This document shows, one piece after another, positions 1-64,000 of a stretch of DNA of 64,000 bases. Source of the stretch: Cupriavidus sp. YR651 (GTDB lineage: Bacteria; Pseudomonadota; Gammaproteobacteria; Burkholderiales; Burkholderiaceae); the NCBI RefSeq assembly GCF_900101625.1, contig NZ_FMYZ01000003.1:248001-312000 (forward strand), in the 5' to 3' direction. Each line of letters begins with the position of its first letter. Positions within the stretch are counted from its first letter, which is position 1. A program made the translations under genes and the position numbers. Below the pieces are notes generated by a model. It saw only the letters and a program-made list of their open reading frames with translations, ran no database searches and was not told the origin of the DNA.

Positions 1-31
1 AGGCAACCACCTGCGCAAAGGCGGAGGCAGC

Positions 32-805
32 ATGAGCGTCCATCTGCAAGTCGAGAATTTCGTCGCCACGGTGACGCTGTCGCGCCCCGATGTGCTCAAT
101 GCGATCGACCTCGCCACCGAGGCCGAACTGCAGCGCATCTGGACCGAGCTGGAAGGCCGCCGCGATGTGCGCGTGGTGGTGCTGACCGGAGCGGGCGAGC
201 GCGCCTTCTGCGTCGGCGCCGACCTGAAGAATCCTTCCACCACCGGCCTGGAGTACTGGGGCGCGGCGCGTCCCGGCGGCTTCGGCGGAATCGCCCTGCG
301 CGAGTCGCTGAACGTGCCGGTCATCGCCCGCGTGAACGGCTTTGCCCTCGGCGGTGGCTTCGAGATGGTACTGGGCTGCGATATCGTGGTGGCCTGCGAG
401 GAAGCCAGCTTCGGCCTGCCGGAAGCCCTGGTCGGGCGCATGCCGCTCGACGGCGGCATGACCTTGTTGCAGCGCCAGATCCCCTTCCGCAAGGCGATGG
501 CGCTGCTGCTCACGGGACAGCGCATGCCGGCACGGGAAGCCGCCGAGATCGGCCTGGTCAACGAAGTCGTGCCGCGTGCAGAACTGGATGCGGCGGTGCA
601 GCGTTGGATCGACGCGCTGCTGGCGTGCGCGCCGCTGTCGCAGCAGGCAATCAAGCAGGTGGTGCGGCGCACTTCGACGCTGTCGCCCGTGGATGCTCAG
701 GCGCAGCGCCTGCCGGCGCTGGTGGCCGCGCTGCAGTCCGAGGACGCGCACGAAGGCGTGCTGGCCTTCCAGCAAAAGCGCAAGCCACAGTGGCGGGGTT
801 GCTGA
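32..805 (+). CDS. Enoyl-CoA hydratase/isomerase family protein
   Basis: This is a 257-residue crotonase-fold protein, the normal length for the family, which hydrates, isomerises or hydrolyses acyl-CoA thioesters in the cytoplasm. The CoA-binding and oxyanion-hole segments are visible at FCVGADLKN (about 59-67) and NGFALGGGFEMV (102-113). Both acidic residues used by true hydratases are present, Glu111 after the Gly triplet and Glu131 in LPEALVG, so hydratase activity is plausible. A good GGAGG site precedes the start. The frame stays open to the left edge, and a different frame upstream would end in an ATGA overlap here, so an earlier operon gene may lie outside the window. The stop overlaps the ferredoxin start. 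The substrate is unknown. Confidence 0.9.
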   Translation: MSVHLQVENFVATVTLSRPDVLNAIDLATEAELQRIWTELEGRRDVRVVVLTGAGERAFCVGADLKNPSTTGLEYWGAARPGGFGGIALRESLNVPVIARVNGFALGGGFEMVLGCDIVVACEEASFGLPEALVGRMPLDGGMTLLQRQIPFRKAMALLLTGQRMPAREAAEIGLVNEVVPRAELDAAVQRWIDALLACAPLSQQAIKQVVRRTSTLSPVDAQAQRLPALVAALQSEDAHEGVLAFQQKRKPQWRGC

Positions 806-1140
806 TGGCCTACGTCATTGCCTCGGGATGCATCGACGTCAAGGATGGCGCCTGCGTAAAATGCTGTCCTGTTGATTGCATCTATGAAGGCGGGCGCACG
901 CTCTATATCCACCCGGATGAATGCATCGGTTGCGGGGTGTGCGTGTCGGTGTGCCCGACCGAAGCAATCTACGAGGATGTGGAACTGCCGTCGGCCGAAG
1001 CGGTATTTGCCGACGTCAACCGCGACTTCTTCGCCAGCGGGGTGAGCGGCATCGGCTCGCCCGGCGGTGCCGACTATGTCGGGCCGCTTGCCTGCGACCA
1101 TCCGCTGGTGGCCGCGTATCCGGCCAGGGACGGGCGCTAG
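805..1140 (+). CDS. Ferredoxin-type 4Fe-4S/3Fe-4S protein
   Basis: This is a 111-residue electron carrier of the bacterial 7Fe/8Fe ferredoxin type. Cluster ligands follow the usual arrangement: Cys9, Cys17 and Cys21 before a proline, then Cys40-x2-Cys43-x2-Cys46-x3-Cys50-Pro, with an extra Cys20. The CPVDCIYEGG and HPDECIGCG stretches are typical of the family. The start was chosen because its ATG overlaps the TGA of the enoyl-CoA hydratase gene (ATGA), which implies translational coupling. It probably donates or accepts electrons for an oxidoreductase in the same pathway, but no partner is encoded in the visible part of the operon. Confidence 0.9.
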   Translation: MAYVIASGCIDVKDGACVKCCPVDCIYEGGRTLYIHPDECIGCGVCVSVCPTEAIYEDVELPSAEAVFADVNRDFFASGVSGIGSPGGADYVGPLACDHPLVAAYPARDGR

Positions 1141-1178
1141 GCCCGGCGAGCCGGCATCGCGATTCGAGAGAACAGGTC

Positions 1179-2093
1179 ATGCACGCCAGCATTCTGAAGT
1201 ACTTCGTCGAGGTCGCACGCTGCGGGTCGATCCGCAAGGCAGCGCAGAATCTCTATGTCGCATCGAGCGCAGTCAACCGGCAGATCCTCAAGCTCGAAGC
1301 CGAAATGGGGACCGACCTGTTCGACCGCCTGCCCAACGGCATCCGCCTGAATGCCGCCGGGGAACGGATGCTGCAGCATATCCGCGCGACGCTGAACGAC
1401 TTCCACCTGATGCGTAGCGAACTCGACGAACTCAAGGACGAGCGCAAGGGCCACGTGTCGGTGGTGGCGATGGATTCGCTGTTTGTTGATTTCCTGCCTG
1501 CCGCCGTGGAGGACTTTACCGAGCTCTACCCCGCGGTGACATATGCCGTCGCGGCGGTCACGCCGTGGGACGTGGCGCCCAAGGTGCTGGGCGGCGAATA
1601 CGATGTCGGCGTCACCTTCGTCGCCAAGCTGCCCGCGGGGCTGGACGTGGTGGCGCAGGTAGCGCTGCCGCCTGGCGTAGTGATGGCGTCCTCGCACCCG
1701 CTGACCAAGCTGGAGCGCCTGAGCTTTGCCGATTGCCGCAACCATGCGTTTCTGCGCCTCGAGGGACGCTCGCCGATACAAGGCGTGGTGTCGCCCAGGT
1801 TTGCCGAGTTCTGGGATATTCAGACGCCTAGCGTGACCTGTAATTCGACGACCCTGCTCAAGCGGCTCGTGGCCTCGGGGCGCGGCATCTCGTTCTTCTC
1901 GAAGCTGGCCTTCCTCGATGAAATCGCGAACGGCGAAGTGGTCTGGCGACCGTTCGACGAACCCAATATCAACTCGCTGACAGTTGGCATCATCACGCCG
2001 AACCAGCGCGTGCTGTCCAAAGTCACTCATGAATTCGTCAGAGGCATCGTGCACCGCCTGAAGCAGGTGGAGCTGTCCTTGCTCGATACCTGA
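1179..2093 (+). CDS. LysR-family transcriptional regulator
   Basis: This is a 304-residue LysR-type regulator of normal length. The N-terminal winged helix-turn-helix (about 1-60) contains IRKAAQNLYVASSAVNRQI, followed by a linker helix and a periplasmic-binding-protein-like effector domain (about 90-300). It is co-directional with, and 38 bp after, the ferredoxin gene and upstream of an aldehyde dehydrogenase gene, so it may control either. A longer in-frame start exists upstream, but the ATG at 1179 places the HTH at the usual distance from the N terminus. The effector is unknown. Confidence 0.9.
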   Translation: MHASILKYFVEVARCGSIRKAAQNLYVASSAVNRQILKLEAEMGTDLFDRLPNGIRLNAAGERMLQHIRATLNDFHLMRSELDELKDERKGHVSVVAMDSLFVDFLPAAVEDFTELYPAVTYAVAAVTPWDVAPKVLGGEYDVGVTFVAKLPAGLDVVAQVALPPGVVMASSHPLTKLERLSFADCRNHAFLRLEGRSPIQGVVSPRFAEFWDIQTPSVTCNSTTLLKRLVASGRGISFFSKLAFLDEIANGEVVWRPFDEPNINSLTVGIITPNQRVLSKVTHEFVRGIVHRLKQVELSLLDT

Positions 2094-2130
2094 CCGCCCG
2101 AAGTCAATCCAGCCCGATAGCTGTCATCAC

Positions 2131-2152
2131 TTCTCCCGCGCGGGCGGGAGAA
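2131..2152. terminator. Perfect 9-bp stem hairpin, possible terminator or mRNA hairpin
   Basis: A nine-base left arm (TTCTCCCGC) and its exact complement (GCGGGAGAA) are separated by four bases. It lies between the LysR gene and the aldehyde dehydrogenase gene. No T-run follows, so it is not a canonical intrinsic terminator; it could stabilise a 3' end or act with Rho. Confidence 0.4.
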
Positions 2153-2200
2153 CGATGGCTGTCGTCCGATCTATCCATCTGAAACAGTGAAGGTCTTCGA

Positions 2201-3631
2201 ATGAAGCACAACTATATCGCCGGCCAATGGCTGGAGGGCATCGCCAGCGTCGCCAATATCAACCCGTCCGACACTGCCGACGTGATCGACTACTATGCCC
2301 ACGCCGACGCCGCCCAGGCGGGTGAGGCCATCGCGGCTGCCCACGCGGCCGCGCCGCTGTGGGCGCGCAGCACGCCGCAGCAACGCGCCGACGCGCTCGA
2401 CAAGATTGGCAGCGAGATCCTGGCGCGCCGCGAAGAGCTCGGCGGGTTGCTGTCGCGCGAGGAAGGCAAGACCTTGCCGGAGGGGATCGGCGAGGTCACG
2501 CGAGCCGGCAACATCTTCAAGTTCTTTGCTGGCGAAGCGCTGCGCCAGCGTGGTGACAAGCTGGCGTCGGTACGCCCCGGGGTGGAGATCGAGGTCACGC
2601 GCGAGCCGGTGGGCACGGTTGGGATCATCGCGCCATGGAACTTCCCGATGGCCATCCCGGCCTGGAAGATTGCCCCCGCGCTGGCATTTGGCAACGCAGT
2701 GGTGTTCAAGCCCGCTGAACTGGTGCCGGGCTGCGCCTGGGCGCTGGCGGAGATCATCAGCCGTGCGGGGTTGCCCGCGGGCGCATTCAATCTCGTGATG
2801 GGCCGCGGCTCGCAAGTCGGCCAGGCGATGCTTGACGACCGGCGCATCGACGCGATTTCGTTCACCGGCTCGGTCGCCACCGGCACCCGCGTAGCGCAGG
2901 CCGCCGCGCAGCGGCTGGCCAAGGTCCAGCTCGAGATGGGCGGCAAGAACCCGATGGTGGTGCTCGATGACGCCGACCTGGAACTGGCGGTCGAATGCGC
3001 GGTGCAGAGCGCGTTCTTCTCCACCGGCCAGCGTTGTACGGCATCGAGCCGGCTCATCGTGGAGCAAGGCATTTACGCGCGCTTCATCAAGCGCATGCGG
3101 GAGCGTACGGCGGAGCTCAGGATCGATCATGCGCTCACCGCCGGCACCGATATCGGCCCCGTGGCCAGCGCCGACCAACTCGAGCAGGACCTGCGCTACC
3201 TCGCCATCGGGCAGCAGGAAGGCGCCCGCCTGGTGTGCGGCGGCGAAGCGGTGACGCGCGCCACCCCTGGCTACTATCTGACGCCGGCCATCTTTGCCGA
3301 TTGCAGCAACGAGATGCGCATCTGCCGCGAGGAAATCTTCGGACCGGTCGTTGCCGTGATCCCGGCCAGAGACTATGAGCATGCGCTCGAGCTTGCCAAC
3401 GACACCGAGTTCGGCCTTGCCACTGGCATCTGTTCCAACTCGCTCAAGCATGTGCAGCACTTCAAGCGGCATGCGCAGGCCGGCATGGTGATGGTCAATG
3501 TGCCCACTGCGGGCGTCGACTACCACGTGCCATTTGGTGGTCGCAAGGGCTCCAGCCTGGGTTCACGCGAGCAAGGCAGCTACGCGGCCGAGTTCTACAC
3601 GACGGTGAAAACGGCTTACGTGGGTTGTTGA
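2201..3631 (+). CDS. NAD(P)-dependent aldehyde dehydrogenase, semialdehyde dehydrogenase-like
   Basis: This is a 476-residue cytoplasmic aldehyde dehydrogenase. The catalytic set is complete: Asn147 in PWNFPM, the general base Glu245 in LEMGGKNP, and nucleophile Cys279 in STGQRCTAS. The length and the PWNFPMAIPAWK and GQRCTASSR segments resemble succinate- and alpha-ketoglutarate-semialdehyde dehydrogenases, which oxidise a dicarboxylic semialdehyde to the diacid; the exact substrate is inferred. A hairpin precedes it, and the 390 bp after it hold no gene, so it may be its own transcription unit controlled by the upstream LysR protein. Confidence 0.85.
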   Translation: MKHNYIAGQWLEGIASVANINPSDTADVIDYYAHADAAQAGEAIAAAHAAAPLWARSTPQQRADALDKIGSEILARREELGGLLSREEGKTLPEGIGEVTRAGNIFKFFAGEALRQRGDKLASVRPGVEIEVTREPVGTVGIIAPWNFPMAIPAWKIAPALAFGNAVVFKPAELVPGCAWALAEIISRAGLPAGAFNLVMGRGSQVGQAMLDDRRIDAISFTGSVATGTRVAQAAAQRLAKVQLEMGGKNPMVVLDDADLELAVECAVQSAFFSTGQRCTASSRLIVEQGIYARFIKRMRERTAELRIDHALTAGTDIGPVASADQLEQDLRYLAIGQQEGARLVCGGEAVTRATPGYYLTPAIFADCSNEMRICREEIFGPVVAVIPARDYEHALELANDTEFGLATGICSNSLKHVQHFKRHAQAGMVMVNVPTAGVDYHVPFGGRKGSSLGSREQGSYAAEFYTTVKTAYVGC

Positions 3632-4022
3632 ACCACGCCACGCTGGCGCGCCGTCGACGGCAGAATCGCGAAGACCAGCGGCTCGGCTGACGCATCGGTG
3701 ACTCTGTGCGTGCTGACCAAGTCACTTCCGGTGTGTTGGTTGTTGTGAACGCTCCGGCGGCGCGCGAACGGGAATCCGGTGTCCGCCCTGGCGCGGCAAG
3801 CGGGCGTCGAGCCTGAAAATGCCGTGCAGATCAGACTGAAACGGCGCGCAGTTGCACTTTGCTGGCGGTCCTCTACGCTGCTTGCATGCCCGGACCGCCC
3901 TCACGCGCCTCCCGGGCAAGTACGTAAGAAGAATGCAACGTAGCGGGAGCGCCTGCGACGAGACTGACGCCGCGATGTCCGCCTGGGCGACGCGTTGCGA
4001 ACAGCGGCGGACCTTGGTGACG
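3632..4022. other. Gene-free spacer before the TIR-WD40 gene
   Basis: About 390 bp between the aldehyde dehydrogenase and the TIR-WD40 gene. Open frames here are short, arginine-rich and unlike any family I know. No tRNA, insertion-sequence end or clear promoter hexamer pair was seen. It presumably holds the TIR gene promoter, and possibly its true start if an in-frame ATG at 3975 is used. Confidence 0.5.
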
Positions 4023-6869
4023 ATGTCAGTCTTCATCTCCTATTCGCGTCGAAACACCGACTTCGTCCGTCGCCTGCACGAGGGCATGGTCGCGCACGGC
4101 CGCGAAACCTGGGTTGACTGGGAGGGGATCCCGCCGACGGCCGACTGGATGAACGAAATCCACGCGGCGATCGACGCGGCCGAGGCCGTCGCGTTCGTGT
4201 TGAGTCCGGATTCCATCAAGAGCGCGGTCTGCCTTCAGGAGCTTGAGCACGCCCTTGCCCAGAACAAGCGGTTGATCCCGCTCGTCTGCCAGGAGGTCAA
4301 TCCGGGCGAAACGCCACCGGCGCTGGCCCGGCTGAACTGGGTGTTCTTCACTGGTGACGATTTCGACAAGGCCTTGCAGACGCTGCTGTCCGCAGTCGAT
4401 ACCGATCTGGACTGGGTAAAGGCACACACACGACTGCTGGTACGCGCGGCCGAGTGGGATCGAAAGGCGCGCGAACCCAGTCTTGCATTGCGGGGCGCTG
4501 ACCTGAAGGCCGCCGAGCAATGGCTCACCGAAGGTCCGACGAAGTCTCCACCGCCCACCGAGCTACAGACGCGGTACGTCATCGAGAGTCGCCGCCTGGC
4601 GGTCAGGCGTCGAACGTTCCTGCTCTCTGGTGTCGGCGTGGCCTTGATCGTTTCGGCCGTGCTGGGCACCCTGTTCCTGCTTCAGCGCAAGGAATCAGGC
4701 CGTCAGGAGGCGGTCGCCGTTTCACGCCGCCTGGCTGCGGTCGCCGAACGCGTACAGGACGCCCCCCTCGAGTATTCAGACGATGCAAGTCGCTTGCACC
4801 TCGGTGTGCAGTTGGCCGCGGAGGCGTTGCGACGTGTCGACGCCGTGGGTGAACGGTCAGTCGAAGCCGACCGGGTGCTCCGAGCTGCGGTGGCGCGTCT
4901 GCCCCAGCGCATTGCGCAGCTTGGAGGCGACGATGCCTTGCGTATCGACGCCCTCGCATTCCTTGGCGGAGCCGAGCTCGTCGCCGCCAGCAAAGCGATG
5001 TCGGCCAGCGTTATCTGGCGCCTGGACGACTCGAAACCCGTTGGGGGAGGGAAGGACACGGGCAAGGCCAACGCCAACGCCGTCGTGCTCAGTCCTGACG
5101 GCGGCACGCTGGCAACGATCGAGCCGAAGCATCCCGAAGGTCCGGTCGCCGTGCGTGAGGCCCGCAGCCACGCGCTCAAGGTGCGCATCAGGGAATCGAC
5201 GGACGCCGTGGACGTTGCGCTTGCGCCTGGCGCTACGTATGCGCTCGTGACGCAGGTAAAGTGGCTTCCCGACAAGAACAGCTACGAGCCGCCCGTGTCG
5301 ACACTCTGGCAATTGCCGCCTGATGGGCACGATGCGCGGGAGATCGTGAAGCTGCCGCCGATTTTCGGCCCGGTGTTCAGTCCCGATGGTGCCTACCTCG
5401 CAGCCCTCGGCAAGGACTACGAACCCCTGATCTGGTCGGTCGAGCGACTGAGCAAGGGCGACCCGTTACCCTTGCGTTCCCTGGCGGCCGATGCGCCGCT
5501 GGCAGGCCGGTCGTTCTTTAGCCCCGATGGCCGGTATCTGGCGATCTCCTACGGCGAGAACCCGAACCGTATCGGCGTCTGGGCCGTTTCCGATTGGTCG
5601 AGGGTCTACGACCTCCCCGCGCCGGAGGCGTCCCACCTGATCGCCGTCGCGCCCGGTGGTCGCTATGTGGCCCTGGCCGCGGAGCATGGCAGCGCGTCCC
5701 TGGTGCGCGTGTTTGACAGCGAGCATCAGTGCGAGGTCACGCAGGCGCTCGCCGGCACGACCGCCCCCGTGGTTGCGTTCGCCGCCGCTGGACGCAGAAT
5801 GGCCCTCGGCGCCGCCAATCGTATCGACATCTTAGAGTTCCCGTCGGGCTGTGGCGATGAAAGGCAATTCGACTCACTCACCGGTGCGGTCGAGGTCGCT
5901 TTCTCGGCCGACGAAAGACAACTGCACGTCGTCGCGCGTTCGGGCGAAGGGCTTGCGCTGCAGCGCGTGGAGGTGTCCGGCGCACGAGTCCTGTCCACCA
6001 CGCCGCTAGGATCGGCCGTCGTCCTGCAATTCAGCGGGGATGGCAGCGCGCTGGCGCTCGCGTCCGACAATCGGGTTCGGCTCGTCGATGTCGCGACCGG
6101 CCGCGAGCGCGCCAGCGTCACCTCGACCGACGTCGTGGCAGCGCTCGCCCTGAGCGCGGATGCGGGCTACCTGGCCGCGGCTACCCGGGGCAAGGTACTC
6201 CAGGTCTGGAGCGGGGCGTCCCTGCATGAGCTGCCGTCGGCGCCGCTACCCGAACCGCTCGATGCAAGCGCCGGTTCGCTTGCCATCGATCCACGGCGCG
6301 TCGTCGCCATTACACGGAGCGAGGCGAGGCGAATTGGGGAACCGCTCAACCTGGAGTCGTGGACGTTGCCGGCGATGGCGCATGCCGCGACGCCAGTCGG
6401 GCAGGATCGAGGCGGCTTTGCTGCGAACGTCTGTGGTCTGAGCAAAGGCGGCGGTCGCGTCGCCATCAATGCGGGCGTATCGGGGATCCGGGTGCGCGAA
6501 ACGGCGTCAGGACAAGACATCGTGATTCTGGACGATCCTGGCAAGAACCGGCGCTGCGCGTTCAGCGCGGACGAACGCTACCTTGCGGTGGAGACCGAAG
6601 GATTCATACGGATCTGGGATGTGGGCGGCCAGATCGAAGTCGCACAGCTCAGGGCGTCCGCAGGCGTGCGCTCCTTCGCTTTCAGTCCCGGTGGGCGATA
6701 CCTGGTTGCCGTGCTTGAGAATGGGAACCTGGGGCGATGGCTGCTTCGGCCTCGGGATCTGATCGAGGACGCCTGTGCGCGGCTGCCGGAAAAAATGTCG
6801 CAGGATAACTGGGAGCGATATGTCGGGAGCACGCCCTACATCGAGTTGTGTCCCGGGCTCGCCAAATAA
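4023..6869 (+). CDS. TIR domain - transmembrane - WD40-repeat protein
   Basis: This is a 948-residue three-part protein. Residues 1-120 form a TIR domain beginning VFISYSRRN, with DW near 32-33 and a candidate catalytic glutamate at Glu73 in CLQEL, the position used by NAD-cleaving TIRs. Residues 131-190 carry the HTRLLVRAAEWDRKAR and LRGADLKAAEQWL linker that recurs in bacterial TIR/WD40 proteins. One membrane helix lies at about 198-220. The remainder is a beta-propeller with degenerate FSPDG-type blades ending in WD-like turns, such as FIRIWDVGG near the C terminus. If the helix spans the inner membrane the propeller would be periplasmic. The start is ambiguous: GTG 4017 and ATG 3975 are in frame. 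The role, sensor or effector in stress or phage response, is inferred. No STAND ATPase or other defence gene is adjacent. Confidence 0.85.
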   Translation: MSVFISYSRRNTDFVRRLHEGMVAHGRETWVDWEGIPPTADWMNEIHAAIDAAEAVAFVLSPDSIKSAVCLQELEHALAQNKRLIPLVCQEVNPGETPPALARLNWVFFTGDDFDKALQTLLSAVDTDLDWVKAHTRLLVRAAEWDRKAREPSLALRGADLKAAEQWLTEGPTKSPPPTELQTRYVIESRRLAVRRRTFLLSGVGVALIVSAVLGTLFLLQRKESGRQEAVAVSRRLAAVAERVQDAPLEYSDDASRLHLGVQLAAEALRRVDAVGERSVEADRVLRAAVARLPQRIAQLGGDDALRIDALAFLGGAELVAASKAMSASVIWRLDDSKPVGGGKDTGKANANAVVLSPDGGTLATIEPKHPEGPVAVREARSHALKVRIRESTDAVDVALAPGATYALVTQVKWLPDKNSYEPPVSTLWQLPPDGHDAREIVKLPPIFGPVFSPDGAYLAALGKDYEPLIWSVERLSKGDPLPLRSLAADAPLAGRSFFSPDGRYLAISYGENPNRIGVWAVSDWSRVYDLPAPEASHLIAVAPGGRYVALAAEHGSASLVRVFDSEHQCEVTQALAGTTAPVVAFAAAGRRMALGAANRIDILEFPSGCGDERQFDSLTGAVEVAFSADERQLHVVARSGEGLALQRVEVSGARVLSTTPLGSAVVLQFSGDGSALALASDNRVRLVDVATGRERASVTSTDVVAALALSADAGYLAAATRGKVLQVWSGASLHELPSAPLPEPLDASAGSLAIDPRRVVAITRSEARRIGEPLNLESWTLPAMAHAATPVGQDRGGFAANVCGLSKGGGRVAINAGVSGIRVRETASGQDIVILDDPGKNRRCAFSADERYLAVETEGFIRIWDVGGQIEVAQLRASAGVRSFAFSPGGRYLVAVLENGNLGRWLLRPRDLIEDACARLPEKMSQDNWERYVGSTPYIELCPGLAK

Positions 6870-6953
6870 GGGGTGAGGTGGAGTGTTGGTGGAACGTCCG
6901 GCCGAGCGGACCCAACGCATGCATTAGCCGAATCACGTACATGGGGAACGCAG

Positions 6954-6985
6954 GCGAGACCGACGTGTTCTCCCGCCAGTCTCGC
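6954..6985. terminator. Inverted repeat between convergent genes
   Basis: GCGAGAC and GTCTCGC form a 7-bp stem around an 18-base loop between the convergent TIR-WD40 and porin genes. It could end either transcript. There is no T-run and the loop is long, so the call is weak. Confidence 0.25.
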
Positions 6986-7004
6986 TCCTGCAAATGCAGC
7001 GTGC

Positions 7005-8075
7005 CTAGAATCGATGCCGCATCCCGGCGCCAAAGGTCTCGGCGTGCGATTGACCGGTCACGCGGTCATAGAAGTACGCGGCATACAGATCGGTCCGCTT
7101 GGACACGTTGTAGTCGTAGGCAATCGCCGCCGTATGCCGGCCCATCGCGGCCGTGTCGTTGCGCGTATTGGCATAGGCATATGAAGCCAGCACGTTGCCC
7201 GCGCCCAGCGGGACCAAAACGCCAGCCTGCCCATTGGCATGGCGGATATCGCCTTGTGCGCCATTGACAGCCGTGCGAATGTACTGGGCCTGCCCAAATA
7301 CCTTGGCGACGCCAAAGTCGTAGCTCAGGCCAAACTGGGCGGCCGTCTGCTTGTCGAAGCCGGCCAATGCCGCGGGTGGAGCGGTGACATCGCCGGGGAC
7401 GATATTGAACCTGGACTGCTGGACCGCCGCCGTTGCCGCAAACGCCCCGTTGAAGTAGGTCACATTGCCGCCAAACTTGTTTTGTCCCGTGCTTCCAGGC
7501 TGCTCGCCAAACGCATAGATCAGATTCACCGTCAGGCCGCCAAAATTTGGCGATGAGTACACGACGGAGTTCGACCAACCCGAGTCACCAATGATGCCGG
7601 GGTCGAATACACGTCCGTCGGTGGCCGTCTTGTACGTCTGGAAGATGGAAGGCCCGAAGTTGTAGGAATCGACCAGCGGATTGAACAGGATCGTCGAAAG
7701 AAAGTACGGCGTTGTGTTTCGCCCCAGCCTGACCGTACCGTAGGTGGAGGATTGCAGTCCCACGTAGGAACTGCGCGTCAGGAACCCGTCAGTGTCGGAT
7801 CGGCCGAAGCGCCCGGTGTCGACGCGATAGTAGCCATTCAGGTCGAAGATTGCCTTCAGGCCGCTGCCCAGATCCTCGGACCCGCGCATGCCCCAATAGG
7901 AAGTCTGCATGCCGCCAGCCCCCAGGATTGCTGCACGGTCTCCACCCGAGGCTTTCGTGGAGCCGACAAAGGCGTCCACCTGGCCATAGAGCGTGACGCT
8001 CGATTGCGCCAACGCAGGCTGAATCAGCCCTGCCGCCAGCGCTGCGGCGGCAAGGGATCGGTTCAATTGATGCAT
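7005..8075 (-). CDS. Gram-negative porin, Burkholderia type
   Basis: This is a 356-residue outer-membrane general porin. A signal peptide (MHQLNRSLAAAALAAGL, ending QPALAQ) is followed by the family's SSVTLYGQVDAFVG start and it ends in MRHRF with the terminal aromatic that directs beta-barrel insertion. The start at 8075 was chosen over an upstream in-frame ATG because it begins the signal peptide and has a strong AAGGAGGAG site. It is the last gene of the minus-strand orotate-type cluster, 65 bp after the malic enzyme, and may admit the substrate through the outer membrane. It could have its own promoter. Confidence 0.88.
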   Translation of the reverse strand: MHQLNRSLAAAALAAGLIQPALAQSSVTLYGQVDAFVGSTKASGGDRAAILGAGGMQTSYWGMRGSEDLGSGLKAIFDLNGYYRVDTGRFGRSDTDGFLTRSSYVGLQSSTYGTVRLGRNTTPYFLSTILFNPLVDSYNFGPSIFQTYKTATDGRVFDPGIIGDSGWSNSVVYSSPNFGGLTVNLIYAFGEQPGSTGQNKFGGNVTYFNGAFAATAAVQQSRFNIVPGDVTAPPAALAGFDKQTAAQFGLSYDFGVAKVFGQAQYIRTAVNGAQGDIRHANGQAGVLVPLGAGNVLASYAYANTRNDTAAMGRHTAAIAYDYNVSKRTDLYAAYFYDRVTGQSHAETFGAGMRHRF

Positions 8076-8140
8076 GGTCTCCTCCTTATTTTTTAGGAAC
8101 GTTGTTGAGCTTGCTGAGCTTGCTGAGAACGCCGCGGTGA

Positions 8141-9433
8141 TCAACCCGAAAACACGAAGCGTCGTGCAGCGAGTTGCGAGCGATAGGCCGCCATGTCGAC
8201 AATCGGGCGTCGTGCCACGCCGGCATCCATGGCTGCCTGGGCCACGGCAGGCGCGAGATGCGTAATGAGGCGGGGGTCGAATGGCTTCGGAATCAGGTAC
8301 TCGGCGCCGAATTCAAACGATTGGCCGGGATAGGCGCTGGCAACCTCCTGGCCGGGCGCTTCCTCTGCCAACGCGGCCAGGGCGTGCACGCACGCCAGCT
8401 TCATCGACTCGGTGATCGTTGTTGCGCCGACGTCGAGCGCGCCACGGAAGATGAACGGGAAGCACAGCACGTTGTTCACCTGGTTGGGATAGTCCGAGCG
8501 ACCGGTCGCAATGACGCAATCGGGGCGCACGTTGCGCGCTTCCTCCGGGCGAATCTCGGGTTCGGGATTGGCGAGTGCGAGAATCAACGGGCGCTCACGC
8601 ATGCCACGCAGCATGTCGGGCTTGAGCACACCGGCACTTGAGCAACCCAGGAATACGTCGGCGTCTTCCAGCGCCTGGCCCAGCGTGCGCGCCAGATAGG
8701 ACGTTCCATCCTGGGCGTAGCGTCGCTTGCCTGGTTCGAGTGCTTCGCGCTCGGAATGAATCACGCCGCGAGAATCCAGTACGGCGATATGCTCACGACG
8801 CAGTCCAAGGCTGACCAGCAGGTCAAGGCACGCCAGGGCCGCGGCACCGGCGCCCGAGCAAACCAGCTTGACGTCGTCGATGGATTTTCCGACGACCTTG
8901 AGGCCATTCAGGATGGCTGCGGCAGCAATGATGGCGGTGCCATGCTGGTCATCGTGGAATACCGGGATGTGCATCCGTTCCCGCAGCGCCTGCTCGATGT
9001 AGAAGCACTCCGGTGCCTTGATGTCCTCCAGATTGATGCCACCGAACGTCGGCTCCATCATGGCGATGGCGTCGATGAGCTTGTCCGGATCCGTTTCAGA
9101 CAGTTCGAGGTCGAACACATCGATATCGGCGAACGCCTTGAACAGGCAGGCCTTCCCCTCCATCACCGGCTTGGCGGCAAGTGGACCGATATTGCCAAGC
9201 CCCAGTACTGCGGTGCCGTTGGTGATCACACCAACAAGATTGTTGCGCGCCGTATAGTGCCGCGCGTCCTGCGGATCGGCGTGGATCGCTTCGCACGCGA
9301 TGGCGACACCGGGGGAGTAGGCCAGCGCGAGATCGGCCTGATTGGCAAGTGGCTTGGTGGGCGCGATGGAGATCTTGCCGGGTGTCGAGGCGCGATGGTA
9401 TTCGAGTGCGCGTTGCTTGAATGCGTCGTCCAT
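8141..9433 (-). CDS. NADP-type malic enzyme, short form without PTA domain
   Basis: This is a 430-residue malic enzyme that oxidatively decarboxylates malate to pyruvate. Visible are the tyrosine segment AYSPGVA (about 37-43), the lysine segment [15 protein letters not shown], the metal site HDDQHGTA, and the Rossmann segment [14 protein letters not shown]. It matches the malic domain of MaeB but stops after it, so the phosphotransacetylase-like C-terminal domain of the roughly 750-residue housekeeping MaeB is missing. ATG 9433 gives the usual [13 protein letters not shown] start. In this operon it would take the C4 product of aspartase, after fumarase, to pyruvate. That pathway role is inferred from context. 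Confidence 0.88.
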
Positions 9434-9519
9434 GGGTGGTTTCAGAAAATGCGGGCAAAAGGAGGCCACCGCCCGTGGTGAACGGGCGGAGGTGCCACAT
9501 ACAACTCAAAGGTTTGGGG

Positions 9520-10197
9520 CTATCCGGCGATGCCGCCGTGCGCGCTGGACCAGTGCGGTGGATCGCTCAGGAACGCGCGCAGCTCGGACAGTTCAGCCTC
9601 GGGCACGTCGCCGGATTCGCTCAGGACGTCCAGGACGTCGCGCCACGTGGCCAGGGCGTGGACATTCGGCTTCCACCTGGAAAGCGCGTCGGCTGTGGGG
9701 AAGGTTCCGTAGTCGAACAGGACCAGGATGTCCTGCACGGTCGCACCCGCAGCGGACAGTGCCTCGCAGAAGGCGACCTTGGATCGTCCTGCCGCCATCA
9801 TGTCGTCGACCAGCAGCACGCGGTCACCGGGACGGATATCGCCCACGACCTGCGCCGCAGGGCCCATGCCGCGGGCTTCCTTGCGCACATAGACCATTGG
9901 CAGGTTCAATAACTCGGCGAGCCATGCGGCGAATGCAATGCCACTGGATTCGGCGCCAGCAATCACATCGATGCCGGTCAGGCGATCCCGGTCACGGAGC
10001 AGCGCCAAGCCTTGCCGGACTAATGCGCGACGCAACGCCGGGTAAGAGACCAGGCGGCGGCAATCGATGTAGACAGGGCTCGTCCAGCCTGAAGGAAGGC
10101 GGAATGGCTCATCGCTGCGAAAGCGAACGCAACCGGCATCCAGCAGTGCCTGGCTGACCGATGCCTGGAGGGTGAGGTCGGTGCGGTTCCTGAACAT
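9520..10197 (-). CDS. pyrE: Orotate phosphoribosyltransferase-like protein
   Basis: This is a 225-residue type I phosphoribosyltransferase. The PRPP loop is clear at VLLVDDMMAAGRSK, and the N-terminal FRLPSGWTSPVYIDCR and YVRKEARGMG segments match orotate phosphoribosyltransferase, which makes OMP from orotate and PRPP. A good AAGGA site precedes ATG 10197. It sits between aspartase and malic enzyme in a cluster that otherwise degrades orotate, so it may be a second copy that salvages part of the imported orotate for UMP. A housekeeping pyrE is expected elsewhere; the symbol here denotes family only. Confidence 0.85.
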   Translation of the reverse strand: MFRNRTDLTLQASVSQALLDAGCVRFRSDEPFRLPSGWTSPVYIDCRRLVSYPALRRALVRQGLALLRDRDRLTGIDVIAGAESSGIAFAAWLAELLNLPMVYVRKEARGMGPAAQVVGDIRPGDRVLLVDDMMAAGRSKVAFCEALSAAGATVQDILVLFDYGTFPTADALSRWKPNVHALATWRDVLDVLSESGDVPEAELSELRAFLSDPPHWSSAHGGIAG

Positions 10198-10210
10198 GGC
10201 AATCGTTCCT

Positions 10211-11674
10211 TTATGCCTTGCCGTGCATGTCCGCACGGGGTTGCACCAGTGCCTCCGGACGCAGCGCTTCTTCCAGAGCCTCCGCCGTCATCAGGCCGCG
10301 GGCGAGTACCACTTCACGAATCGTCCTGTTCTCCGCGTAGGCCTGGGCGGCAACAGACGTCGCGTTCTTGTAGCCGATCACGGGATTGAGGGCCGTCACC
10401 AGTGCGATGGACCGCTCGATGGTCTCGCGCAGGCGCTCCGGGTTGGCAGTGATGCCGTTGACGCATTTCTGAGCCAGCGTCACGCACCCATTCGTCAAAT
10501 GCCGGAAGCTGCGGAACAGGCTCGCGGCGATGACTGGCTCGAAGGCATTGAGCTGCAACTGCCCAGCTTCTGCCGCAAACGTGATGGTCGTGTCATTGCC
10601 AAACACCTCGAACGCTATCTGGTTGACCACTTCCGGAATGACGGGGTTGACTTTGCCCGGCATGATCGACGAGCCCGCCTGCATCGGCGGCAGGTTGATC
10701 TCGCCGAAGCCTGAGCGCGGGCCGCTCGACAGGAGTCGCAGGTCGTTGCAGGTCTTGGAGAGCTTGACGGCAATTCGTTTGAGCACGCCAGAGATCTGGA
10801 CGAACGCACCGCAGTCCTGGGTGGCTTCCACCAGGTTGGGTGCGAGCGCAAGATCGAGACCTGTGATACGCCGCAGCGCGACCAGCGCCTTCGCCGCATA
10901 GTCGGGATGGGCCGTGATGCCCGTGCCGATGGCCGTCGCGCCGAGATTGATCTCGCGAATCAGCGTTCCTGCTTCGCGCAGCCGTGCCATGTCCTCTTCC
11001 AGCATCACGGCATAGGTGGAGAACTCCTGCCCGAGGGTCATTGGGACTGCATCCTGAAGCTGCGTGCGCCCCAGCTTGTAGAGACCGGCAAATTCCTTTG
11101 CCTTCATGTCGAAGGCAACGCGGAGTACGGCCATCGCTTCCAGGAGATGCTCGATGGCAAAGCACGTAGCGATGCGAAGCGCCGTCGGATAGACGTCGTT
11201 GGTGCTTTGCGCCATGTTCACGTGCTCGTTCGGATGCAGGACGGCGTATTCCCCCTTTTGATGGCCCAGGTGCTCCAGGGCGCGGTTGCAGATCACCTCG
11301 TTGGCGTTCATGTTGGTGGAGGTGCCGGCACCGCCCTGGATCGTGTCAACGATGAACTGATCGTGCAGGCGGCCGTCGCGCACGTCGTGGCACGCGGCAA
11401 TGATGGCGTCGCGCAGCGCGGGAGCGAGCAGGCGCAGCTCGGCGTTGGCCTCGGCGGCGGCCTGCTTGACCGAAGCCAGCGCGATGATGAGCTCCGGCCA
11501 CGACGAAATGGGCGTGCCGGTAATCTGGAAGTTCTCCCAGGCCCGCAGGGTATGCACGCCATAGTAGGCGTCGGCGGGAACCTGGCGTTCGCCAAGCAGG
11601 TCGGCTTCAATGCGGTAGGTAGTAGTCACGGTGCGGTCCAATGAAATAGTGCGTGAAGCTATGCGAGGGTCCAT
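10211..11674 (-). CDS. aspA: Aspartate ammonia-lyase (aspartase)
   Basis: This protein of up to 487 residues belongs to the fumarase/aspartase superfamily and would convert L-aspartate to fumarate and ammonia. The signature GSSIMPGKVNP is intact, as are GGAGTSTNMNANEV and HPNEHVNMAQSTND, which point to aspartase rather than fumarase. The start is uncertain. ATG 11674 overlaps the end of the dihydroorotase gene by 16 bases and adds a non-conserved leader; GTG 11629 would begin close to the family's RIEADLLGERQVPADAYYG. The overlap suggests coupling to pyrC. In context it deaminates the aspartate released from N-carbamoyl-aspartate. Confidence 0.9.
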   Translation of the reverse strand: MDPRIASRTISLDRTVTTTYRIEADLLGERQVPADAYYGVHTLRAWENFQITGTPISSWPELIIALASVKQAAAEANAELRLLAPALRDAIIAACHDVRDGRLHDQFIVDTIQGGAGTSTNMNANEVICNRALEHLGHQKGEYAVLHPNEHVNMAQSTNDVYPTALRIATCFAIEHLLEAMAVLRVAFDMKAKEFAGLYKLGRTQLQDAVPMTLGQEFSTYAVMLEEDMARLREAGTLIREINLGATAIGTGITAHPDYAAKALVALRRITGLDLALAPNLVEATQDCGAFVQISGVLKRIAVKLSKTCNDLRLLSSGPRSGFGEINLPPMQAGSSIMPGKVNPVIPEVVNQIAFEVFGNDTTITFAAEAGQLQLNAFEPVIAASLFRSFRHLTNGCVTLAQKCVNGITANPERLRETIERSIALVTALNPVIGYKNATSVAAQAYAENRTIREVVLARGLMTAEALEEALRPEALVQPRADMHGKA

Positions 11675-12702
11675 GGCAGCGTTTCCCCGGCGAGGAACGT
11701 CTGGATGCGGCGTCCATCTGGCAGGTCGATGCTCCCGGTCACGCGCGTCGGTATCCGGTGGAAGGTGACAGTGCCTTCGTTCAGCGGGACGCCATAGAAG
11801 CGCGCGCCGTTCTCACTGGCGAATTTTTCGAAGTGGTGCAGGGCTTGTTCTTCTTCGAACACCGTCAGGTATGCCTGCAAGGCGATGGGGGCGCTGAAGA
11901 TGCCGGCGCAACCGCATGCCGATTCCTTGGCGTCCGTGTCGTGCGGTGCGGAATCGGTGCCCAGGAAGAAGGCGTGCGACCCGGAGGTGGCCGCGCGCCG
12001 CAGCGCGAGTCTGTGCTGCTCGCGCTTGAGCACCGGCAGGCAGTAGTAGTGAGGGCGAATGCCGCCGGTGAACATCGCGTTGCGGTTGAACATCAGGTGC
12101 TGCGGCGTGATGGTGGCGGCCAGGCGGCCGCTTTCATCGCGCATGACGAAATCGGCTGCCTCCTCTGTCGTGATGTGCTCCAGCACGACCTTCAGTCGCG
12201 GATAGCGGGTGAGGATCTGCGTCAGCGTCGTGCGTAGAAAGGCCGCTTCCCGATCGAAGACATCGACCGCCGGGTCCGTGGACTCGCCGTGGATCAGCAA
12301 CGGCATGCCAATGTCCTGCATGGTCGCCAGGACGCCGGCAGTCCGGTCGACCGATGTGACGCCATACTCGGAATGCGTGGTGGCGCCAGCGGGATAGAGC
12401 TTGGCGGCGGCAAACGCTCCGCACTCGAATCCGGCACGGATTTCCCCGGGGTCGGTGTCGTCGCAGAGATAGCACGTCATCATTGGCGTGAACGCCGAAT
12501 CGCCGGGTAGTGCATCGCGAATCCGCTGCCGATAGGCGAGAGCCGCTTCGACAGTCGTAACCGGCGGCTTCAGGTTCGGCATCACGATGGCCCGGCCGTA
12601 CTGGCTGGCGGAAGCCGGCAGCACGGCGCGCAACATGTCGCCATCGCGCAGATGCAGATGCCAGTCGTCCGGACGGCGAATCGTGAGCGTCTCGATGGTC
12701 AT
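11659..12702 (-). CDS. pyrC: Dihydroorotase, class II (PyrC type)
   Basis: This is a 347-residue zinc amidohydrolase of the E. coli PyrC type and length. It interconverts L-dihydroorotate and N-carbamoyl-L-aspartate. The metal site WHLHLRDG (His15, His17), the carbamylated lysine Lys101 in KLYPAGATTHS, the histidines in LIHGES and LEHITT, and the aspartate in GTDSAPHD are all present. Its ATG overlaps the stop of the upstream M20 hydrolase gene (ATGA). The reaction is reversible, and the hydrolase and aspartase on either side indicate that here it runs in the ring-opening direction. Confidence 0.92.
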   Translation of the reverse strand: MTIETLTIRRPDDWHLHLRDGDMLRAVLPASASQYGRAIVMPNLKPPVTTVEAALAYRQRIRDALPGDSAFTPMMTCYLCDDTDPGEIRAGFECGAFAAAKLYPAGATTHSEYGVTSVDRTAGVLATMQDIGMPLLIHGESTDPAVDVFDREAAFLRTTLTQILTRYPRLKVVLEHITTEEAADFVMRDESGRLAATITPQHLMFNRNAMFTGGIRPHYYCLPVLKREQHRLALRRAATSGSHAFFLGTDSAPHDTDAKESACGCAGIFSAPIALQAYLTVFEEEQALHHFEKFASENGARFYGVPLNEGTVTFHRIPTRVTGSIDLPDGRRIQTFLAGETLPWTLA

Positions 12703-13970
12703 GATTGCCTCCCGCGCGGAATGGCCTCAAGCGCTTCGTACAGGACCTTCGTGCCGAGCATGAAGTCGTCCAGGTCCATGGCTTCGTCGGGATTGTGCGA
12801 GCCGTGTTCGTTGCGGACGAAAAGCATCGCGGTCGGGATGCCGGCATTGGCAAACAGCGACGCGTCATGGCCTGCGCCGCTCGGGACCATCTCCACTGGC
12901 AGTTTCGCGTTGGCACACGCGTTGCGCAGGAGATCCGAAAGCCCGGGGTCCATCGTCGCTGGCGCGGATTCAATGCGGCGATCAAATTCGAAATGCACGC
13001 CACGATCGCGGCTGATGGCCTTGCACTCGGTGCGGAACAGCTGGTAGAAGCCTTCGAGCGTGTCCACGCTTTTGCTGCGCACCTCGAAGCTGAAGTCGAC
13101 CTTGCCGGGAATGCGCGAGATGGAATGTTCGGCGGGATCCGTGGAAACCATCCCGGTGGTGACGACCAGATCGCTGCCGCGTTCCAGCAGCACTTTCCAG
13201 TGCTCGTCGAGGCGTGTAATGAGGTCAGCCACTGCGAACATCGCATCCTTTCGCAGCCAACGGGGTACGGCGCCAGAATGGCCGGGTTCGCCGATGCATG
13301 TCACGCGATTGTGGCGGACATTCCCGCGAATACCCGGCACCACGGCCAGCGGCAACTTCCGCGCCACCATGACGGGCCCCTGTTCGATGTGCAATTCCAG
13401 GTACGCAGCGGCAGACGCCCGGTCGAACAGCGGTTGCTGCAGCGCAATGGCTTCGATGTCGGCACCGGCCTCCGCCATGCACTCCGAGAGCGTTCGGCCG
13501 GAACTGCGATGCTTCAGCGCAAGGTCGTCCGGCGTCAGCTTGCCCAGGGCAGCACCAGAGCCCATGTATGCCTTGCCGAACCAGGCGCTTTCCTCGCCGC
13601 GGAAGGCGACGACCCGAAGTGGCGCAGCGCTGGCTGCGCCTTGCTCCTTCCGCGCGACCTGACACAGTAGCCCGGCAACAATGCCAGCGAGTCCGTCGAA
13701 GTTGCCGCCTTGCGGCACCGAATCCATATGCGAGCCGACCCAGGCAGCCGGCGCGCCGGCGTCCTCTTCAGGCAGCGAGAACACAAGGTTGGCGGCTTTG
13801 TCGCTCTGCACGGAAAGCCCATGCTGCTCGGCGAAGCGACGCAGGTAGTCCGCCGTTGCGGACTCGCCCGCACCGTAGCTGTCGCGCGTGACGCCGACAC
13901 CGTCAAAGGACAATGCGCGGATATCGGCGAGGAGCTGCTCGGCCAGCGGCTTGAGGTTGAGGATGTCCAT
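12699..13970 (-). CDS. M20-family Zn hydrolase, probable N-carbamoyl-L-aspartate amidohydrolase
   Basis: This is a 423-residue enzyme of the allantoate amidohydrolase / N-carbamoyl-L-amino-acid hydrolase family. Metal ligands are visible at His81 in GSHMDSVPQGG, Asp92 in NFDGLAG, the glutamate pair in FRGEESAWFG, the histidine in LELHIEQGP, and the late histidine in EHGSHNPDE. The family removes carbamoyl groups from ureido acids, giving the amino acid, CO2 and ammonia. Lying next to dihydroorotase and aspartase, its natural substrate is inferred to be N-carbamoyl-L-aspartate (ureidosuccinase activity). Allantoate amidohydrolase or beta-ureidopropionase activity cannot be excluded from sequence. 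ATG 13970 lies 16 bp after the dehydrogenase stop. Confidence 0.85.
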   Translation of the reverse strand: MDILNLKPLAEQLLADIRALSFDGVGVTRDSYGAGESATADYLRRFAEQHGLSVQSDKAANLVFSLPEEDAGAPAAWVGSHMDSVPQGGNFDGLAGIVAGLLCQVARKEQGAASAAPLRVVAFRGEESAWFGKAYMGSGAALGKLTPDDLALKHRSSGRTLSECMAEAGADIEAIALQQPLFDRASAAAYLELHIEQGPVMVARKLPLAVVPGIRGNVRHNRVTCIGEPGHSGAVPRWLRKDAMFAVADLITRLDEHWKVLLERGSDLVVTTGMVSTDPAEHSISRIPGKVDFSFEVRSKSVDTLEGFYQLFRTECKAISRDRGVHFEFDRRIESAPATMDPGLSDLLRNACANAKLPVEMVPSGAGHDASLFANAGIPTAMLFVRNEHGSHNPDEAMDLDDFMLGTKVLYEALEAIPRGRQS

Positions 13971-13986
13971 ATGCGTGTCCGGTTGC

Positions 13987-14937
13987 TCAGCCCGATTGCT
14001 GGGCGAACCGCAACCAGCGGTCACTAAGCTGGCGATCCAGAATTACCTGGCCAGTGAGATCGCGGATGGATTCGACGCCGGTCTGCTCGCAGTACGCGCG
14101 GAGTCCATCGATGATCTTCTGCATCGCGGCCGGATCACGGAACGACGCGGTGCCAACCTGGATGGCGGAAGCGCCTGCCAGCATGAATTCGACGGCGTCC
14201 TCGGCACTTTGAATGCCACCGCAGCCGATGATGGGAATGCGCACGGCGCGGTAGCATTGGTGCACCATGCGCAGCGCAACCGGCTTGATGGCGGGCCCCG
14301 AAAGGCCGCCCATGACATTGCCCAACCGGGGCTTGCGGGTACGGATATCGATTGCCATGCCCAACACGGTGTTACCCATCACGATGGCATCGGCGCCTGC
14401 TTCTTCCGCAGCCCTGGCGATCGAAGCGATGTTGCCGGCGTTCGGCGTGAGCTTGACCCAGAACGGGTGCCTGGTGCGACGGCGGATCGCGGCGACGGCC
14501 TTGTAGGTCGTTTCCGGCAGCATGGCGAAGGCCATGCCGTCGGCTTCAAGATTCGGGCAGGAGATGTTTGCCTCGATCGCCGCCACTTCAGGCAGGGACA
14601 GCTCTTCGCAGGCCGCGCCGAACTCTTCGGCGGTATCGGCGGAGATCGATACGATGACAGGCGTGTCGTATTGCGTGTAAGGCGGGAGCACTTCCTTCCT
14701 GTAGTACTCGAGCCCCTTGCTGGGAATGCCGATCGAATTGAGCATCCCGCCATGAGTTTCCGCCACGCGTGGCGTGGGGTTGCCGGCCCGGGATTTCGGT
14801 GAAACGCTCTTGATGACCAGCGCGCCAAGCTGGTTCAGGTCCATGGCCTCGCGATACTCGATCGCAAAGCAGCCGGATGCGGGCATTACGGGGTTGCGCA
14901 GCGTCAGATCGCCAACCCGGACAGTCAAATTAGCCAA
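13987..14937 (-). CDS. Dihydroorotate dehydrogenase catalytic subunit, class 1B-like
   Basis: This is a 316-residue FMN TIM-barrel protein of the PyrDB/PreA type. The active-site cysteine Cys127 in NISCPNLE marks the class 1 enzymes; quinone-linked class 2 PyrD has serine there. IKSVSP, NSIGIPSKG and the FMN-phosphate segments IIGCGGI and VGTASF are also present. I chose the TTG start at 14937 because GGGGAGG lies just upstream and it overlaps the PyrK-like stop by 8 bases; a TTG at 14928 is the alternative. With the PyrK-like subunit it would form an NAD-linked heterotetramer able to reduce orotate to dihydroorotate. A dihydropyrimidine dehydrogenase (PreA) role is less likely given the neighbours. 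Confidence 0.87.
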   Translation of the reverse strand: MANLTVRVGDLTLRNPVMPASGCFAIEYREAMDLNQLGALVIKSVSPKSRAGNPTPRVAETHGGMLNSIGIPSKGLEYYRKEVLPPYTQYDTPVIVSISADTAEEFGAACEELSLPEVAAIEANISCPNLEADGMAFAMLPETTYKAVAAIRRRTRHPFWVKLTPNAGNIASIARAAEEAGADAIVMGNTVLGMAIDIRTRKPRLGNVMGGLSGPAIKPVALRMVHQCYRAVRIPIIGCGGIQSAEDAVEFMLAGASAIQVGTASFRDPAAMQKIIDGLRAYCEQTGVESIRDLTGQVILDRQLSDRWLRFAQQSG

Positions 14938-15778
14938 ACTCCACCTCCCCGACGACTTCGCGAATCTTGAATACCGGACCTTCGCGACACACGCGCAGGA
15001 ACTGCTTGTCGCCATCGCAATCGAACAGGCGCACGCAAGACAGGCACACGCCCATGCCGCAGGCCATGCGCTGCTCCATGGCGACTTCGCCTTGCACATC
15101 CGGATGGTCTTGAAGCACCCGCTGAAGCAGCATCAGCAGGCGGTGAGACCCGCAGGTGTAGATGGCGTCGGGGCGTTGGTCGGCGATGAGACGTCGAATC
15201 AGGGCCTCGACGGCCTCCACGGAAGACGTGCCGTCCGCGTCGAATACGCTATGCACTTCTGCCGTGGCGCCGCGCAGGAACTGCTTTTCCATCAGGTCGC
15301 CAGAGGTGCGTGCGGACATCACCGCGGTGATCCCCACGCCAGCAGCCGCAGCCTCGTGGATCAGCGGTGCCATCGTGGCCAGACCAACGCCACGGGCCAC
15401 GACGAGAATCCTGCGGAAGGCGGGCTCGAACGTAAAGGTGTTGCCGAGCGGGCCGACAATGTCCATGTGGCCGTCGACGGGCAGCGTCGCCATCGCCCGC
15501 GTGCCGACGCCGGTGACGTTGTAAAGGAACTCGATCCGTCCGGCTTCAGGGCCGGCGCCGTAGACGCTCATCGGCCGCAGCAGGAACGGTTGCTCTTCGG
15601 CGGTGGTCGGGCAATTGAGCTGGTAGAACTGCCCAGGCCGCGTAATGTTGGCGATCGGGGCATCGGATTCGAGCCTGATGTACTTGTATCGCTGGTTGAC
15701 CCAGTAATGCTCGACAATTCGACAGCGATAGGAGGCTACGGTAGCCGCGGAATCCGGGCTACACACGGTGGCACACAT
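14930..15778 (-). CDS. PyrK-like FAD/2Fe-2S electron-transfer subunit of dihydroorotate dehydrogenase
   Basis: This is a 282-residue ferredoxin-reductase-fold protein. The FAD-binding RPMSVYG lies at 68-74, a nucleotide-binding ILVVARGVGLATMAPL segment follows, and the C-terminal 2Fe-2S ligands are Cys240, Cys245, Cys248 and Cys264 in CGMGVCLSC and RVCREGPVF, the PyrK pattern. It passes electrons between NAD(H) and the FMN of the catalytic subunit through FAD and the cluster. AGGAG lies 8 bases before ATG 15778, and the stop overlaps the catalytic gene. PyrK-linked enzymes are reversible with NADH, which suits a reductive catabolic role. Such enzymes are usual in Gram-positives; most betaproteobacteria use class 2 PyrD for biosynthesis. 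Confidence 0.87.
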   Translation of the reverse strand: MCATVCSPDSAATVASYRCRIVEHYWVNQRYKYIRLESDAPIANITRPGQFYQLNCPTTAEEQPFLLRPMSVYGAGPEAGRIEFLYNVTGVGTRAMATLPVDGHMDIVGPLGNTFTFEPAFRRILVVARGVGLATMAPLIHEAAAAGVGITAVMSARTSGDLMEKQFLRGATAEVHSVFDADGTSSVEAVEALIRRLIADQRPDAIYTCGSHRLLMLLQRVLQDHPDVQGEVAMEQRMACGMGVCLSCVRLFDCDGDKQFLRVCREGPVFKIREVVGEVEFG

Positions 15779-15846
15779 GGGGATGACTCCTGAGAAATGC
15801 GCTGCGCCGGACGGCGCAGCCGAGGAATGCCTGACAGGTTCTGGCG

Positions 15847-17085
15847 TTATTCCAGTTCCACGCCCTTGAGCTCGGGAACAAGGAAGAATGTTGCGATCAT
15901 GTCGAGGACGTAGATGCTGGCAAGCAGTGCGATCGCGAGTTGGAAGGAGTAGGTTGCCGCGATGGCGCCTACGACAATCGGTCCAAGTCCGCCTACCGCG
16001 CGTCCGATATTGAACAGGACGTTTTGTGCGGTAGCGCGTGCCGCCGTGGGGTAAGCCTCGGAGATCAGCGCACCGTATCCGCCGATCATGCCATTGACGA
16101 ACATGCCCATTACCGCACCGGCCCACAGCATCGTCATGGGATCAGACAACCTGGCATAGAGCAGCACCATCGCAACCGCGCCAGCCTGGAAGAACAGGAA
16201 AGTCGGCTTGCGGCCAATGCGGTCGGCGAGATGGCCAAAGATCACGACGCCAATCATCATTCCGACGATCGTGACAGAGGTCCACATGGCCGACTTGGTC
16301 AGCGAGAATCCGAGCGTCCTGGAGAGATAGGTGGGCAGCCAGATCATGATGCCGTAGTACCCGAAGTTCTGGACCGAGCAAAGGACGACGATGCCAAGGC
16401 TGGTTCGCGTGGTCTTGCGGTCTGCCACCAGCAGCCTGAATGCGTTGGGCTTCTTCTCCGTACGGGCGCTCCGCACGAATACTTCGGGCTCGTGCAGGCG
16501 ATTACGGATAAACCACGCTACCAGCGCCGGAATCACGCCAATCAGGAACATTCCGCGCCAGCCCACCACGGGCAGCAGCAGTGGGGTCAACAGCGCAGCC
16601 ATCAGCACCCCCGATTGCCAGCCCAAGGCGACATAGGACGAGACGCGCGCCCGCTTGCTGGCCGGCCAGGCTTCGGCTGCGAGTGCCATGCCGATGCCGA
16701 ATTCGCCGCCGAGGCCGATGCCGGCGATGGTGCGATAGGCCAGCAAATCCCAGAACCCCTGCGCAAAGGCACACATGCCGGTGAACACCGCGAACAGGAC
16801 AATGGTCCAGGTCAGTACGCGAACGCGCCCATAACGGTCGCTGAGCGCGCCGAAGATGATCCCGCCTGCAACGGCGCCGATCAGCGTCCATGTCACCAGT
16901 GCGCCCGACTGGCTGGTGCTGAGCGCGAGGGCGGCACTGATGGCAGGCAGCATGAAGCCAAGAATCAGGAGGTCAAAGCCGTCCATGGCGTAGCCAATGG
17001 CCGATCCGGCCAAGGCCTTCCATGCGTAGGGGGAAGTTGGGGCCTCGGCCTCTGAAACTGACTGAGTGAGGGGCTGGCTGCTCAT
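15847..17085 (-). CDS. MFS transporter, candidate orotate/dihydroorotate importer
   Basis: This is a 412-residue major-facilitator protein with about twelve hydrophobic helices. The loop 2-3 motif appears as GALSDRYGRVRV and its second-half counterpart as GHLADRIGRKPT. AMDGFDLLILGFMLPAI in helix 1 is typical of carboxylate/aromatic-acid H+ symporters. GGAGA precedes ATG 17085, and an upstream in-frame ATG was rejected. It is the first gene of the minus-strand cluster and faces the XRE regulator across a repeat-rich region. An organic-anion symporter leading an orotate-type pathway is most simply the importer; the substrate is inferred only. Confidence 0.85.
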   Translation of the reverse strand: MSSQPLTQSVSEAEAPTSPYAWKALAGSAIGYAMDGFDLLILGFMLPAISAALALSTSQSGALVTWTLIGAVAGGIIFGALSDRYGRVRVLTWTIVLFAVFTGMCAFAQGFWDLLAYRTIAGIGLGGEFGIGMALAAEAWPASKRARVSSYVALGWQSGVLMAALLTPLLLPVVGWRGMFLIGVIPALVAWFIRNRLHEPEVFVRSARTEKKPNAFRLLVADRKTTRTSLGIVVLCSVQNFGYYGIMIWLPTYLSRTLGFSLTKSAMWTSVTIVGMMIGVVIFGHLADRIGRKPTFLFFQAGAVAMVLLYARLSDPMTMLWAGAVMGMFVNGMIGGYGALISEAYPTAARATAQNVLFNIGRAVGGLGPIVVGAIAATYSFQLAIALLASIYVLDMIATFFLVPELKGVELE

Positions 17086-17095
17086 GCTGTCTCCA

Positions 17096-17198
17096 TTTTT
17101 AGACTGTAGGGGCCTGAAAAACCACTGCATTGCGGTGCACTTGGGGTTCATGGACGAGGCCAAGTGCTGATGCAGTGGAGAATCTTATTTTTTAGACT
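17096..17198. promoter_or_regulatory. Nested inverted repeats flanked by direct repeats; candidate operator of the orotate-type cluster
   Basis: Between the divergent MFS and XRE genes, CCACTGCAT (17122-17130) pairs with ATGCAGTGG (17170-17178), and inside it GCACTTGG (17137-17144) pairs with CCAAGTGC (17160-17167). The block is flanked by two copies of TTTTTAGACT, at 17096-17105 and 17189-17198. A TATAGT -10-like hexamer for the regulator lies at 17296-17301. The arrangement suits a dimeric or looping regulator, probably the adjacent XRE protein. Function is inferred; the repeats themselves are exact. Confidence 0.55.
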
Positions 17199-17328
17199 AT
17201 GTCGAAGGCCCTGCGATTGCAAGCGGTTTGCAGCGAACTTCGGGTTTCCACCGATGCTCGCCCGTTGCGCGGTATCGTGCGCGCAGTTGACGTGCTATAG
17301 TGAAATCCATCTAATTAATGAGACAGAA

Positions 17329-18210
17329 ATGGAACACCGCGCCACGACATTGGGTGGGATCGACTTCGAAGCCATCGGTGCCCGGCTTCGTGCCTACCGC
17401 CTGGGCGCGCAGCTAAGGGCCGAACAGATTGCCGATGTGCTCGGGATCTCGCGTGCCGCGGTCTACCGGATGGAGAAAGGCGAGATCGTCAAGATTGAAA
17501 CGCTCGAGCGGCTCGCCGGCATCCTGGGTACGTCGCTCGAGTCGCTGCTTGGAGCTGGCACCGAATACTATCCCTCGGCCATCGCCTACATCGAGCGGAT
17601 GCGGCAGCTTGAGCAAGGTGCGACGCGCATCCTGGCGCACTTCGAGCCCATTTCGTTCCTGCTCACTTCACCCAGCTACGCGGGGTATCTCGAGCAAATG
17701 CTGAGAGAGAGCGGGGACAACGACGAAGGCCGGATCCAGGCCATGATGGAATTGCTGCGCGAACGGAAAGCGTCCTATAGCTCGCAGCCAGCGCCGATTG
17801 TGAGCCTGATTGGTTTGCGCGAGCTGGAACGGTTCGTGCACTTCGGGTTGGTCGGACGAATGGATTTGCCGCCAGCGACAAAGATGGAACGGTCGCTGGC
17901 TGCCCGATCCGAAGTGGCGCGCATTGCCAGCCTCCTGGAGCAGCAACCTGCCGGGATGCAGATCGGCATCGTCAACGAGAGCATGCCGAACGCCACGTTT
18001 CAGATCTTCGAGCGACCAACCGGGTCGTACGTGGCAATCAGCCCATTTCGCTTCGGCGAATTTCCCAATATCTCCGGAGGCATTGCGTCTGTGACCGCCG
18101 CGCCAGAGGCTGTCTCCCTGTACACGAACATGGTCGAGGCGTTGTGGCAGCGATCCTACAAGGGCCTCGACGGCGCCGATCTATTGCGGCGCATGCTGCA
18201 ACAAGTTTGA
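17329..18210 (+). CDS. XRE-family helix-turn-helix regulator with C-terminal sensor-like domain
   Basis: This is a 293-residue protein. The N-terminal Cro/CI-type HTH (about 15-70) includes LRAEQIADVLGISRAAVYRMEKG. The remaining 220 residues form a domain I cannot name, which may bind an effector. It is transcribed away from the orotate-type cluster across a spacer with nested inverted repeats, which makes it the probable local regulator. ATG 17329 was preferred to the open upstream extension because it gives the usual short lead to the HTH; its ribosome-binding site is weak. Repressor or activator action cannot be told from sequence. Confidence 0.82.
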   Translation: MEHRATTLGGIDFEAIGARLRAYRLGAQLRAEQIADVLGISRAAVYRMEKGEIVKIETLERLAGILGTSLESLLGAGTEYYPSAIAYIERMRQLEQGATRILAHFEPISFLLTSPSYAGYLEQMLRESGDNDEGRIQAMMELLRERKASYSSQPAPIVSLIGLRELERFVHFGLVGRMDLPPATKMERSLAARSEVARIASLLEQQPAGMQIGIVNESMPNATFQIFERPTGSYVAISPFRFGEFPNISGGIASVTAAPEAVSLYTNMVEALWQRSYKGLDGADLLRRMLQQV

Positions 18211-18234
18211 TTTGATTGTTTTAGAGAGAGACTC

Positions 18235-18558
18235 ATGGACTTCAAGACCATCACCGCCGAGTTTGCGCAGAGCGTCCCTGGAACGGACGCCTTCCTGAAG
18301 GTCAAGCAACAGTCGCTTGCGCTCATGAAGAGCGATCCGGGCAATGCTGCAGCCTACTTCCTGATCTACGGCTTCGCCCGCTCCTATGTGATCCTGCACG
18401 ACGATGAAGGCATTACGACCGAAGTCGCGAGCGCCGCTCAGGCTCAGTTGCTGGGCTACATGAAGGCGATCGAGCCGACACTGGGCAATGACCAGGCGCT
18501 CCTGAAAGCCATGAATCAAATCGTGCTCGACTACGATGGGCGGCGCCAGCTTTTCTAA
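18235..18558 (+). CDS. Small protein of unknown function downstream of the XRE regulator
   Basis: This 107-residue protein matches no family I recognise. It is predicted mostly alpha-helical, acidic to neutral, with no signal peptide or membrane helix. Normal amino-acid composition and a 24-bp spacing after the XRE regulator, with a purine-rich AGAGAGAGAC stretch before ATG, support a real gene in the same transcript. Possible roles include a regulator partner or an accessory to the divergent catabolic cluster, but nothing in the sequence shows this. Confidence 0.65.
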   Translation: MDFKTITAEFAQSVPGTDAFLKVKQQSLALMKSDPGNAAAYFLIYGFARSYVILHDDEGITTEVASAAQAQLLGYMKAIEPTLGNDQALLKAMNQIVLDYDGRRQLF

Positions 18559-18654
18559 TCGGGAAACCTGATCGAGCCGCATCTGGCTCGGCTTGCATTC
18601 GAAGGCTCGCCACCTACCATTGTCTGCATGCGGGGCAACTCGGGAGGGCAGGTC

Positions 18655-19140
18655 ATGGAACTCAGCGTGGTGCAGGTATCGAAGCCGGAAGCGACCAATT
18701 TCATCTTCGGACAGTCGCATTTCATCAAGACCGTCGAGGATCTGCACGAGGCGCTCGTCGGTACGGTTCCTGGCATCCGGTTCGGCATCGCCTTCTGCGA
18801 GGCGTCCGGCAAACGGCTCGTGCGCTGGTCCGGCACCGATGAGGCGATGATCGACCTGGCCTGCCAGAACGCGATGGCGATCGCGGCCGGACATACCTTC
18901 CTGATTTTTCTTGGGGATGGGTTCTTTCCGGTCAATGTACTGGGCGCCGTGCGCGCCGTGCCGGAGGTGTGCCGCATCTATTGCGCCACCGCGAACCCCA
19001 CGCAGATCATCGTCGCGCAGACGGAGCTGGGACGGGCCGTGCTCGGCGTGGTCGATGGCGAGCCGCCACTCGGCATCGAGACCGCGGCCGACATCGCCGA
19101 CCGCAAGGATCTGCTGCGGCGCATCGGCTACAAGCTTTAA
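18655..19140 (+). CDS. Adenosine-specific kinase-like protein (PF04008 type)
   Basis: This 161-residue protein resembles the small family called adenosine-specific kinase. Recognisable stretches are the N-terminal VSKPEATNFIFGQSHFIKTVEDL, quoted in part, and GIAFCEASGKRLVRWSG. Length is as usual for the family. GGAGGGCAGG precedes ATG 18655, preferred to an ATG 27 bases upstream. The biochemical role of this family is poorly settled, so kinase activity on adenosine is only an annotation tradition. It lies about 95 bp after the small unknown gene and convergent to the NIPSNAP gene. Confidence 0.75.
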   Translation: MELSVVQVSKPEATNFIFGQSHFIKTVEDLHEALVGTVPGIRFGIAFCEASGKRLVRWSGTDEAMIDLACQNAMAIAAGHTFLIFLGDGFFPVNVLGAVRAVPEVCRIYCATANPTQIIVAQTELGRAVLGVVDGEPPLGIETAADIADRKDLLRRIGYKL

Positions 19141-19153
19141 GACCCCCTATCGC

Positions 19154-19172
19154 CCGGCGCCGAACGCGCCGG
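19154..19172. terminator. GC-rich hairpin between convergent genes
   Basis: CCGGCGC and GCGCCGG form a perfect 7-bp stem around a 5-base loop, 14 bp after the kinase-like stop and 23 bp from the NIPSNAP stop. The position suggests a bidirectional terminator, although no T-run is present. Confidence 0.4.
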
Positions 19173-19194
19173 CGGGCCGCGGTCGCAGGTCCGC

Positions 19195-19512
19195 CTACGG
19201 CGTGAAGAACGACACCGGCGTCATCAGCCGGTTCTCCTGGCTGATGAGGTAGCCGGCCTCGGCGCTCATTTTCAGGTACTCGCTCCAGGCCGGGTCCCTC
19301 TGCAGCGCCTGGCGCTTTGCCTCGCGATCGGCAGCGCTGTCATAGACCCAGATGTGCATGTAGCTGTTGACATTGCCGGTCTCGGTTTGCATGTAGGCCA
19401 GCGGCTTGCCCAGGTGGCGGCTCTGGGTCGCGTAGCCGTACTCGGCATACAGCGCCAGGTGTTTCTTGATCGTGCCGGGGTGGCAGGTGTAGGTGCGAAC
19501 GTCGAACAGCAT
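19195..19512 (-). CDS. NIPSNAP-family protein
   Basis: This is a 105-residue alpha/beta-barrel dimer-type protein. The family start MLFDVRTYTCHPGTIKKHL and the later MHIWVYDSAADREAKRQAL segment match NIPSNAP, usually about 100 residues in bacteria. It sits 33 bp after the Bug receptor gene on the same strand, as bacterial NIPSNAP genes often do in catabolic operons. The molecular role is unknown; a small-molecule or degradative enzyme accessory is a guess. Confidence 0.85.
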   Translation of the reverse strand: MLFDVRTYTCHPGTIKKHLALYAEYGYATQSRHLGKPLAYMQTETGNVNSYMHIWVYDSAADREAKRQALQRDPAWSEYLKMSAEAGYLISQENRLMTPVSFFTP

Positions 19513-19545
19513 GGGGTTTCCTCGAACGGTGGCAGATGAGTGGAT

Positions 19546-20523
19546 TCAATCGACGGTGGCGCCGGATTGCCTGACAAGCACGGCCCAGCGCGCCACCTCC
19601 TGGTTCACGTACTTCTGAAATGCAGCCTGGTCGTCGCCGACGGGATCGGCGCCGAGCCCTTTCAGCCGCTCCTTGACGGCGGGGTCGGCTACGCTCTGGA
19701 CGATGGCCTGCGCGAGTTTCTCGACGGCGGCCGGTGGCGTGCCGGCCGGCGCGAACAGGCCGAACCACGAGCGCGCGGTCATCCCCGGGAACGGCGTTTC
19801 CGAGAAGGCGGGCACGTCGGGCAGGGCGGCGTGGCGCTTGCTGCCGGTGACCGCCAGCGCCTTGAGCTTTCCGCTCTGCACCTGCGCGAGAACTTCGGGC
19901 AGGTTGGCGAACATGATCTGCACCTGGCCGCCCATCACGTCATTGAGCGCCTGCGCTCCGCCCTTGTAGGCCACGTGCGTCATCTTCGTGCCGGCCAGCG
20001 TGCTGAACTGCTCGCCGGCCAGGTGGGATGCGGTGCCGGTGCCGCCCGACGCGTAGTTGACGCGGCCGGCATGGGCCTTGGCGTACGCCGCGAGCTCGCT
20101 CGCCGAATTGGCCGGCACCGACGGATTCACCACCAGCAGCAGGGGCACCGACGCCAGGTTCGACAGACCCACGAAATCGCGCGTGAGACTGTAGTTGAGC
20201 TTCTGGTAGAGCGACGCGTTGATCGCGTGGCTCGACGTGGCCATCAGCAGCGTGTAGCCGTCGGGGTCCGAGCGTGCGGCCGAGACGGCGCCGATGTTGC
20301 CGTTGGCGCCGGCCTTGTTTTCCACCACGATCGACTGCCCGAGCCGGGCCGACATGGCTTGCGCCACGGTGCGCGCAATCACATCGGTGGCGCCGCCGGC
20401 GGCGAACGGCACGATGATGCGCAAGGGATGATCCGGGTAATCCGCCATCGCGCTGAGGGAAGTGACGGCCAATGCGGTGGCCACGGCAAGGCTCCGCAAC
20501 GGAGCGATTGCTTTCTTGTACAT
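19546..20523 (-). CDS. Bug-family periplasmic substrate-binding receptor
   Basis: This is a 325-residue TctC/Bug-type receptor. A Sec signal (MYKKAIAPLRSLAVATALAV, ending SAMA) precedes the mature start DYPDHPLRIIVPFAAGGATD, the family hallmark. VENKAGANGNIG and DGYTLLMATSSHA are also typical. GGAGA precedes ATG 20523; the longer upstream extension was rejected. Such receptors bind carboxylates or amides. No TctA/TctB membrane proteins are nearby, so it is an orphan receptor, common in Burkholderiales. It forms a unit with the NIPSNAP gene and lies downstream of the AraC regulator. Confidence 0.92.
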   Translation of the reverse strand: MYKKAIAPLRSLAVATALAVTSLSAMADYPDHPLRIIVPFAAGGATDVIARTVAQAMSARLGQSIVVENKAGANGNIGAVSAARSDPDGYTLLMATSSHAINASLYQKLNYSLTRDFVGLSNLASVPLLLVVNPSVPANSASELAAYAKAHAGRVNYASGGTGTASHLAGEQFSTLAGTKMTHVAYKGGAQALNDVMGGQVQIMFANLPEVLAQVQSGKLKALAVTGSKRHAALPDVPAFSETPFPGMTARSWFGLFAPAGTPPAAVEKLAQAIVQSVADPAVKERLKGLGADPVGDDQAAFQKYVNQEVARWAVLVRQSGATVD

Positions 20524-20662
20524 GTCTGTCTCCTGTGCCTCTGGTTTCTTATGGCATGCCGACGGCGACGCCGGGTTCGGCTGCGCCATGGGGGACACTT
20601 TAGGCAGCTGCGTGGCGGCGGCGTTAGGACGGATCAGACGTTGTGTTGGACTTTTTCGCGCG

Positions 20663-21562
20663 TCATTCCAGCGGGCGGCAATGCTTCCTGCGGAAGTCGC
20701 CCGGCGTGAGGCCGGTCTGCTTCTTGAAGAAGCGCGCGAAGTAGGCCGGGTCCTCGATATTGAGACGGAACGCGATCTCGGCGATGCCCGTTTCGGTGTT
20801 GCTGAGCCAGCGCTTGGCTTCGAGCACCACGCGTTCCTGCACCACCTGGCTGGCCGTGCGCGCCACGGTTCGCTTGACCGCGTCGTTGAGCTGACGCTCG
20901 CTCACGCATAGCGCCTCGGCGTACTGGCCGATCGTGCCAAAGCGCAAGTAGTGCGTTTCCACCAGCATCGTGAAACGGCGCGTGAGCGCCTGCTGCGGGC
21001 CAACGCCGCCAGCGTGCTCGTTGCCGGGGCACAGGCGGCGCAGACGCGTGAGAAGGATCATCAGGCAGGCCCGCACCACGTCGGGGAAGCCAGGCTGGCG
21101 ATCGCGCGCCTCGCGCTCCATCTCGCCGAGCAGCGGCAGCATGCTGTCATGCTGGGCTTGCGTGAGATAGAGCGCACTGTTGCCGCGCGAGGGGTGGTAG
21201 AACGGAAATTTCGCGACATCTTCGGCGCGCGGAAACATCCGGGCGAAGAAGTCGGTGCTGAAATTCAGCACATAGCCGTGGGGTTTGACCGATGACGTCC
21301 AGGCATGGACCTGGCCTGGCGAAAGGAAGAACACCGAGTGGTCGCGCACGTCGAAATGCGCGAAGTCGAGCATGTGCGTGCCGCTCGCTCGAGTCATCCA
21401 GAGCAGGTGGTAGTAGTTGTGCCGGTGCAGGAAACCGCGCGGGATGTCATCGCGGTCCTGCAGCCGCACGAGGTCGAAGTAGAACGACCCCTCGCCCGCG
21501 AAATCCGACGTCTCGAAGGTGGGAAACTCGCCGGAGGGGCTGGAGGGGAGGGCTTCGGGCAA
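20663..21562 (-). CDS. AraC-family transcriptional regulator
   Basis: This 299-residue protein has an N-terminal cupin-like ligand domain (about 40-150, with HRHNYYHLLW and FFLSPGQVHAW) and a C-terminal double HTH (about 200-295). The latter ends in the AraC signature GIAEIAFRLNIEDPAYFARFFKKQTGLTP, quoted only in part here by its ends. It lies 140 bp upstream of the Bug/NIPSNAP pair on the same strand and probably regulates it. The effector is unknown. Confidence 0.9.
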   Translation of the reverse strand: MPEALPSSPSGEFPTFETSDFAGEGSFYFDLVRLQDRDDIPRGFLHRHNYYHLLWMTRASGTHMLDFAHFDVRDHSVFFLSPGQVHAWTSSVKPHGYVLNFSTDFFARMFPRAEDVAKFPFYHPSRGNSALYLTQAQHDSMLPLLGEMEREARDRQPGFPDVVRACLMILLTRLRRLCPGNEHAGGVGPQQALTRRFTMLVETHYLRFGTIGQYAEALCVSERQLNDAVKRTVARTASQVVQERVVLEAKRWLSNTETGIAEIAFRLNIEDPAYFARFFKKQTGLTPGDFRRKHCRPLE

Positions 21563-21625
21563 GCGCGGGTTTCCTTGCGGTTTCGGATCCTGGTTACCGG
21601 CGCCATCCTATCGCAAAGTGCGGCA

Positions 21626-22519
21626 TCAAGCGTCTCCTGCTGCAAAGATCTCGCGCAGCCATTGCGCGAAGACCCGAACCCGTGACGAGAGCTGGCGATG
21701 CTGCGAATACAGAACGGAGACGGGCATCGGGGGGCACGGGAAGTCCGGCAGGACGATCTTCAGGCGACCCGACGCCAGTTCCGCGGCCACCCGGTAGCGG
21801 GGCACCTGCACGAGCCCCAGCCCCGCCACCGCTGCCCCGGTGTAGAGATCGGCGCCGGTCACTGAAACGATCGCGGGAAGCTGGACCGCCGCCACGCGGC
21901 CATTCGCCGTGAATTCGAGTGGGACGGCTTTGCCAGTCGCGCTGGAGACATAGTTCACCGCCCGGTGTGCCGCCAGTGCGTGCAAGTCGGCCGGCTCGCC
22001 ATATTTCGCGAGATAGCCGGGGGCGGCGACGGTCACCTGCTCCAGCAGCGCGATCTGCCTGCCTACCATCGATGAGTCCTGCAGCGTGCCAGCTCGCAAT
22101 ACGCAATCGACGCCTTCGCGCACCAGGTCCACCAGGCGGTCGTCTTCGCCGATCTGCAGTTCGATCTCCGGGTACTGGGCCAGGAAATCGGGCAGTGCCG
22201 GTACCACGAAATGGCGGGCCAGCGTGCCTTGCAGATTCACACGTAGCAGCCCTTTGGGCGCCGTGTTCCGGAACGATCCCTCGGCCTCCTCCAGATCGGC
22301 GATCAGCCGCACGCATCGACGGTAGTACGCCTCGCCATCATGCGTCAGCCGCACCGTGCGGGTAGTGCGCTCCAGCAGCCGGGTGCCGAGCCGCTGCTCC
22401 ATGCGCTTGATCAGGTTGGTCACGGTCGCCCGGGGTATCTGCAAGTCGTCGGATGCCTGCGTAAAGCTCTGCCGCTCGGCAATACGTACAAAGGCCTGCA
22501 TTTCCTGAAAGCGATCCAT
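21626..22519 (-). CDS. LysR-family regulator of the adjacent SDR genes
   Basis: This is a 297-residue LysR-type regulator with N-terminal HTH (QSFTQASDDLQIPRATVTNL) and a substrate-binding-like effector domain from about 90. It belongs to the large CrgA/DmlR-like group that often controls a divergent short-chain dehydrogenase gene. That is the case here: an SDR gene starts 124 bp away on the other strand. ATG 22519 with an upstream GGAG was chosen; the 42-residue open extension is not LysR-like. Confidence 0.9.
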   Translation of the reverse strand: MDRFQEMQAFVRIAERQSFTQASDDLQIPRATVTNLIKRMEQRLGTRLLERTTRTVRLTHDGEAYYRRCVRLIADLEEAEGSFRNTAPKGLLRVNLQGTLARHFVVPALPDFLAQYPEIELQIGEDDRLVDLVREGVDCVLRAGTLQDSSMVGRQIALLEQVTVAAPGYLAKYGEPADLHALAAHRAVNYVSSATGKAVPLEFTANGRVAAVQLPAIVSVTGADLYTGAAVAGLGLVQVPRYRVAAELASGRLKIVLPDFPCPPMPVSVLYSQHRQLSSRVRVFAQWLREIFAAGDA

Positions 22520-22643
22520 CAGGCGCTCCGTTGGGTTTATTGTTAAAGACGATGGAAATATGTTACCAGCCTGAGCGAGATTATCTTTCGGATGGAATGA
22601 TCCAGTATTCGCTTCACCACCACCCCAAATGAGGAAGCGAATC

Positions 22644-23387
22644 ATGAATCAAGCCAGCAACACTAAAGTCGCCATCGTTACCGGCGCATCGCGCGGTATC
22701 GGCGCCGCCGTCGCCCAACGCCTGGCACAAGACGGCTTCGCCGTCGCCGTCAACTACGCGTCCAGCCCCGCCCAGGCGGATGCACTGGTCGCCAGCCTGC
22801 AAGCGGAGGGCGCCAGGGCCATCGCCGTAAAGGCCGATGTCTCCGATGCCGGCGAAGTGCGGCGCATGTTCGAGATCGTCGAACACCAGCTCGGCAAGGT
22901 CGATGTGCTGGTGAACAACGCCGGCGTGCTGAAGACGGTGCCCCTGGCTGACACCAGCGACGCGCTCTACGACCAGACCTTCGACATCAATGTGCGCGGT
23001 ACCTTCAACACGCTGCGCGAAGCCGCCACGCGCCTGAACGACGGCGGGCGCATCGTCAATTTCTCCAGCACCACACTGGCCCTGAACATGCCCGGCTATG
23101 CGGTCTACAACGCGACCAAGGCAGCGGTCGAGTCGTTCACGCATGTGTTTGCCAAGGAACTGCGCGGCCGGAACATCACCGTGAACGCCGTGGCGCCGGG
23201 CCCAATCGCCACGTCGCTGTTTCTCGATGGCAAGACTGACGAGCAGATCCAGGCGTTCGCAAAGATGCCGCCGCTGCAGCGGCTGGGCCAGCCCGACGAC
23301 ATTGCCGGCGTGGTGTCGTTCCTCGCCGGCCCCGATGCGGGCTGGGTGAACGGCCAGATCCTGCGTGCGAATGGCGGCGTCGCCTGA
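22644..23387 (+). CDS. Short-chain dehydrogenase/reductase (classical SDR)
   Basis: This is a 247-residue NAD(P)H-dependent oxidoreductase. The cofactor motif TGASRGIG (about 15-22), NNAG, the catalytic Ser in NFSSTTLA and the YxxxK pair in YAVYNATKAA are all present. Length and the C-terminal GWVNGQILRANGG fit 3-oxoacyl reductase-like SDRs. ATG 22644 was chosen over one 15 bases earlier because AGGAAG lies before it. It is divergent from the LysR gene and followed after 49 bp by a second SDR gene. Confidence 0.9.
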   Translation: MNQASNTKVAIVTGASRGIGAAVAQRLAQDGFAVAVNYASSPAQADALVASLQAEGARAIAVKADVSDAGEVRRMFEIVEHQLGKVDVLVNNAGVLKTVPLADTSDALYDQTFDINVRGTFNTLREAATRLNDGGRIVNFSSTTLALNMPGYAVYNATKAAVESFTHVFAKELRGRNITVNAVAPGPIATSLFLDGKTDEQIQAFAKMPPLQRLGQPDDIAGVVSFLAGPDAGWVNGQILRANGGVA

Positions 23388-23436
23388 CCGGCCGCACCCC
23401 CCAATCCATCAAACGTCACTGAACAGGAGTTCGGTC

Positions 23437-24330
23437 ATGAAACAAGTTGTCCTGGTAACTGGCGCCGGCAGCGGCATTGGCAAGCTGTCCGCACAATCCC
23501 TGGCCCTGGCTGGCCACGTGGTGTACGCATCGATGCGGGACATCGAGGGCCGCAACAAAGGCCGTGCGGACGAAGTCCGGCAGTGGGCCACCGAACGCGG
23601 CGTGCACCTGCACCCGCTTGAGCTCGATGTGCTGCAGCAGGAATCCGCCGATGCCGCGGCCGCGGCGATTGTCCGGGAGCAAGGTCGCATCGACGTGGTG
23701 ATGCAGAACGCCGGCCACCTCGTGGTGGGACCTGCCGAGGCGTTCACACCCGAGGAAATGATGCGGGTCTTCGATACCAACCTGTTCGGTGCGCAACGCG
23801 TGAATCGCGCGGTGCTCCCGTACATGAGGGAGCGCGAGGCCGGCCTGATGCTGTGGATTAGCAGCACCACGACCAAGGGCGGATTCCCGCCGTTCATGGG
23901 CCCGTATGGCGCGGCCAAGGCGGCGATGGATTCCCTCGCGGTGACGCTGGCCTACGAGATTGCACGCTTCGGCATCGAGACTTCGATCGTGGTCCCCGGC
24001 GCGTTCACCAGGGGCACGTCGCATTTCCCCACCGCGGGCAAGCCGGCCGATGCAGCAAGGGCTGCAGCCTACCGCCGCTATGACGGCCTGATGGACCAGA
24101 TCGGCGAACGCCTGACCGCGTTGACGCCCGATGACGCCGACCCGCAGGCCGTGGCCGACGAGATCGTGCGGATCGTGGGCATGTCGTCAGGGTCCCGCCC
24201 GATGCGCGCGGTGATCGATTTCGTCGGTGATGGCGCCCGGGAAGTCCTGGAGGTGTCGGAGCGCGTACGAATCGACTTCGCCAGGCGGATCGGCATGGGC
24301 GACCTGCTCGGCGCCAGGATCCGCCGTTAG
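23437..24330 (+). CDS. Short-chain dehydrogenase/reductase, extended type
   Basis: This is a 297-residue SDR with TGAGSGIGK at the cofactor site, QNAGH in place of NNAG, the catalytic serine in WISSTTTKGG and YGAAK as the YxxxK pair. The C-terminal extension beyond 250 residues resembles the NADP-linked oxidoreductases paired with DmlR-like LysR regulators. A CAGGAG site precedes ATG 23437. It is probably co-transcribed with the first SDR. The substrate is unknown. Confidence 0.9.
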   Translation: MKQVVLVTGAGSGIGKLSAQSLALAGHVVYASMRDIEGRNKGRADEVRQWATERGVHLHPLELDVLQQESADAAAAAIVREQGRIDVVMQNAGHLVVGPAEAFTPEEMMRVFDTNLFGAQRVNRAVLPYMREREAGLMLWISSTTTKGGFPPFMGPYGAAKAAMDSLAVTLAYEIARFGIETSIVVPGAFTRGTSHFPTAGKPADAARAAAYRRYDGLMDQIGERLTALTPDDADPQAVADEIVRIVGMSSGSRPMRAVIDFVGDGAREVLEVSERVRIDFARRIGMGDLLGARIRR

Positions 24331-24388
24331 GCAAATGCGGCGCGGGCCTGGCTGGGTCCGCGCTGCCCTCTGGATTCTGGAGATGACC

Positions 24389-24994
24389 ATGAAGCGATGG
24401 ATCTGCCTTGCGTCCGCGGCATTGCTGCCGGCGCTGACCGGCGCATGCGATGCGCAGCCAACGTGGCGCGACGATGCCGCTGCCGCCACACAGGGGAAAC
24501 CCATGAAAGCCTCGATTACCTACCTGCACCTGTTGCGCAAGACACCGTTCTTCACCAGCTTGTCGACGCCGCAGTTGCGCGCGACGATCAGCCACTCGCG
24601 CGAGTGGGAGGCGGAGGCCGGCACCGTCATCGTGCAATGCCAGGATGACTCCGCCGCCTCCGAGGATGTCTGGATCTTGCTCGACGGAGGATGGCAGCTC
24701 GAATACGACGGCCACAGCTACCCGGCAGGCCATGCGGACGCAGGAAAGTGGTTCAGCGCGCGTCAGGCGACCAGAGCTTGCCGCCTGGTCGCCACGGAAC
24801 ACAGTTACGTCATGCAGATCACGCGCGCCGACTTCGATGACATGCTTGCGCAGGGCTTCGCCTTCGACAAGCACCTGGACGAGGGATATCGCTACTATCG
24901 CGGGATCTTCGCCGACGTGCCAGCCGGCGTCCCCGATCCGGCGCCCGGCGCCCCGGTCTCCGCTACCGATACCCGAACGGGCCGACCAGGTTGA
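24389..24994 (+). CDS. Exported protein with degenerate cyclic-nucleotide-binding-like fold
   Basis: This is a 201-residue protein. It begins with a signal-like stretch (MKRWICLASAALLPALTGAC) whose LTGAC is a poor lipobox, so it may be Sec-processed or a lipoprotein. The remainder contains LLRKTPFFTSLSTPQLRATI and a later WILLDGGWQLEY, which resemble the entry of a cNMP-binding beta-roll, but the phosphate-binding cassette is not evident and there is no DNA-binding domain. An in-frame ATG lies 6 bases earlier; GGAG is better placed for 24389. It follows the SDR pair by 58 bp, and its 3' end overlaps the convergent aldehyde dehydrogenase gene by 32 bp. Confidence 0.65.
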   Translation: MKRWICLASAALLPALTGACDAQPTWRDDAAAATQGKPMKASITYLHLLRKTPFFTSLSTPQLRATISHSREWEAEAGTVIVQCQDDSAASEDVWILLDGGWQLEYDGHSYPAGHADAGKWFSARQATRACRLVATEHSYVMQITRADFDDMLAQGFAFDKHLDEGYRYYRGIFADVPAGVPDPAPGAPVSATDTRTGRPG

Positions 24995-26432
24995 TCGCCT
25001 TGGTTTCGGTATAACTCAGCATCTCCTCGATACCTTCCTCACGGCCCACGCCGGAACTCTTGTAGCCGCCATACGGCATGCCCTTGAAATGCGTGCCGAC
25101 GCCGTTGACCCAGATATAGCCGGTGCGAAGCCGTGTCGAGGTCGCCAGCGCGGCCTGGATGTCTCGGGTCCAGATCGAGGCGGTCAGGCCGTACTCCACA
25201 CCATTGGCCATGTGCAGCGCCTCCTCCGGCGTTGACCAACGCATGATGGACAGGATGGGACCAAACACTTCCTCCTGTGCGATGCGCATCTCCGGCGTCA
25301 CGTCGGCGAAGACGGTCGGCTCGATCCAGTAGCCGCGCTTGAAGGGCTCGCCAGCAGGCCGTTTGCCGCCGGTCACCAGGCGGGCACCATCACGCTTTGC
25401 GATTTCCACGTAGTCGAGGACGCGCTGGTATTGCGCCTGCGAATTGATGGGCCCCATATCGGTCTCGGCCGACTGGGGATCGCCCAGGCGAATTCGGGCG
25501 ACGCGTGCAGCCACCGCCTCGACGAAGTCGTCATAGATGCTGTCATGGACCAGCAGGCGGCTGGTGGATCCGCAGGACTGGCCTTGCCACAGGAAGTTCA
25601 TGCCGCGCACGGCAGCGTCCTTGGCGGCTTCCAGGTCGGCATCGGGGAAGACAATCAGCGGGTTCTTGCCGCCAAGTTCGAGCGATATATGCTTGACGCC
25701 CACGTCGGCGGCACTCCGCTGAATCTGCCGGCCCGTGGCGGGCGATCCGATGAAGGCAATGCGCTTGATGCGAGGATTCCGTGCGATGGCATCGCCGGCG
25801 TCCTTGCCGAGCCCGGTGACGATGTTCATGACGCCAGCCGGCAAGACGTCCCGGCAGATCTCCGCGAGCATCGTGGCGGAAAGGGAACTGGTTTCGGGCG
25901 GTTTGACCACCACGGCGTTGCCCGCCATCAGGGCGGCAGCCGTGCGCGCCGTGGCGAACATGAGGGGATGATTGAATGGCACGATGCGGCCAACCACGCC
26001 GTAGGGCTCGCGCACCGTGAAATGCAGCGACTCGGCCGTTGCCGGGATGGTTTCCCCCTTCAGCTCATAGCCGAGGCCGGCATAGAAGTTCAGACCCCAG
26101 GCCGCATCGGCAACGTCGCGCCGCAGCGACGTCACCGTATTGCCTGTGTCGGCAACCTCCACGGTCAGCAGGGATTCGGCTTGCTCGGTCAGGCGCCGGG
26201 CGACTTCGCGCAGCCGCTCCGCGCGGCCTTCGACACCCAGCGCCTGCCACGCGGGCCAGGCGCGCTCGGCGGCTGCCGCAGCACGCTCGACGTCATCGGC
26301 ATTGCCAGCCGGAATGTGTCCGATGACGGATTCGGTGGCCGGATTGAGGCTGGGCAGCCATTGGCGGCCGGCGCTTTCGCACAGCTCGCCGTCGATCAGC
26401 ATCGGACGCTGGTTTCGTTCATTCAGGTGCAT
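24963..26432 (-). CDS. Aldehyde dehydrogenase, last gene of the aromatic cluster
   Basis: This is a 489-residue NAD(P)-dependent aldehyde dehydrogenase with the usual Asn in VPFNHPLMFA, general base Glu in LELGGKNPL and nucleophile Cys in WQGQSCGSTS. The sequence resembles betaine-, benzaldehyde- and hydroxymuconic-semialdehyde-type enzymes. It lies at the end of a minus-strand run with flavin hydroxylase, extradiol dioxygenase and class II aldolase, so an aldehyde released from ring cleavage is the likely substrate; this is inferred. Its last 32 bases overlap the convergent exported-protein gene. Confidence 0.87.
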   Translation of the reverse strand: MHLNERNQRPMLIDGELCESAGRQWLPSLNPATESVIGHIPAGNADDVERAAAAAERAWPAWQALGVEGRAERLREVARRLTEQAESLLTVEVADTGNTVTSLRRDVADAAWGLNFYAGLGYELKGETIPATAESLHFTVREPYGVVGRIVPFNHPLMFATARTAAALMAGNAVVVKPPETSSLSATMLAEICRDVLPAGVMNIVTGLGKDAGDAIARNPRIKRIAFIGSPATGRQIQRSAADVGVKHISLELGGKNPLIVFPDADLEAAKDAAVRGMNFLWQGQSCGSTSRLLVHDSIYDDFVEAVAARVARIRLGDPQSAETDMGPINSQAQYQRVLDYVEIAKRDGARLVTGGKRPAGEPFKRGYWIEPTVFADVTPEMRIAQEEVFGPILSIMRWSTPEEALHMANGVEYGLTASIWTRDIQAALATSTRLRTGYIWVNGVGTHFKGMPYGGYKSSGVGREEGIEEMLSYTETKAINLVGPFGYR

Positions 26433-26495
26433 GGAGTGAATCCTGGGTGTCGGTGGTCCACGGGATGAGCGGCGCCCCTCGGGGCACCGTCGTCC

Positions 26496-27494
26496 CTAAT
26501 CGAGATGGATGCCGTTGCGGCGAATGAAGGCGGCCCATTGCTCGCGCTCCTTCCGCAGGCTGCCGCGGAACGCATCAGGCGTATCGAGTACGGGTACGAG
26601 CGCGTGCGCTTCCAGTGCGGCAGCCAGCTCCGGCGTCTTCATCGCCTGCACGACCTGATCGCTCAGCTTGCGCAGCACGGCGGGCGGTACGCCGGTGGGG
26701 GCAAACACACTGAATGACGTCCATACCTGTACCCCCTTGAGTCCGGCGTCGGCCAGGGACGGCACGGCTGCCAGAAGCTGGGTCTTTTCGTTGACCGCGA
26801 GCGCGATCAGCTTGCCGGACTTGATGAACGACTGCACCGAACTCAGATCGGTGAACATGAACTTCAGGCGGCCGCTGAGCAGGTCCTGATATGCAGGGCC
26901 CACGCCCTTGTAGGGCACGTGTAAAAAGCGTGCGCCCGTCGATTCCTCGATCATCCGCACGCCAAGATACGGCGGGCTGCCTTCGCCGGCGGATCCATAC
27001 GGCAGTTCTCCCGGCTTTTCCTTCGCAAGCCGGATCAGATCCGAAAATGTCCGGATGCCCGCGTCTGGCGTGGCAACCAGCACCATCGGCGCCATCACGC
27101 CGCGCGCGATTGGAACCAGGTCACGCTCCACATCGAACGGCAGCTTGCTGTACAGCGCCGGACTGATTGCAACGGCGGCATTGGCGGTGATGAGGAAGGT
27201 GTAGCCGTCGGGTGTGGCGCGCGACACGGCCTGCGTGCCGACATGGCCACTGGCGCCCGGGCGATTCTCGACGACAAACGACTGCTTCATCGATTTGGAC
27301 AGGCTGGTGGCCAGCAGCCGCGCGTAGACGTCGGTGCCGCCTCCCGCGGCCGACGGCACGATCAGCCTGACGGGTCTTGCCGGCCATTCGTCGGCAGCTG
27401 CGGAGGGCTTGGCCCAGCCTGCCGCGGCGCCCGCGAGCGCCGCGGCGATCAGGGCATAGGCGCGCAGGCTCGGCAATAGTTGTGGGGTAATCAT
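26496..27494 (-). CDS. Bug-family periplasmic substrate-binding receptor in the aromatic cluster
   Basis: This is a 332-residue TctC/Bug receptor with a signal peptide ending near KPSAAA and the mature DEWPARPVRLIVPSAAGGG start. VENRPGASGHVG and DGYTFLITANAAV are family features. It has no TctA/B partners. Located between the aldehyde dehydrogenase and aldolase genes with a porin and MFS carrier upstream, it may capture the pathway substrate or act in its sensing. The substrate is unknown. Confidence 0.92.
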   Translation of the reverse strand: MITPQLLPSLRAYALIAAALAGAAAGWAKPSAAADEWPARPVRLIVPSAAGGGTDVYARLLATSLSKSMKQSFVVENRPGASGHVGTQAVSRATPDGYTFLITANAAVAISPALYSKLPFDVERDLVPIARGVMAPMVLVATPDAGIRTFSDLIRLAKEKPGELPYGSAGEGSPPYLGVRMIEESTGARFLHVPYKGVGPAYQDLLSGRLKFMFTDLSSVQSFIKSGKLIALAVNEKTQLLAAVPSLADAGLKGVQVWTSFSVFAPTGVPPAVLRKLSDQVVQAMKTPELAAALEAHALVPVLDTPDAFRGSLRKEREQWAAFIRRNGIHLD

Positions 27495-27539
27495 CGGGGG
27501 TCTCCTTGTGTTGTCGTGTCTCTTCGTATCTTCGTCTCG

Positions 27540-28316
27540 TCAGGCGACGGTCGACTGTCGGGCGGACCGCCGCCACAGGTCCCATGCCCGGCTGACCTGC
27601 TGCGCGTTCGTGGCTTCCGCAGCAAGGGCCTCCTCGTCGGAGAGGTACTCGATGTCGCCGAGGCGACCGGCATCCAGCACCAGGCGGGCGTTCTTCTCGG
27701 TATAGATGGCGCAATAGACTGCCTGCCGCAGCGAGCTGGCGGCCACCGTGGCCCCATGTCCGCGCATCAGGACGACGGTGGCCGTGCCGAGCCTGACGGC
27801 CAGTGCCTGACCCAGGGCCGCGTCGCGGATGAGCAGATCCGATCCCGGGCCGGCCGTGTCGCGGATTTCGAACACCGGTGTCCCACGTGCCAGGAAGCCG
27901 CTCATGTGGCACACGGGCCGCAGCGTGGCGTTCCTGACCACGCCGAACGGGATCACAGCCGGTGAATGGCTATGCACGACGGCCATGACGTCGGGCCTGG
28001 CGCGATAGATGGCGCTGTGGATGAAGCGCTCAAGGAAGACGGCCGGAGCCGCGCCTTCGATCGGAGTGGCATCGCCATGCGCTACCGGGTTTGCGTCCAG
28101 GTCGAACGTAAGCAGATCGTTGGCCGTCACGAGCGCGGGTGCCATGCTGCGGGCCAGCACAAAGCGGTCGGCGCGCTGCGGGGAACGCATGCTGACGTGG
28201 CCAAAGGCGTCCAGCAGGCCTTCGTGGTACAGGATATGGTTCGCATCCACCAGGTCCTGCATGGCGTCGGCGATGGCGACGGGCGCTCCGGGAGCTTGGG
28301 GTATTGGGGCAGGCAA
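27540..28316 (-). CDS. Class II aldolase/adducin family protein
   Basis: This 258-residue protein has the zinc-site pattern of class II aldolases: HSHSP near the middle, a further histidine in CHMSG, and HGHGATVAASS, in which family members have HG. An LYHEGLLDAFGHVSMRSP segment near residue 30 is the usual N-terminal motif. Members cleave hydroxy-oxo acids or sugar phosphates, and some act as decarboxylases or dehydratases in aromatic pathways. In this cluster it could replace the missing 4-hydroxy-2-oxovalerate-type aldolase; that is inference. Confidence 0.87.
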   Translation of the reverse strand: MPAPIPQAPGAPVAIADAMQDLVDANHILYHEGLLDAFGHVSMRSPQRADRFVLARSMAPALVTANDLLTFDLDANPVAHGDATPIEGAAPAVFLERFIHSAIYRARPDVMAVVHSHSPAVIPFGVVRNATLRPVCHMSGFLARGTPVFEIRDTAGPGSDLLIRDAALGQALAVRLGTATVVLMRGHGATVAASSLRQAVYCAIYTEKNARLVLDAGRLGDIEYLSDEEALAAEATNAQQVSRAWDLWRRSARQSTVA

Positions 28317-28407
28317 GGTTGTCTCCTACTGGTTCGTGGCGCGCCGGTTCTGGCGTCGGCGCCAGCCGCAGCCGCTTCAGGGGTTCAGAAAACAGGGGTT
28401 CAGAAAA

Positions 28408-29517
28408 TCAGAAGATATGTTTGACGCCGACCATGGCGCCGAGCTGGTTGCCGCCCGGCGCGGCGCCCGCGCCGGCAGCGCCAGAGCTGACCGAAAGCGC
28501 GAGGTTGCCGCGGTTATCGATGAAGCCGGCCGTGCCATAGACGGAGGTGCGCTTGCTGAAGGCGTACGTGCCTCGCGCGGCGTAGAGCCAGGCCTTGTTG
28601 GGGCTGTTGTGGTAGCGCAGCAGGAAGACTTCGCCGTCGACGCTGAAGGCCGGCGTGATGGCATATGAGACCCCGCCAAACCACAGGTCACTGCGCGGCG
28701 TAGGACTGCCATCGTTGTCGCGCCGGATCACGCCGCCACCGAGCTTGGCCTTGCCGACGTTGGCGTATGCGTTCAGCGCAAGGCGATCATCCTTCAGGCC
28801 ACTGCTGGTCAGGCCACCCGCCGCGCCCTGGCCGCCGCGCAAGGAATCGTAGGCGACACTTGCGCCCCAGGTTCCGATCTCGTACTTGAGCATGGCGGAC
28901 CATTCGCGGCAGGCACTGCGGTCGGCCGGGTTCTCGCCGGCGCATGTCGTGGCAGTGGGTCCGGAGCCGGCAAGCGCGGTATCGCGGCCGAAACTGTAGG
29001 TGGCACCGACGGTCAGCCCACCGAAGGTTCCCTTGTACGACATCGCATTGTCGGCGCGCGAGCTGGGCATGTAGCTGTCAAGTGACGACGATCCGAACGT
29101 GTTCGGCCCCAGCATGTCGGGCTCCAGCATCGACCAGAACAGCATGGTGTACTGCCGCCCGAACGCTACCTGGCCCCAGCCGCCGGACAGCCCCACCAGC
29201 GCCTGGCGTCCGAACAGGCGGCCTCCCTGGTTGGAAGTCCCCGCATCCGGTGCGAATCCCGACTCAAGCACGAAGAGGCTCTTCAGTCCGCCACCCAGGT
29301 CCTCGCTGCCCCGCAGGCCCCAGCGCGACGGCACCGTGCCCGCTAATCCCGGCATGCGGACCACGCTGTTCTTTGCCGTGCCGATGCTTGACACGTACTC
29401 GATCCCCGTATCCACCACGCCATAAAGAATCACCGATTGCGCCATCGACAGCGCCGGCAGGCCAGCCAGGGCGCCGAACACGAGCGCCGTGGCCAGGCTG
29501 CATTTCTTCTTATTCAT
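28408..29517 (-). CDS. Gram-negative porin, Burkholderia type
   Basis: This is a 369-residue outer-membrane porin. A signal peptide (MNKKKCSLATALVFGALAGL, ending SMAQ) is followed by SVILYGVVDTGIEY, with RWGLRGSEDLGGGLKSLFVLE near the start as usual, and the chain ends VKHIF with a terminal Phe. It lies between the MFS carrier and aldolase genes of the aromatic cluster, probably admitting the substrate. A cysteine pair around TCAGENPADRSAC suggests a disulfide-closed loop, as in some specific porins. Confidence 0.9.
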   Translation of the reverse strand: MNKKKCSLATALVFGALAGLPALSMAQSVILYGVVDTGIEYVSSIGTAKNSVVRMPGLAGTVPSRWGLRGSEDLGGGLKSLFVLESGFAPDAGTSNQGGRLFGRQALVGLSGGWGQVAFGRQYTMLFWSMLEPDMLGPNTFGSSSLDSYMPSSRADNAMSYKGTFGGLTVGATYSFGRDTALAGSGPTATTCAGENPADRSACREWSAMLKYEIGTWGASVAYDSLRGGQGAAGGLTSSGLKDDRLALNAYANVGKAKLGGGVIRRDNDGSPTPRSDLWFGGVSYAITPAFSVDGEVFLLRYHNSPNKAWLYAARGTYAFSKRTSVYGTAGFIDNRGNLALSVSSGAAGAGAAPGGNQLGAMVGVKHIF

Positions 29518-29550
29518 GTTGTCTCCTCCATCACCTCTGATTTGTCTTGC

Positions 29551-30864
29551 CTATGCGCGGGTCTTGCGGTTGCCGGCGATTGCGATTGCGGCTACCAGCG
29601 CCGGTACGATGCCGGCCAGAAAGATGTGTGCGACGTCCCATTGCAGGCCCAGCATCACGCCGCCCAGCAACGGGCCGCAGATGGAGCCGATGCGGCCCAT
29701 GCCAATGGCGCAGCCGACGCCAGTGGCCCGCATGTGGGTGGGGTAGATTTCCGCGGCCAGTGCATTGAGGCCAGCCTGCGCGCCCTGCACCGCAACGCCA
29801 ATCAGCAGGCTCACCGTGGCTACCGTTGCAAAGCTGGCCGACCAGTTGGCCAGCACCACTGCAAGCGCCGCATAGGCAAGCAGTTCGCACAGCAGGACGC
29901 GCCTGGCGCCGAAGCGGTTCATCAGCGGGCCCTGCGCAATCGAGCCAGCCACGCCACCGATGCTGAACAGCGAAATTGCCGTGATGCCGACCGAAGCGGG
30001 ATGCTGCGCGCCGATCAGCAGTGCAGGCATCCAGCTCACGATGAAATACAGCACCACCAGGTTCAGGAAATAGGGGATCCACAGCAAAACCGTCTCAGCC
30101 GCCCGCCCGCCGGTGAAGAGTTCGCGCACGGGCACGCCGCCGCGCGGTGCCTGGGGGGCGCGATATACCTGCGAGGCTCCCAGCTCCGGAGCAATCCGCC
30201 GCATGATCGCCGCCACCCGTCCCGCATCGCCGCCGCGGGCAATCAGGAAGCGCGCGGATTCCGGCATGAATGCGGCCGCCAGCAAGGCCACCGCCAGCGG
30301 CAGAACGCCACCCACGACAAACACCGAGTGCCAGCCGTGCACCGGCAGTAGCGCCGAGCTGACCAGCCCGCCGAGCACGGCGCCAAGCGGCATGCCGCAC
30401 ATCAGCGTGGCCACGGTGGTGCGGGCGTGCCGCTTCGGCGCGTATTCGGAGGCCAGCGAGATCGCATTGGGCAGGGCACCGCCCAGGCCAACTCCGGTCA
30501 GCAATCGCAGGATCAGCAATTGATCGAAGCTGGTGGCATAGGCCGTGGCCAGTGACAGGCTGCCGAACAGCACGGAAGACAGCACGATCATCGTCTTCCT
30601 CCCATGCCGGTCTGCCAGCGGCCCGAGAGTGACAGCGCCGATCAGCATGCCGACCAGGCCGGCGCTGAAGATGGGCCCGAAAGACCGGACGGGAATGCCC
30701 AGCTCCGCGGACATGGCGGGCGCCAGCATGCCGATCGTCTGGGTATCGAAGCCGTCGAGCACTGCCACGAGGATGCACAGCCCGATGGCCCAACATTGCA
30801 TGCGCCCCAGCGGGCGGCTGTCTATCACCTCATGAACGAACAGCGAGGGGGACGAGGTATTCAT
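29551..30864 (-). CDS. MFS transporter, aromatic acid/H+ symporter type
   Basis: This is a 437-residue twelve-helix carrier. AVLDGFDTQTIGMLAPAM in helix 1 and GPLADRHGRKTMIV between helices 2 and 3 match the aromatic acid:H+ symporter group (PcaK/MhpT-like), and the second-half GPLMNRFGARRV is also present. GGAGA precedes ATG 30864; the upstream extension overlaps no conserved sequence. It belongs to the meta-cleavage cluster and probably imports its aromatic acid. Confidence 0.88.
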   Translation of the reverse strand: MNTSSPSLFVHEVIDSRPLGRMQCWAIGLCILVAVLDGFDTQTIGMLAPAMSAELGIPVRSFGPIFSAGLVGMLIGAVTLGPLADRHGRKTMIVLSSVLFGSLSLATAYATSFDQLLILRLLTGVGLGGALPNAISLASEYAPKRHARTTVATLMCGMPLGAVLGGLVSSALLPVHGWHSVFVVGGVLPLAVALLAAAFMPESARFLIARGGDAGRVAAIMRRIAPELGASQVYRAPQAPRGGVPVRELFTGGRAAETVLLWIPYFLNLVVLYFIVSWMPALLIGAQHPASVGITAISLFSIGGVAGSIAQGPLMNRFGARRVLLCELLAYAALAVVLANWSASFATVATVSLLIGVAVQGAQAGLNALAAEIYPTHMRATGVGCAIGMGRIGSICGPLLGGVMLGLQWDVAHIFLAGIVPALVAAIAIAGNRKTRA

Positions 30865-30987
30865 TGTTGTCTCCGTGCGCGGGATAATCCCGTCGCCTTG
30901 ATCGCGACGCGGCCGGCCGGATTGCCGTCCGGCCGCCTGCGGTGTCGCCTCGTGCATTGCGAGGCGGGTGGCACCATGGGGGGCTGC

Positions 30988-31827
30988 TCAGCTGCGAATC
31001 CAGCCACGGCCCCAGGAGTTGAGGGTGTATTCCTCGTGTGGCCAGATACCCGGCAGGCCGCCGGCATCCACCTGCACCAGTTCGGCCGAGAGTTCGATCC
31101 GGTTGCCGTCGGGATCGGTCACCATGAAGAACAGGTTGTTGCCCGGACCATGGCGCCCCGGCCCGAAGAAGATGGATCGGCGCGCGCGCGCGAAGCGGTC
31201 GCCCCAGTCCCGGATGTCGTTCCAGCACCCGGTCTCGTAGCAGTGGTGGTCCCAGGCATTGTTCGATCCGCGGAAGAACGCCAGGCTGTGGTGCTCGTCG
31301 TCCGAGCGCAGGAAGCACGTCATGAGCATGCCGTCGTCATCCACGACCTCGTCGGAGACGGCGAATCCAATCCTGTTCACGTAGAAATCCAGCACCCTCT
31401 CCAGTTCGGTGGTCTGGAACACCGTGTGCTGCACGCGCGCCGCCATGCGGTCGGCGGAACGCGGCGCCCTGGCCACGCCCAGGATCAGCTGCCGGCCCTG
31501 CGGATCGCGCACGCTGAAAGCGTCGTCGTGGAAGAGCAGGCTGGCGGAGGGGGGCGGCGGCTCAGCCAGATCGTGCAGCCGGGCCCGCAGCAGGGAGAGC
31601 GCCGCATGATCGCGGGCCGTGTACGCTGCCGCGGCGAGCTCGCCGGGTTTGCCATCGCCGATGACGACGGCGCGCTCGCCCGCGGCCAGCACGATGGCAT
31701 CGGCATGGCTGTTCATCCGCTCCAGCTCGAACAGGTCCTCGTAGAAGGCGGCGAGCGCCTCGGGTTTGTCACTGGTGATATGCAGGTGATGCAGGGACAG
31801 CGGCGTGTCGGTTTGCAGGCTGCTCAT
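30988..31827 (-). CDS. Extradiol (type I, vicinal oxygen chelate) ring-cleavage dioxygenase
   Basis: This is a 279-residue two-domain VOC protein of the catechol 2,3-dioxygenase type. The Fe(II) ligands can be placed in the C-terminal domain at His134 (VQHTVFQ), His180 (HHSLAFF) and Glu245 (NRIELSAE). It would cleave a catechol next to a hydroxyl. AGGAGG precedes ATG 31827. The gene lies immediately downstream of a flavin hydroxylase that could make the catechol. It is shorter than BphC-type enzymes and the substrate is unknown. Confidence 0.87.
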   Translation of the reverse strand: MSSLQTDTPLSLHHLHITSDKPEALAAFYEDLFELERMNSHADAIVLAAGERAVVIGDGKPGELAAAAYTARDHAALSLLRARLHDLAEPPPPSASLLFHDDAFSVRDPQGRQLILGVARAPRSADRMAARVQHTVFQTTELERVLDFYVNRIGFAVSDEVVDDDGMLMTCFLRSDDEHHSLAFFRGSNNAWDHHCYETGCWNDIRDWGDRFARARRSIFFGPGRHGPGNNLFFMVTDPDGNRIELSAELVQVDAGGLPGIWPHEEYTLNSWGRGWIRS

Positions 31828-31849
31828 CGTTTTCCTCCGGTTCTGGTGA

Positions 31850-33532
31850 TCAATGGCCGAGGGCGGCCCGGCCTGCGGGTGCGGCGGCGTGTGCCTGGGG
31901 TTCCATGGCGTCCTGCGCCGTGCCATCCATATGGCGAGCGAAGCGGGCCGCGAGCGCGTCGGCCTGCGATGGTTCGCAAATCGCTGCGATATAGCGGTCG
32001 GGCCGGACCAGGATCAGGCGGCCTTGCATCGTGTGAAAGCTCGCGGGCCATTGAGGGCCGGGCAGGCACACCACCTCGAAGCCAGACGACCGTGCCGAGC
32101 CGGCCAGCGCGGCATCCGGCGCCGGCAGCAGAAGCACACGTGCAGCGCCAAGGCGGCGCCACAGCGGGTGCGCTGCGATCTGCGTCAGCCGGGCAGCGTC
32201 AACGCCAAGCGCGAGCAGTGCAAAGCGATGGCCGATGACGTCGTCGAGTGGTACCTGCGGACCGTCATCGATTGCCACGGACGGTTGGGGCAACATCGTC
32301 CCGACCAGCCTGGCGGTGTCGGCCTGCATGACCTCGAGCACGCCCGCGCGTCCGGCGTTCAGACGCGGCTTGGGTTTGAACTTCATCTTGAGGAAGTAGT
32401 CGCGTACCGGCGGCACCAACGCCGTGGCGGTGAAGAACGACGCCACGGCCCAGGCGCGCAGGCGGCTGGACGGCGCCATGACCACGCCGAGGTTCAGCGC
32501 CAGCCGGATCAGCGCCCACGCGTGGTCGCGCCGTTCGGCTTCGTAGCTGTCCAGCGTCGACGGTCGCATCGTGCCGCGCAGCACCGCCGCCAGCTTCCAT
32601 CCGAGGTTGTGCGCATCGCGTACACCGCTGTTCATGCCTTGTCCCGCGTAGGGGGGCGTGAGATGCGCGGCATCCCCGGCCAGGAACACACGGCCCTTGC
32701 GCCAGTGGTCTGCGACCCGCGCATGGAAGGTGTAGACGGTCTTGCGCACCACGTTGGTCTGGCGCTCGCCACGGAATGGCCGAAGCAACTCGCTGACGCG
32801 CTCCGGCCGCAACGTTGCCTCGTCGGTTTCCTGTGGCCGGAGCAGAAACTCGAAGCGGCGGGTGCGATTCGGCCCCGGCACTTCCACTACCGGACGCCGC
32901 GCATCGCAATAGGCGCGCGTCTGCCAGAACGGATCGTCGTCGTCCTCGGTGTCCACCACCAGCCAGCGCGCGTTGAAGGAGGACCCTACGAGGGTCGAGC
33001 CGATTGCCTGGCGCACCGAACTGCGGCCGCCGTCGGTGCCGACCAGGTACGCCGCCCGCACAGTGACGGAACCCTGCGGCCCGTTCACCACCGCGCTGAC
33101 GCCGGTATCGTCCTGTGTGAATTCCTCCAGCGTATGGCCGAACAAGACCCGGACCGAGCCGAAGCGCTGCAGCCCCTCGCACAAAGTGGCTTCGAACAGC
33201 GGTTGCCGGAAGGCGTTGCGCTTCGGAAAGCCATAGTCGCTCGCCGTCGGCTCCACCTTGCCAAAGCAGCGGCCGTCGGGCCGCGTGTAGTAGTGCACGC
33301 CATAGCCCGGCACCACGTCCTTCATCACCGGTTCGATCAGCCCGATCGCCTGCATGGTGCGAAGCGACTCGTCATCGATCGAAACCGCCCGTGGCTCCGC
33401 CACCGTGGACGGCTTGCGGTCGATCAGCACCGTGTCGATACCGTGCTGGCCGAGGATATTGGCCAGCGTGAGCCCGGTCGGGCCGGCACCTACCACCAAT
33501 ACCGCGGTGTGCAGGGTTTCCGTGCTTTGCAT
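31850..33532 (-). CDS. FAD-dependent aromatic hydroxylase, MhpA/PheA-like
   Basis: This is a 560-residue class A flavoprotein monooxygenase. Visible are the FAD dinucleotide motif VVGAGPTGLTLA (about 13-24), a later GTDGGRSSVR, and the second FAD motif FLAGDAAHLTPPYAGQGMN. The length with a C-terminal thioredoxin-like domain fits 3-(3-hydroxyphenyl)propionate hydroxylase relatives, which add a hydroxyl ortho to a phenolic group using NAD(P)H and O2. It lies 22 bp upstream of the dioxygenase gene and 36 bp downstream of the FAH-family gene, clearly in one operon. The natural phenol is unknown. Confidence 0.88.
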   Translation of the reverse strand: MQSTETLHTAVLVVGAGPTGLTLANILGQHGIDTVLIDRKPSTVAEPRAVSIDDESLRTMQAIGLIEPVMKDVVPGYGVHYYTRPDGRCFGKVEPTASDYGFPKRNAFRQPLFEATLCEGLQRFGSVRVLFGHTLEEFTQDDTGVSAVVNGPQGSVTVRAAYLVGTDGGRSSVRQAIGSTLVGSSFNARWLVVDTEDDDDPFWQTRAYCDARRPVVEVPGPNRTRRFEFLLRPQETDEATLRPERVSELLRPFRGERQTNVVRKTVYTFHARVADHWRKGRVFLAGDAAHLTPPYAGQGMNSGVRDAHNLGWKLAAVLRGTMRPSTLDSYEAERRDHAWALIRLALNLGVVMAPSSRLRAWAVASFFTATALVPPVRDYFLKMKFKPKPRLNAGRAGVLEVMQADTARLVGTMLPQPSVAIDDGPQVPLDDVIGHRFALLALGVDAARLTQIAAHPLWRRLGAARVLLLPAPDAALAGSARSSGFEVVCLPGPQWPASFHTMQGRLILVRPDRYIAAICEPSQADALAARFARHMDGTAQDAMEPQAHAAAPAGRAALGH

Positions 33533-33568
33533 GATTTGTCTCCTGTGTGCCGTGCTTCCGCCTGGCCC

Positions 33569-34417
33569 TTACTCGTCGCGGATGGTGTTGCGCAGCACAC
33601 CGATGGCGGAGATCTCGACCTCGACGACATCGCCGGCTCGCATCCACAGCGGCGGCTCGCGGAAGGCGCCAACGCCTCCGGTGGTGCCGGTGATGATGAC
33701 GTCGCCCGGGCGTAGTTCAGTGAAGGTGGAGCAGTAGGCGATGACTTCGCCCACGCTGAAGATCAGGTCGTCGGTGGTGGCCTGTTGCACGACCTCGCCA
33801 TTCAGCCGGGTGGTCAGCGAGAGCCGCGACGGATCGGGAATCTCGTCGGCGGTCACGAGCCAGGGCCCGAAGGCGCCGGTCTGCGGGAAGTTCTTGCCGG
33901 GCGTGAACTGGATGGTGTGCTTCTGCCAGTCGCGCACGCTGCCGTCGTTGTAGCAGGCGTAGCCCGCCACATGGCTGAGGGCATCCGCGGCGCTCACGTG
34001 CCGTGCGGTCTTGCCGATGACCACCGCCAGCTCGCCTTCGAAATCCAGCTTTTCCGAAGCCCTGGGACGCAAGATCGGCTGCTCGTGGGCGGTCTGGGAA
34101 TCGGCAAAGCGCGTGAAGAACATGGGATACCGGGGCATCTCCCGCCCCGTTTCCTTGACGTGCGATGCGTAGTTGATCCCCACGCAGAGGATCTTCGCGG
34201 GGTCCGGGATAACCGGCAGAAAGCGGACTTCGGACAGCGAAATGGTCGCTTCACTCTCCTTTGCGATCTCCGCGATAGCCGGCAGCGTGCCGCGCTCGAG
34301 CGCATCACGGAGGCTCGTGCCGAGCGCTGCCCGATGGGGGCCCAGGTCAATCACGCGGTCATCGGCAACCACGCCGAAGGAGTGCTGGTTGCGGTACTCA
34401 AAACTCACTAGCTTCAC
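33569..34417 (-). CDS. Fumarylacetoacetate hydrolase-family protein
   Basis: This is a 282-residue FAH-fold protein with the C-terminal catalytic domain preceded by a short N-terminal domain. KILCVGINYASHVKE, the metal-binding DFEGELAVVIGK, and later VITGTTGGVGAF are family motifs. Members hydrolyse acylpyruvates or act as oxaloacetate or hydroxymuconate decarboxylases/isomerases. As the first gene of this operon it probably processes the meta-cleavage product. It starts 195 bp from the divergent IclR regulator. Confidence 0.9.
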   Translation of the reverse strand: MKLVSFEYRNQHSFGVVADDRVIDLGPHRAALGTSLRDALERGTLPAIAEIAKESEATISLSEVRFLPVIPDPAKILCVGINYASHVKETGREMPRYPMFFTRFADSQTAHEQPILRPRASEKLDFEGELAVVIGKTARHVSAADALSHVAGYACYNDGSVRDWQKHTIQFTPGKNFPQTGAFGPWLVTADEIPDPSRLSLTTRLNGEVVQQATTDDLIFSVGEVIAYCSTFTELRPGDVIITGTTGGVGAFREPPLWMRAGDVVEVEISAIGVLRNTIRDE

Positions 34418-34432
34418 TGTCGTCCCCTGAAG

Positions 34433-34500
34433 GTGATTTGATCATCACAAATACGTTGTGTTGATCGGTTGGTGAGCGCAGTATTGTCATATTTTGACAA
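34433..34500. promoter_or_regulatory. Candidate IclR operator sites between divergent FAH-family and IclR genes
   Basis: Two inverted repeats lie in this AT-rich divergent spacer. GTGAT (34433-34437) pairs with ATCAC (34444-34448), and TTGTCA (34484-34489) pairs exactly with TGACAA (34495-34500) around a 5-base AT centre. Such 15-17 bp palindromes suit an IclR dimer. Binding is inferred. Confidence 0.45.
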
Positions 34501-34612
34501 AAAAACACGTCACGTTTACCCGGAGGCGCGTATTTAGATAATTTGTGGATATCGAGGCGACGAAATTTGATGCTATGCTTCAGGCACACGAATTTCTGGC
34601 GAGAGACGGGCA

Positions 34613-35395
34613 ATGGCAACCGATCGTGCCTTGGGGGTGCTGGGGCTTTTTTCCCTGGAGAAGCCGATCTGGACGGCGGACGAGGTGGCGGCGCGGCTGG
34701 AGGTGTCGATCAGCAGCGCCTACCGCTACCTGTCGAACCTGATGGAGATTGGCCTGGTAGCGACGGCCGGCGCAGGGCGCTATGTGCTTGGCCCCGCGAT
34801 CATTCAGCTGGATCGGCAGATCCAGCTGACCGACCCCATGCTGCAACTGGCGCGTCCGGTCATGGAAGAGTTGATCGGTTATGCGCCGGCCGGCTCGGTG
34901 ATGCTGCTGTGCCGCGCGTTTGCCGATTCGGTGCTTTGCGTGCACCAGGTGCTCGGGCCCGGCCCGCAATCCGTGATCAGCTACGAGCGCGGGCGCCCCA
35001 TGCCCATGTTTCGCGGTGCTACGTCACGGATCATCCTGGCTTATCAGCAGACCCGGACGCTGCAGGCGATCTATCAGAAGCACGCCGATGAAATCCGCGC
35101 GGCGGGCCTTGGCGACGACTGGGCCACGTTCCGCCAGGCGTTAAGTCAGTTGCGCCGCGCGGGGCACGCGGTCTCTCACGGCCAGATTGACCGCGGACGC
35201 GTTGGCCTTGCCGCGCCCGTGCTCAGCGAAGATGGCCGCGCCATCGGCAGCCTGAGCTACGTCGTATCGGAATCCGCAATCGACGCGCGTGGAATCACGC
35301 GCCTGACGCATCTGCTTGCGGCCGCGGCAAACGAAATCAACGCCGCATTGCAATCGCAAGAGCCGATCTCCGATGCTGGCCAGCGTCAGGCATAG
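34613..35395 (+). CDS. IclR-family transcriptional regulator
   Basis: This is a 260-residue IclR-type regulator. The N-terminal winged HTH (about 1-65) includes TADEVAARLEVSISSAYRYL, and the C-terminal GAF-like effector domain (about 85-250) includes the family segment ending in VSHGQIDRGRVGLAAPV. It is divergent from the aromatic meta-cleavage cluster with palindromes between, so it almost certainly controls that operon. The ribosome-binding site is modest (GAGAGACGGG). Confidence 0.92.
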   Translation: MATDRALGVLGLFSLEKPIWTADEVAARLEVSISSAYRYLSNLMEIGLVATAGAGRYVLGPAIIQLDRQIQLTDPMLQLARPVMEELIGYAPAGSVMLLCRAFADSVLCVHQVLGPGPQSVISYERGRPMPMFRGATSRIILAYQQTRTLQAIYQKHADEIRAAGLGDDWATFRQALSQLRRAGHAVSHGQIDRGRVGLAAPVLSEDGRAIGSLSYVVSESAIDARGITRLTHLLAAAANEINAALQSQEPISDAGQRQA

Positions 35396-35471
35396 GCACG
35401 CGCCTTCGGCAGTTGACCGCCATCCTCGGTGGCGACGGCAACAACTCCGCGTTCCAGACCAGGAGTGCGTA

Positions 35472-36503
35472 TCAGGCTGTGCGTGCCGCTCGGGTCGTCA
35501 GCACAATCTTGCCGATATGCGTGCCCGAATCCATTAGCGCATGCGCGCCGCGCGCATCGTCGAGATCGAAGGTCCGATACATCACGGGCTTTACCGCGCC
35601 GCTCTGAATGAGCGGAAAAACGGATTGCTCGAGATCGTCGATCAACGCCGCTTTTTCCTCGTGTGTGCGCGAGCGCAGCGTCGAGCCGATGTGCGTGAGG
35701 CGCTTCGCCAGCATGGGGAACAGGTCGAGTGACTGCGCCGGCCCCTTGATGACGCCGATCTGCACAATCCGGCCGTTCATCGCAGCCGCGGCGTAATTCC
35801 GCGTAACGTAGTCACCGGCAATGATATCCACCACCACATCGACGCCTCGCCCGTCCGTCGCGCGCGCGACCGCCTCGACGAAGTCCTCGTTGCGGTAGTC
35901 CACCGCGACGTCGGCGCCAAGCGCAATGCTCGCGTCGCGCTGCACGTCGGAGCCGACCGTCGTGATGATCTTCGATGCACCAAACGCCTTTGCGAGCATC
36001 GTCGCCGTGGTGCCGATTCCGGATGCGCCGCCGTGAATCAGCACGCTTTCGCCCGCCGCGAACTTGCCGCGCTGGAACAGGTTCAGCCATACCGTCAGGA
36101 AGGTTTCAGGCATCGCGGCCGCTTCGACCATCGAGAGACCTTCCGGGATCGCCAGCGTGTTGCTCTCGTGCGCGACCGCGTACTCCGCATAGCCGCCGCC
36201 CGGGACCAGCGCGCAGACAGCATCGCCGACCGCGAACCGGGTCACGTCACGCCCGACGGATACGATCTCGCCCGCGACTTCGAGTCCCGGGATGTCCGTC
36301 GCGCCCGGCGGCGGATCATACAATCCCTTGCGCTGCATGACATCGGGGCCGTTTACGCCGGCTGCGTGAATGCGGATCAGCACTTCGTCGGCAGTCGGCG
36401 CGGGAACAGGCCGCTGCACGGGGGCCAGGACATCGGGGCCGCCCGGACGCGTGATTTCAATTGCGGCCATCGCCACGGGAATGGTATGCGTTGCATGTGT
36501 CAC
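35472..36503 (-). CDS. NAD(P)H:quinone oxidoreductase-like medium-chain dehydrogenase
   Basis: This is a 343-residue medium-chain dehydrogenase/reductase of the quinone oxidoreductase (QOR, PIG3-like) type. HAAGVNGPDVMQRKGLYDPPPG and GLEVAGEI lie in the N-terminal domain, and the NADP-binding motif is LIHGGASGIGTTATMLAKAFG, quoted only in part. The zinc ligands of alcohol dehydrogenases are absent, as expected. It starts with GTG 36503, chosen because AAAGGA lies 8 bases upstream. It is divergent from a LysR gene whose promoter carries a perfect palindrome. Confidence 0.88.
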   Translation of the reverse strand: MTHATHTIPVAMAAIEITRPGGPDVLAPVQRPVPAPTADEVLIRIHAAGVNGPDVMQRKGLYDPPPGATDIPGLEVAGEIVSVGRDVTRFAVGDAVCALVPGGGYAEYAVAHESNTLAIPEGLSMVEAAAMPETFLTVWLNLFQRGKFAAGESVLIHGGASGIGTTATMLAKAFGASKIITTVGSDVQRDASIALGADVAVDYRNEDFVEAVARATDGRGVDVVVDIIAGDYVTRNYAAAAMNGRIVQIGVIKGPAQSLDLFPMLAKRLTHIGSTLRSRTHEEKAALIDDLEQSVFPLIQSGAVKPVMYRTFDLDDARGAHALMDSGTHIGKIVLTTRAARTA

Positions 36504-36624
36504 GACTTCGTCCTTTCAAAATGCCGGATGCACTGCGGATTCGAGCGGTTTGCCTGATCGCTGCATCGGTTGAACAAAGTGTAGGGACGCCGCCGGTGCT
36601 TGACACGCAGCGATTTTCCGATCG

Positions 36625-36644
36625 TATGATGCAAATTTGCATCA
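36625..36644. promoter_or_regulatory. Perfect 18-bp palindrome overlapping a -10 element; LysR operator
   Basis: TGATGCAAATTTGCATCA at 36627-36644 is its own exact reverse complement. It overlaps a TATGAT -10-like hexamer (36625-36630) that lies 19 bases after a TTGACA (36600-36605), and ends just before the LysR gene's GGAGG. A dimer bound here would block the promoter, so autorepression by the adjacent LysR protein is likely. Its role in the divergent oxidoreductase gene is inferred. Confidence 0.65.
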
Positions 36645-36657
36645 CGGAGGAGGCGAC

Positions 36658-37524
36658 ATGAACTGGGACGACGCACGCATCTTCGTCGCGCTCTATCGGG
36701 AAAGGACCTTGCGGGCCGCCGCACGTGCGCTCGACATCGATCAGGCGACGGTGGGCCGCAGGCTTGCCGTGCTCGAGCACGCGCTCGGTGCGACGCTATT
36801 CCTGCGCACCTCGAATGGCTATGAGCTCACGCCGGCCGGCAAGATCGCGATCCGCGCCGCCGAGGCGATGGAGCAGTCGGCGCACGATCTGGTGCGCCAC
36901 ACGCAAGGCATGGACAAGCGGCTCGCCGGCGAAGTGAAGCTCTCGACGACTGACGCGCTCGCGCAGGAATATGTGGTCCCGGCGATCGAGCGCCTGCACG
37001 CAAAGCACCCGGACGTATCGGTGTTGCTCGACACGACGACCCATGTCCTCAATCTCGCGAAGCGTGAAGCCGACATCGCGATCCGGACCGTCAAGCCGCG
37101 AAATCCGGATCTGCTCGCCCGCCGGCTTGCGCGCTGGGAAGTGGGGCTGTTCGCGTCGCCCGACTATATGCGGCGCCATGGCGAACCCGTACCGGGGGAG
37201 CGATTCGCAGGGCACGATCTCGTCGTCTACCAGCCTTATTTCGCCAAGTCGCGCGCGCCGTCGTTTGTCGGGGAGCCGCTGACGGATGGCCGCATCGTCG
37301 CACGGCTAAACACGAACCTGACGCTGCGCGCGGCGCTCAAGGCCGGGCTCGGCATCAGCGAGATACCCGTGCCGATGGGCGAGCGCGACGGCCTTGTGCG
37401 GCTTTGGCCAGACCGCTCAAACGACGCGCAGTATGAGGTTTGGCTCGTCACGCATCAGGATCTGCGGCACACCGCACGCATCCGCGTGACGATCGACGAG
37501 ATCGTCTTTGCGTTCGGCGGATAA
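36658..37524 (+). CDS. LysR-family regulator divergent from quinone oxidoreductase
   Basis: This is a 288-residue LysR regulator. The HTH (about 1-60) contains TLRAAARALDIDQATVGRRL, and the effector domain follows from about 88. GGAGG lies directly before ATG 36658; an in-frame ATG 21 bases earlier sits inside the palindrome and was rejected. The perfect palindrome and promoter in front of it suggest autoregulation and control of the divergent quinone-oxidoreductase gene, perhaps in response to quinones or oxidants. Confidence 0.9.
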   Translation: MNWDDARIFVALYRERTLRAAARALDIDQATVGRRLAVLEHALGATLFLRTSNGYELTPAGKIAIRAAEAMEQSAHDLVRHTQGMDKRLAGEVKLSTTDALAQEYVVPAIERLHAKHPDVSVLLDTTTHVLNLAKREADIAIRTVKPRNPDLLARRLARWEVGLFASPDYMRRHGEPVPGERFAGHDLVVYQPYFAKSRAPSFVGEPLTDGRIVARLNTNLTLRAALKAGLGISEIPVPMGERDGLVRLWPDRSNDAQYEVWLVTHQDLRHTARIRVTIDEIVFAFGG

Positions 37525-37544
37525 CAGCGAATGCGCCGCTCATC

Positions 37545-38762
37545 TCAGTTCGATTTCAATTCGGCTCGCGGGGCGCCGCCAATCCAGTGAACTACGGATG
37601 CAACGATCCCGAGGGCGATGCCAAAGATGACGATGCCGGTCCAGCCGAAGCGCGTCATCAGCCAGCCGCTGATCATCACGCCGATGGCGCCGCCAAGGAA
37701 GGTGGCCGTCATGTAGAGGCTGTTGATGCGGCCCTGCGCCTTGGGATCGACAGCGAAGGCGCGCGTCTGGTTGGACACCAGTCCCGACTGCACGCCGATG
37801 TCGAGCACAACCACACCAATCACCAGGAACGTCAGCGAAGACTCCGCGCCAGCGAGCAGCACGTAGGCCAGCATCACGAAGCCGATACTGGCCGCGATGA
37901 CGGTCCGCGGGCCCATCCGGTCGGTGGCGCGGCCGCCGAGTGAAGCGGCAAGCGCGCCGGCCGCGCCGATGATGCCGAAGCCGCCGGCCCAGGCGCTGCT
38001 GAGGTGCAACGGCCCGTCCGCCAGGAGCGCGGCCAGGTTGACCCAGAACGCATTGAAGCAGGCCCACAACAGCGCCTGGACAATCATCGATTGCCGAATC
38101 GGGGCATTGTCTCGGGCCAGTGGCCAGAGTGAAGCGAGCAAGCGCCCGTAGGAAAGGTTCGTGCTCGGCAACCCGCGGGGGAGCAGCGCAGCGGCCGCGA
38201 TCCAGACCGGGATCATGAAGATCGCCGCCAGGCCGTAGACCGCGCGCCAGCCATAAGCCGTGCCGACCACACCGCTGATCGTGCGGCCAAGCAGGATACC
38301 CACCATGATGCCGCTGACAACCGTCCCGACCGAACGCCCGCGCTCGCTCGGCAACGACATCACGGCCGCAAAGGGCACCAGCTGCTGCGGCACGCAACTG
38401 ACGACGCCAAGGCCAAAGGAAGCAATGATCAGCGGCCAGATGCTGGGTGCGAGTGCCGCCGCCACGGCGAAGCAAAAGGCGAGCGCGATCTGGGCGAGCA
38501 CCAGCTTGCGCCGGTCGAAACGGTCGCCAAGTGGCAGCAGGAATGCCAGCCCGGTCGAGAAGCCGAGCAGCGCCGCGCCGGCGACGAGATCGACCGTCGT
38601 CAGGTCAACCTTCAGCTCGGCACCGATCAACGGCAGGATCGGCTGGGTGCTATAGATGTTGGTGATCACTGCGCCGGCAATGATCGCCATCATGACGATC
38701 TTGCTGCGGGAAGCCACCACCGGCGCACTTGCACTCGTGGATGTGTTGGGCAGGGCGCTCAT
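37545..38762 (-). CDS. MFS transporter, drug-efflux-like
   Basis: This is a 405-residue twelve-helix carrier with PLGDRFDRRKLVLAQ between helices 2 and 3 and GGRATDRMGPRTV in the second half. The helix-1 sequence NIYSTQPILPLIGAEL resembles YnfM/arabinose-polymer-type efflux carriers rather than acid symporters. GGAGA precedes ATG 38762; a much longer open frame upstream is non-coding. It is divergent from a LysR gene with an inverted repeat between, and convergent to the preceding LysR gene with a 20-bp gap. The substrate is unknown. Confidence 0.87.
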   Translation of the reverse strand: MSALPNTSTSASAPVVASRSKIVMMAIIAGAVITNIYSTQPILPLIGAELKVDLTTVDLVAGAALLGFSTGLAFLLPLGDRFDRRKLVLAQIALAFCFAVAAALAPSIWPLIIASFGLGVVSCVPQQLVPFAAVMSLPSERGRSVGTVVSGIMVGILLGRTISGVVGTAYGWRAVYGLAAIFMIPVWIAAAALLPRGLPSTNLSYGRLLASLWPLARDNAPIRQSMIVQALLWACFNAFWVNLAALLADGPLHLSSAWAGGFGIIGAAGALAASLGGRATDRMGPRTVIAASIGFVMLAYVLLAGAESSLTFLVIGVVVLDIGVQSGLVSNQTRAFAVDPKAQGRINSLYMTATFLGGAIGVMISGWLMTRFGWTGIVIFGIALGIVASVVHWIGGAPRAELKSN

Positions 38763-38843
38763 GGGAATCTCCAGTACTGAAATGCGAAGGAAGCTGCGGC
38801 TCCGGGTCTGGTTTCGGAGACTACGCCCTTGCATCTGCAAAGA

Positions 38844-38865
38844 GAATCCCGGAATATCGGGAATC
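38844..38865. promoter_or_regulatory. Inverted repeat between divergent MFS and LysR genes
   Basis: GAATCCCG (38844-38851) and CGGGAATC (38858-38865) form an almost perfect inverted repeat with an AT-rich centre. It lies 27 bp before the LysR start and 82 bp from the MFS start, a natural place for a LysR operator. Binding is inferred. Confidence 0.45.
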
Positions 38866-38891
38866 ATCCTTCCATTTTTTGATAGGTTCCG

Positions 38892-39797
38892 ATGAATCGG
38901 CTTGAATCCATGTCCATCCTCGTTGCGGTGGTCGAGGCGGGCAGTCTGTCGGCTGCGGCGCGGCGCCTTGGCATGCCGTTGGCAACGGTCAGTCGCAAGG
39001 TTGGGGATCTGGAATCGCATCTGAAGACGCGCCTGCTGCATCGCACGACACGACAGCTTTCGTTGACCGAAGCCGGGGCCTCTTACGTAGCCGCCTGCCG
39101 CCGCATTCTCGAAGACGTTGGAGAGGCCGAGCGCGCTGCGACGGGCGAATACGCCGCGCCAAAGGGTGATCTCGTGATCACGGCGCCACTGGTTTTCGGG
39201 CGCTTGCACGTCATGCCGGTGATTGCGGAGTTTCTCGCGCACTATCCGGAGATCAATGTCAGCCTCGAACTCACGGATCGCGTCGTGCATCTGATGGACG
39301 AGCACGCCGACATCGCCGTCCGGATTGGCGAACTTCCCGATAGCGCACTCATGGCGACCCGGGTTGGTGCGGTCCGCCGGGTCGTATGTGCGAGTCCAGC
39401 CTATCTGGCAGCGCATGGCGTGCCGGCCAGGCCGCGGGATCTCACCGCACATGAGTGCATCACCTTCGAGGTCCTCGCATCCGCGCGCGCCTGGGTTTTC
39501 GGGGCCGGCAAGTCAGAACTATCCGTGCCCGTCCATTCACGGCTTGCCGTCAATACTGCGGAGACGGCGATCTCGGCCGCGAAGCTTGGTGTTGGATTGA
39601 TTCGCGTGCTGTACTACCAGGTCGCGGATGCGGTGCGAGACAATGCGCTTCGCGTCGTGCTCGACACCTTCGAATCGGCGCCGTTGCCAATCAGTCTGGT
39701 GCATCTGGGGCAAGCGCCCGTGCCACTGAAGGTGCGGGCTTTCCTTGATTTCGCGACACCGCGCCTGCGGACCCGCATCGCGGAAGCACTTGCTTGA
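38892..39797 (+). CDS. LysR-family regulator divergent from the MFS carrier
   Basis: This is a 301-residue LysR regulator, starting MNRLESMSILVAVVEAGSLS, with HTH SLSAAARRLGMPLATVSRKV and a complete effector domain. It resembles the CrgA/DmlR group. It probably controls the divergent efflux-type MFS gene through the inverted repeat in the spacer. The short distance to the following PLP-enzyme gene (46 bp) could also link that gene to it. Confidence 0.9.
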   Translation: MNRLESMSILVAVVEAGSLSAAARRLGMPLATVSRKVGDLESHLKTRLLHRTTRQLSLTEAGASYVAACRRILEDVGEAERAATGEYAAPKGDLVITAPLVFGRLHVMPVIAEFLAHYPEINVSLELTDRVVHLMDEHADIAVRIGELPDSALMATRVGAVRRVVCASPAYLAAHGVPARPRDLTAHECITFEVLASARAWVFGAGKSELSVPVHSRLAVNTAETAISAAKLGVGLIRVLYYQVADAVRDNALRVVLDTFESAPLPISLVHLGQAPVPLKVRAFLDFATPRLRTRIAEALA

Positions 39798-39843
39798 GTC
39801 ATGGCGCATCGCTGCTCCACAGGTAACCCAAACACTACTCAAA

Positions 39844-40764
39844 ATGCCCTTGCATATCGAAACGCCGCTGTTCGAATCGCCATCCCTGAGCAAGTCCGCA
39901 CACCGGCAGATCTGGCTCAAGCTGGATGCCTTGCAGCCTTCCGGGTCGTTCAAGCTGCGCGGCATCGGTGCGGCGTGCGAAGCCTATGCGCAACGGGGCA
40001 AGCGCCGGTTTATCTCCTCATCCGGCGGCAATGCGGGAATCGCCGTGGCCTACGCCGGCCATCACCTCGGGATTCCGGTCACGGTGGTCGTGCCGGCATC
40101 CACGACGCATCGCGCCAAAGAACTGATCCGCGAGCAGGGCGGAGAGGTCATCGTCCATGGCGCAACGTGGGACGAAGCCAACGCGCTGGCCATGTCGATG
40201 ATTGGGGAGGACGCGGCCTTCCTGCACCCATTCGATGATCCGCTGCTTTGGAATGGCCACGCCACGCTGGTCGACGAAGTGGCGCGTGCGGGATTCAAGC
40301 CTGATGCCGTGGTCTTGTCCGTGGGCGGCGGCGGGCTCATGTCCGGGGTCGTGGAAGGCTTGCGGCGCAACCAGTGGGCCGATATACCGGTCATCGCGGT
40401 GGAAACGATCGGCGCCGATTCGCTTGCGCAGTCGATACAGGCTGGCCAACGCGTCACGCTGCCGTCGATTACGAGCGTGGCCACGTCGCTCGGTGCCAGA
40501 CAGGTATGCGCGCAGGCGTTTGCACTCGCGCAGTCTCATGACGTGCGCAGCGTGGTCGTCCCAGACCGCGCCGCGCTGGCTGCATGCGAGCGTTTCCTGG
40601 ATCAGCACCGGCTTCTTGTCGAGCCCGCGTGCGGAGCCAGCCTGGCGTTGGCCTATGAGGATGCCGCCGAACTGCACGGCTTCGACAAGGTACTGGTGGT
40701 GGTTTGCGGTGGCGCTACCGCCAGCATCGACGACGTGCGGAAATGGGCGGCGTCCGCTGGCTGA
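39844..40764 (+). CDS. PLP-dependent serine/threonine dehydratase-like protein
   Basis: This 306-residue protein has fold-type II PLP features. The Schiff-base lysine is in PSGSFKLRG (about 36-44), the substrate loop in SSSGGNAGIAVAYAG, the phosphate-binding glycines in SVGGGGLMSG, and a late VVVCGGATAS. It resembles catabolic L-serine dehydratases, which make pyruvate and ammonia, and is about the usual 310-330 residues. The start is uncertain because no clear ribosome-binding site precedes ATG 39844 and the frame is open upstream. Confidence 0.85.
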   Translation: MPLHIETPLFESPSLSKSAHRQIWLKLDALQPSGSFKLRGIGAACEAYAQRGKRRFISSSGGNAGIAVAYAGHHLGIPVTVVVPASTTHRAKELIREQGGEVIVHGATWDEANALAMSMIGEDAAFLHPFDDPLLWNGHATLVDEVARAGFKPDAVVLSVGGGGLMSGVVEGLRRNQWADIPVIAVETIGADSLAQSIQAGQRVTLPSITSVATSLGARQVCAQAFALAQSHDVRSVVVPDRAALAACERFLDQHRLLVEPACGASLALAYEDAAELHGFDKVLVVVCGGATASIDDVRKWAASAG

Positions 40765-40805
40765 CTCGACTTGACCGGCAAGCGCCGGACACTAGGAACG
40801 GCGCC

Positions 40806-41843
40806 CTAACTTGCCGGAAGCTCGAACTCGTTTCGATACGCATACAGCCCGGGTGTGCCGCCGGTCATGACCAGCAGCACGTTTTGCCCCCGCTTGTACC
40901 GGCCGCTTGCAACGTCGGCGAGAAGGCCGGCGAAAGCCTTGCCCGAGTACACCGGATCCAGAAGCAAGGCCTCTTCGGCGGCCAGTAGACGGACGGCAGC
41001 TTTCATGGCGTCAGTCGGCATCCCATATGCCGAGCCCCGTTGCGATCCATCGACATCCAGGTCGTCAACAGTCAGCGTCTCGGGCTGGCCAAGGAGCCCG
41101 AGTGCCGCATTGGTGAGCTCAAGCGTGCGCTTGCGGGTGGGTTCGCAATCGGCGAGAACCGAAAAGGAGCGAACGGTTCGACTTCCGCGCCCCATCGCAT
41201 GAAACCCCGCCGCAAGGCCGGCGTGGGTGGCAGAGCTTCCATTCGGAACGAACACACGATCAAACTGAAGCTGGAGTTCGCGCTCTTGCTCGGCGATCTC
41301 CAGCGCGCATCGTACGTACCCAAGGCTGCCGAGCGGTGTCGAACCGCCGGAAGGGATGACGCATACACGCGTCTTCTCCGTTCTCAGTTGATCGGCGCGG
41401 GCCGATGCGGCGGCGAGTGTATCGACGCCTCCCGCCAACACGTGAACCGTCGCGCCAAAGAGCGTATCCAGCAGGACATTGCCGCTGCGCTCGTATTCTT
41501 CATCGTATCGCGCGACGGCCTTGCCGAGGAACAGCTCGCACTGCAGACCCAGCCTTGCACAGGCAGCGGCGGTCAAGCGAGCGTGATTGGATTGCAGTCC
41601 GCCAACGGTCAGGACAGTACGTTCGTCATTGGCGAGCGCCGAACCCAGCAGGAATTCAAGTTTGCGGAGCTTGTTGCCACCGCCGCCCAGTTCGGCAAAG
41701 TCATCTCGCTTGACGTAGATGCCTACGCCGTGGTCTGGGCCGATTGCCGTCTCAATCCTGCTCAGGCGCCGAATCGTAGTCGGCTTGTCCATGAGCGCCA
41801 CCGTTGGGAAGACGTCCAGCGCGTCGCGAATGTTCTGGTGCAT
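40806..41843 (-). CDS. ACC deaminase / D-cysteine desulfhydrase family PLP enzyme
   Basis: This is a 345-residue fold-type II PLP enzyme. The lysine segment GGGGNKLRKLEFLLG, TVGGLQSNHARLTAAAC and the phosphate loop PSGGSTPLGSLGY match the 1-aminocyclopropane-1-carboxylate deaminase / D-cysteine desulfhydrase family. True ACC deaminases and desulfhydrases differ in a few active-site residues I cannot assign with confidence; the overall pattern favours desulfhydrase-like enzymes. ATG 41843 was chosen, but an in-frame ATG at 41918 would add 25 residues. It is convergent to the serine-dehydratase-like gene. Confidence 0.85.
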   Translation of the reverse strand: MHQNIRDALDVFPTVALMDKPTTIRRLSRIETAIGPDHGVGIYVKRDDFAELGGGGNKLRKLEFLLGSALANDERTVLTVGGLQSNHARLTAAACARLGLQCELFLGKAVARYDEEYERSGNVLLDTLFGATVHVLAGGVDTLAAASARADQLRTEKTRVCVIPSGGSTPLGSLGYVRCALEIAEQERELQLQFDRVFVPNGSSATHAGLAAGFHAMGRGSRTVRSFSVLADCEPTRKRTLELTNAALGLLGQPETLTVDDLDVDGSQRGSAYGMPTDAMKAAVRLLAAEEALLLDPVYSGKAFAGLLADVASGRYKRGQNVLLVMTGGTPGLYAYRNEFELPAS

Positions 41844-42406
41844 GTTGATCGTGGCCTCGATGAGGCTCGTGAAGGTCAGCTTGCGTTTCGGTGCGCCGCT
41901 CCCTTGTGCCAGGTGCAACCATCGACCGCATGCCGCATGGCCTCGAGCACGAGTTCGTCGTGTGAAGCGTCCGAGCCGTTATTTATGATCGTCGTCATTA
42001 TAAAGAGATGTCGCACGTCTGGCTGATCGGCGGTATCTGGCTACGCAGCCATGGCTGACGGACTTCCCCCGCATGTGACGGATGAGGATTGGCTTCCTGT
42101 CATGCGCGAGCTTCTACCTCTTCCATTTCGGATCGCCTAGACTCGATGGATTCATTCGGCGGGGCAGGCGCAATGCGGCGCCGTGCATGCGGGGCCGGCG
42201 CACCGAATGAGCGAGCGCAGTAGCGCGGGAGCACTGTAGTGCCGAAGGCTGGCAAGAACGCGACCTGCCAGAGTCCATGCCAGCAGAGTTCATTCGAGCC
42301 CGGCACAGTGACGCGCTACGGAATGGTTCGCGCGAGTCGTCCGATGGACGGCCCGCTCATTGCGCACGTCTCAATCACGGTGCTTTGCCTGCCATGGAGA
42401 ACCGAG
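41844..42406. other. Gene-free spacer with a long imperfect inverted repeat
   Basis: About 560 bp between divergent genes. No credible reading frame was found; short frames are arginine-rich or interrupted. TCATTCGG (42152-42159) pairs exactly with CCGAATGA (42203-42210) around a GC-rich 43-base centre, which may be a folded transcript end or a decayed element. No insertion-sequence terminus was recognised. Confidence 0.45.
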
Positions 42407-43048
42407 ATGCCCAATCCTGTTTATCGCGCCGATCGTACTGGCCTGCTGCTGGTCGATCCGTACAACGACTTTCTGTCGGAGGGCGGCAAGGTCTTTCCGA
42501 TGATCCAGGAAATCGCCGCCGAAGTCGGCCTGCTGGACAACCTGCGCGCGACGGTCGCCGCCGTGCGCAATGCCGGCATCCAGGTGTTTTACGTGCCACA
42601 TCGTCGCTGGGAACCCGGCGACTATGACAACTGGGATCATCCCAATCCGACGCAACGCCTGGTTCAGGAGCGCCACACATTCGAGAAGGGGACGTGGGGC
42701 GGCGAATGGCATCCCGATTTCATCCCTCAGGCGAACGACATCATCATCAAGGAGCACTGGGCCCAAAGCGGGTTCGCCAACACCGATCTCGATTTCCAGT
42801 TGAAACAGCAGGGCGTCACGCATGTCGTCGTCATCGGCCTGCTGGCGAATACGTGCATCGAATCGACAAGCCGCTTTGCCATGGAGCTGGGCTATCACGT
42901 CACGCTGGTGCGCGATGCCACGGCGGCCTTCAGCAAGGAAATGATGCACGCGGCGCATGAACTCAATGGCCCCACCTTCGCCCATGCGATCCTGACGACC
43001 GCCGAGCTGACGGCTGCGCTGTCCGACGTCAAGGGGAAGCGGTCATGA
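42407..43048 (+). CDS. Isochorismatase-like cysteine hydrolase
   Basis: This 213-residue protein has the catalytic triad of the cysteine-hydrolase family: Asp in LLLVDPYNDF (about 11-20), Lys in IIIKEHWAQ, and Cys in LANTCIESTSR. Members hydrolyse amides (nicotinamide, N-carbamoyl compounds) or isochorismate. GGAG lies 7 bases before ATG 42407; the upstream extension is not conserved. Its TGA overlaps the ATG of the aldehyde dehydrogenase gene, so the two act together. The substrate is unknown. Confidence 0.88.
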   Translation: MPNPVYRADRTGLLLVDPYNDFLSEGGKVFPMIQEIAAEVGLLDNLRATVAAVRNAGIQVFYVPHRRWEPGDYDNWDHPNPTQRLVQERHTFEKGTWGGEWHPDFIPQANDIIIKEHWAQSGFANTDLDFQLKQQGVTHVVVIGLLANTCIESTSRFAMELGYHVTLVRDATAAFSKEMMHAAHELNGPTFAHAILTTAELTAALSDVKGKRS

Positions 43049-44622
43049 AACTCACGGGTCATCTCCTCATTGGTGCCGAGGAAGTCGCCGCAAGTGCGGG
43101 CTCGATGAAGGCCCTGAATCCGGCAACGAACTCCGAAATCGAGCCGCCGTTCGCATTGGGCGGCATCGCGGAAGTGGACCGCGCGGCAAAGCTGGCCGAC
43201 GACGCTTTCGATAGCTATCACGACACGAGTCTCGCAGAGCGGGCCGCGTTCCTCGATCGCATTGCGGCTGGCATCGACGCCATCGCCCAGGAGCTGGCGC
43301 AACGCACGTCGCTCGAGACGGGATTGCCGGTCGCCCAGCTAGAGGGAGAAGCCGCCAAGGCCGCCACCCAATTCCGCCAGTTCGCAGCTGTCGTGCGCCA
43401 GGGACGCTTCCGCCAGGCGACGATCGATTCCGCGCAGCCGGAGCGTCAGCCGCGTGCGCGCATGGATCATCGCATGCAGAAGATCGCCATCGGTCCGGTG
43501 GCCATCTTTGGCGCGAGCAACTTTCCGATTTCCTATTCGGTCGCGGGAGGCGATACGGCCTCGGCGCTGGCCGCCGGTTGTCCGGTTATTCTGAAAGCGC
43601 ACAACGCGCACCCCGGCGCGTCTGAAATGCAGGGGCGCGTGATCCGGCAGGCGGTGAAGGACTCGGGGCTGCATGAAGGTGTGTTTTCTCTCGTGCGTGG
43701 CGGCGGCAATGACATTGGCGAGGCGCTTGTCGATCATCCTCTTGTCAAGGGCGTCACCTTCACGGGCTCCGAAGTCGGTGGCATGGCGCTGTTCCGGCGC
43801 GCGCAGCAACGTCCTGATCCGATTCCCGTCTTCACCGAAATGACGAGTGTCAATCCGACCTTTGTCCTGCCGGCGGCACTCGCCTCGCGAGGGGGCGAGA
43901 TTGGCGATGGCTTCGCGGAGCGCATGCTGGTCACCGTCGGACAGGCCTGCCTCAAACCAGCCATCCTGCTGGCCATTCACGGTCAGGGCTACGAAGAGAT
44001 GAAGCAGGCAATGCGCGCGCGTGTACAAGCCATGCATGCGCGCACGATGCTGACGCCGGGTATCAACACCGCGTATCGCAGGAACCTTGAACGGCTATCC
44101 AACGCCGGGGCCGAGCGAATCGCGGCTGGCGGCGATCCTCAAGGCGTCTGGGACGGTCAGGCGATGCTCTTCGAAGTCGACGGCGCGCGCGTCCTGGAAT
44201 CGCCCTCATTGTCGGAAGAAGTCTTCGGGCCCGCCGCGTTGATCATCCGGGTGAAGGACGAAGCGCAACTCCTCGCCATTGCGAAGCAGTTCGGAGGCCA
44301 GCTTTCCGCGACGATGCAGATCGATCCGGATGACTATGCGATGGCTGCCCGGCTGCTGCCGATTCTGGAGCGTCGGACCGGACGAATCGTCATCAACGCG
44401 TTCTCGCATCCGCAGGAGGTGTCGTACGCGTCAATCCACGGTGGGCCGTTTCCCGCGACGTCCGACAGCCGCTTCACCTCGGTCGGCATGAGCGCCATCG
44501 AGCGATTCCTGCGCCCGGTCTGCTATCAGGGCTTCCCCGATAAATTGCTGCCTGAAGCGCTGAAGCACGAGAATCCTGCCGGTATCTGGCGTCTCACCGA
44601 CGAGGAACCGTCGACGGCCTGA
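43045..44622 (+). CDS. Aldehyde dehydrogenase, alpha-ketoglutarate-semialdehyde dehydrogenase-like
   Basis: This 525-residue enzyme belongs to the long NADP-type branch. The Asn is in FGASNFPISYS, the general-base Glu is in FTEMTSVNP, and the nucleophile Cys is in GQACLKPA, where relatives have GQFCT. Length and these motifs match alpha-ketoglutarate-semialdehyde dehydrogenases of sugar-acid and hydroxyproline pathways, which make 2-oxoglutarate. The ATGA overlap with the isochorismatase-like gene implies one operon, and the epoxide hydrolase gene follows after 44 bp. Confidence 0.87.
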   Translation: MKLTGHLLIGAEEVAASAGSMKALNPATNSEIEPPFALGGIAEVDRAAKLADDAFDSYHDTSLAERAAFLDRIAAGIDAIAQELAQRTSLETGLPVAQLEGEAAKAATQFRQFAAVVRQGRFRQATIDSAQPERQPRARMDHRMQKIAIGPVAIFGASNFPISYSVAGGDTASALAAGCPVILKAHNAHPGASEMQGRVIRQAVKDSGLHEGVFSLVRGGGNDIGEALVDHPLVKGVTFTGSEVGGMALFRRAQQRPDPIPVFTEMTSVNPTFVLPAALASRGGEIGDGFAERMLVTVGQACLKPAILLAIHGQGYEEMKQAMRARVQAMHARTMLTPGINTAYRRNLERLSNAGAERIAAGGDPQGVWDGQAMLFEVDGARVLESPSLSEEVFGPAALIIRVKDEAQLLAIAKQFGGQLSATMQIDPDDYAMAARLLPILERRTGRIVINAFSHPQEVSYASIHGGPFPATSDSRFTSVGMSAIERFLRPVCYQGFPDKLLPEALKHENPAGIWRLTDEEPSTA

Positions 44623-44666
44623 TCCACGCCGGCCATCGCCTCGCCTTTCGTTCCCAGAGGTTGTTT

Positions 44667-45986
44667 ATGGATACCGATCTCCTTCCCGAACGCTCGCCAC
44701 GTCGCCGCTTTTTTGGCATGTCAGCGGCTGCCATTGCGGCAACCTCGTTGAGCCGGTACGTTCTGGCCGATGTCTCCATCGTTAGTGTTGCCCGGCCAGC
44801 CGGTGGCGACAAGAAAGCGATTCGTCCACTTCGCGTCCGCGTTCCGGAGTCGCAGCTCGTCGAGTTGCGCAGGCGGGTCAAGGAGACCCGGTGGCCCACG
44901 CGTGAGACGGTGACGGATGCAACGCAGGGCGTACAACTTGCGACGACGCAGAACCTGGCGCGCTACTGGGCGACCAGCTACGACTGGCGGCGGATCGAGC
45001 GAAGGCTGAACACGTTCCCGCAATTCGTGACCGAGATCGACGGGCTCGACATTCACTTCATTCACGTTCGATCGAAACAGAAGGATGCGCTGCCGATCAT
45101 CGTCACGCATGGATGGCCCGGCTCGATCATCGAACAGTTGAAGATCATCGAGCCGCTTACCGATCCGATGGCCCATGGTGGCACGGCGGCCGACGCCTTC
45201 GATATCGTGATTCCATCGCTGCCGGGTTATGGATTCTCGGGGAAGCCGACAACGACAGGCTGGGATCCTGGCCGTATCGCGCGCGCATGGGTGGCCTTGA
45301 TGAAAAGGCTTGGCTATACACGCTATGTGGCTCAGGGGGGCGATTGGGGAAATGCCGTCACGGAGCAGATGGCGCTGCTGAAGCCGCCTGAGCTGCTTGG
45401 CATTCACACCAACATGCCTGCCACGGTGCCTGACAACGTCGCCAAGGCGCTCAAGTTCGGGGAGCCCGCCCCAGCCGGCCTTTCCGCCGACGAGAAGCAT
45501 GCGTACGATCAACTCGACTTCTTCTACAAGCACGGTCTGGGGTACGCGCTGGAAATGGCAAACCGCCCGCAGACCCTCTACGCGATCGAGGATTCACCCG
45601 TCGGCCTTGCCGCGTGGATGATCGACCACGACGCGGCCAGCCAGGCGCTGATCTCGCGCGTGTTCAATGGCGGGTCCGAAGGCCTGAACCGTGACGATAT
45701 TCTCGACAACATCACGTTGTACTGGCTGACGACCACGGGAATCTCGTCTGCCCGACTGTATTGGGAGAACAAGCTCAACTTCTTCGAGCCGAAGCACGTT
45801 GCCATTCCCGTGGCGGTCAGCGTATTTCCCGACGAGATCTACGCCGCCCCACGGAGCTGGGTGGAAAAGGCTTACCCCAAGCTGATCCATTTCAATCGCC
45901 TGCCCAAAGGCGGCCATTTCGCTGCATGGGAACAGCCACAAGCGTTCTCGGAGGAAATTCGCACGAGCTTCCGGTCGCTGCGTTGA
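44667..45986 (+). CDS. Epoxide hydrolase with N-terminal EHN domain and Tat signal
   Basis: This is a 439-residue alpha/beta-hydrolase. A twin-arginine signal (SPRRRFFGMSAAAIAATSL) suggests export in folded form. Then come the EHN domain (about 55-160) and the hydrolase core, with HGWPGS at the oxyanion hole, nucleophile Asp in GGDWGNAVTE and the catalytic His in GGHFAAWEQP. It opens epoxides to diols. ATG 44667 with AGAGG upstream was chosen over TTG 44661. The operon setting with the dehydrogenase suggests epoxide-to-acid conversion, but the periplasmic location makes a shared pathway uncertain. Confidence 0.87.
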   Translation: MDTDLLPERSPRRRFFGMSAAAIAATSLSRYVLADVSIVSVARPAGGDKKAIRPLRVRVPESQLVELRRRVKETRWPTRETVTDATQGVQLATTQNLARYWATSYDWRRIERRLNTFPQFVTEIDGLDIHFIHVRSKQKDALPIIVTHGWPGSIIEQLKIIEPLTDPMAHGGTAADAFDIVIPSLPGYGFSGKPTTTGWDPGRIARAWVALMKRLGYTRYVAQGGDWGNAVTEQMALLKPPELLGIHTNMPATVPDNVAKALKFGEPAPAGLSADEKHAYDQLDFFYKHGLGYALEMANRPQTLYAIEDSPVGLAAWMIDHDAASQALISRVFNGGSEGLNRDDILDNITLYWLTTTGISSARLYWENKLNFFEPKHVAIPVAVSVFPDEIYAAPRSWVEKAYPKLIHFNRLPKGGHFAAWEQPQAFSEEIRTSFRSLR

Positions 45987-46014
45987 GGGAAGGACTGTGG
46001 GTGCCGACCCACCG

Positions 46015-46932
46015 CTATTCGTCGCCCGACGCGGCACTGAACAGCGCTTCGCCGCGCTCCTGGAGCAGGGCCATGAGCCGCAGCGCCGCGGGCGACAGGT
46101 AGCCCTGGCGCCTGTACGTGACACCAAGCCTGCGGCGCAGCGTGGCTTCCTTCAGCGGCACTTCGCGCAGCGCATGCTTGTGCTCGTCGAGGGTATGCCT
46201 GGAAAGGAAGCTCAATAGCTCGGTCTTTGCGATCAGCCGGGGCAGCAGTGGAATGGAGTTCGCGTCTATCTGCGTGACTGGCCTGGGCAGGCCGTGCGAC
46301 TGAAATGCGGCGTCGAGCCATTGCCGGCTGGGAATCGATGCAGCTGGCAAAACCCAGTGCCATGACAGCAGGGACTTGAGCGTAACGCGCGGTAGCTTGA
46401 ATACCGGGTGGGTAAGGCTGGCAACGACGACCACCACGTCTTCCACAATCGCATGACTGACCAGCAAGTCGTCATGCTCCGGCATCAATCCAATCAGCAA
46501 GTCGAGGGCGCCTTCCTTCAGGCGTTCGCGCAGCACCAGGCTCGGCGCCACGGTGATGTCGATCGTCGTGGCGGGGGCTTCTTCCAGCAAGAGATTGCAG
46601 ATCTCCGGCAAGACGCGCTCGGCGGCGATCGGGCCGCTGCCGATCCGCACGTGCCCGGCGTTGCCCTTCGCGAAATCGCCGACCTCCCGCAGCGCCTCGT
46701 CCGTGGCGCCCCGCAGCATGCGGGCTCGCGCCAGCAACACTTCGCCGACGGGCGTCAGCCTGATGCCGCGCCCCTTGCGCTCGAACAGTTTGCTGTCGAA
46801 TGCCTCTTCCAGGCGCTGCACGGCCTTGGTCAGGGCCGGCTGCGTGCGGCCCAGCTTCTCGGCGGCGGCCCCAACGTGGCCGAGCTCGGCCACGACCTCG
46901 AAGTACCTCAGGTCCCTGAGCTGGATGTCCAT
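46015..46932 (-). CDS. LysR-family regulator of the Bug/hydroxyacid/RraA cluster
   Basis: This is a 305-residue LysR regulator with HTH HVGAAAEKLGRTQPALTKAV and a complete effector domain; it resembles the group that includes CbbR/GbpR-like proteins. It is divergent from the Bug receptor gene with a helically phased inverted repeat between, so it most likely controls the receptor, dehydrogenase and aldolase genes. It is convergent to the epoxide hydrolase gene. Confidence 0.9.
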   Translation of the reverse strand: MDIQLRDLRYFEVVAELGHVGAAAEKLGRTQPALTKAVQRLEEAFDSKLFERKGRGIRLTPVGEVLLARARMLRGATDEALREVGDFAKGNAGHVRIGSGPIAAERVLPEICNLLLEEAPATTIDITVAPSLVLRERLKEGALDLLIGLMPEHDDLLVSHAIVEDVVVVVASLTHPVFKLPRVTLKSLLSWHWVLPAASIPSRQWLDAAFQSHGLPRPVTQIDANSIPLLPRLIAKTELLSFLSRHTLDEHKHALREVPLKEATLRRRLGVTYRRQGYLSPAALRLMALLQERGEALFSAASGDE

Positions 46933-46969
46933 TGATAACTCTGAGGAATCGAAACATGAACATTATCAA
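46932..46969. promoter_or_regulatory. TTGATAA/TTATCAA inverted repeat, candidate LysR operator
   Basis: TTGATAA (46932-46938) and TTATCAA (46963-46969) are exact inverted repeats whose centres are 31 bp apart, about three helical turns. The left arm begins at the LysR start codon. The right arm is 54 bp before the Bug receptor ATG. This fits a LysR tetramer that represses its own gene and activates the divergent one; that role is inferred. Confidence 0.45.
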
Positions 46970-47023
46970 ATAGACGGAATGCTTTTGCACGACAAGAATG
47001 CGGCTACAAACCAAGGAGACACG

Positions 47024-48001
47024 ATGCTGAATCTTCGACTTCTGGCTGGCGCCGCCGTGCTGGCTCTTTGCAGCGGCGCCGCGAGCGCCGACACCTGGCC
47101 CGCCAAGCCGATCCGTCTTGTGGTGCCGTTTCCTCCCGGCGGCGGCACGGACGCGGTAGCGCGCCTGGTCGCCGAGAAGATGTCGGCACAAGCCCACTGG
47201 ACCGTGGTGGTCGAGAACCGGCCCGGAGCAGGTGGCAACGTCGGCCTCGATGTTGTGGCGAAGGCGCCTGCGGATGGCTACACGATCGGACTTGGGCAGA
47301 CCGCGAATCTGGCGATCAATCCCGCGCTGTACCCGAAGATGCCTTTCGATCCGCTGAAGGACTTCGCGCCCATTTCCACGGTGGCGTCGCAACCCGTGGT
47401 TCTGCTCGTCAACGCCGCCTCGCCGTTCAAGACGCTCAAGGACGTGGTCGTCGCAGCCAAGGCCAAGCCCGAGTCCCTGCGGATGGGTACGCCGGGCAAT
47501 GGCACCGTGGCACACCTGGCTGGCGAACTGCTGGAGCGGCAGGCGGGCTTCAGGATGCTCAACGTGCCGTACAAGGGCGCCAGCCCGGCAATGATGGATC
47601 TGCTGGGCAACCAGGTGGAATTCAACTTCGCCAACACCGCCGCTGCCATTCCGCAACTGATGAACCAGAAGGTCCGCGCACTGGCCGTCAGTTCCGCGCA
47701 GCGCATCCGCAACGTGCCGCAACTGGCCAACGTGCCGACGGTAGCGGAGGCCGGATATCCCGGTTTCGATGCCATCACGTGGACCGGCCTGGTGGCGCCG
47801 GCACGCACGCCCCAGGCGTTGATCGATCGCATCAATGCGGAAGTGCGCAAGGCGCTCAAGACGCAGGATGTGCTGGACAAACTGGCTGCGGAGGGCAGCA
47901 CGCCGATGGGCAGCACGCCGCAGCAGTTCGGCGACTACCTGCGCGCCGAGCACCAGAAATGGGGCGCATTGATCCGTGACGCCAATATCAAGCTCGACTG
48001 A
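47024..48001 (+). CDS. Bug-family periplasmic substrate-binding receptor
   Basis: This is a 325-residue TctC/Bug receptor with signal MLNLRLLAGAAVLALCSGAA cleaved after ASA and the mature DTWPAKPIRLVVPFPPGGGT start. VENRPGAGGNVG and NVPYKGASPAM are typical. AAGGAG precedes ATG 47024. It begins a co-directional run with a 2-hydroxyacid dehydrogenase (14 bp later) and an RraA-type aldolase, so the ligand may be a hydroxy or oxo dicarboxylate. No TctAB is encoded here. Confidence 0.92.
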   Translation: MLNLRLLAGAAVLALCSGAASADTWPAKPIRLVVPFPPGGGTDAVARLVAEKMSAQAHWTVVVENRPGAGGNVGLDVVAKAPADGYTIGLGQTANLAINPALYPKMPFDPLKDFAPISTVASQPVVLLVNAASPFKTLKDVVVAAKAKPESLRMGTPGNGTVAHLAGELLERQAGFRMLNVPYKGASPAMMDLLGNQVEFNFANTAAAIPQLMNQKVRALAVSSAQRIRNVPQLANVPTVAEAGYPGFDAITWTGLVAPARTPQALIDRINAEVRKALKTQDVLDKLAAEGSTPMGSTPQQFGDYLRAEHQKWGALIRDANIKLD

Positions 48002-48015
48002 AACCTGAGATTCCC

Positions 48016-48987
48016 ATGCACACAATTCTTGTCACCGCGCCCAGGCTTGCCCCAGCCGGCGTGGATCTGCTGAACCGGGCCGGTGCTCGCGTGATCTACC
48101 TGTCCTCGCCCGACGATGGCGGGGAGGTCGAGCACATCATGGTCACGGAGCCCGTGGACGCGGTGATCTCGCGCACGGTAACGCTGTCCGCGCAGGCGAT
48201 TGCATCCTGCCCGACGCTCAGGGTCATTTCGAAGCATGGCGTCGGCGTCGGCAATATCGACGTGGAAGCCGCCACGCGGCGCGGCATACCGGTCTATGTC
48301 ACGCCGGGTGCGAACGCCCAGTCCGTTGCCGAGATGACCCTGGGCCTGATGTTCTCGGCATCCCGGCGCATCGGCTGGATGGATGCCGAGCTGCACGGCG
48401 GCCGCTGGTCGCGTGCCCAGGATGGCGTTGAATTGCACGGCAAGACCATCGGGCTGGTCGGATTCGGACAAATCGGCCAGCGTGTGGCGAAGGTATGCCT
48501 GGCGCTGGGCATGAAGGTGGTGGCCTTCGATCCGGCCGCGAGCGGCGGCCCCAGCCCAGTCGACGGCGCCGTGCTCGTTGCGTCGATGGCGGAGCTGTTG
48601 CCGCAAGCCGATGTGCTGAGCCTTCACGTTCCGCTCAACAAACACACGCGCAACATGCTTGGCGACGAGCAACTCAACCAACTGCCGAAGGGCGCCATCC
48701 TGATCAACACGGCGCGCGGTGAGGTGGTGGACGAATCCGCGCTGGTGGCCGCGCTTCAGGATGGCCGGCTCTTTGCCGCAGGCCTTGACACCATGGCTGT
48801 CGAGCCGTTGCCCGCCGATAGCCCGCTGACGACGCTGAAGAACGTCGTGCTGACGCCCCATGTCGGAGGATCGACGCCGGCGGCCCTGGCTGCCATGGCA
48901 GGCGCCGCCGCGCGGAACGTGCTCGGCTGGCTCGGCGGGAATCCGGTGGACCGCGCCGCCTGTGTCAATCCCCAGGTGTTTGCCTGA
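48016..48987 (+). CDS. D-isomer-specific 2-hydroxyacid dehydrogenase
   Basis: This is a 323-residue NAD-dependent enzyme of the phosphoglycerate/hydroxypyruvate dehydrogenase type. The NAD motif is GLVGFGQIGQRVAKV, and the catalytic residues are Arg in INTARGEVVDE, a Glu in the following domain-return segment (AVEPLP) and His in TPHVGGST. It interconverts a 2-oxo acid and its D-2-hydroxy acid. Between a Bug receptor and an RraA-type aldolase, it probably oxidises the imported hydroxy acid to the aldolase substrate; this is inferred. Confidence 0.88.
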   Translation: MHTILVTAPRLAPAGVDLLNRAGARVIYLSSPDDGGEVEHIMVTEPVDAVISRTVTLSAQAIASCPTLRVISKHGVGVGNIDVEAATRRGIPVYVTPGANAQSVAEMTLGLMFSASRRIGWMDAELHGGRWSRAQDGVELHGKTIGLVGFGQIGQRVAKVCLALGMKVVAFDPAASGGPSPVDGAVLVASMAELLPQADVLSLHVPLNKHTRNMLGDEQLNQLPKGAILINTARGEVVDESALVAALQDGRLFAAGLDTMAVEPLPADSPLTTLKNVVLTPHVGGSTPAALAAMAGAAARNVLGWLGGNPVDRAACVNPQVFA

Positions 48988-49033
48988 TTTCACCCTTTCC
49001 CTGCTTCCCGCTTTTTCTCTCCTGGAGACCGTC

Positions 49034-49741
49034 ATGAGCCAATTCGAATCCTCCGCCACGGTGCAGTGGCCGGCCGGCTATCGCATCAACCCGCGTGCGG
49101 AAGGCCCCGCCGCTGCCATCGTGGCAGCGTTTCGCGAAATTCCCGTCGCCGCGATCGGCGATTCGATGAGCCGCAATATCGGCACGGTCGGCCTGCGCCA
49201 ATACCATCGCCGGCTGGAGGCCGTGCTGTGCGGCCCCGCGGTGACGGTACGCGTCCGGCCGGGCGACAACCTGATGATCCACAAGGCGCTGATGATGGTG
49301 CACCCCGGCGATGTGCTGGTCATCGATGGCGGGGGCGATGTTACACAGGCGCTCGTCGGTGGCCTGATGCGCACCACGTGCGTGACAAAGAAGCTCGGTG
49401 GACTGGTCATCGACGGCGCGGTTCGCGACCTGTGCGAATGGGCCGAAGACGGCATGCCCATCTTCGCGAAGGGCCACACGCACCGGGGCCCGAGCAAGGA
49501 CGGCCCCGGCGAGATCAACGTGCCGGTCTCCTGCGCCGGGCTTGCGGTCCTGCCCGGCGACCTGATCGTCGGGGATGCGGATGGCGTCATTGCCGTTCCG
49601 GCTGCCGAGGCCGCATATGTGCTGGAACAGTGCCGCGCGCACCTGGCCAAGGAAGCGAAGATCCGCGCGCAGAACGCCGCAGGCACATCGGACCCCGAGC
49701 GGTTTGACGCCGCCCTTCGCGCCAAGGGCCTGCCTGTTTAA
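49034..49741 (+). CDS. RraA-family aldolase/decarboxylase-like protein (HMG/CHA aldolase type)
   Basis: This is a 235-residue RraA-fold protein. VIDGAVRDLCEW holds the conserved Arg and Asp, and PGDLIVGDADGV is the family's GDxDG loop. Many members are 4-hydroxy-4-methyl-2-oxoglutarate / 4-carboxy-4-hydroxy-2-oxoadipate aldolases that release pyruvate. GGAGA precedes ATG 49034. It ends the Bug/dehydrogenase/RraA run, where cleavage of a branched 2-oxo acid is likely. A true RNase E inhibitor role is unlikely given the context and C-terminal extension. Confidence 0.88.
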   Translation: MSQFESSATVQWPAGYRINPRAEGPAAAIVAAFREIPVAAIGDSMSRNIGTVGLRQYHRRLEAVLCGPAVTVRVRPGDNLMIHKALMMVHPGDVLVIDGGGDVTQALVGGLMRTTCVTKKLGGLVIDGAVRDLCEWAEDGMPIFAKGHTHRGPSKDGPGEINVPVSCAGLAVLPGDLIVGDADGVIAVPAAEAAYVLEQCRAHLAKEAKIRAQNAAGTSDPERFDAALRAKGLPV

Positions 49742-50543
49742 GCCTGGAAGATGAAAAGACGGCAACCTCTATATGTCGGCGGCCCAGATCGAATACCCGG
49801 TGAAGATCTACCGCATGGCCATCCAGGCCCAGCCATCGCCGATTGATCACAGGTAGGCGACAAGGGTTTGAGTGTTCCGGGCGGACGGTTGTCCCTACGA
49901 GGCCAATCGTCCGCGTGGCTGCAGTCACCTGCCTCATCCCGGCGAGGCACTGAAAGCGAGTCGGGAGCGGTCGATCGGCACATGGTTTGGTGCACGGCCG
50001 CTTCAGGGCCGACTTTGGTCATTCTTCTGCTCGGAAATACGGCGCCGCGTAAAGCTTGCGTGTGCGACGACAACTGCACTTCAAACGCGTGCTCGCGCTG
50101 GTGCAGCCTGTGCCAGCCGGCCGGCTGCACGGTGACCCGCCCGGTGAGCGTGCCGGTTAACTCGGCGGCAGCCCGGGCTTTCCTCGCACAGGACTCGCAA
50201 GTCCCCGACTTTGCGTGCAGATAAGGAACGCCAGATTCTCCGATAGAGATCTGGATCACACCCTAATCGGCCAATAGCAAATCACGACCCTCCATGTAAG
50301 AGGACTTGAGCTGCAATAAGCCCGCCTTCATTGCGCTTTGTCGACCGCTGGAAGATTTTGCGTTACCAAGCGCGTCTTCCTTTGCTGTCTGAAAGAGGGC
50401 ATATATCTTAGAGTTAGAACGGGAGAGCGAGGCGCGACGCGCGGGGAAATCCGTGTGACGATATCTCACACACACATCCGCCCGGGATTCGGAAAATACC
50501 GTGTTTTCATTGCCCCAGCCGACAACTAGACTGAGTAATCGAC
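49742..50543. other. 800-bp spacer before the second TIR gene
   Basis: This region holds no recognisable gene. A 28-codon frame at 49772-49858 and short frames elsewhere look like decayed coding sequence. On the minus strand, 50263-50475 has a 70-codon frame with normal amino-acid composition (IYALFQTAKEDALGNAKSS) but a GTG start and no ribosome-binding site; it may be a real small gene or the tail of one. The part from about 50230 is visibly richer in A and T than the surroundings, which suggests a junction with acquired DNA. Confidence 0.4.
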
Positions 50544-51401
50544 ATGGCCGACGTCTTCATCAGTTACGCACGAGAAGACCATGAACGCGCCCGGCAGCTT
50601 GCCTCGGCGCTGGATGCACAGGAATACTCTGTCTGGTGGGATCGCGAGCTTATAACGGGAGAACGCTATGACATTGCCATTGAACGCGAGCTTGACGCTG
50701 CGAAAAGCGTGGTCGTACTTTGGTCAAAAGATTCGATTGGCTCTGAATGGGTCAGGAATGAGGCGGCTGCGGCCGCAGAGCGAGAAGTACTAATTCCTGC
50801 CCTGCTTGACACCGTGAAACCGCCGCTGGAATTTCGCCGAAGGCACACGGTGGATTTGGCTGGTTGGCGTGGAGATCCCGGCGACATCAATTTCCAGACG
50901 GTGTGCCGAGCAGTTTCGGTGAACGTCGGCCGACCACCGGTTTCTCCGATTTCACCTCCAAAACCCATCAGCCTTGTTGAGCGGTTTGCCCGGCGACTAA
51001 GTAAGATCAAGCCCGCACCAATCATCATGCTCGCGGCCGTCATCGTCGCAGTTACTCTTTCCATTCGAGCTCCGACGAGCATCCGTGGTCAGCAAAAAGC
51101 TGGCGTTTCGGACACTCCGATCGTTTCAAATGTCTACACTCATCCTGCTGGCAGCTTCGAAAGACAGGGCGAGATTTGGGTAGAGTATCCTCCGTATTCG
51201 CCGGGCAGAAACTTCCAGTTCAAGGAGGCGAGGCGGGACGGCGAGTTTATTTATCTTTTTGATGAGACTCGGCACAAGGCGGGCGATCCTTTGCGGATCA
51301 TGTATTTGCGATTGCCCATCGCTGGTGGGATGGCGCAATGGTCTTATCCCAATCCATTCATTTGGCAGGACCTTTACCCTGTGACGCCTAAACAGCAATA
51401 G
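50544..51401 (+). CDS. TIR domain - single transmembrane protein with unknown C-terminal domain
   Basis: This is a 285-residue protein. Residues 1-125 form a TIR domain beginning DVFISYARED, with WWDREL (31-36) and a candidate NADase glutamate Glu73 in EWVRNE. A proline-rich linker leads to one membrane helix at about 158-174. The last 110 residues, rich in aromatic and charged residues (IWVEYPPYSPG, FIYLFDETRH), match no family I know. With the TIR domain inside, this tail would be periplasmic. The ribosome-binding site is weak and base use is less GC-rich than in neighbours, a sign of transfer. Cell-death effector or ligand sensor are both possible; no defence partner is adjacent. Confidence 0.85.
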   Translation: MADVFISYAREDHERARQLASALDAQEYSVWWDRELITGERYDIAIERELDAAKSVVVLWSKDSIGSEWVRNEAAAAAEREVLIPALLDTVKPPLEFRRRHTVDLAGWRGDPGDINFQTVCRAVSVNVGRPPVSPISPPKPISLVERFARRLSKIKPAPIIMLAAVIVAVTLSIRAPTSIRGQQKAGVSDTPIVSNVYTHPAGSFERQGEIWVEYPPYSPGRNFQFKEARRDGEFIYLFDETRHKAGDPLRIMYLRLPIAGGMAQWSYPNPFIWQDLYPVTPKQQ

Positions 51402-51522
51402 CGACTCACTAGCGGATTCAAGACCTGCGTCCCGAATGTTGCCCTGATGGAGGCTAGCTCTCACGCCGATGCCTCAGAACTCTGTGAAATCCACGGCGAA
51501 TACCGCGCCGACGCGTGTATCG

Positions 51523-52191
51523 TTACTCGACCACCAGTTCGTACTCGATATCCTGAATCATGCGGCCGTAGGCGCTCGACTGCTGGTTGTATCGACCGCC
51601 GAACTTGAGGGTGTAGCGCCCGCGTTGAAGGGGCTTCAGCAAGACCCAGTATCCATCTGACGCGGACGGATATGCCGTGTAGGGGCGCTGCTCGGGCTGC
51701 ACACGCTCGAAAATATCAAAGCATTTGTCGGTTGCGACGCGATACTTCTTCACGTCCTCGAGCGCAGCCCCGTTCAACTCCACGAACAGATCCATTGCGG
51801 AATCATTGTTGAGCGCGGCTGACGCCTTGGCTTGTCCGCATGTGTAGGCGTCATTCCCCCTGGCGGGGTAATACACCATATTGACCACCGGAAAGAACAA
51901 GGACTTGTTGGCCGGAACGACGCAAGTCCGCTTGATTTTCGAGGAGCCAAAGCCGCCAGCAAGGAACCACACCGCGCCCTGCTGGGCAGTGCCACAGTTC
52001 GCACCTGTCGGATCGCGGACCGGATTGACTTCCGCCGGTATCGACATCGCCCACTGCCACCAGTCCGTCGACAGTTGAGCAACCGTGCGGCCCGCAATGG
52101 AGGTACCCGCCGGGAGCGCGTAGTCCGCGGCAATTGCGGGGAGAGGAATGACAATCGCTGCGACCGTTGAAGCGATTCTATGGCGAAGCAT
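51523..52191 (-). CDS. Exported protein of unknown function
   Basis: This 222-residue protein has a Sec signal (MLRHRIASTVAAIVIPLPAIA, cleaved before DYALP) and four or five cysteines that could form disulfides (NCGTAQ, RTCVVP, TCGQAK, KCFDIF). STDWWQWAMSIPAEVNP and VWFLAGGFG are reminiscent of uncharacterised secreted proteins of soil bacteria, but I cannot name a function. It is convergent to the TIR-transmembrane gene with 121 bp between. Confidence 0.75.
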   Translation of the reverse strand: MLRHRIASTVAAIVIPLPAIAADYALPAGTSIAGRTVAQLSTDWWQWAMSIPAEVNPVRDPTGANCGTAQQGAVWFLAGGFGSSKIKRTCVVPANKSLFFPVVNMVYYPARGNDAYTCGQAKASAALNNDSAMDLFVELNGAALEDVKKYRVATDKCFDIFERVQPEQRPYTAYPSASDGYWVLLKPLQRGRYTLKFGGRYNQQSSAYGRMIQDIEYELVVE

Positions 52192-52386
52192 GCAATCTCC
52201 GATCAGATGCCAATGATTGTGGAAAATCTATGCACGCAGTGTCGTGCGACGTCCGGATTATCCACACTGGTGCAGCAGGCAATGCGGTGTCGAAGAGGGG
52301 TGTCGCAGCGGTGCAACAGCGCCGGGTCAAGCCGCCGACGCGGGACGCCGCGGACGCTGTCTCAAGGCAAGGACTTGCCCGGAAGA

Positions 52387-53763
52387 TCAACGCATGCGTG
52401 GTTCGCCATCGGGCATCGTTGCGATACCGTCGGCCGCGTATTCGACGCGATTTCGCCCAAGCTCCTTGCTTCGATACAGGGCTTCGTCGGCGCGCGAGAT
52501 CATGCCGTGAATGGTGTCGCCCTCCTGCACGCAAGCCACGCCGAGGCTCGCGGTCATCCGCCCCGTTACGTAGAAGTCGCGCTCCGAGACCGCGTTGCGC
52601 AGCCTTTGGGCGAACCGCACGGCGTCCTGCAGGCCGGTATCGGCGCAGATCAGCAGGAATTCTTCGCCGCCCCAGCGACCGACGGTATCCGTCGCCCGCT
52701 TGGCGTCGAGGATGCGGCCGGCCATTTCTACCAGCACCCGGTCGCCAACCTGGTGACCGTGGGTGTCGTTGACGGATTTGAAGCGGTCCACGTCGATCAG
52801 GATGATCGAGAACAGGCTGCCGTCGCGTCGGGTGCGCTCCAGCGCGCGGGTGAGCACGTCGTTCAGGTGCCGGCGGTTGAATACGCCCGTGAGCTGGTCG
52901 GTCTTGGAAAGCGCTTCGAGCTGCCGGTTCTTCTCGACCAGTTCCGCCTGGGTAGCCTGGATTTGCGCGAAGGCTTCGTTGCTGGTCTGCGTGGCCGCTC
53001 GCGCGGCCATTTCGGCTTCCGTGCGCTGTGCAATGATCAGCTTGAGCCGGCGCAGGACCAGGTTGAAGGCGTCGATGACGCTGTCGAACTCCGTACGGCC
53101 CAGCCTGGCAAGCTCGTCGAGATGGTCGCCATGGGTCGAGGCAAGCTCGAGCAGGGCTCCCCGCAGATGTTCGATGGGCCGGAAAACCATCCGCAGCCCG
53201 AAGGTCAGCAGCAGTATCAGCGCCACGTCGATGGCGGCTACCTCGGTGACGCCCTGGACCATCGCCGCGCGCAGGGTCTCGTGCATGTTGTCGCGGGTGA
53301 GGCGGATGACGGCCGTGCCGATCGCCTGATTCCTGCGCTCCGGATCGATGTTGTCCGGAGGGTAGAGCGTTATCTCGGCCAGGACGTCACGCCCGTTGGC
53401 CGCCGCGCAGGGTAACGCGCCGGGCGAGGGGGGGCGGCCCGCGGCCACCGTGCGGCGGACGTCGGCATAGACCTCCTGCCGGTCGGGCGAAAAAACGCAG
53501 GCTTCGGTGACTTCGGGATGGATCAGGGTTGACTCGAGCCGGGTCCGCAGGATCCCCACGTTCAGTGCCCAGGCCGGTGCCGCCAGGCTTTCCTTGAGTC
53601 CTTCCAGGACTTCCGCGCGTGTCCGCTCGAAACGCTGCTCGAGATCCTGCTGCAACTGCCATTGCCGATGCGCACCAAAGGCGCCCAACGTTGTCGTCGT
53701 GGCGACGATAAACAGCACGATCATCCGGTTCCGGATCGATTGAACCGGTGGTAGCAGTGGCAT
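52387..53763 (-). CDS. Membrane diguanylate cyclase with periplasmic sensor domain
   Basis: This 458-residue protein has membrane helices at about 13-31 and 172-192 enclosing a periplasmic sensor, then a HAMP-like and coiled-coil linker (about 195-285) and a C-terminal GGDEF domain. The active site is GGEEF, and the allosteric I-site RATD lies exactly five residues before it. It should make cyclic-di-GMP with product inhibition. It lies 33 bp downstream of a periplasmic binding-protein gene on the same strand, which probably supplies its ligand signal. Confidence 0.92.
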   Translation of the reverse strand: MPLLPPVQSIRNRMIVLFIVATTTTLGAFGAHRQWQLQQDLEQRFERTRAEVLEGLKESLAAPAWALNVGILRTRLESTLIHPEVTEACVFSPDRQEVYADVRRTVAAGRPPSPGALPCAAANGRDVLAEITLYPPDNIDPERRNQAIGTAVIRLTRDNMHETLRAAMVQGVTEVAAIDVALILLLTFGLRMVFRPIEHLRGALLELASTHGDHLDELARLGRTEFDSVIDAFNLVLRRLKLIIAQRTEAEMAARAATQTSNEAFAQIQATQAELVEKNRQLEALSKTDQLTGVFNRRHLNDVLTRALERTRRDGSLFSIILIDVDRFKSVNDTHGHQVGDRVLVEMAGRILDAKRATDTVGRWGGEEFLLICADTGLQDAVRFAQRLRNAVSERDFYVTGRMTASLGVACVQEGDTIHGMISRADEALYRSKELGRNRVEYAADGIATMPDGEPRMR

Positions 53764-53796
53764 GAATGCGCGATCTCGGGTTGTCAGGGGAGCATT

Positions 53797-54549
53797 CTAT
53801 TCATCTGCCGCCTTGTCGAACAGCATCCGGAACCTGGCGAGTTCCGGATGCGATTCCTCATACTTCTTGCTGAATCCGATATGGACGGTTTCGCTCTTGA
53901 TGGCCATGACCCGCCTGGACTTGTAGCGCATGCGCTCCGGAAGGCCCTGGGCTTCCAGCGTGATCAACGCCTCGTTGATGACAACACTGGGGTTAACCAC
54001 GCAGTCGATCTCCTGCACCAGCATCTTCTTGACGAGATCCTGGAATTCATGTCCCTCGACCAGTTCGATCTTGCCCTCGCTGACGAGCTGGAAAAAGTGC
54101 TTGCCGGGCGCCAGGTAGCGACGCTGGTTGCCGAACTTCAGGCCGACGAAATCGTCCGGATAGGTATTGAAGGTGCGGCCTTCAATCGAATCCCGGTTGC
54201 AATGCACCGCGACATCTTCGGTGTAGAACGGCTTGGAGTGATTCAGGAACGGCCGCTCCTTGGGGCGGTAATACACGCCGAGCACGCCGGCGCTGTTGCC
54301 GATCTTGGCTTCTTCCACCGCGCGAGCCCACGACGAAAACCGAATCTGCACCTTGTATTCGGGAATCCTTTTGAGGACTCGCTGCAGGTTTTCGATATAC
54401 GCCCCTTTGGGCATGCCGTTTTCTTCGTAGGACTGGGGGCGCTGGCCGGCCTCCGAGTACAGCACGATGGGTGTTTGCGCCACGGCAAGCGGGGCTACCC
54501 AAAACAAGCAAGCTGCGCAGATGATCCGGCAAGAGCGGAAGAGTTGCAT
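53797..54549 (-). CDS. Periplasmic solute-binding-like protein paired with a diguanylate cyclase
   Basis: This 250-residue protein has a signal peptide (MQLFRSCRIICAACLFWVAP, cleaved near AVAQ) and a family-3 solute-binding fold (VLYSEAGQRPQSYEENG, later GVLGVYYRPKERP and EIDCVVNP). ATG 54549 gives the signal peptide; the longer upstream frame does not. No ABC permease or ATPase is adjacent, and the diguanylate cyclase gene follows by 33 bp, so it probably acts as a ligand sensor for the cyclase rather than in uptake. Confidence 0.85.
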   Translation of the reverse strand: MQLFRSCRIICAACLFWVAPLAVAQTPIVLYSEAGQRPQSYEENGMPKGAYIENLQRVLKRIPEYKVQIRFSSWARAVEEAKIGNSAGVLGVYYRPKERPFLNHSKPFYTEDVAVHCNRDSIEGRTFNTYPDDFVGLKFGNQRRYLAPGKHFFQLVSEGKIELVEGHEFQDLVKKMLVQEIDCVVNPSVVINEALITLEAQGLPERMRYKSRRVMAIKSETVHIGFSKKYEESHPELARFRMLFDKAADE

Positions 54550-54804
54550 GGCGTCAGGTGCGGCAGAGGAGGATACGATGCCCGATCCCTGCGCGCCCGC
54601 GAGTGGTCCCGCGAGCTGGCACAGTGTGAGCCCCTGCGACACATAACGGCAATCTCGCCGAATGGTTTACCTCTTTTAAGGTTTACCCCTTCAAGGGGGG
54701 GCAGGCACGCCGCCGTGGGGGCGATACGTTGTGAAACGGCGGAAACTGGCCGACTTTGGGCGCTGGTCAGCCAGCTTCCGCGCTGCACACGTTGCCCTGC
54801 CGGA

Positions 54805-55251
54805 TCACGCCGTGATGACGTTGAGGGCGACCTCGATATTTCCGCGCACGGCCTTCGAGTACGGGCAGATTTGATGCGCCGAGTGCGCGATCGCCTCGGC
54901 GACGTCCTGTGCCAGGCCCGGCACGCGGACGGTGAACTGGGCGCCGAGGAACCAGGCGGGGCCAGTCTGGCCCACATCCACCTGGATATCCACGGAATAG
55001 TCGGGTGGCAGCGTGACCTTCTTCAGCGAGGCGGCGATCCCGAACGCAGTGATGTAACAGGCCGACCAGGCGCCTGCAAACAACTGCTCGGCGCTCGGAT
55101 GCGGTTCGACGGCGACAAACGTGTGATCTTCACCGCCGGGCGCCGACAGCTTGATGTCGACGACGCCGTGCTCGCCACGCTGGGCGCCGGGGTCCCGGTT
55201 GATCGTGGTGTGGGTCTTGCCTGTGAACAGGACAGTATCAATCTTGGGCAT
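54805..55251 (-). CDS. Ohr/OsmC-family organic hydroperoxide reductase
   Basis: This is a 148-residue protein of the Ohr type. The peroxidatic and resolving cysteines are Cys65 in WSACYITA and Cys129 in HQICPYSKAVRGN, with the usual SAEQLFAGA in front. It reduces organic peroxides using lipoylated proteins. AAGGAA precedes ATG 55251. Ohr genes are often controlled by a MarR regulator (OhrR), but the nearest regulator here is a divergent Lrp-type gene 278 bp away, so control by it is only possible. Confidence 0.9.
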   Translation of the reverse strand: MPKIDTVLFTGKTHTTINRDPGAQRGEHGVVDIKLSAPGGEDHTFVAVEPHPSAEQLFAGAWSACYITAFGIAASLKKVTLPPDYSVDIQVDVGQTGPAWFLGAQFTVRVPGLAQDVAEAIAHSAHQICPYSKAVRGNIEVALNVITA

Positions 55252-55528
55252 GATGGATTCCTTGATGGACAAGCGGTGTCGGGCGGACCGCCTGATACAT
55301 GTAGTCGTCACCGTGGAGCAGGAAGCCGGGTACACAGCACTTTGCCCGCCCGGCAACCATCGCCCATTGAGTCTATTTCATGGTGTCGAGATGAGAAGCG
55401 CTGCTTGAACGTTGCGCGCGACAGGAAGAATTGTCGCGACAAGGCACGTCAGTTTGAATCATGCGGATTGGCAAAAGCATCCTTGCGTCATACACTTTGC
55501 TATCCACATAAAGCAATCTGCCATCTTC

Positions 55529-55951
55529 ATGGACGACACCGACCGACAGCTCATTGCACTGCTGCGCGACAACGCCCGCATGCCGGTTGTATTGCTGGCA
55601 AAGAAGCTGCGCGTGGCGCGTGCCACTGTGCAGAATCGCCTGGCGAAGCTGGAAAACGAAGGCATCATCGTTGGCTACACCGTCCGGCTGCGTCCCGAGG
55701 TCGAGGCATTCCGTATCCGCGCCATCATGAGCATCGAGGTGGGCGGCGACCGTAGCGAGGAAGTCCGGCGCGCACTGCGTGGTCACCCTAACGTGGTGGC
55801 ACTGCATACCACCAACGGGCGCTGGGATTTGATGGCCGAACTGCGCGCCGACAACCTCGAATCCTTCGACCGGATTCTCAGTGCCATCCGCCTCGTTCCT
55901 GGCATCACCAACACCGAAACGAGCATCCTGCTCTCGACGCTCAAGCTGTAG
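55529..55951 (+). CDS. Lrp/AsnC-family transcriptional regulator
   Basis: This is a 140-residue Lrp-type regulator. The HTH (about 1-50) includes PVVLLAKKLRVARATVQNRL, and the C-terminal RAM ligand domain follows. ATG 55529 starts the family-standard MDDTDRQLIALLRDNAR; the 39-residue extension upstream is not conserved. It is shorter than full Lrp (about 160) but complete for the AsnC-like group. It probably binds an amino acid. It is divergent from the Ohr gene and precedes the Bug/MmgE cluster. Confidence 0.88.
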   Translation: MDDTDRQLIALLRDNARMPVVLLAKKLRVARATVQNRLAKLENEGIIVGYTVRLRPEVEAFRIRAIMSIEVGGDRSEEVRRALRGHPNVVALHTTNGRWDLMAELRADNLESFDRILSAIRLVPGITNTETSILLSTLKL

Positions 55952-56343
55952 GGCGCCAGCGCGCGCTGTAAGCGAGGCCGTCGGCGTCGCCCTCCCTTCG
56001 CCCCCCTTCGCCCCCTTCGCCCGCCTCCCCCTTCCCCGCGTTCGTCCCGATATCACCCACCACACGTCAAACGTGGGCACTGTCACGCTCCCGCGTTGCC
56101 GGGATCAGGCCGATCCCGGCCGTCCGGTGCCGCGCGTGCGCCGGCATGACTCCAGCGAGACTTCAACCAGACTCCAGCCAGATTTCCCATTGATGTTCAG
56201 CTTGCATCAATCGCACGGAAATTTGCAATTCACAACGATCGCGTGGGGCGCGATGATTCTCCCTGCCATCCGGCTCGTGCAGGGCCGGGAGCCATTCCAA
56301 GAAAACAGCGCCCAAGCGACTCAATGGTGCGCCCGGAGGAGAC
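55952..56343. other. Spacer with pyrimidine tract and a strong hairpin
   Basis: About 390 bp without a gene. A C-rich tract at 55995-56037 repeats CCTTCGCCC-like units. A perfect 9-bp stem, GCCGGGATC with GATCCCGGC around a 5-base loop, spans 56098-56120 and may end the Lrp transcript, although no T-run follows. The right part should carry the promoter of the Bug receptor gene. Confidence 0.5.
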
Positions 56344-57315
56344 ATGAATTCCACACGCCGGACCCTGATCAAGGCCAGCGCGATGCTGCTGGCCGTCCCT
56401 GGCCTTGCGGACGCGCAAGACACGTTTCCCAACAAGCCGCTGCGCTATGTCGTACCGGTTGCCGCCGGCGGCGGCTCTGACCTGATCGGCCGAACGGTCG
56501 CCGATCGCTGGGGCCGCGTGCTCGGCCAGTCGATGGTGGTCGAGAACCAGGCCGGTGGTGGCGGCGTGATCGCCTGCCAGATGACGGCCAAGGCCAGCCC
56601 GGACGGCTACAGCCTGATGCAGGGGTATGTGGCCACGCACGGCACCAACCCCGCCACGCGCAAGGTGCCCTACGACCCCGTCAAGGATTTCACGCCGATC
56701 GGCATGATCGGCGGCACGCCCAATGTGCTGGTGGTCAACAGCGCGTTGCCGGTGGCCAATCTGAAGGAATTCATCGAGTACGCACGCAAGCAGCCGGTGG
56801 CCTATGGCTCGGCTGGGCCGGGATCGCTGACGCACCTGACGATGGAATTGCTGGCCCAGCAACTCGACCTGAAGATGACCCACGCGGCTTATCGCGGCAT
56901 CGCTCCGGCTTTCAACGACCTCATCGGCGGCCAGACGCAGGCGATGTTCCCGGGCCTGTCGGCAGCGTTGCCCCATATCCGCTCCGGCCGCGCGAGGGCG
57001 CTGGCCGTGACGGGCCACGCCCGCCATCCGCTGCTGAAGAACACGCCCACGCTCGAGGAAACCGGGCTCAAGGGCTTCGACGCCATGCAGTGGTATGGCG
57101 TGGTGGGCCCCGCCGGCATGCCCGCGGACGTGGTGGCGCGCCTGAACAGTTCGCTGAACACCGTGCTCAAGAGCCCGGACCTTGCCGACAAGCTGTCGTC
57201 GGAGGCGTTGCAGCCCACGCCGATGACGCCCGACCAGTTTCGCCGCTACATCGCCGATGAGGTCAATCGCTGGCGCCAGCTTGCCCGCGATCGCGGCATC
57301 CGGCTCGATACCTGA
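56344..57315 (+). CDS. Bug-family periplasmic substrate-binding receptor with Tat-like signal
   Basis: This is a 323-residue TctC/Bug receptor. Its signal carries twin arginines (NSTRRTLIKASAMLLAV), suggesting Tat rather than Sec export, unlike the other three Bug proteins here. The mature DTFPNKPLRYVVPVAAGGGSD start and VENQAGGGGVIA are typical. GGAGGAG precedes ATG. It starts a co-directional run with two MmgE/PrpD genes and a 2-hydroxyacid dehydrogenase gene, so the ligand may be a branched tricarboxylate-like acid. Confidence 0.92.
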   Translation: MNSTRRTLIKASAMLLAVPGLADAQDTFPNKPLRYVVPVAAGGGSDLIGRTVADRWGRVLGQSMVVENQAGGGGVIACQMTAKASPDGYSLMQGYVATHGTNPATRKVPYDPVKDFTPIGMIGGTPNVLVVNSALPVANLKEFIEYARKQPVAYGSAGPGSLTHLTMELLAQQLDLKMTHAAYRGIAPAFNDLIGGQTQAMFPGLSAALPHIRSGRARALAVTGHARHPLLKNTPTLEETGLKGFDAMQWYGVVGPAGMPADVVARLNSSLNTVLKSPDLADKLSSEALQPTPMTPDQFRRYIADEVNRWRQLARDRGIRLDT

Positions 57316-57366
57316 TCGACAAACCGATTTCACGTCTCTGCAGTCTCACTGAACAAGGAATTTTTC

Positions 57367-58737
57367 ATGGCCCGCAACACCCACGTCGCCGCCGATCACA
57401 ACGCCCCGGCCGTCACCCGCATCCTGGGCAACTTTGTCGCGACCCATCCGTCCCAGGGCTGGAGCCCGGAGGTCGACCACGAAGCCCATCGCACGTTCAT
57501 GAACTGGCTGGGCTGCGCCGTGGGCGCGGCCGGGCACGAATCCGCACAGGCCGCGCTGGCCGCCGTGGCCGAGCTGCAACCCGCCGCGCAGGCGACGGTG
57601 CTGGGCCGGCGCGAGAAGGTGGACATGGCCAGTGCCGCGCTGGTCAACGGCATCACCTCGCATACGTTCGACTTCGATGACACGCATCTGAAGACGATCA
57701 TCCATCCGGCCGGGCCGGTGGCCTCGGCGGTGCTGGCGCTGGCCGAGCATACGGGCGCCAGCGGCCGCGCGGTCACCGATGCGATCGTGCTGGGCATCGA
57801 CGTGGCCTGCCGCGTCGGCAACGCGATGTATCCCGATCACTACGACCGTGGCTGGCATATCACCGGGTCCACCGGCATGCTCGGCGCCGCCGCCGCGTGC
57901 TCGCGCCTGCTGGGGCTCGACGCCGACAAGACCACCATGGCGCTGGGCATCGCCGCCTCGCAGCCGGTGGGCCTGCGCGAGCAGTTCGGCACCATGACCA
58001 AGCCGTTCCATCCGGGCGGCGCCGCCCGCGCCGGGCTGATGTCGGCGCTGATGGCGCGTCACGGCTACACCTCGAGCGCCAAGGCGCTGGAAGCCCCGCG
58101 CGGCTTCATGCAGGTGATCTCCGCCAAGACGGACTGGAACGAGATCACTGACGAACTCGGCAGCCGCTTCGAGATCTCGTTCAACACCTACAAGCCGTTT
58201 GCGTGCGGCATCGTCATCCACCCGAGCATCGACGCCTGCGTGCAGCTGCGCGAGCAGGGCGTGAGGCCGGAGGATGTGGAGCGCATCGACCTGCGCGTGC
58301 ACCCGCTGGTGCTGGAGTTGACCGGCAAGAAGGAGCCGACCGACGGGCTGCTCGCCAAGTTCAGCGTCTACCACGGCTGCGCGGCGGGCCTGATTTTCGG
58401 GCGCGCGGCGGAGGAGGAGTTCTCGGACCACATTGTCACGCGCGACGACGTGGTGGCGCTGCGCCGCAAGGTGATGGCGACGGCCGATGCCAACGTCGAC
58501 GAAGCCGCATCGATCGTCAAGGCGGTGCTCAAGGATGGCCGCGAAGTGAACGTGACGGTGGAGCACGCCATCGGGTCCCTGCAGCGGCCGATGCGCGATG
58601 CGGACCTGAACGCCAAGTTCCACGCGCTGGCCGATCCGGTGCTGGGCGCCGGCCAGGTGGGCAAGCTGATCGATGCCTGCTGGAAACTGGGCCAGACCGC
58701 GAACGTCGGCACCATCACTGCGCTGGCACGCCCGTAA
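57367..58737 (+). CDS. MmgE/PrpD-family protein
   Basis: This is a 456-residue protein of the 2-methylcitrate dehydratase / cis-aconitate decarboxylase / iminodisuccinate epimerase superfamily. Family segments include GITSHTFDFDDTHLKTIIHP, quoted at its limit, where His and Asp residues line the active site, and RAGLMSALMARHGYTSS. It has no signal peptide, so it is cytoplasmic. It dehydrates or decarboxylates a polycarboxylic acid; which one is unknown. It is 51 bp after the Bug gene and 2 bp before the dehydrogenase gene. Confidence 0.88.
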   Translation: MARNTHVAADHNAPAVTRILGNFVATHPSQGWSPEVDHEAHRTFMNWLGCAVGAAGHESAQAALAAVAELQPAAQATVLGRREKVDMASAALVNGITSHTFDFDDTHLKTIIHPAGPVASAVLALAEHTGASGRAVTDAIVLGIDVACRVGNAMYPDHYDRGWHITGSTGMLGAAAACSRLLGLDADKTTMALGIAASQPVGLREQFGTMTKPFHPGGAARAGLMSALMARHGYTSSAKALEAPRGFMQVISAKTDWNEITDELGSRFEISFNTYKPFACGIVIHPSIDACVQLREQGVRPEDVERIDLRVHPLVLELTGKKEPTDGLLAKFSVYHGCAAGLIFGRAAEEEFSDHIVTRDDVVALRRKVMATADANVDEAASIVKAVLKDGREVNVTVEHAIGSLQRPMRDADLNAKFHALADPVLGAGQVGKLIDACWKLGQTANVGTITALARP

Positions 58738-58739
58738 CC

Positions 58740-59717
58740 ATGACGCGTGCCCGCATTTCGGTACTCGGCGACTACGAGCGCGCCCTCACGCGGCTGGCGG
58801 ACTGGTCGGCAATCGAGGCCCAGGCGCACGTCTCGTTCCATCACGCGCCGCTGGCAAAGGATGCACTCGCGGCGGTCTTGCGCGATACGGACGTGCTGGT
58901 GCTCGTACGCGACCGCACGCCGCTCGATGCGGCCACGCTGCGCCTGGCGGAGCGACTGAAACTGGTCGTGTTCACGGGCACCCGCAACACCACGCTCGAC
59001 GTGGAAGCCCTGCGCGAGCGTGGCATCCCCGTCGCGAACACCGAGTGGGGGCCGTCGAAGGAGAGCACCTGCGAGATGACGTGGGCGCTGATTCTTGCCG
59101 CTACGCGTCAACTGGAGGCCCAGATGGCGACGATGCGCGCCGGCGGCTGGCGTCCGGCCGAGAGCGCGCCGCTGCCTGGGGTGCTCCACGGCGAGCGCCT
59201 TGGCCTGGTTGGCCTTGGCGAGATCGGCAAGCGCGTGGCGCGCGTCGGCAAGGCGTTCGGCATGGACGTCGTGACGTGGAGCCCACGCATGACGCCCGAG
59301 CGCGCGGCGGTGGAAGGCGTCACCGCAGTCAGCCTGGACACCTTGCTGGCGACGTCCCGCGTCGTCAGTCTTCATCTGGTGCCCACGCCGGAGACGCGCA
59401 AGCTGATCAATGCCGACCGCATGGCGTTGATGCGCCCGGACGCCATCCTCGTCAATACCTCGCGATCGGCGCTGGTGGACATGGATGCGCTGCCCGCCGC
59501 GCTGGACCGGGGGCGGCCGGGGCTTGCCGCCATCGACGTCTTCGACGTGGAGCCGGTCCCTGCGGACGATGCACTGCGGAAGCGCCACGATCTCGTGGTG
59601 ACGCCGCACATGGGCTTCGTCAGCGAGCCCGTGTTCGCGATGTTTGCGCGAGGCGTGGTGGACGCGTTGACGTCGTGGCTGGAAGGGCAGGGTCCGGTGG
59701 AAGCATCGCGAGCCTGA
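58740..59717 (+). CDS. D-isomer-specific 2-hydroxyacid dehydrogenase
   Basis: This is a 325-residue NAD-dependent dehydrogenase. The NAD motif is GLVGLGEIGKRVARV; the catalytic residues are Arg in VNTSRSALVD (most relatives have ARG), Glu in DVFDVEPVP and His in TPHMGF. All three are therefore kept. ATG 58740 follows the MmgE stop by 2 bp. It probably converts an imported 2-hydroxy acid in the same pathway. It is only distantly similar to the dehydrogenase at 48016. Confidence 0.88.
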   Translation: MTRARISVLGDYERALTRLADWSAIEAQAHVSFHHAPLAKDALAAVLRDTDVLVLVRDRTPLDAATLRLAERLKLVVFTGTRNTTLDVEALRERGIPVANTEWGPSKESTCEMTWALILAATRQLEAQMATMRAGGWRPAESAPLPGVLHGERLGLVGLGEIGKRVARVGKAFGMDVVTWSPRMTPERAAVEGVTAVSLDTLLATSRVVSLHLVPTPETRKLINADRMALMRPDAILVNTSRSALVDMDALPAALDRGRPGLAAIDVFDVEPVPADDALRKRHDLVVTPHMGFVSEPVFAMFARGVVDALTSWLEGQGPVEASRA

Positions 59718-59740
59718 TAACAATTCGAACGGGAGGGGAC

Positions 59741-61243
59741 ATGTCCGATCATCACAGGCTGGTACGCCGCCGCGTGCTCCAGTCCGCCGGTGCGCTCGCC
59801 GCGTTGGCGGCATCGCCGATCCGGGCCGCAGACCTGGCGGCGGAGGGCGTTGCAAATGGCGTTGCGAACGGTGCCGCAAATGCCGCCGTGAAAGCCGATG
59901 TCACCGCCAGGCTGGCGCGCTATATGGTCGCCGCGCGCGACACGGCGCTGCCTGAGGCGGTTGAACTCGCCTGCAAGCACCGCATCCTCGATACGTTGGG
60001 TGCGATGGTGTCGGGGTCGCGCATGACGCCGGGCGAGATGGCGGTGAAGTATGTGCGCACGCTTGGTGGCCAGCCGCAGGCCTCGGTGGTGGGTGCGTCG
60101 TTTCGTACGACTACCGTCAATGCTGCGCTGGCGAATGCGATGTGCGCGCACGCCGACGAGACCGACGATTTCGAGCCGGTCACCAAGGCCCATCCCGGCA
60201 GCGCCGTCGTTCCGGCCGCGCTGGCGGTGGGAGAAAAGGAGGGGCGCAACGGCACCGAACTCATGCGCGCCGTCGCGCTCGGCTATGACCTGTGCTGTCG
60301 CCTGTTGATGGCGCTGGGGCCCGATCTGGTGCGCGGCTCGCATCGGAGTGCCGAAGGCACGTCCTCGACCTTTGGCGCGCTGGGTGCCGCGGCGTCGCTC
60401 GCACGGCTGGATGAAACCGGCATGCGATACGCGCTCTCGTATTCCGCGCAGCAGGTGTCCGGGCTGTGGAGCTGGGTGAAAGACAAGGACCATATCGAGA
60501 AGGCGTTCGACTTCGCCGGCATGGGCGCGCGCAATGGCGTCACGGCGGTCGGCATGGTGCAGGCCGGGCTGACGGGCGTGTCTGACGTACTCGATGGCAC
60601 GCACAACCTGTTCATTGCGCTTTCGACGTCGCCAAAGCCGGAAGCCATGCTCGATCAGCTCGGCAAACGGTTCTATGTGACCGAGACCGCGATCAAGACG
60701 TTTTCCGTCGGATACCCCATCCAGTCGCCGCTGGATGCGCTGCTGACATTGCGCAAGGAACACGGGCTGACGCCTGACAATGTCCGCAGCATCCTCGTCA
60801 AGCTGCCGACCGATGCGGTCGGCATTGTCGGGGAAAGCGCCATGCCGGATGTGAACTGCCAGCATCTGGTGGCGGTCGCGCTGGTCAAGGGTGCGGTGTC
60901 GTTTGTCGACAGCCACGATGTGGCGCTGATGCGCGATCCGCGCATTGCCGCGCAGCGCGCCAAGGTCACGGTGGTGCCGGATCAGGCGTTGATGGACCCC
61001 GCCGCGCCGCGCGGTGCCATCGTCGAGGTGACGATGACCGACGGCCGCAAGGTCAATCATTTCACCCGGTTTCCGCCTGGTACCAAGGAGAATCCGCTGA
61101 GCACCGAGGCGGTCAATGCCAAGGCTCGCGATCTGATCGCGCCGGTGCTTGGCGCCAGCAAGACCGAGAAATTGATCGAACGGATCAACCACCTCGAGAA
61201 GGTGAACGACATTCGTCAGCTCCGCGCGCTCCTGACGGTGTGA
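59741..61243 (+). CDS. MmgE/PrpD-family protein with Tat signal peptide
   Basis: This is a 500-residue protein. A twin-arginine signal (VRRRVLQSAGALAALAASP, ending RAA) precedes a short Ala/Asn/Gly-rich repetitive linker (GVANGVANGAANAAV) and a full MmgE/PrpD domain with ANAMCAHADETDDFEPVTKA and DVNCQHLVAVALV. Export to the periplasm is unusual for a family of cytoplasmic enzymes. GGGAGGGG precedes ATG 59741. It shares the operon with a cytoplasmic paralogue (57367) and is followed by two lipoprotein genes, which suggests a periplasmic step acting on the substrate. Confidence 0.85.
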   Translation: MSDHHRLVRRRVLQSAGALAALAASPIRAADLAAEGVANGVANGAANAAVKADVTARLARYMVAARDTALPEAVELACKHRILDTLGAMVSGSRMTPGEMAVKYVRTLGGQPQASVVGASFRTTTVNAALANAMCAHADETDDFEPVTKAHPGSAVVPAALAVGEKEGRNGTELMRAVALGYDLCCRLLMALGPDLVRGSHRSAEGTSSTFGALGAAASLARLDETGMRYALSYSAQQVSGLWSWVKDKDHIEKAFDFAGMGARNGVTAVGMVQAGLTGVSDVLDGTHNLFIALSTSPKPEAMLDQLGKRFYVTETAIKTFSVGYPIQSPLDALLTLRKEHGLTPDNVRSILVKLPTDAVGIVGESAMPDVNCQHLVAVALVKGAVSFVDSHDVALMRDPRIAAQRAKVTVVPDQALMDPAAPRGAIVEVTMTDGRKVNHFTRFPPGTKENPLSTEAVNAKARDLIAPVLGASKTEKLIERINHLEKVNDIRQLRALLTV

Positions 61244-61408
61244 GCCCGCCGCTCGCGGCGGTGCATGCCCCGATTGACAGGCCGGAGTGGGTTGCAAATA
61301 CTGCACAGCGCTCCCCAGGCCTGCCGCGCGTATTCCGCCGAAGTCGTGCAGCCACCGGAGGCGTGGAATGATTTTGAGATGTCACTACAACCGATGCAGG
61401 AGACAACC

Positions 61409-62284
61409 ATGATCAGATGCCGCATGCTTTTTCTCGCCGCCGCCGTTGCCGTGCTCGCCGGCTGCGCTTCCTCCGTCACGACGTCGACGGCGGGCGCCCA
61501 GCAGCCAAAGCCGCCGGGGCAGATTGCCGCTGGCAAGGCCGAGGTGCTCTGGCTCGGGCAAGCCGCCACGCGGATTACCACGCCGGGTGGCAAAGTCATC
61601 GTCATCGACCCGTGGCTGACCACGAACCCGAAGACGCCGGCCGATTTCAAGCAGCTTGCCGCGCTGGGCAAGGTCGACCTGATCCTGGTGACACACGCCC
61701 ATGGCGACCATCTTGGCGATGCGCCTGCGCTGGCCAAGCTGAACAACGCGCCCATCTATACCGGCGGCGGCATGGGGCAGACGCTCGTCAGTCTGGGCAT
61801 GGTTCCGGCCGCGTTGTCGCAGCGGTTTGGCAAGAGCGGCACGATCGCGCCGTTCGGTGCGGGCGGACCCAAGATCACGGCGGTGCGCGCCGAACACTCG
61901 TCCGAACTGGTCTGGAAGAACCCGACCACGGACAAGGATGAAACCCACTACGCCGGAGAACCCGTGGGCTACATCATCGAACTCGAGAATGGCTTCAAGA
62001 TCTGGCATATGGGCGATACGGGCCTGTTCGGCGACATGGAGTTGATCGGCGAGCGCTACAAGCCCGACCTCGTGCTCATTCCGATTGGCGGCCACTTCAC
62101 GATGGGCCCGCAGGATGCGGCGATTGCGGTGCGCGACATGATCAAGCCCCGCTACGCGATTCCGATCCACTACCAGACCACGCCGCAGCTGCGCGGTACG
62201 CCGGCGGAATTCTCTGCGGCGCTCGGCGCTTCCGCCAGGACGAGCGTGCTCGTTCCCGAACCCGGTCAAAAGGTGGACTTCTGA
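61409..62284 (+). CDS. Metallo-beta-lactamase-fold lipoprotein hydrolase
   Basis: This is a 291-residue protein of the UlaG-like/metal-dependent-hydrolase branch. A lipoprotein signal with lipobox LAGC (MLFLAAAVAVLAGC) anchors it to a membrane. The metal site LVTHAHGDHLGD and later AEHSS, MGDTG and IPIHYQT hold the His and Asp ligands. CAGGAG precedes ATG 61409. Its TGA overlaps the next gene's ATG. It should hydrolyse a small cyclic ester, lactone or phosphodiester in the periplasm; the substrate is unknown. Confidence 0.87.
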   Translation: MIRCRMLFLAAAVAVLAGCASSVTTSTAGAQQPKPPGQIAAGKAEVLWLGQAATRITTPGGKVIVIDPWLTTNPKTPADFKQLAALGKVDLILVTHAHGDHLGDAPALAKLNNAPIYTGGGMGQTLVSLGMVPAALSQRFGKSGTIAPFGAGGPKITAVRAEHSSELVWKNPTTDKDETHYAGEPVGYIIELENGFKIWHMGDTGLFGDMELIGERYKPDLVLIPIGGHFTMGPQDAAIAVRDMIKPRYAIPIHYQTTPQLRGTPAEFSAALGASARTSVLVPEPGQKVDF

Positions 62285-63111
62285 TGGACCGGACGCGACG
62301 AACGATATGCGCCACCGGGCCGCTTGCCGCCGCACTCGCGCTGGTGGGTTGCGCCACCTCGGGCAGCTCGGGGACCGTCGGTTCCCGTGAAGCCGCGATC
62401 GCGGAGCTGGGCGGCACCGGCAAGCTGCGTGCGGCCATCAACCTTGGCAATCCGATTCTGGCGAGCCGCGCCGCGAATGGCGATCTCCAGGGCGTTTCTG
62501 TGGACCTCGCGCGCGAGGCGGCGCGGCGCCTCGCGCTGACACCGGAACTGGTGCCCTTTACATCGGCGGGAAGCGTGGTCGAAGCGGTCAAGGGCCGGCA
62601 GGTGGACCTCGCGTTCGTGGCGATCGATCCAGTGCGCGCGGCGGACATGGAGTACACGGCACCGTATGTGATCATCGAAGGGGCCTATCTCGTGCGTCAT
62701 GATTCGGCTCTGCAGCGCAACGAGGAGGTCGACCGTACGGGCACGCGCGTCGTGGTCGGCCGTGGCAGTGCATACGATCTGTTCCTGACGCGCGAGCTGC
62801 GTGCGGCCACGCTGGTACGCGCACCGACTTCGCCGGCTGTCACCGACATGTTCCTGGCGGAACGCCTGGATGTTGCGGCAGGCGTCAGGCAGCAGCTCGA
62901 AGCCGACGCGCGGCGCGTTGGCGGCGTGCGGCTGCTGCCCGGGCGCTTCATGGTGATCGAGCAGGCCATGGGCGTGCCAAAAGGGCGCGGTGCCGCGCGC
63001 ACCTGGCTGAGTGGCTTTATCGAGGAGATGAAGGCCTCGGGTTTTGTGGCCGATGCGCTGCGACGCCACGGTATCGAAGGCGCCGGCGTCGCCCCGCCTA
63101 TGCGGACCTAA
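62284..63111 (+). CDS. Family-3 solute-binding lipoprotein
   Basis: This 275-residue protein has a lipobox LVGC (about 20-23) and a family-3 extracellular solute-binding domain (RAAINLGNPILASRAANG, later AFVAIDPVRAADMEYTAPYV, each quoted in part of the domain). It overlaps the metallo-hydrolase gene by one base (ATGA-type coupling). No ABC permease or ATPase follows, so it is an orphan receptor that may present a product to another transporter or act in sensing. Confidence 0.87.
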   Translation: MDRTRRTICATGPLAAALALVGCATSGSSGTVGSREAAIAELGGTGKLRAAINLGNPILASRAANGDLQGVSVDLAREAARRLALTPELVPFTSAGSVVEAVKGRQVDLAFVAIDPVRAADMEYTAPYVIIEGAYLVRHDSALQRNEEVDRTGTRVVVGRGSAYDLFLTRELRAATLVRAPTSPAVTDMFLAERLDVAAGVRQQLEADARRVGGVRLLPGRFMVIEQAMGVPKGRGAARTWLSGFIEEMKASGFVADALRRHGIEGAGVAPPMRT

Positions 63112-63132
63112 GGCGGGCGCGATTGCAAGGCA

Positions 63133-63154
63133 CAAGGCACTTTCGGGTGCCTTG
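63133..63154. terminator. Perfect 8-bp stem hairpin after the lipoprotein gene
   Basis: CAAGGCAC and GTGCCTTG pair around a TTTCGG loop, 21 bp after the solute-binding lipoprotein stop. The position fits transcription termination of the operon, but the stem is not followed by a T-run. Confidence 0.5.
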
Positions 63155-63198
63155 CGTCACATCGGGCCCCGCTTTCGGCAGTCAACGCGCGAAGCTGT

Positions 63199-63542
63199 TA
63201 TAGTGCGGGACCTTGCCCGCGTTCAAAGCGACCGCGGCCGGGTGCCGGCCTCAAGACAATTACTCACCACCGGCGCCCTTCGGGCGTACACCCGAATCGA
63301 TCCGGGCCACATGGCCCGTCACCTACCTGACCCGCGGCCTGGTCCGCTCCGTACCCGGCACGCCCCGTACCAGCGCACCGGCCTACGCAAGCACGGTCAC
63401 TTCCGCGTCAATCGCGGCGACATGCATACGTGTCGCGGGTATTGACCCCATTCAATCGCGGCGAATCCTTCCGGCTGGCAGTGGCGCACATCGGTGCCCT
63501 CGCTCCCGCACGCGTGATCGCGCGAACAGAAATATGAGAACA
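63199..63542 (+). promoter_or_regulatory. Promoter-like -10 and long GC-rich leader before the small-protein/infA unit
   Basis: A TATAGT hexamer at 63199-63204 is the best -10 in the spacer; no good -35 is seen at 17 bases. The next 335 bases contain no credible gene but several hairpins, such as GCGCCC-TTCG-GGGCGT-like pairing near 63270 and GGGCC-ACAT-GGCCC near 63304-63317. A leader this long suggests RNA-level control of the downstream genes, perhaps by temperature. That role is inferred. Confidence 0.4.
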
Positions 63543-63815
63543 ATGAACGCTATTCCATCTCCGTACACGGTAGCCGTGTATCCCATCGAGCAGCAACCCG
63601 GCGTCTGGTTTGCCGCGTACCTCATCAGCGAATACAAGGACGGCACGGAACGCGTGCTGGCCAACGTCGCCATGCGTCACGACACGCATCGCTCGGCAGC
63701 CAAGGCCAAGCAAGCGGCCCGTAGCGCCGGCGAACGCGCCATCGCGCGACTGGCAACCCGTCCCCATCACCCGGGCGTATCCGCCCACGCCTATCAGGGA
63801 GCCCGTCATGGCTAA
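63543..63815 (+). CDS. Small conserved-looking protein upstream of infA
   Basis: This is a 90-residue basic protein of unknown function, beginning [18 protein letters not shown]. It has a central beta-rich part ([14 protein letters not shown]) and an Ala/Lys/Arg-rich helix that may bind nucleic acid. An in-frame ATG lies 9 bases earlier. Its last codons overlap the infA start by 8 bases, so the two are translationally coupled. Function unknown; a role in RNA or ribosome biology is suggested by position only. Confidence 0.7.
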
Positions 63816-64000
63816 GGAAGAACTCGTCGAATTTGGTGGCCACGTTTCCGAAGTGCTGCCCGATAACCGCTTTCGCGTCATCCTGGAGAATGGATTCCAG
63901 GTATGGGCGTACTCGTCGGGCCGCATGAAGAAAAACCGCATCCGGATCCTTGCCGGCGATCGGGTCACGCTGGAGATGTCTCCCTACGACCTGACCAAGG
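63808..64000 (+). CDS. infA: Translation initiation factor IF-1, 5' part (runs off the window)
   Basis: Sixty-four codons of an S1/OB-fold protein are present; IF-1 is normally 72 to 90 residues, so the 3' end is missing. [28 protein letters not shown] and [19 protein letters not shown] with SPYDLTK are the IF-1 signature. IF-1 binds the 30S A site during initiation. The sequence differs from the common MAKDD start, as in the second IF-1 copy of Burkholderiales, so this is probably an accessory infA. It overlaps the small upstream gene by 8 bases. Confidence 0.93.

Follow-up and report, generated by a model that had tools for sequence, protein, structure and literature searches.

A probable orotate catabolic operon with a putative dedicated regulator in Cupriavidus sp. 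YR651

The window analyzed here is a 64,000-nucleotide stretch of the Cupriavidus sp. YR651 genome (contig NZ_FMYZ01000003.1). Between positions 7005 and 18210 it carries nine close-packed minus-strand genes and a divergent regulator gene (Table 1). An initial annotation, made from the sequence without database searches, had described this cluster as having most gaps under 90 bp and several overlaps, and the measured junctions agree: proceeding downward from the MFS carrier gene, they comprise a gap of 68 bp, an overlap of 8 bp, a gap of 16 bp, overlaps of 4 and 16 bp, and gaps of 13, 86, and 65 bp. All of the genes it listed are present and their families are backed by NCBIfam and Pfam, but a gene for a small protein of 107 amino acids behind the regulator had been overlooked, and the reading frame first given for the regulator began 55 codons too early. 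Gene starts are likely starts, picked by comparing relatives. PyrDB, PyrC, aspartase, and the hydantoinase/carbamoylase exceed curated NCBIfam cut-offs, while PyrE, PyrK, the MFS carrier, and the malic enzyme fall under theirs yet are clear family members. The same gene set is found again in other genera, indicating that its assembly is not due to chance, and the same arrangement occurs in other Burkholderiales.

Table 1. Genes and operator-like sites of the cluster, in window coordinates.
Feature	Position	Strand	Evidence or remark
Outer-membrane porin (Porin_4)	7005-8075	-	Pfam PF13609, 6.1e-51
Short malic enzyme	8141-9433	-	PRK12861 model (764 residues), matched over positions 3-426
PyrE-like orotate phosphoribosyltransferase, second copy	9520-10197	-	NF001729, 230 bits (under cut-off of 245)
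Aspartase (aspartate ammonia-lyase)	10211-11674	-	TIGR00839, 686.1 bits (cut-off 681.2)
PyrC, dihydroorotase, second copy	11659-12702	-	TIGR00856, 432.9-433.4 bits, over cut-off
M20 hydantoinase/carbamoylase-family amidohydrolase	12699-13970	-	TIGR01879, 271.2 bits (cut-off 204)
PyrDB, class 1B dihydroorotate dehydrogenase	13987-14937	-	TTG start; NF005574 and TIGR01037 over cut-off
PyrK-like electron-transfer subunit (FAD, [2Fe-2S])	14930-15778	-	Pfam DHODB_Fe-S_bind
MFS carrier, aromatic acid:H+ symporter type	15847-17085	-	TIGR00895, 352.9 bits (below cut-off of 418.55); Pfam MFS_1
Operator-like palindrome	17088-17105		21.4 bits, second best in window; 2 bp before MFS start codon
Operator-like palindrome, middle copy	17181-17198		23.2 bits, best in window
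Operator-like palindrome	17308-17325		20.6 bits; 3 bp before XRE start codon
XRE-type regulator	17329-18210	+	Pfam HTH_31/HTH_3 only
Small conserved protein, 107 aa	18235-18558	+	Kept in relatives; 24 bp behind XRE

The enzymes of three successive steps, PyrDB/PyrK, PyrC, and an M20 carbamoylase-family protein, are encoded together in this one operon. PyrDB aligns with the solved structures 5ue9 (5.2e-83) and 1ep1 (3.4e-80), keeps the NISCPN, GNPTPRVAET, and GMLN-IG stretches, and scores 383.1 bits as a dihydroorotate dehydrogenase vs. 140.4 bits as PreA; we propose that it acts as an orotate reductase. PyrK matches the Lactococcus lactis subunit 1ep1_B (4.2e-22) with its four cysteines aligned, such that both hallmarks of class 1B, the catalytic cysteine stretch of PyrDB and the [2Fe-2S] cysteines of PyrK, are kept. 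Where L. lactis PyrK has the stretch GGGIG, the family of the window PyrK has ARGVG, and the identity of the electron donor is therefore not certain. The nearest solved structure to the M20 protein is 3n5f, an N-carbamoyl-L-amino acid hydrolase (1.1e-51). Among the NCBIfam models listed, only the broad TIGR01879 reached its cut-off; the nearest miss was the allantoate amidohydrolase subfamily NF006771 (392.9 of 399 bits), and the N-carbamyl-L-glutamate hydrolase ErtE model gave 286.9 of 520 bits. The proposed substrate, N-carbamoyl-L-aspartate, is thus not given by the sequence of the protein.

Because PyrK, PyrDB, PyrC, and PyrE all bear names from biosynthesis, the operon could be read as a duplicate set for pyrimidine synthesis under another regime. 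The content of the genome disfavors this. As the initial annotation had remarked, the cluster lacks aspartate carbamoyltransferase; pyrB sits on another contig (C32), where it adjoins a pyrC-like gene. Had the operon held the only pyrC and pyrD of the genome, biosynthesis would have been indicated, as the initial annotation pointed out, but a separate pyrC (contig C34, 481.4 bits) outscores the operon copy, and a class-2-type pyrD lies on contig C38. An early impression from the NF001729 search, that the operon carries the only clear pyrE, was dropped when TIGR00336 found another copy; this second gene lies on contig C34 and exceeds its cut-off with 183.7 bits. The operon genes are thus additional to separate copies of pyrB, pyrC, class-2 pyrD, and pyrE, the four biosynthetic genes searched for. 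Similarly, class-2 PyrD exceeded its cut-off in all 36 module-bearing genomes searched, which represent 36 of a set of 80 loci. Moreover, an aspartase and a carbamoylase would drain a biosynthetic pathway.

To place the operon among other class 1B loci, a PyrDB tree of 85 loci was examined. The 63 loci with a linked M20 gene (hereafter module loci), the window among them, form one side of a branch with 100% support; M20 is linked in 63/63 loci of this group and in 0/22 of the others, although these and the following counts are not independent, since loci were chosen by similarity to the window PyrDB and many are close kin. Conversely, CarB and/or PyrB is linked in 8/22 other loci and in no module locus. 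Together, genome content and neighboring genes led us to reject biosynthetic duplication, which we regard as extremely improbable.

A second reading is orotate salvage, in which the carrier brings in orotate for conversion to UMP by way of PyrE and the remaining genes serve something unrelated. Dihydroorotate dehydrogenase, carbamoylase, aspartase, and malic enzyme are all dispensable for salvage. The presence of pyrE is compatible with this simpler scheme, and a PyrE-like gene is found in 34/63 module loci, but PyrK, PyrDB, and M20 occur in all 63. Uptake of orotate as a pyrimidine source has precedent in DctA, according to a passage of a 2026 review (PMC13328217). Overall, salvage in place of catabolism appears very improbable.

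Other members of the gene set are linked less regularly. A relative of the MFS carrier (at least 60% identity) is present in 48/63 module loci, PyrC in 21, aspartase in 19, and the short malic enzyme in 5. Since PyrC and aspartase are linked in a minority of loci, other copies must serve elsewhere or the route differs.

The transporters linked to the module provide a clue to its substrate. We propose that the MFS carrier of the window is an orotate importer. Three relatives (L028, L048, and L053) have a linked TRAP transporter, of the same type in all three. The DctP receptors of L028 and L053, the two of the three that were searched, are encoded within the module and match 4nn3 best by far among PDB entries (1.4e-115 and 4.4e-133, with the next best at 1.7e-46 and 1.8e-48), and the L028 receptor is identical to 4nn3 at 176 of 318 residues. 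As stated in a passage of PMC11668362, the 4NN3 structure is bound to orotic acid, and the resemblance of these receptors to it supports orotate catabolism. The same observation bears on a third reading, that the real substrate is a related compound (dihydroorotate, N-carbamoyl-aspartate, hydantoin-5-acetate, or a substituted orotate) that joins the same enzymes part-way. Transporter types linked to the module do differ (MFS, TRAP, and TctC), and sequence here does not separate M20 carbamoylases or class 1B enzymes by substrate. Nevertheless, two module variants carry kin of an orotate-bound receptor, and PyrDB and PyrE both belong to families acting on orotate, making a different substrate very unlikely. 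The interpretation of the initial annotation, an orotate catabolic operon, is therefore supported by the separate pyr copies, the recurrence in Burkholderiales, and the orotate-type TRAP receptors of relatives, and we hold with high confidence that the gene set is dedicated to this purpose.

Regulation of the operon is suggested by the gap between the regulator and carrier genes, which contains three copies of the palindrome GTCTAAA-WW-TTTAGAC. By motif scores that are partly in-sample, these are the three top sites of the 64-kb window, the next place scoring 10.2 bits, and the log-likelihood of the palindrome is 279.7 vs. 40.4-48.2 in four shuffled sets, for which the search was made somewhat shorter. 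A pattern search of the whole genome returned four places, three at the operon and one weaker, while a reversed-pattern control returned none. Promoter-like consensus sites (1 vs. a shuffle mean of 2.3) and terminator-like sites (6 vs. 8.0) were not above chance, and no transcription start or end is therefore claimed. We propose that the XRE protein is the dedicated regulator of the operon. Its C-terminal part matches no Pfam family and no solved structure, PDB matches covering the HTH part only. A relative of at least 40% identity occurs in 50/63 module loci and in 0/22 other PyrDB loci. Among 60 genomes of the genus, the XRE gene is present in 13 of the 14 with module-type PyrDB (Fisher 1.4e-9, uncorrected for kinship).

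The 107-aa protein has no match in Pfam, PHROGs, or NCBIfam and no PDB relative below E 0.6; relatives are found in 46/63 module loci and in 0/22 others. Within the genus, the XRE and small genes lie on a different contig from PyrDB in G338 and G341 and are present without PyrDB in G342, G376, and the incomplete G382, while G392 has PyrDB without either gene. A fixed association of the small gene with the enzymes is made less likely by its occurrence with XRE in the absence of PyrDB, and once beside an MFS gene alone.

Taken together, sequence comparisons indicate that the gene set very probably breaks orotic acid down to ammonia, carbon dioxide, and pyruvate. We hypothesize that orotate would enter through the porin and then the MFS carrier, and that PyrDB/PyrK would reduce it to dihydroorotate with electrons from a nicotinamide cofactor. 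PyrC would open the ring to give N-carbamoyl-L-aspartate, which the M20 enzyme would cleave to L-aspartate, CO2, and NH3, and aspartase would release a second NH3 and fumarate. Fumarase from general metabolism and the operon malic enzyme could then yield pyruvate and CO2 together with a reduced cofactor, which might be spent on the reduction of orotate, while PyrE would save part of the orotate as nucleotide. The operon may in this way allow orotate to serve as a source of carbon, nitrogen, and energy. The most likely mode of action of the XRE protein is repression: it would bind the three palindromes and be released by orotate or one of its breakdown products. This locus is probably the only one under its control. 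The operon thus offers testable genes for the proposed steps and a regulator for which a binding site can be proposed.

Orotic acid, from which pyrimidines are built, occurs in cow's milk among other places, and one study gives its concentration there as 32-36 mg/L. The module core is found on 53 Klebsiella plasmids, together with lac genes in 48 of them, and the Klebsiella copy is annotated as 'pyrimidine nucleotide biosynthesis.' Class 1B enzymes of catabolism and of biosynthesis may receive the same annotation in databases, and the grouping described above provides a way to tell them apart. The plasmid copy beside lactose genes occurs in some milk and mastitis isolates, an observation that carries no claim of enrichment in milk. 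The lac-adjacent location suggests an ecological idea, the use of a second special milk nutrient. It is tempting, if speculative, to extend this to an undescribed, horizontally spread orotate-mineralizing module of Proteobacteria, in which an XRE protein with a new effector domain acts at a private palindrome, a new small-protein family assists in the sensing or uptake of orotate alongside the regulator or carrier, and the lac-adjacent Klebsiella plasmid copy is an adaptation to milk; we put this composite forward tentatively, as a possibility.

Orotate breakdown is old biochemistry, and it is the gene set that is apparently undescribed: no orotate catabolic gene set or operon of aerobic bacteria was among the matches listed from the open-access literature. 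Aerobic bacteria use orotate via dihydroorotate and ureidosuccinate, according to biochemical work of the 1950s. The present analysis gives genes, a regulator, and their spread. Clostridium (Zymobacterium) oroticum ferments orotate with a dihydroorotate dehydrogenase, a dihydroorotase, and a ureidosuccinase. The dehydrogenase of this organism belongs to class 1B, as listed in PMC10395836. The proposed chemical order, dehydrogenase class, and reverse direction are alike in the two systems, but the operon described here is proteobacterial and is a single unit with an importer, aspartase, malic enzyme, porin, regulator, operator-like sites, and small protein. With the Gram-positive PyrDB-PyrK enzymes (L. 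lactis 1ep1; 5ksw and 5ue9) the window proteins share family, active-site cysteine stretch, and the four cluster cysteines, whereas the window PyrDB falls in a separate group linked to M20 rather than to CarB or PyrB, and its PyrK has ARGVG for GGGIG. The 4NN3 TRAP receptor is the closest solved relative of the L028 and L053 receptors, while the window operon itself has an MFS carrier. Finally, the reductive pyrimidine pathway (PreTA, dihydropyrimidinase, and beta-ureidopropionase) resembles the proposed route in its sequence of reduction, ring opening, and carbamoyl removal, but it works on uracil and thymine, and the window PyrDB scores higher as a dihydroorotate dehydrogenase than as PreA.

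The initial annotation placed nine minus-strand genes (MFS carrier, PyrK, PyrDB, M20 hydrolase, PyrC, aspartase, PyrE, malic enzyme, and porin) and a divergent regulator, which is of XRE type, in a proposed orotate catabolic operon. Gene calls in the window bear out their positions, and NCBIfam and Pfam profile matches their families. Refined likely starts of the regulator and carrier leave an intergenic gap of 243 bp, which holds three copies of a conserved palindrome. These copies, and a 107-aa gene behind the regulator, were absent from the earlier description (see table).

Features of the window, of other contigs of the same genome (C32, C34, C38), and of compared loci
Feature	Location	Positions	Remarks
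TIR domain, then WD40-like repeats (Pfam)	Window	4026-6869	One 947-aa protein
PyrK	Window	14930-15778	Four cysteines retained
Carrier, likely start	Window	17085	
Regulator, likely start	Window	17329	
Small gene	Window	18235-18558	107 aa; begins 24 bp behind regulator
Adenosine-specific kinase family protein (PF04008)	Window	18628-19140	Adjoins small gene
Class-2-type pyrD	C38		Outside operon
Second pyrC	C34		481.4 bits vs 432.9 for operon copy
Second pyrE	C34		183.7 bits, over cut-off
pyrB	C32		Adjoins pyrC-like gene
Proposed orotate module onward through lacY, lacZ, lacI	L083, Klebsiella plasmid (NZ_CP092408.1)	17551-33030	15.5-kb stretch
Small gene	L083	24462-24788	Klebsiella plasmid copy
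MFS relative (79%) with small gene	L096, genome G351	8124-9964	No XRE or PyrDB found in genome

Scanning with the PyrDB of the window turned up 240 relatives. By this protein, the nearest named ones are Cupriavidus, and the genome is taken to be of this genus. The 80 best were retained and, with four further loci (L083, L084, L098, and L100) and the window, made up a tree of 85 rows that excluded the own-genome copies L001 and L002. A branch with 100% support splits 63 rows, all Pseudomonadota wherever an origin is named, from 22 rows of Bacillota, Actinomycetota, Bacteroidota, Acidobacteriota, and others. PyrK and M20 at 40% identity or more accompany PyrDB in 63/63 loci of the first group (hereafter the module) vs 0/22 of the second, where weaker PyrK relatives (27-34%) occur in 21, while CarB and/or PyrB is found in 8/22 of the second group and 0/63 of the module loci. 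Other linked genes of the 63 module loci are XRE (50), MFS (48), the small gene (46), PyrE (34), porin (28), PyrC (21), and aspartase (19); malic enzyme is present in five, and in two of the 22 others. Because loci extend no further than 10 kb from the match in either direction (20 kb for L083) and often end at contig edges, true absences are fewer than counted. No linked PyrC was found in the Pandoraea loci, where another copy presumably serves this step. In the Leclercia record (L052), the module is broken into short frames, as in low-quality sequence or a decayed copy.

Does this module make pyrimidines or consume them? A search of the 6.96-Mb genome for pyrB, pyrC, pyrD, and pyrE found each of them outside the operon (see table); the operon pyrC and pyrD are not the sole copies, as a catabolic role would have it, and the operon PyrE scores under the cut-offs of orotate phosphoribosyltransferase models. 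All 36 module-bearing genomes searched, which stand for 36 of the 80 loci retained, have class-2 PyrD over cut-off. Together with the separate pyr copies, this indicates that cells need not rely on the module as their sole pyrimidine route.

PyrDB aligns over almost its full length with the class 1B enzyme of L. lactis and others akin to it, and retains the stretches GNPTPRVAET, GMLN-IG, and NISCPN, which we take to line the orotate site. Where L. lactis PyrK has GGGIG in its nicotinamide-binding stretch, ARGVG stands in no fewer than 58 of the 63 module PyrK matches (eight commonest forms counted), so the nicotinamide used is not fixed by sequence. The nearest solved structure to M20 is an N-carbamoyl-L-amino acid hydrolase (3n5f, 1.1e-51), and the score of M20 against an allantoate amidohydrolase subfamily model falls narrowly under cut-off (392.9 of 399 bits); stretches recurring across the module include RGEESAWFGKAYMGS and RGNVRHNR. 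We infer the M20 substrate from the pathway, not from the M20 sequence.

Transport also bears on the substrate. In three loci where no MFS relative at 60% or more was found (L028, L048, and L053), the module has a linked TRAP transporter, which directly precedes PyrK in L028 and L053 and follows PyrC in L048. For two of the three, L028 and L053, the receptor was compared with the PDB, and both best match 4nn3, a structure with bound orotic acid (PMC11668362), at 1.4e-115 and 4.4e-133, respectively, followed by 4p47 at 1.7e-46 and 1.8e-48. The L028 receptor shares 176 of 318 aligned residues with 4nn3. Through kinship, these matches of both receptors are the one experimental pointer to orotate import by the module. 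The substrate may differ in the seven Acetobacteraceae and Rhodospirillales rows, all of which lack XRE and palindrome. Four of these have a gene in common, a Rieske oxygenase in L061. In L054, L055, L057, and L061, PyrK-PyrDB adjoin a gene (the Rieske oxygenase in L061) as well as a divergent M20, which may point to a pathway acting on a different ring compound.

The palindrome was obtained as aGTCTaAAtaTTtAGACt (log-likelihood 279.7; 25 starts, 25 rounds) from 47 upstream regions hand-picked for spread (30/48 MFS and 23/53 XRE matches), after removal of six overlapping or near-copy regions; four dinucleotide-shuffled sets gave 40.4-48.2 (15 starts, 20 rounds). The top three sites in the 64-kb window are those in the regulator-carrier gap (20.6-23.2 bits; next 10.2), one ending 2 bp ahead of the carrier start codon and one 3 bp ahead of the regulator's. 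When 61 loci (L003-L063) were scanned with this matrix, itself partly trained on these regions, a called XRE went with a site scoring 14 bits or more in 45 of 46 cases, the exception being L053 (13.1 bits). Three of the 15 without a called XRE have a site (L006, L043, and L052, where XRE is split). This position and co-occurrence suggest that XRE binds the palindromes and represses. The pattern RTCTHMWWWWWDRGAY, written after the sites were seen, occurs at four places in the whole genome, three of them in this gap, and its reverse at none; judged from this count, the regulon is probably this locus alone.

The small protein matched no known family in Pfam, PHROGs, NCBIfam, or PDB, apart from one match of form A2 far under cut-off (14.6 of 250 bits). 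Its forms A1 and A2 are distant kin (hhalign probability 70.9, E 3.8e-5, 93 columns), and A2 lies directly before the MFS gene in Pandoraea. Among 60 genomes of the genus, PyrDB at 80% identity or more occurs in 14 (one a fragment), and only a 56-57% relative in two further. XRE and the small gene are present in 16 genomes each and co-occur in 15 (Fisher 4.7e-12), PyrDB and XRE in 13 (1.4e-9), and PyrDB and the small gene in 12 (1.0e-7), all uncorrected for kinship. Against a simple reading, the XRE-small pair lies on a different contig from PyrDB in G338 and G341 and is present without PyrDB in G342, G376, and the incomplete G382; G340 has XRE without the small gene, and G392 PyrDB without either. 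The pair faces a TctC receptor (Pfam) in G342 (L094) and, by eye, a gene resembling one in G376 and G341. Pairs apart from PyrDB (L094, L095, L097, and L099; L095 and L099 face a TctC-like gene by eye) perhaps mean that this type of regulator has a second target. Across 300 genomes of the order, PyrDB relatives at 1e-60 occur in 13 (three at 66% identity or more) and the small gene in two, both within ~4 kb of PyrDB. A role near uptake or sensing is our best guess for this protein.

The module also travels on plasmids. A PyrDB relative at 1e-30 is present in 90 of 72,556 plasmid records, 53 of them Klebsiella, and 53 Klebsiella plasmids carry at least 80% of a 7.2-kb cluster (MFS, PyrK, PyrDB, M20, PyrC, XRE, and small gene) at 99% or more; two further have only a 215-bp piece. 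In the best rows among the matches listed, which are 48 of the 53 plasmids, a single site spans 80% or more of the 15.5-kb stretch with lacYZI. None of 5,426 E. coli genomes matched (near mode). Source lines give a milk or mastitis origin for 9/53 module plasmids, a plain count and not an enrichment. One paper puts orotic acid in cows' milk at 32-36 mg/L (PMC8614319), and a word search of the main text of two papers that describe lac plasmids from dairy isolates returned no "orot" (PMC12724306, PMC10711319).

As to precedents, a 2026 review describes bacteria taking orotate through DctA as a pyrimidine source (PMC13328217), and a table entry and reference title assign the Clostridium oroticum enzyme to class 1B (PMC10395836). 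No orotate catabolic operon was among the literature matches listed; the original 4NN3 study may discuss such a neighbourhood. We take the proposed reaction order to be that of orotate fermentation in C. oroticum.
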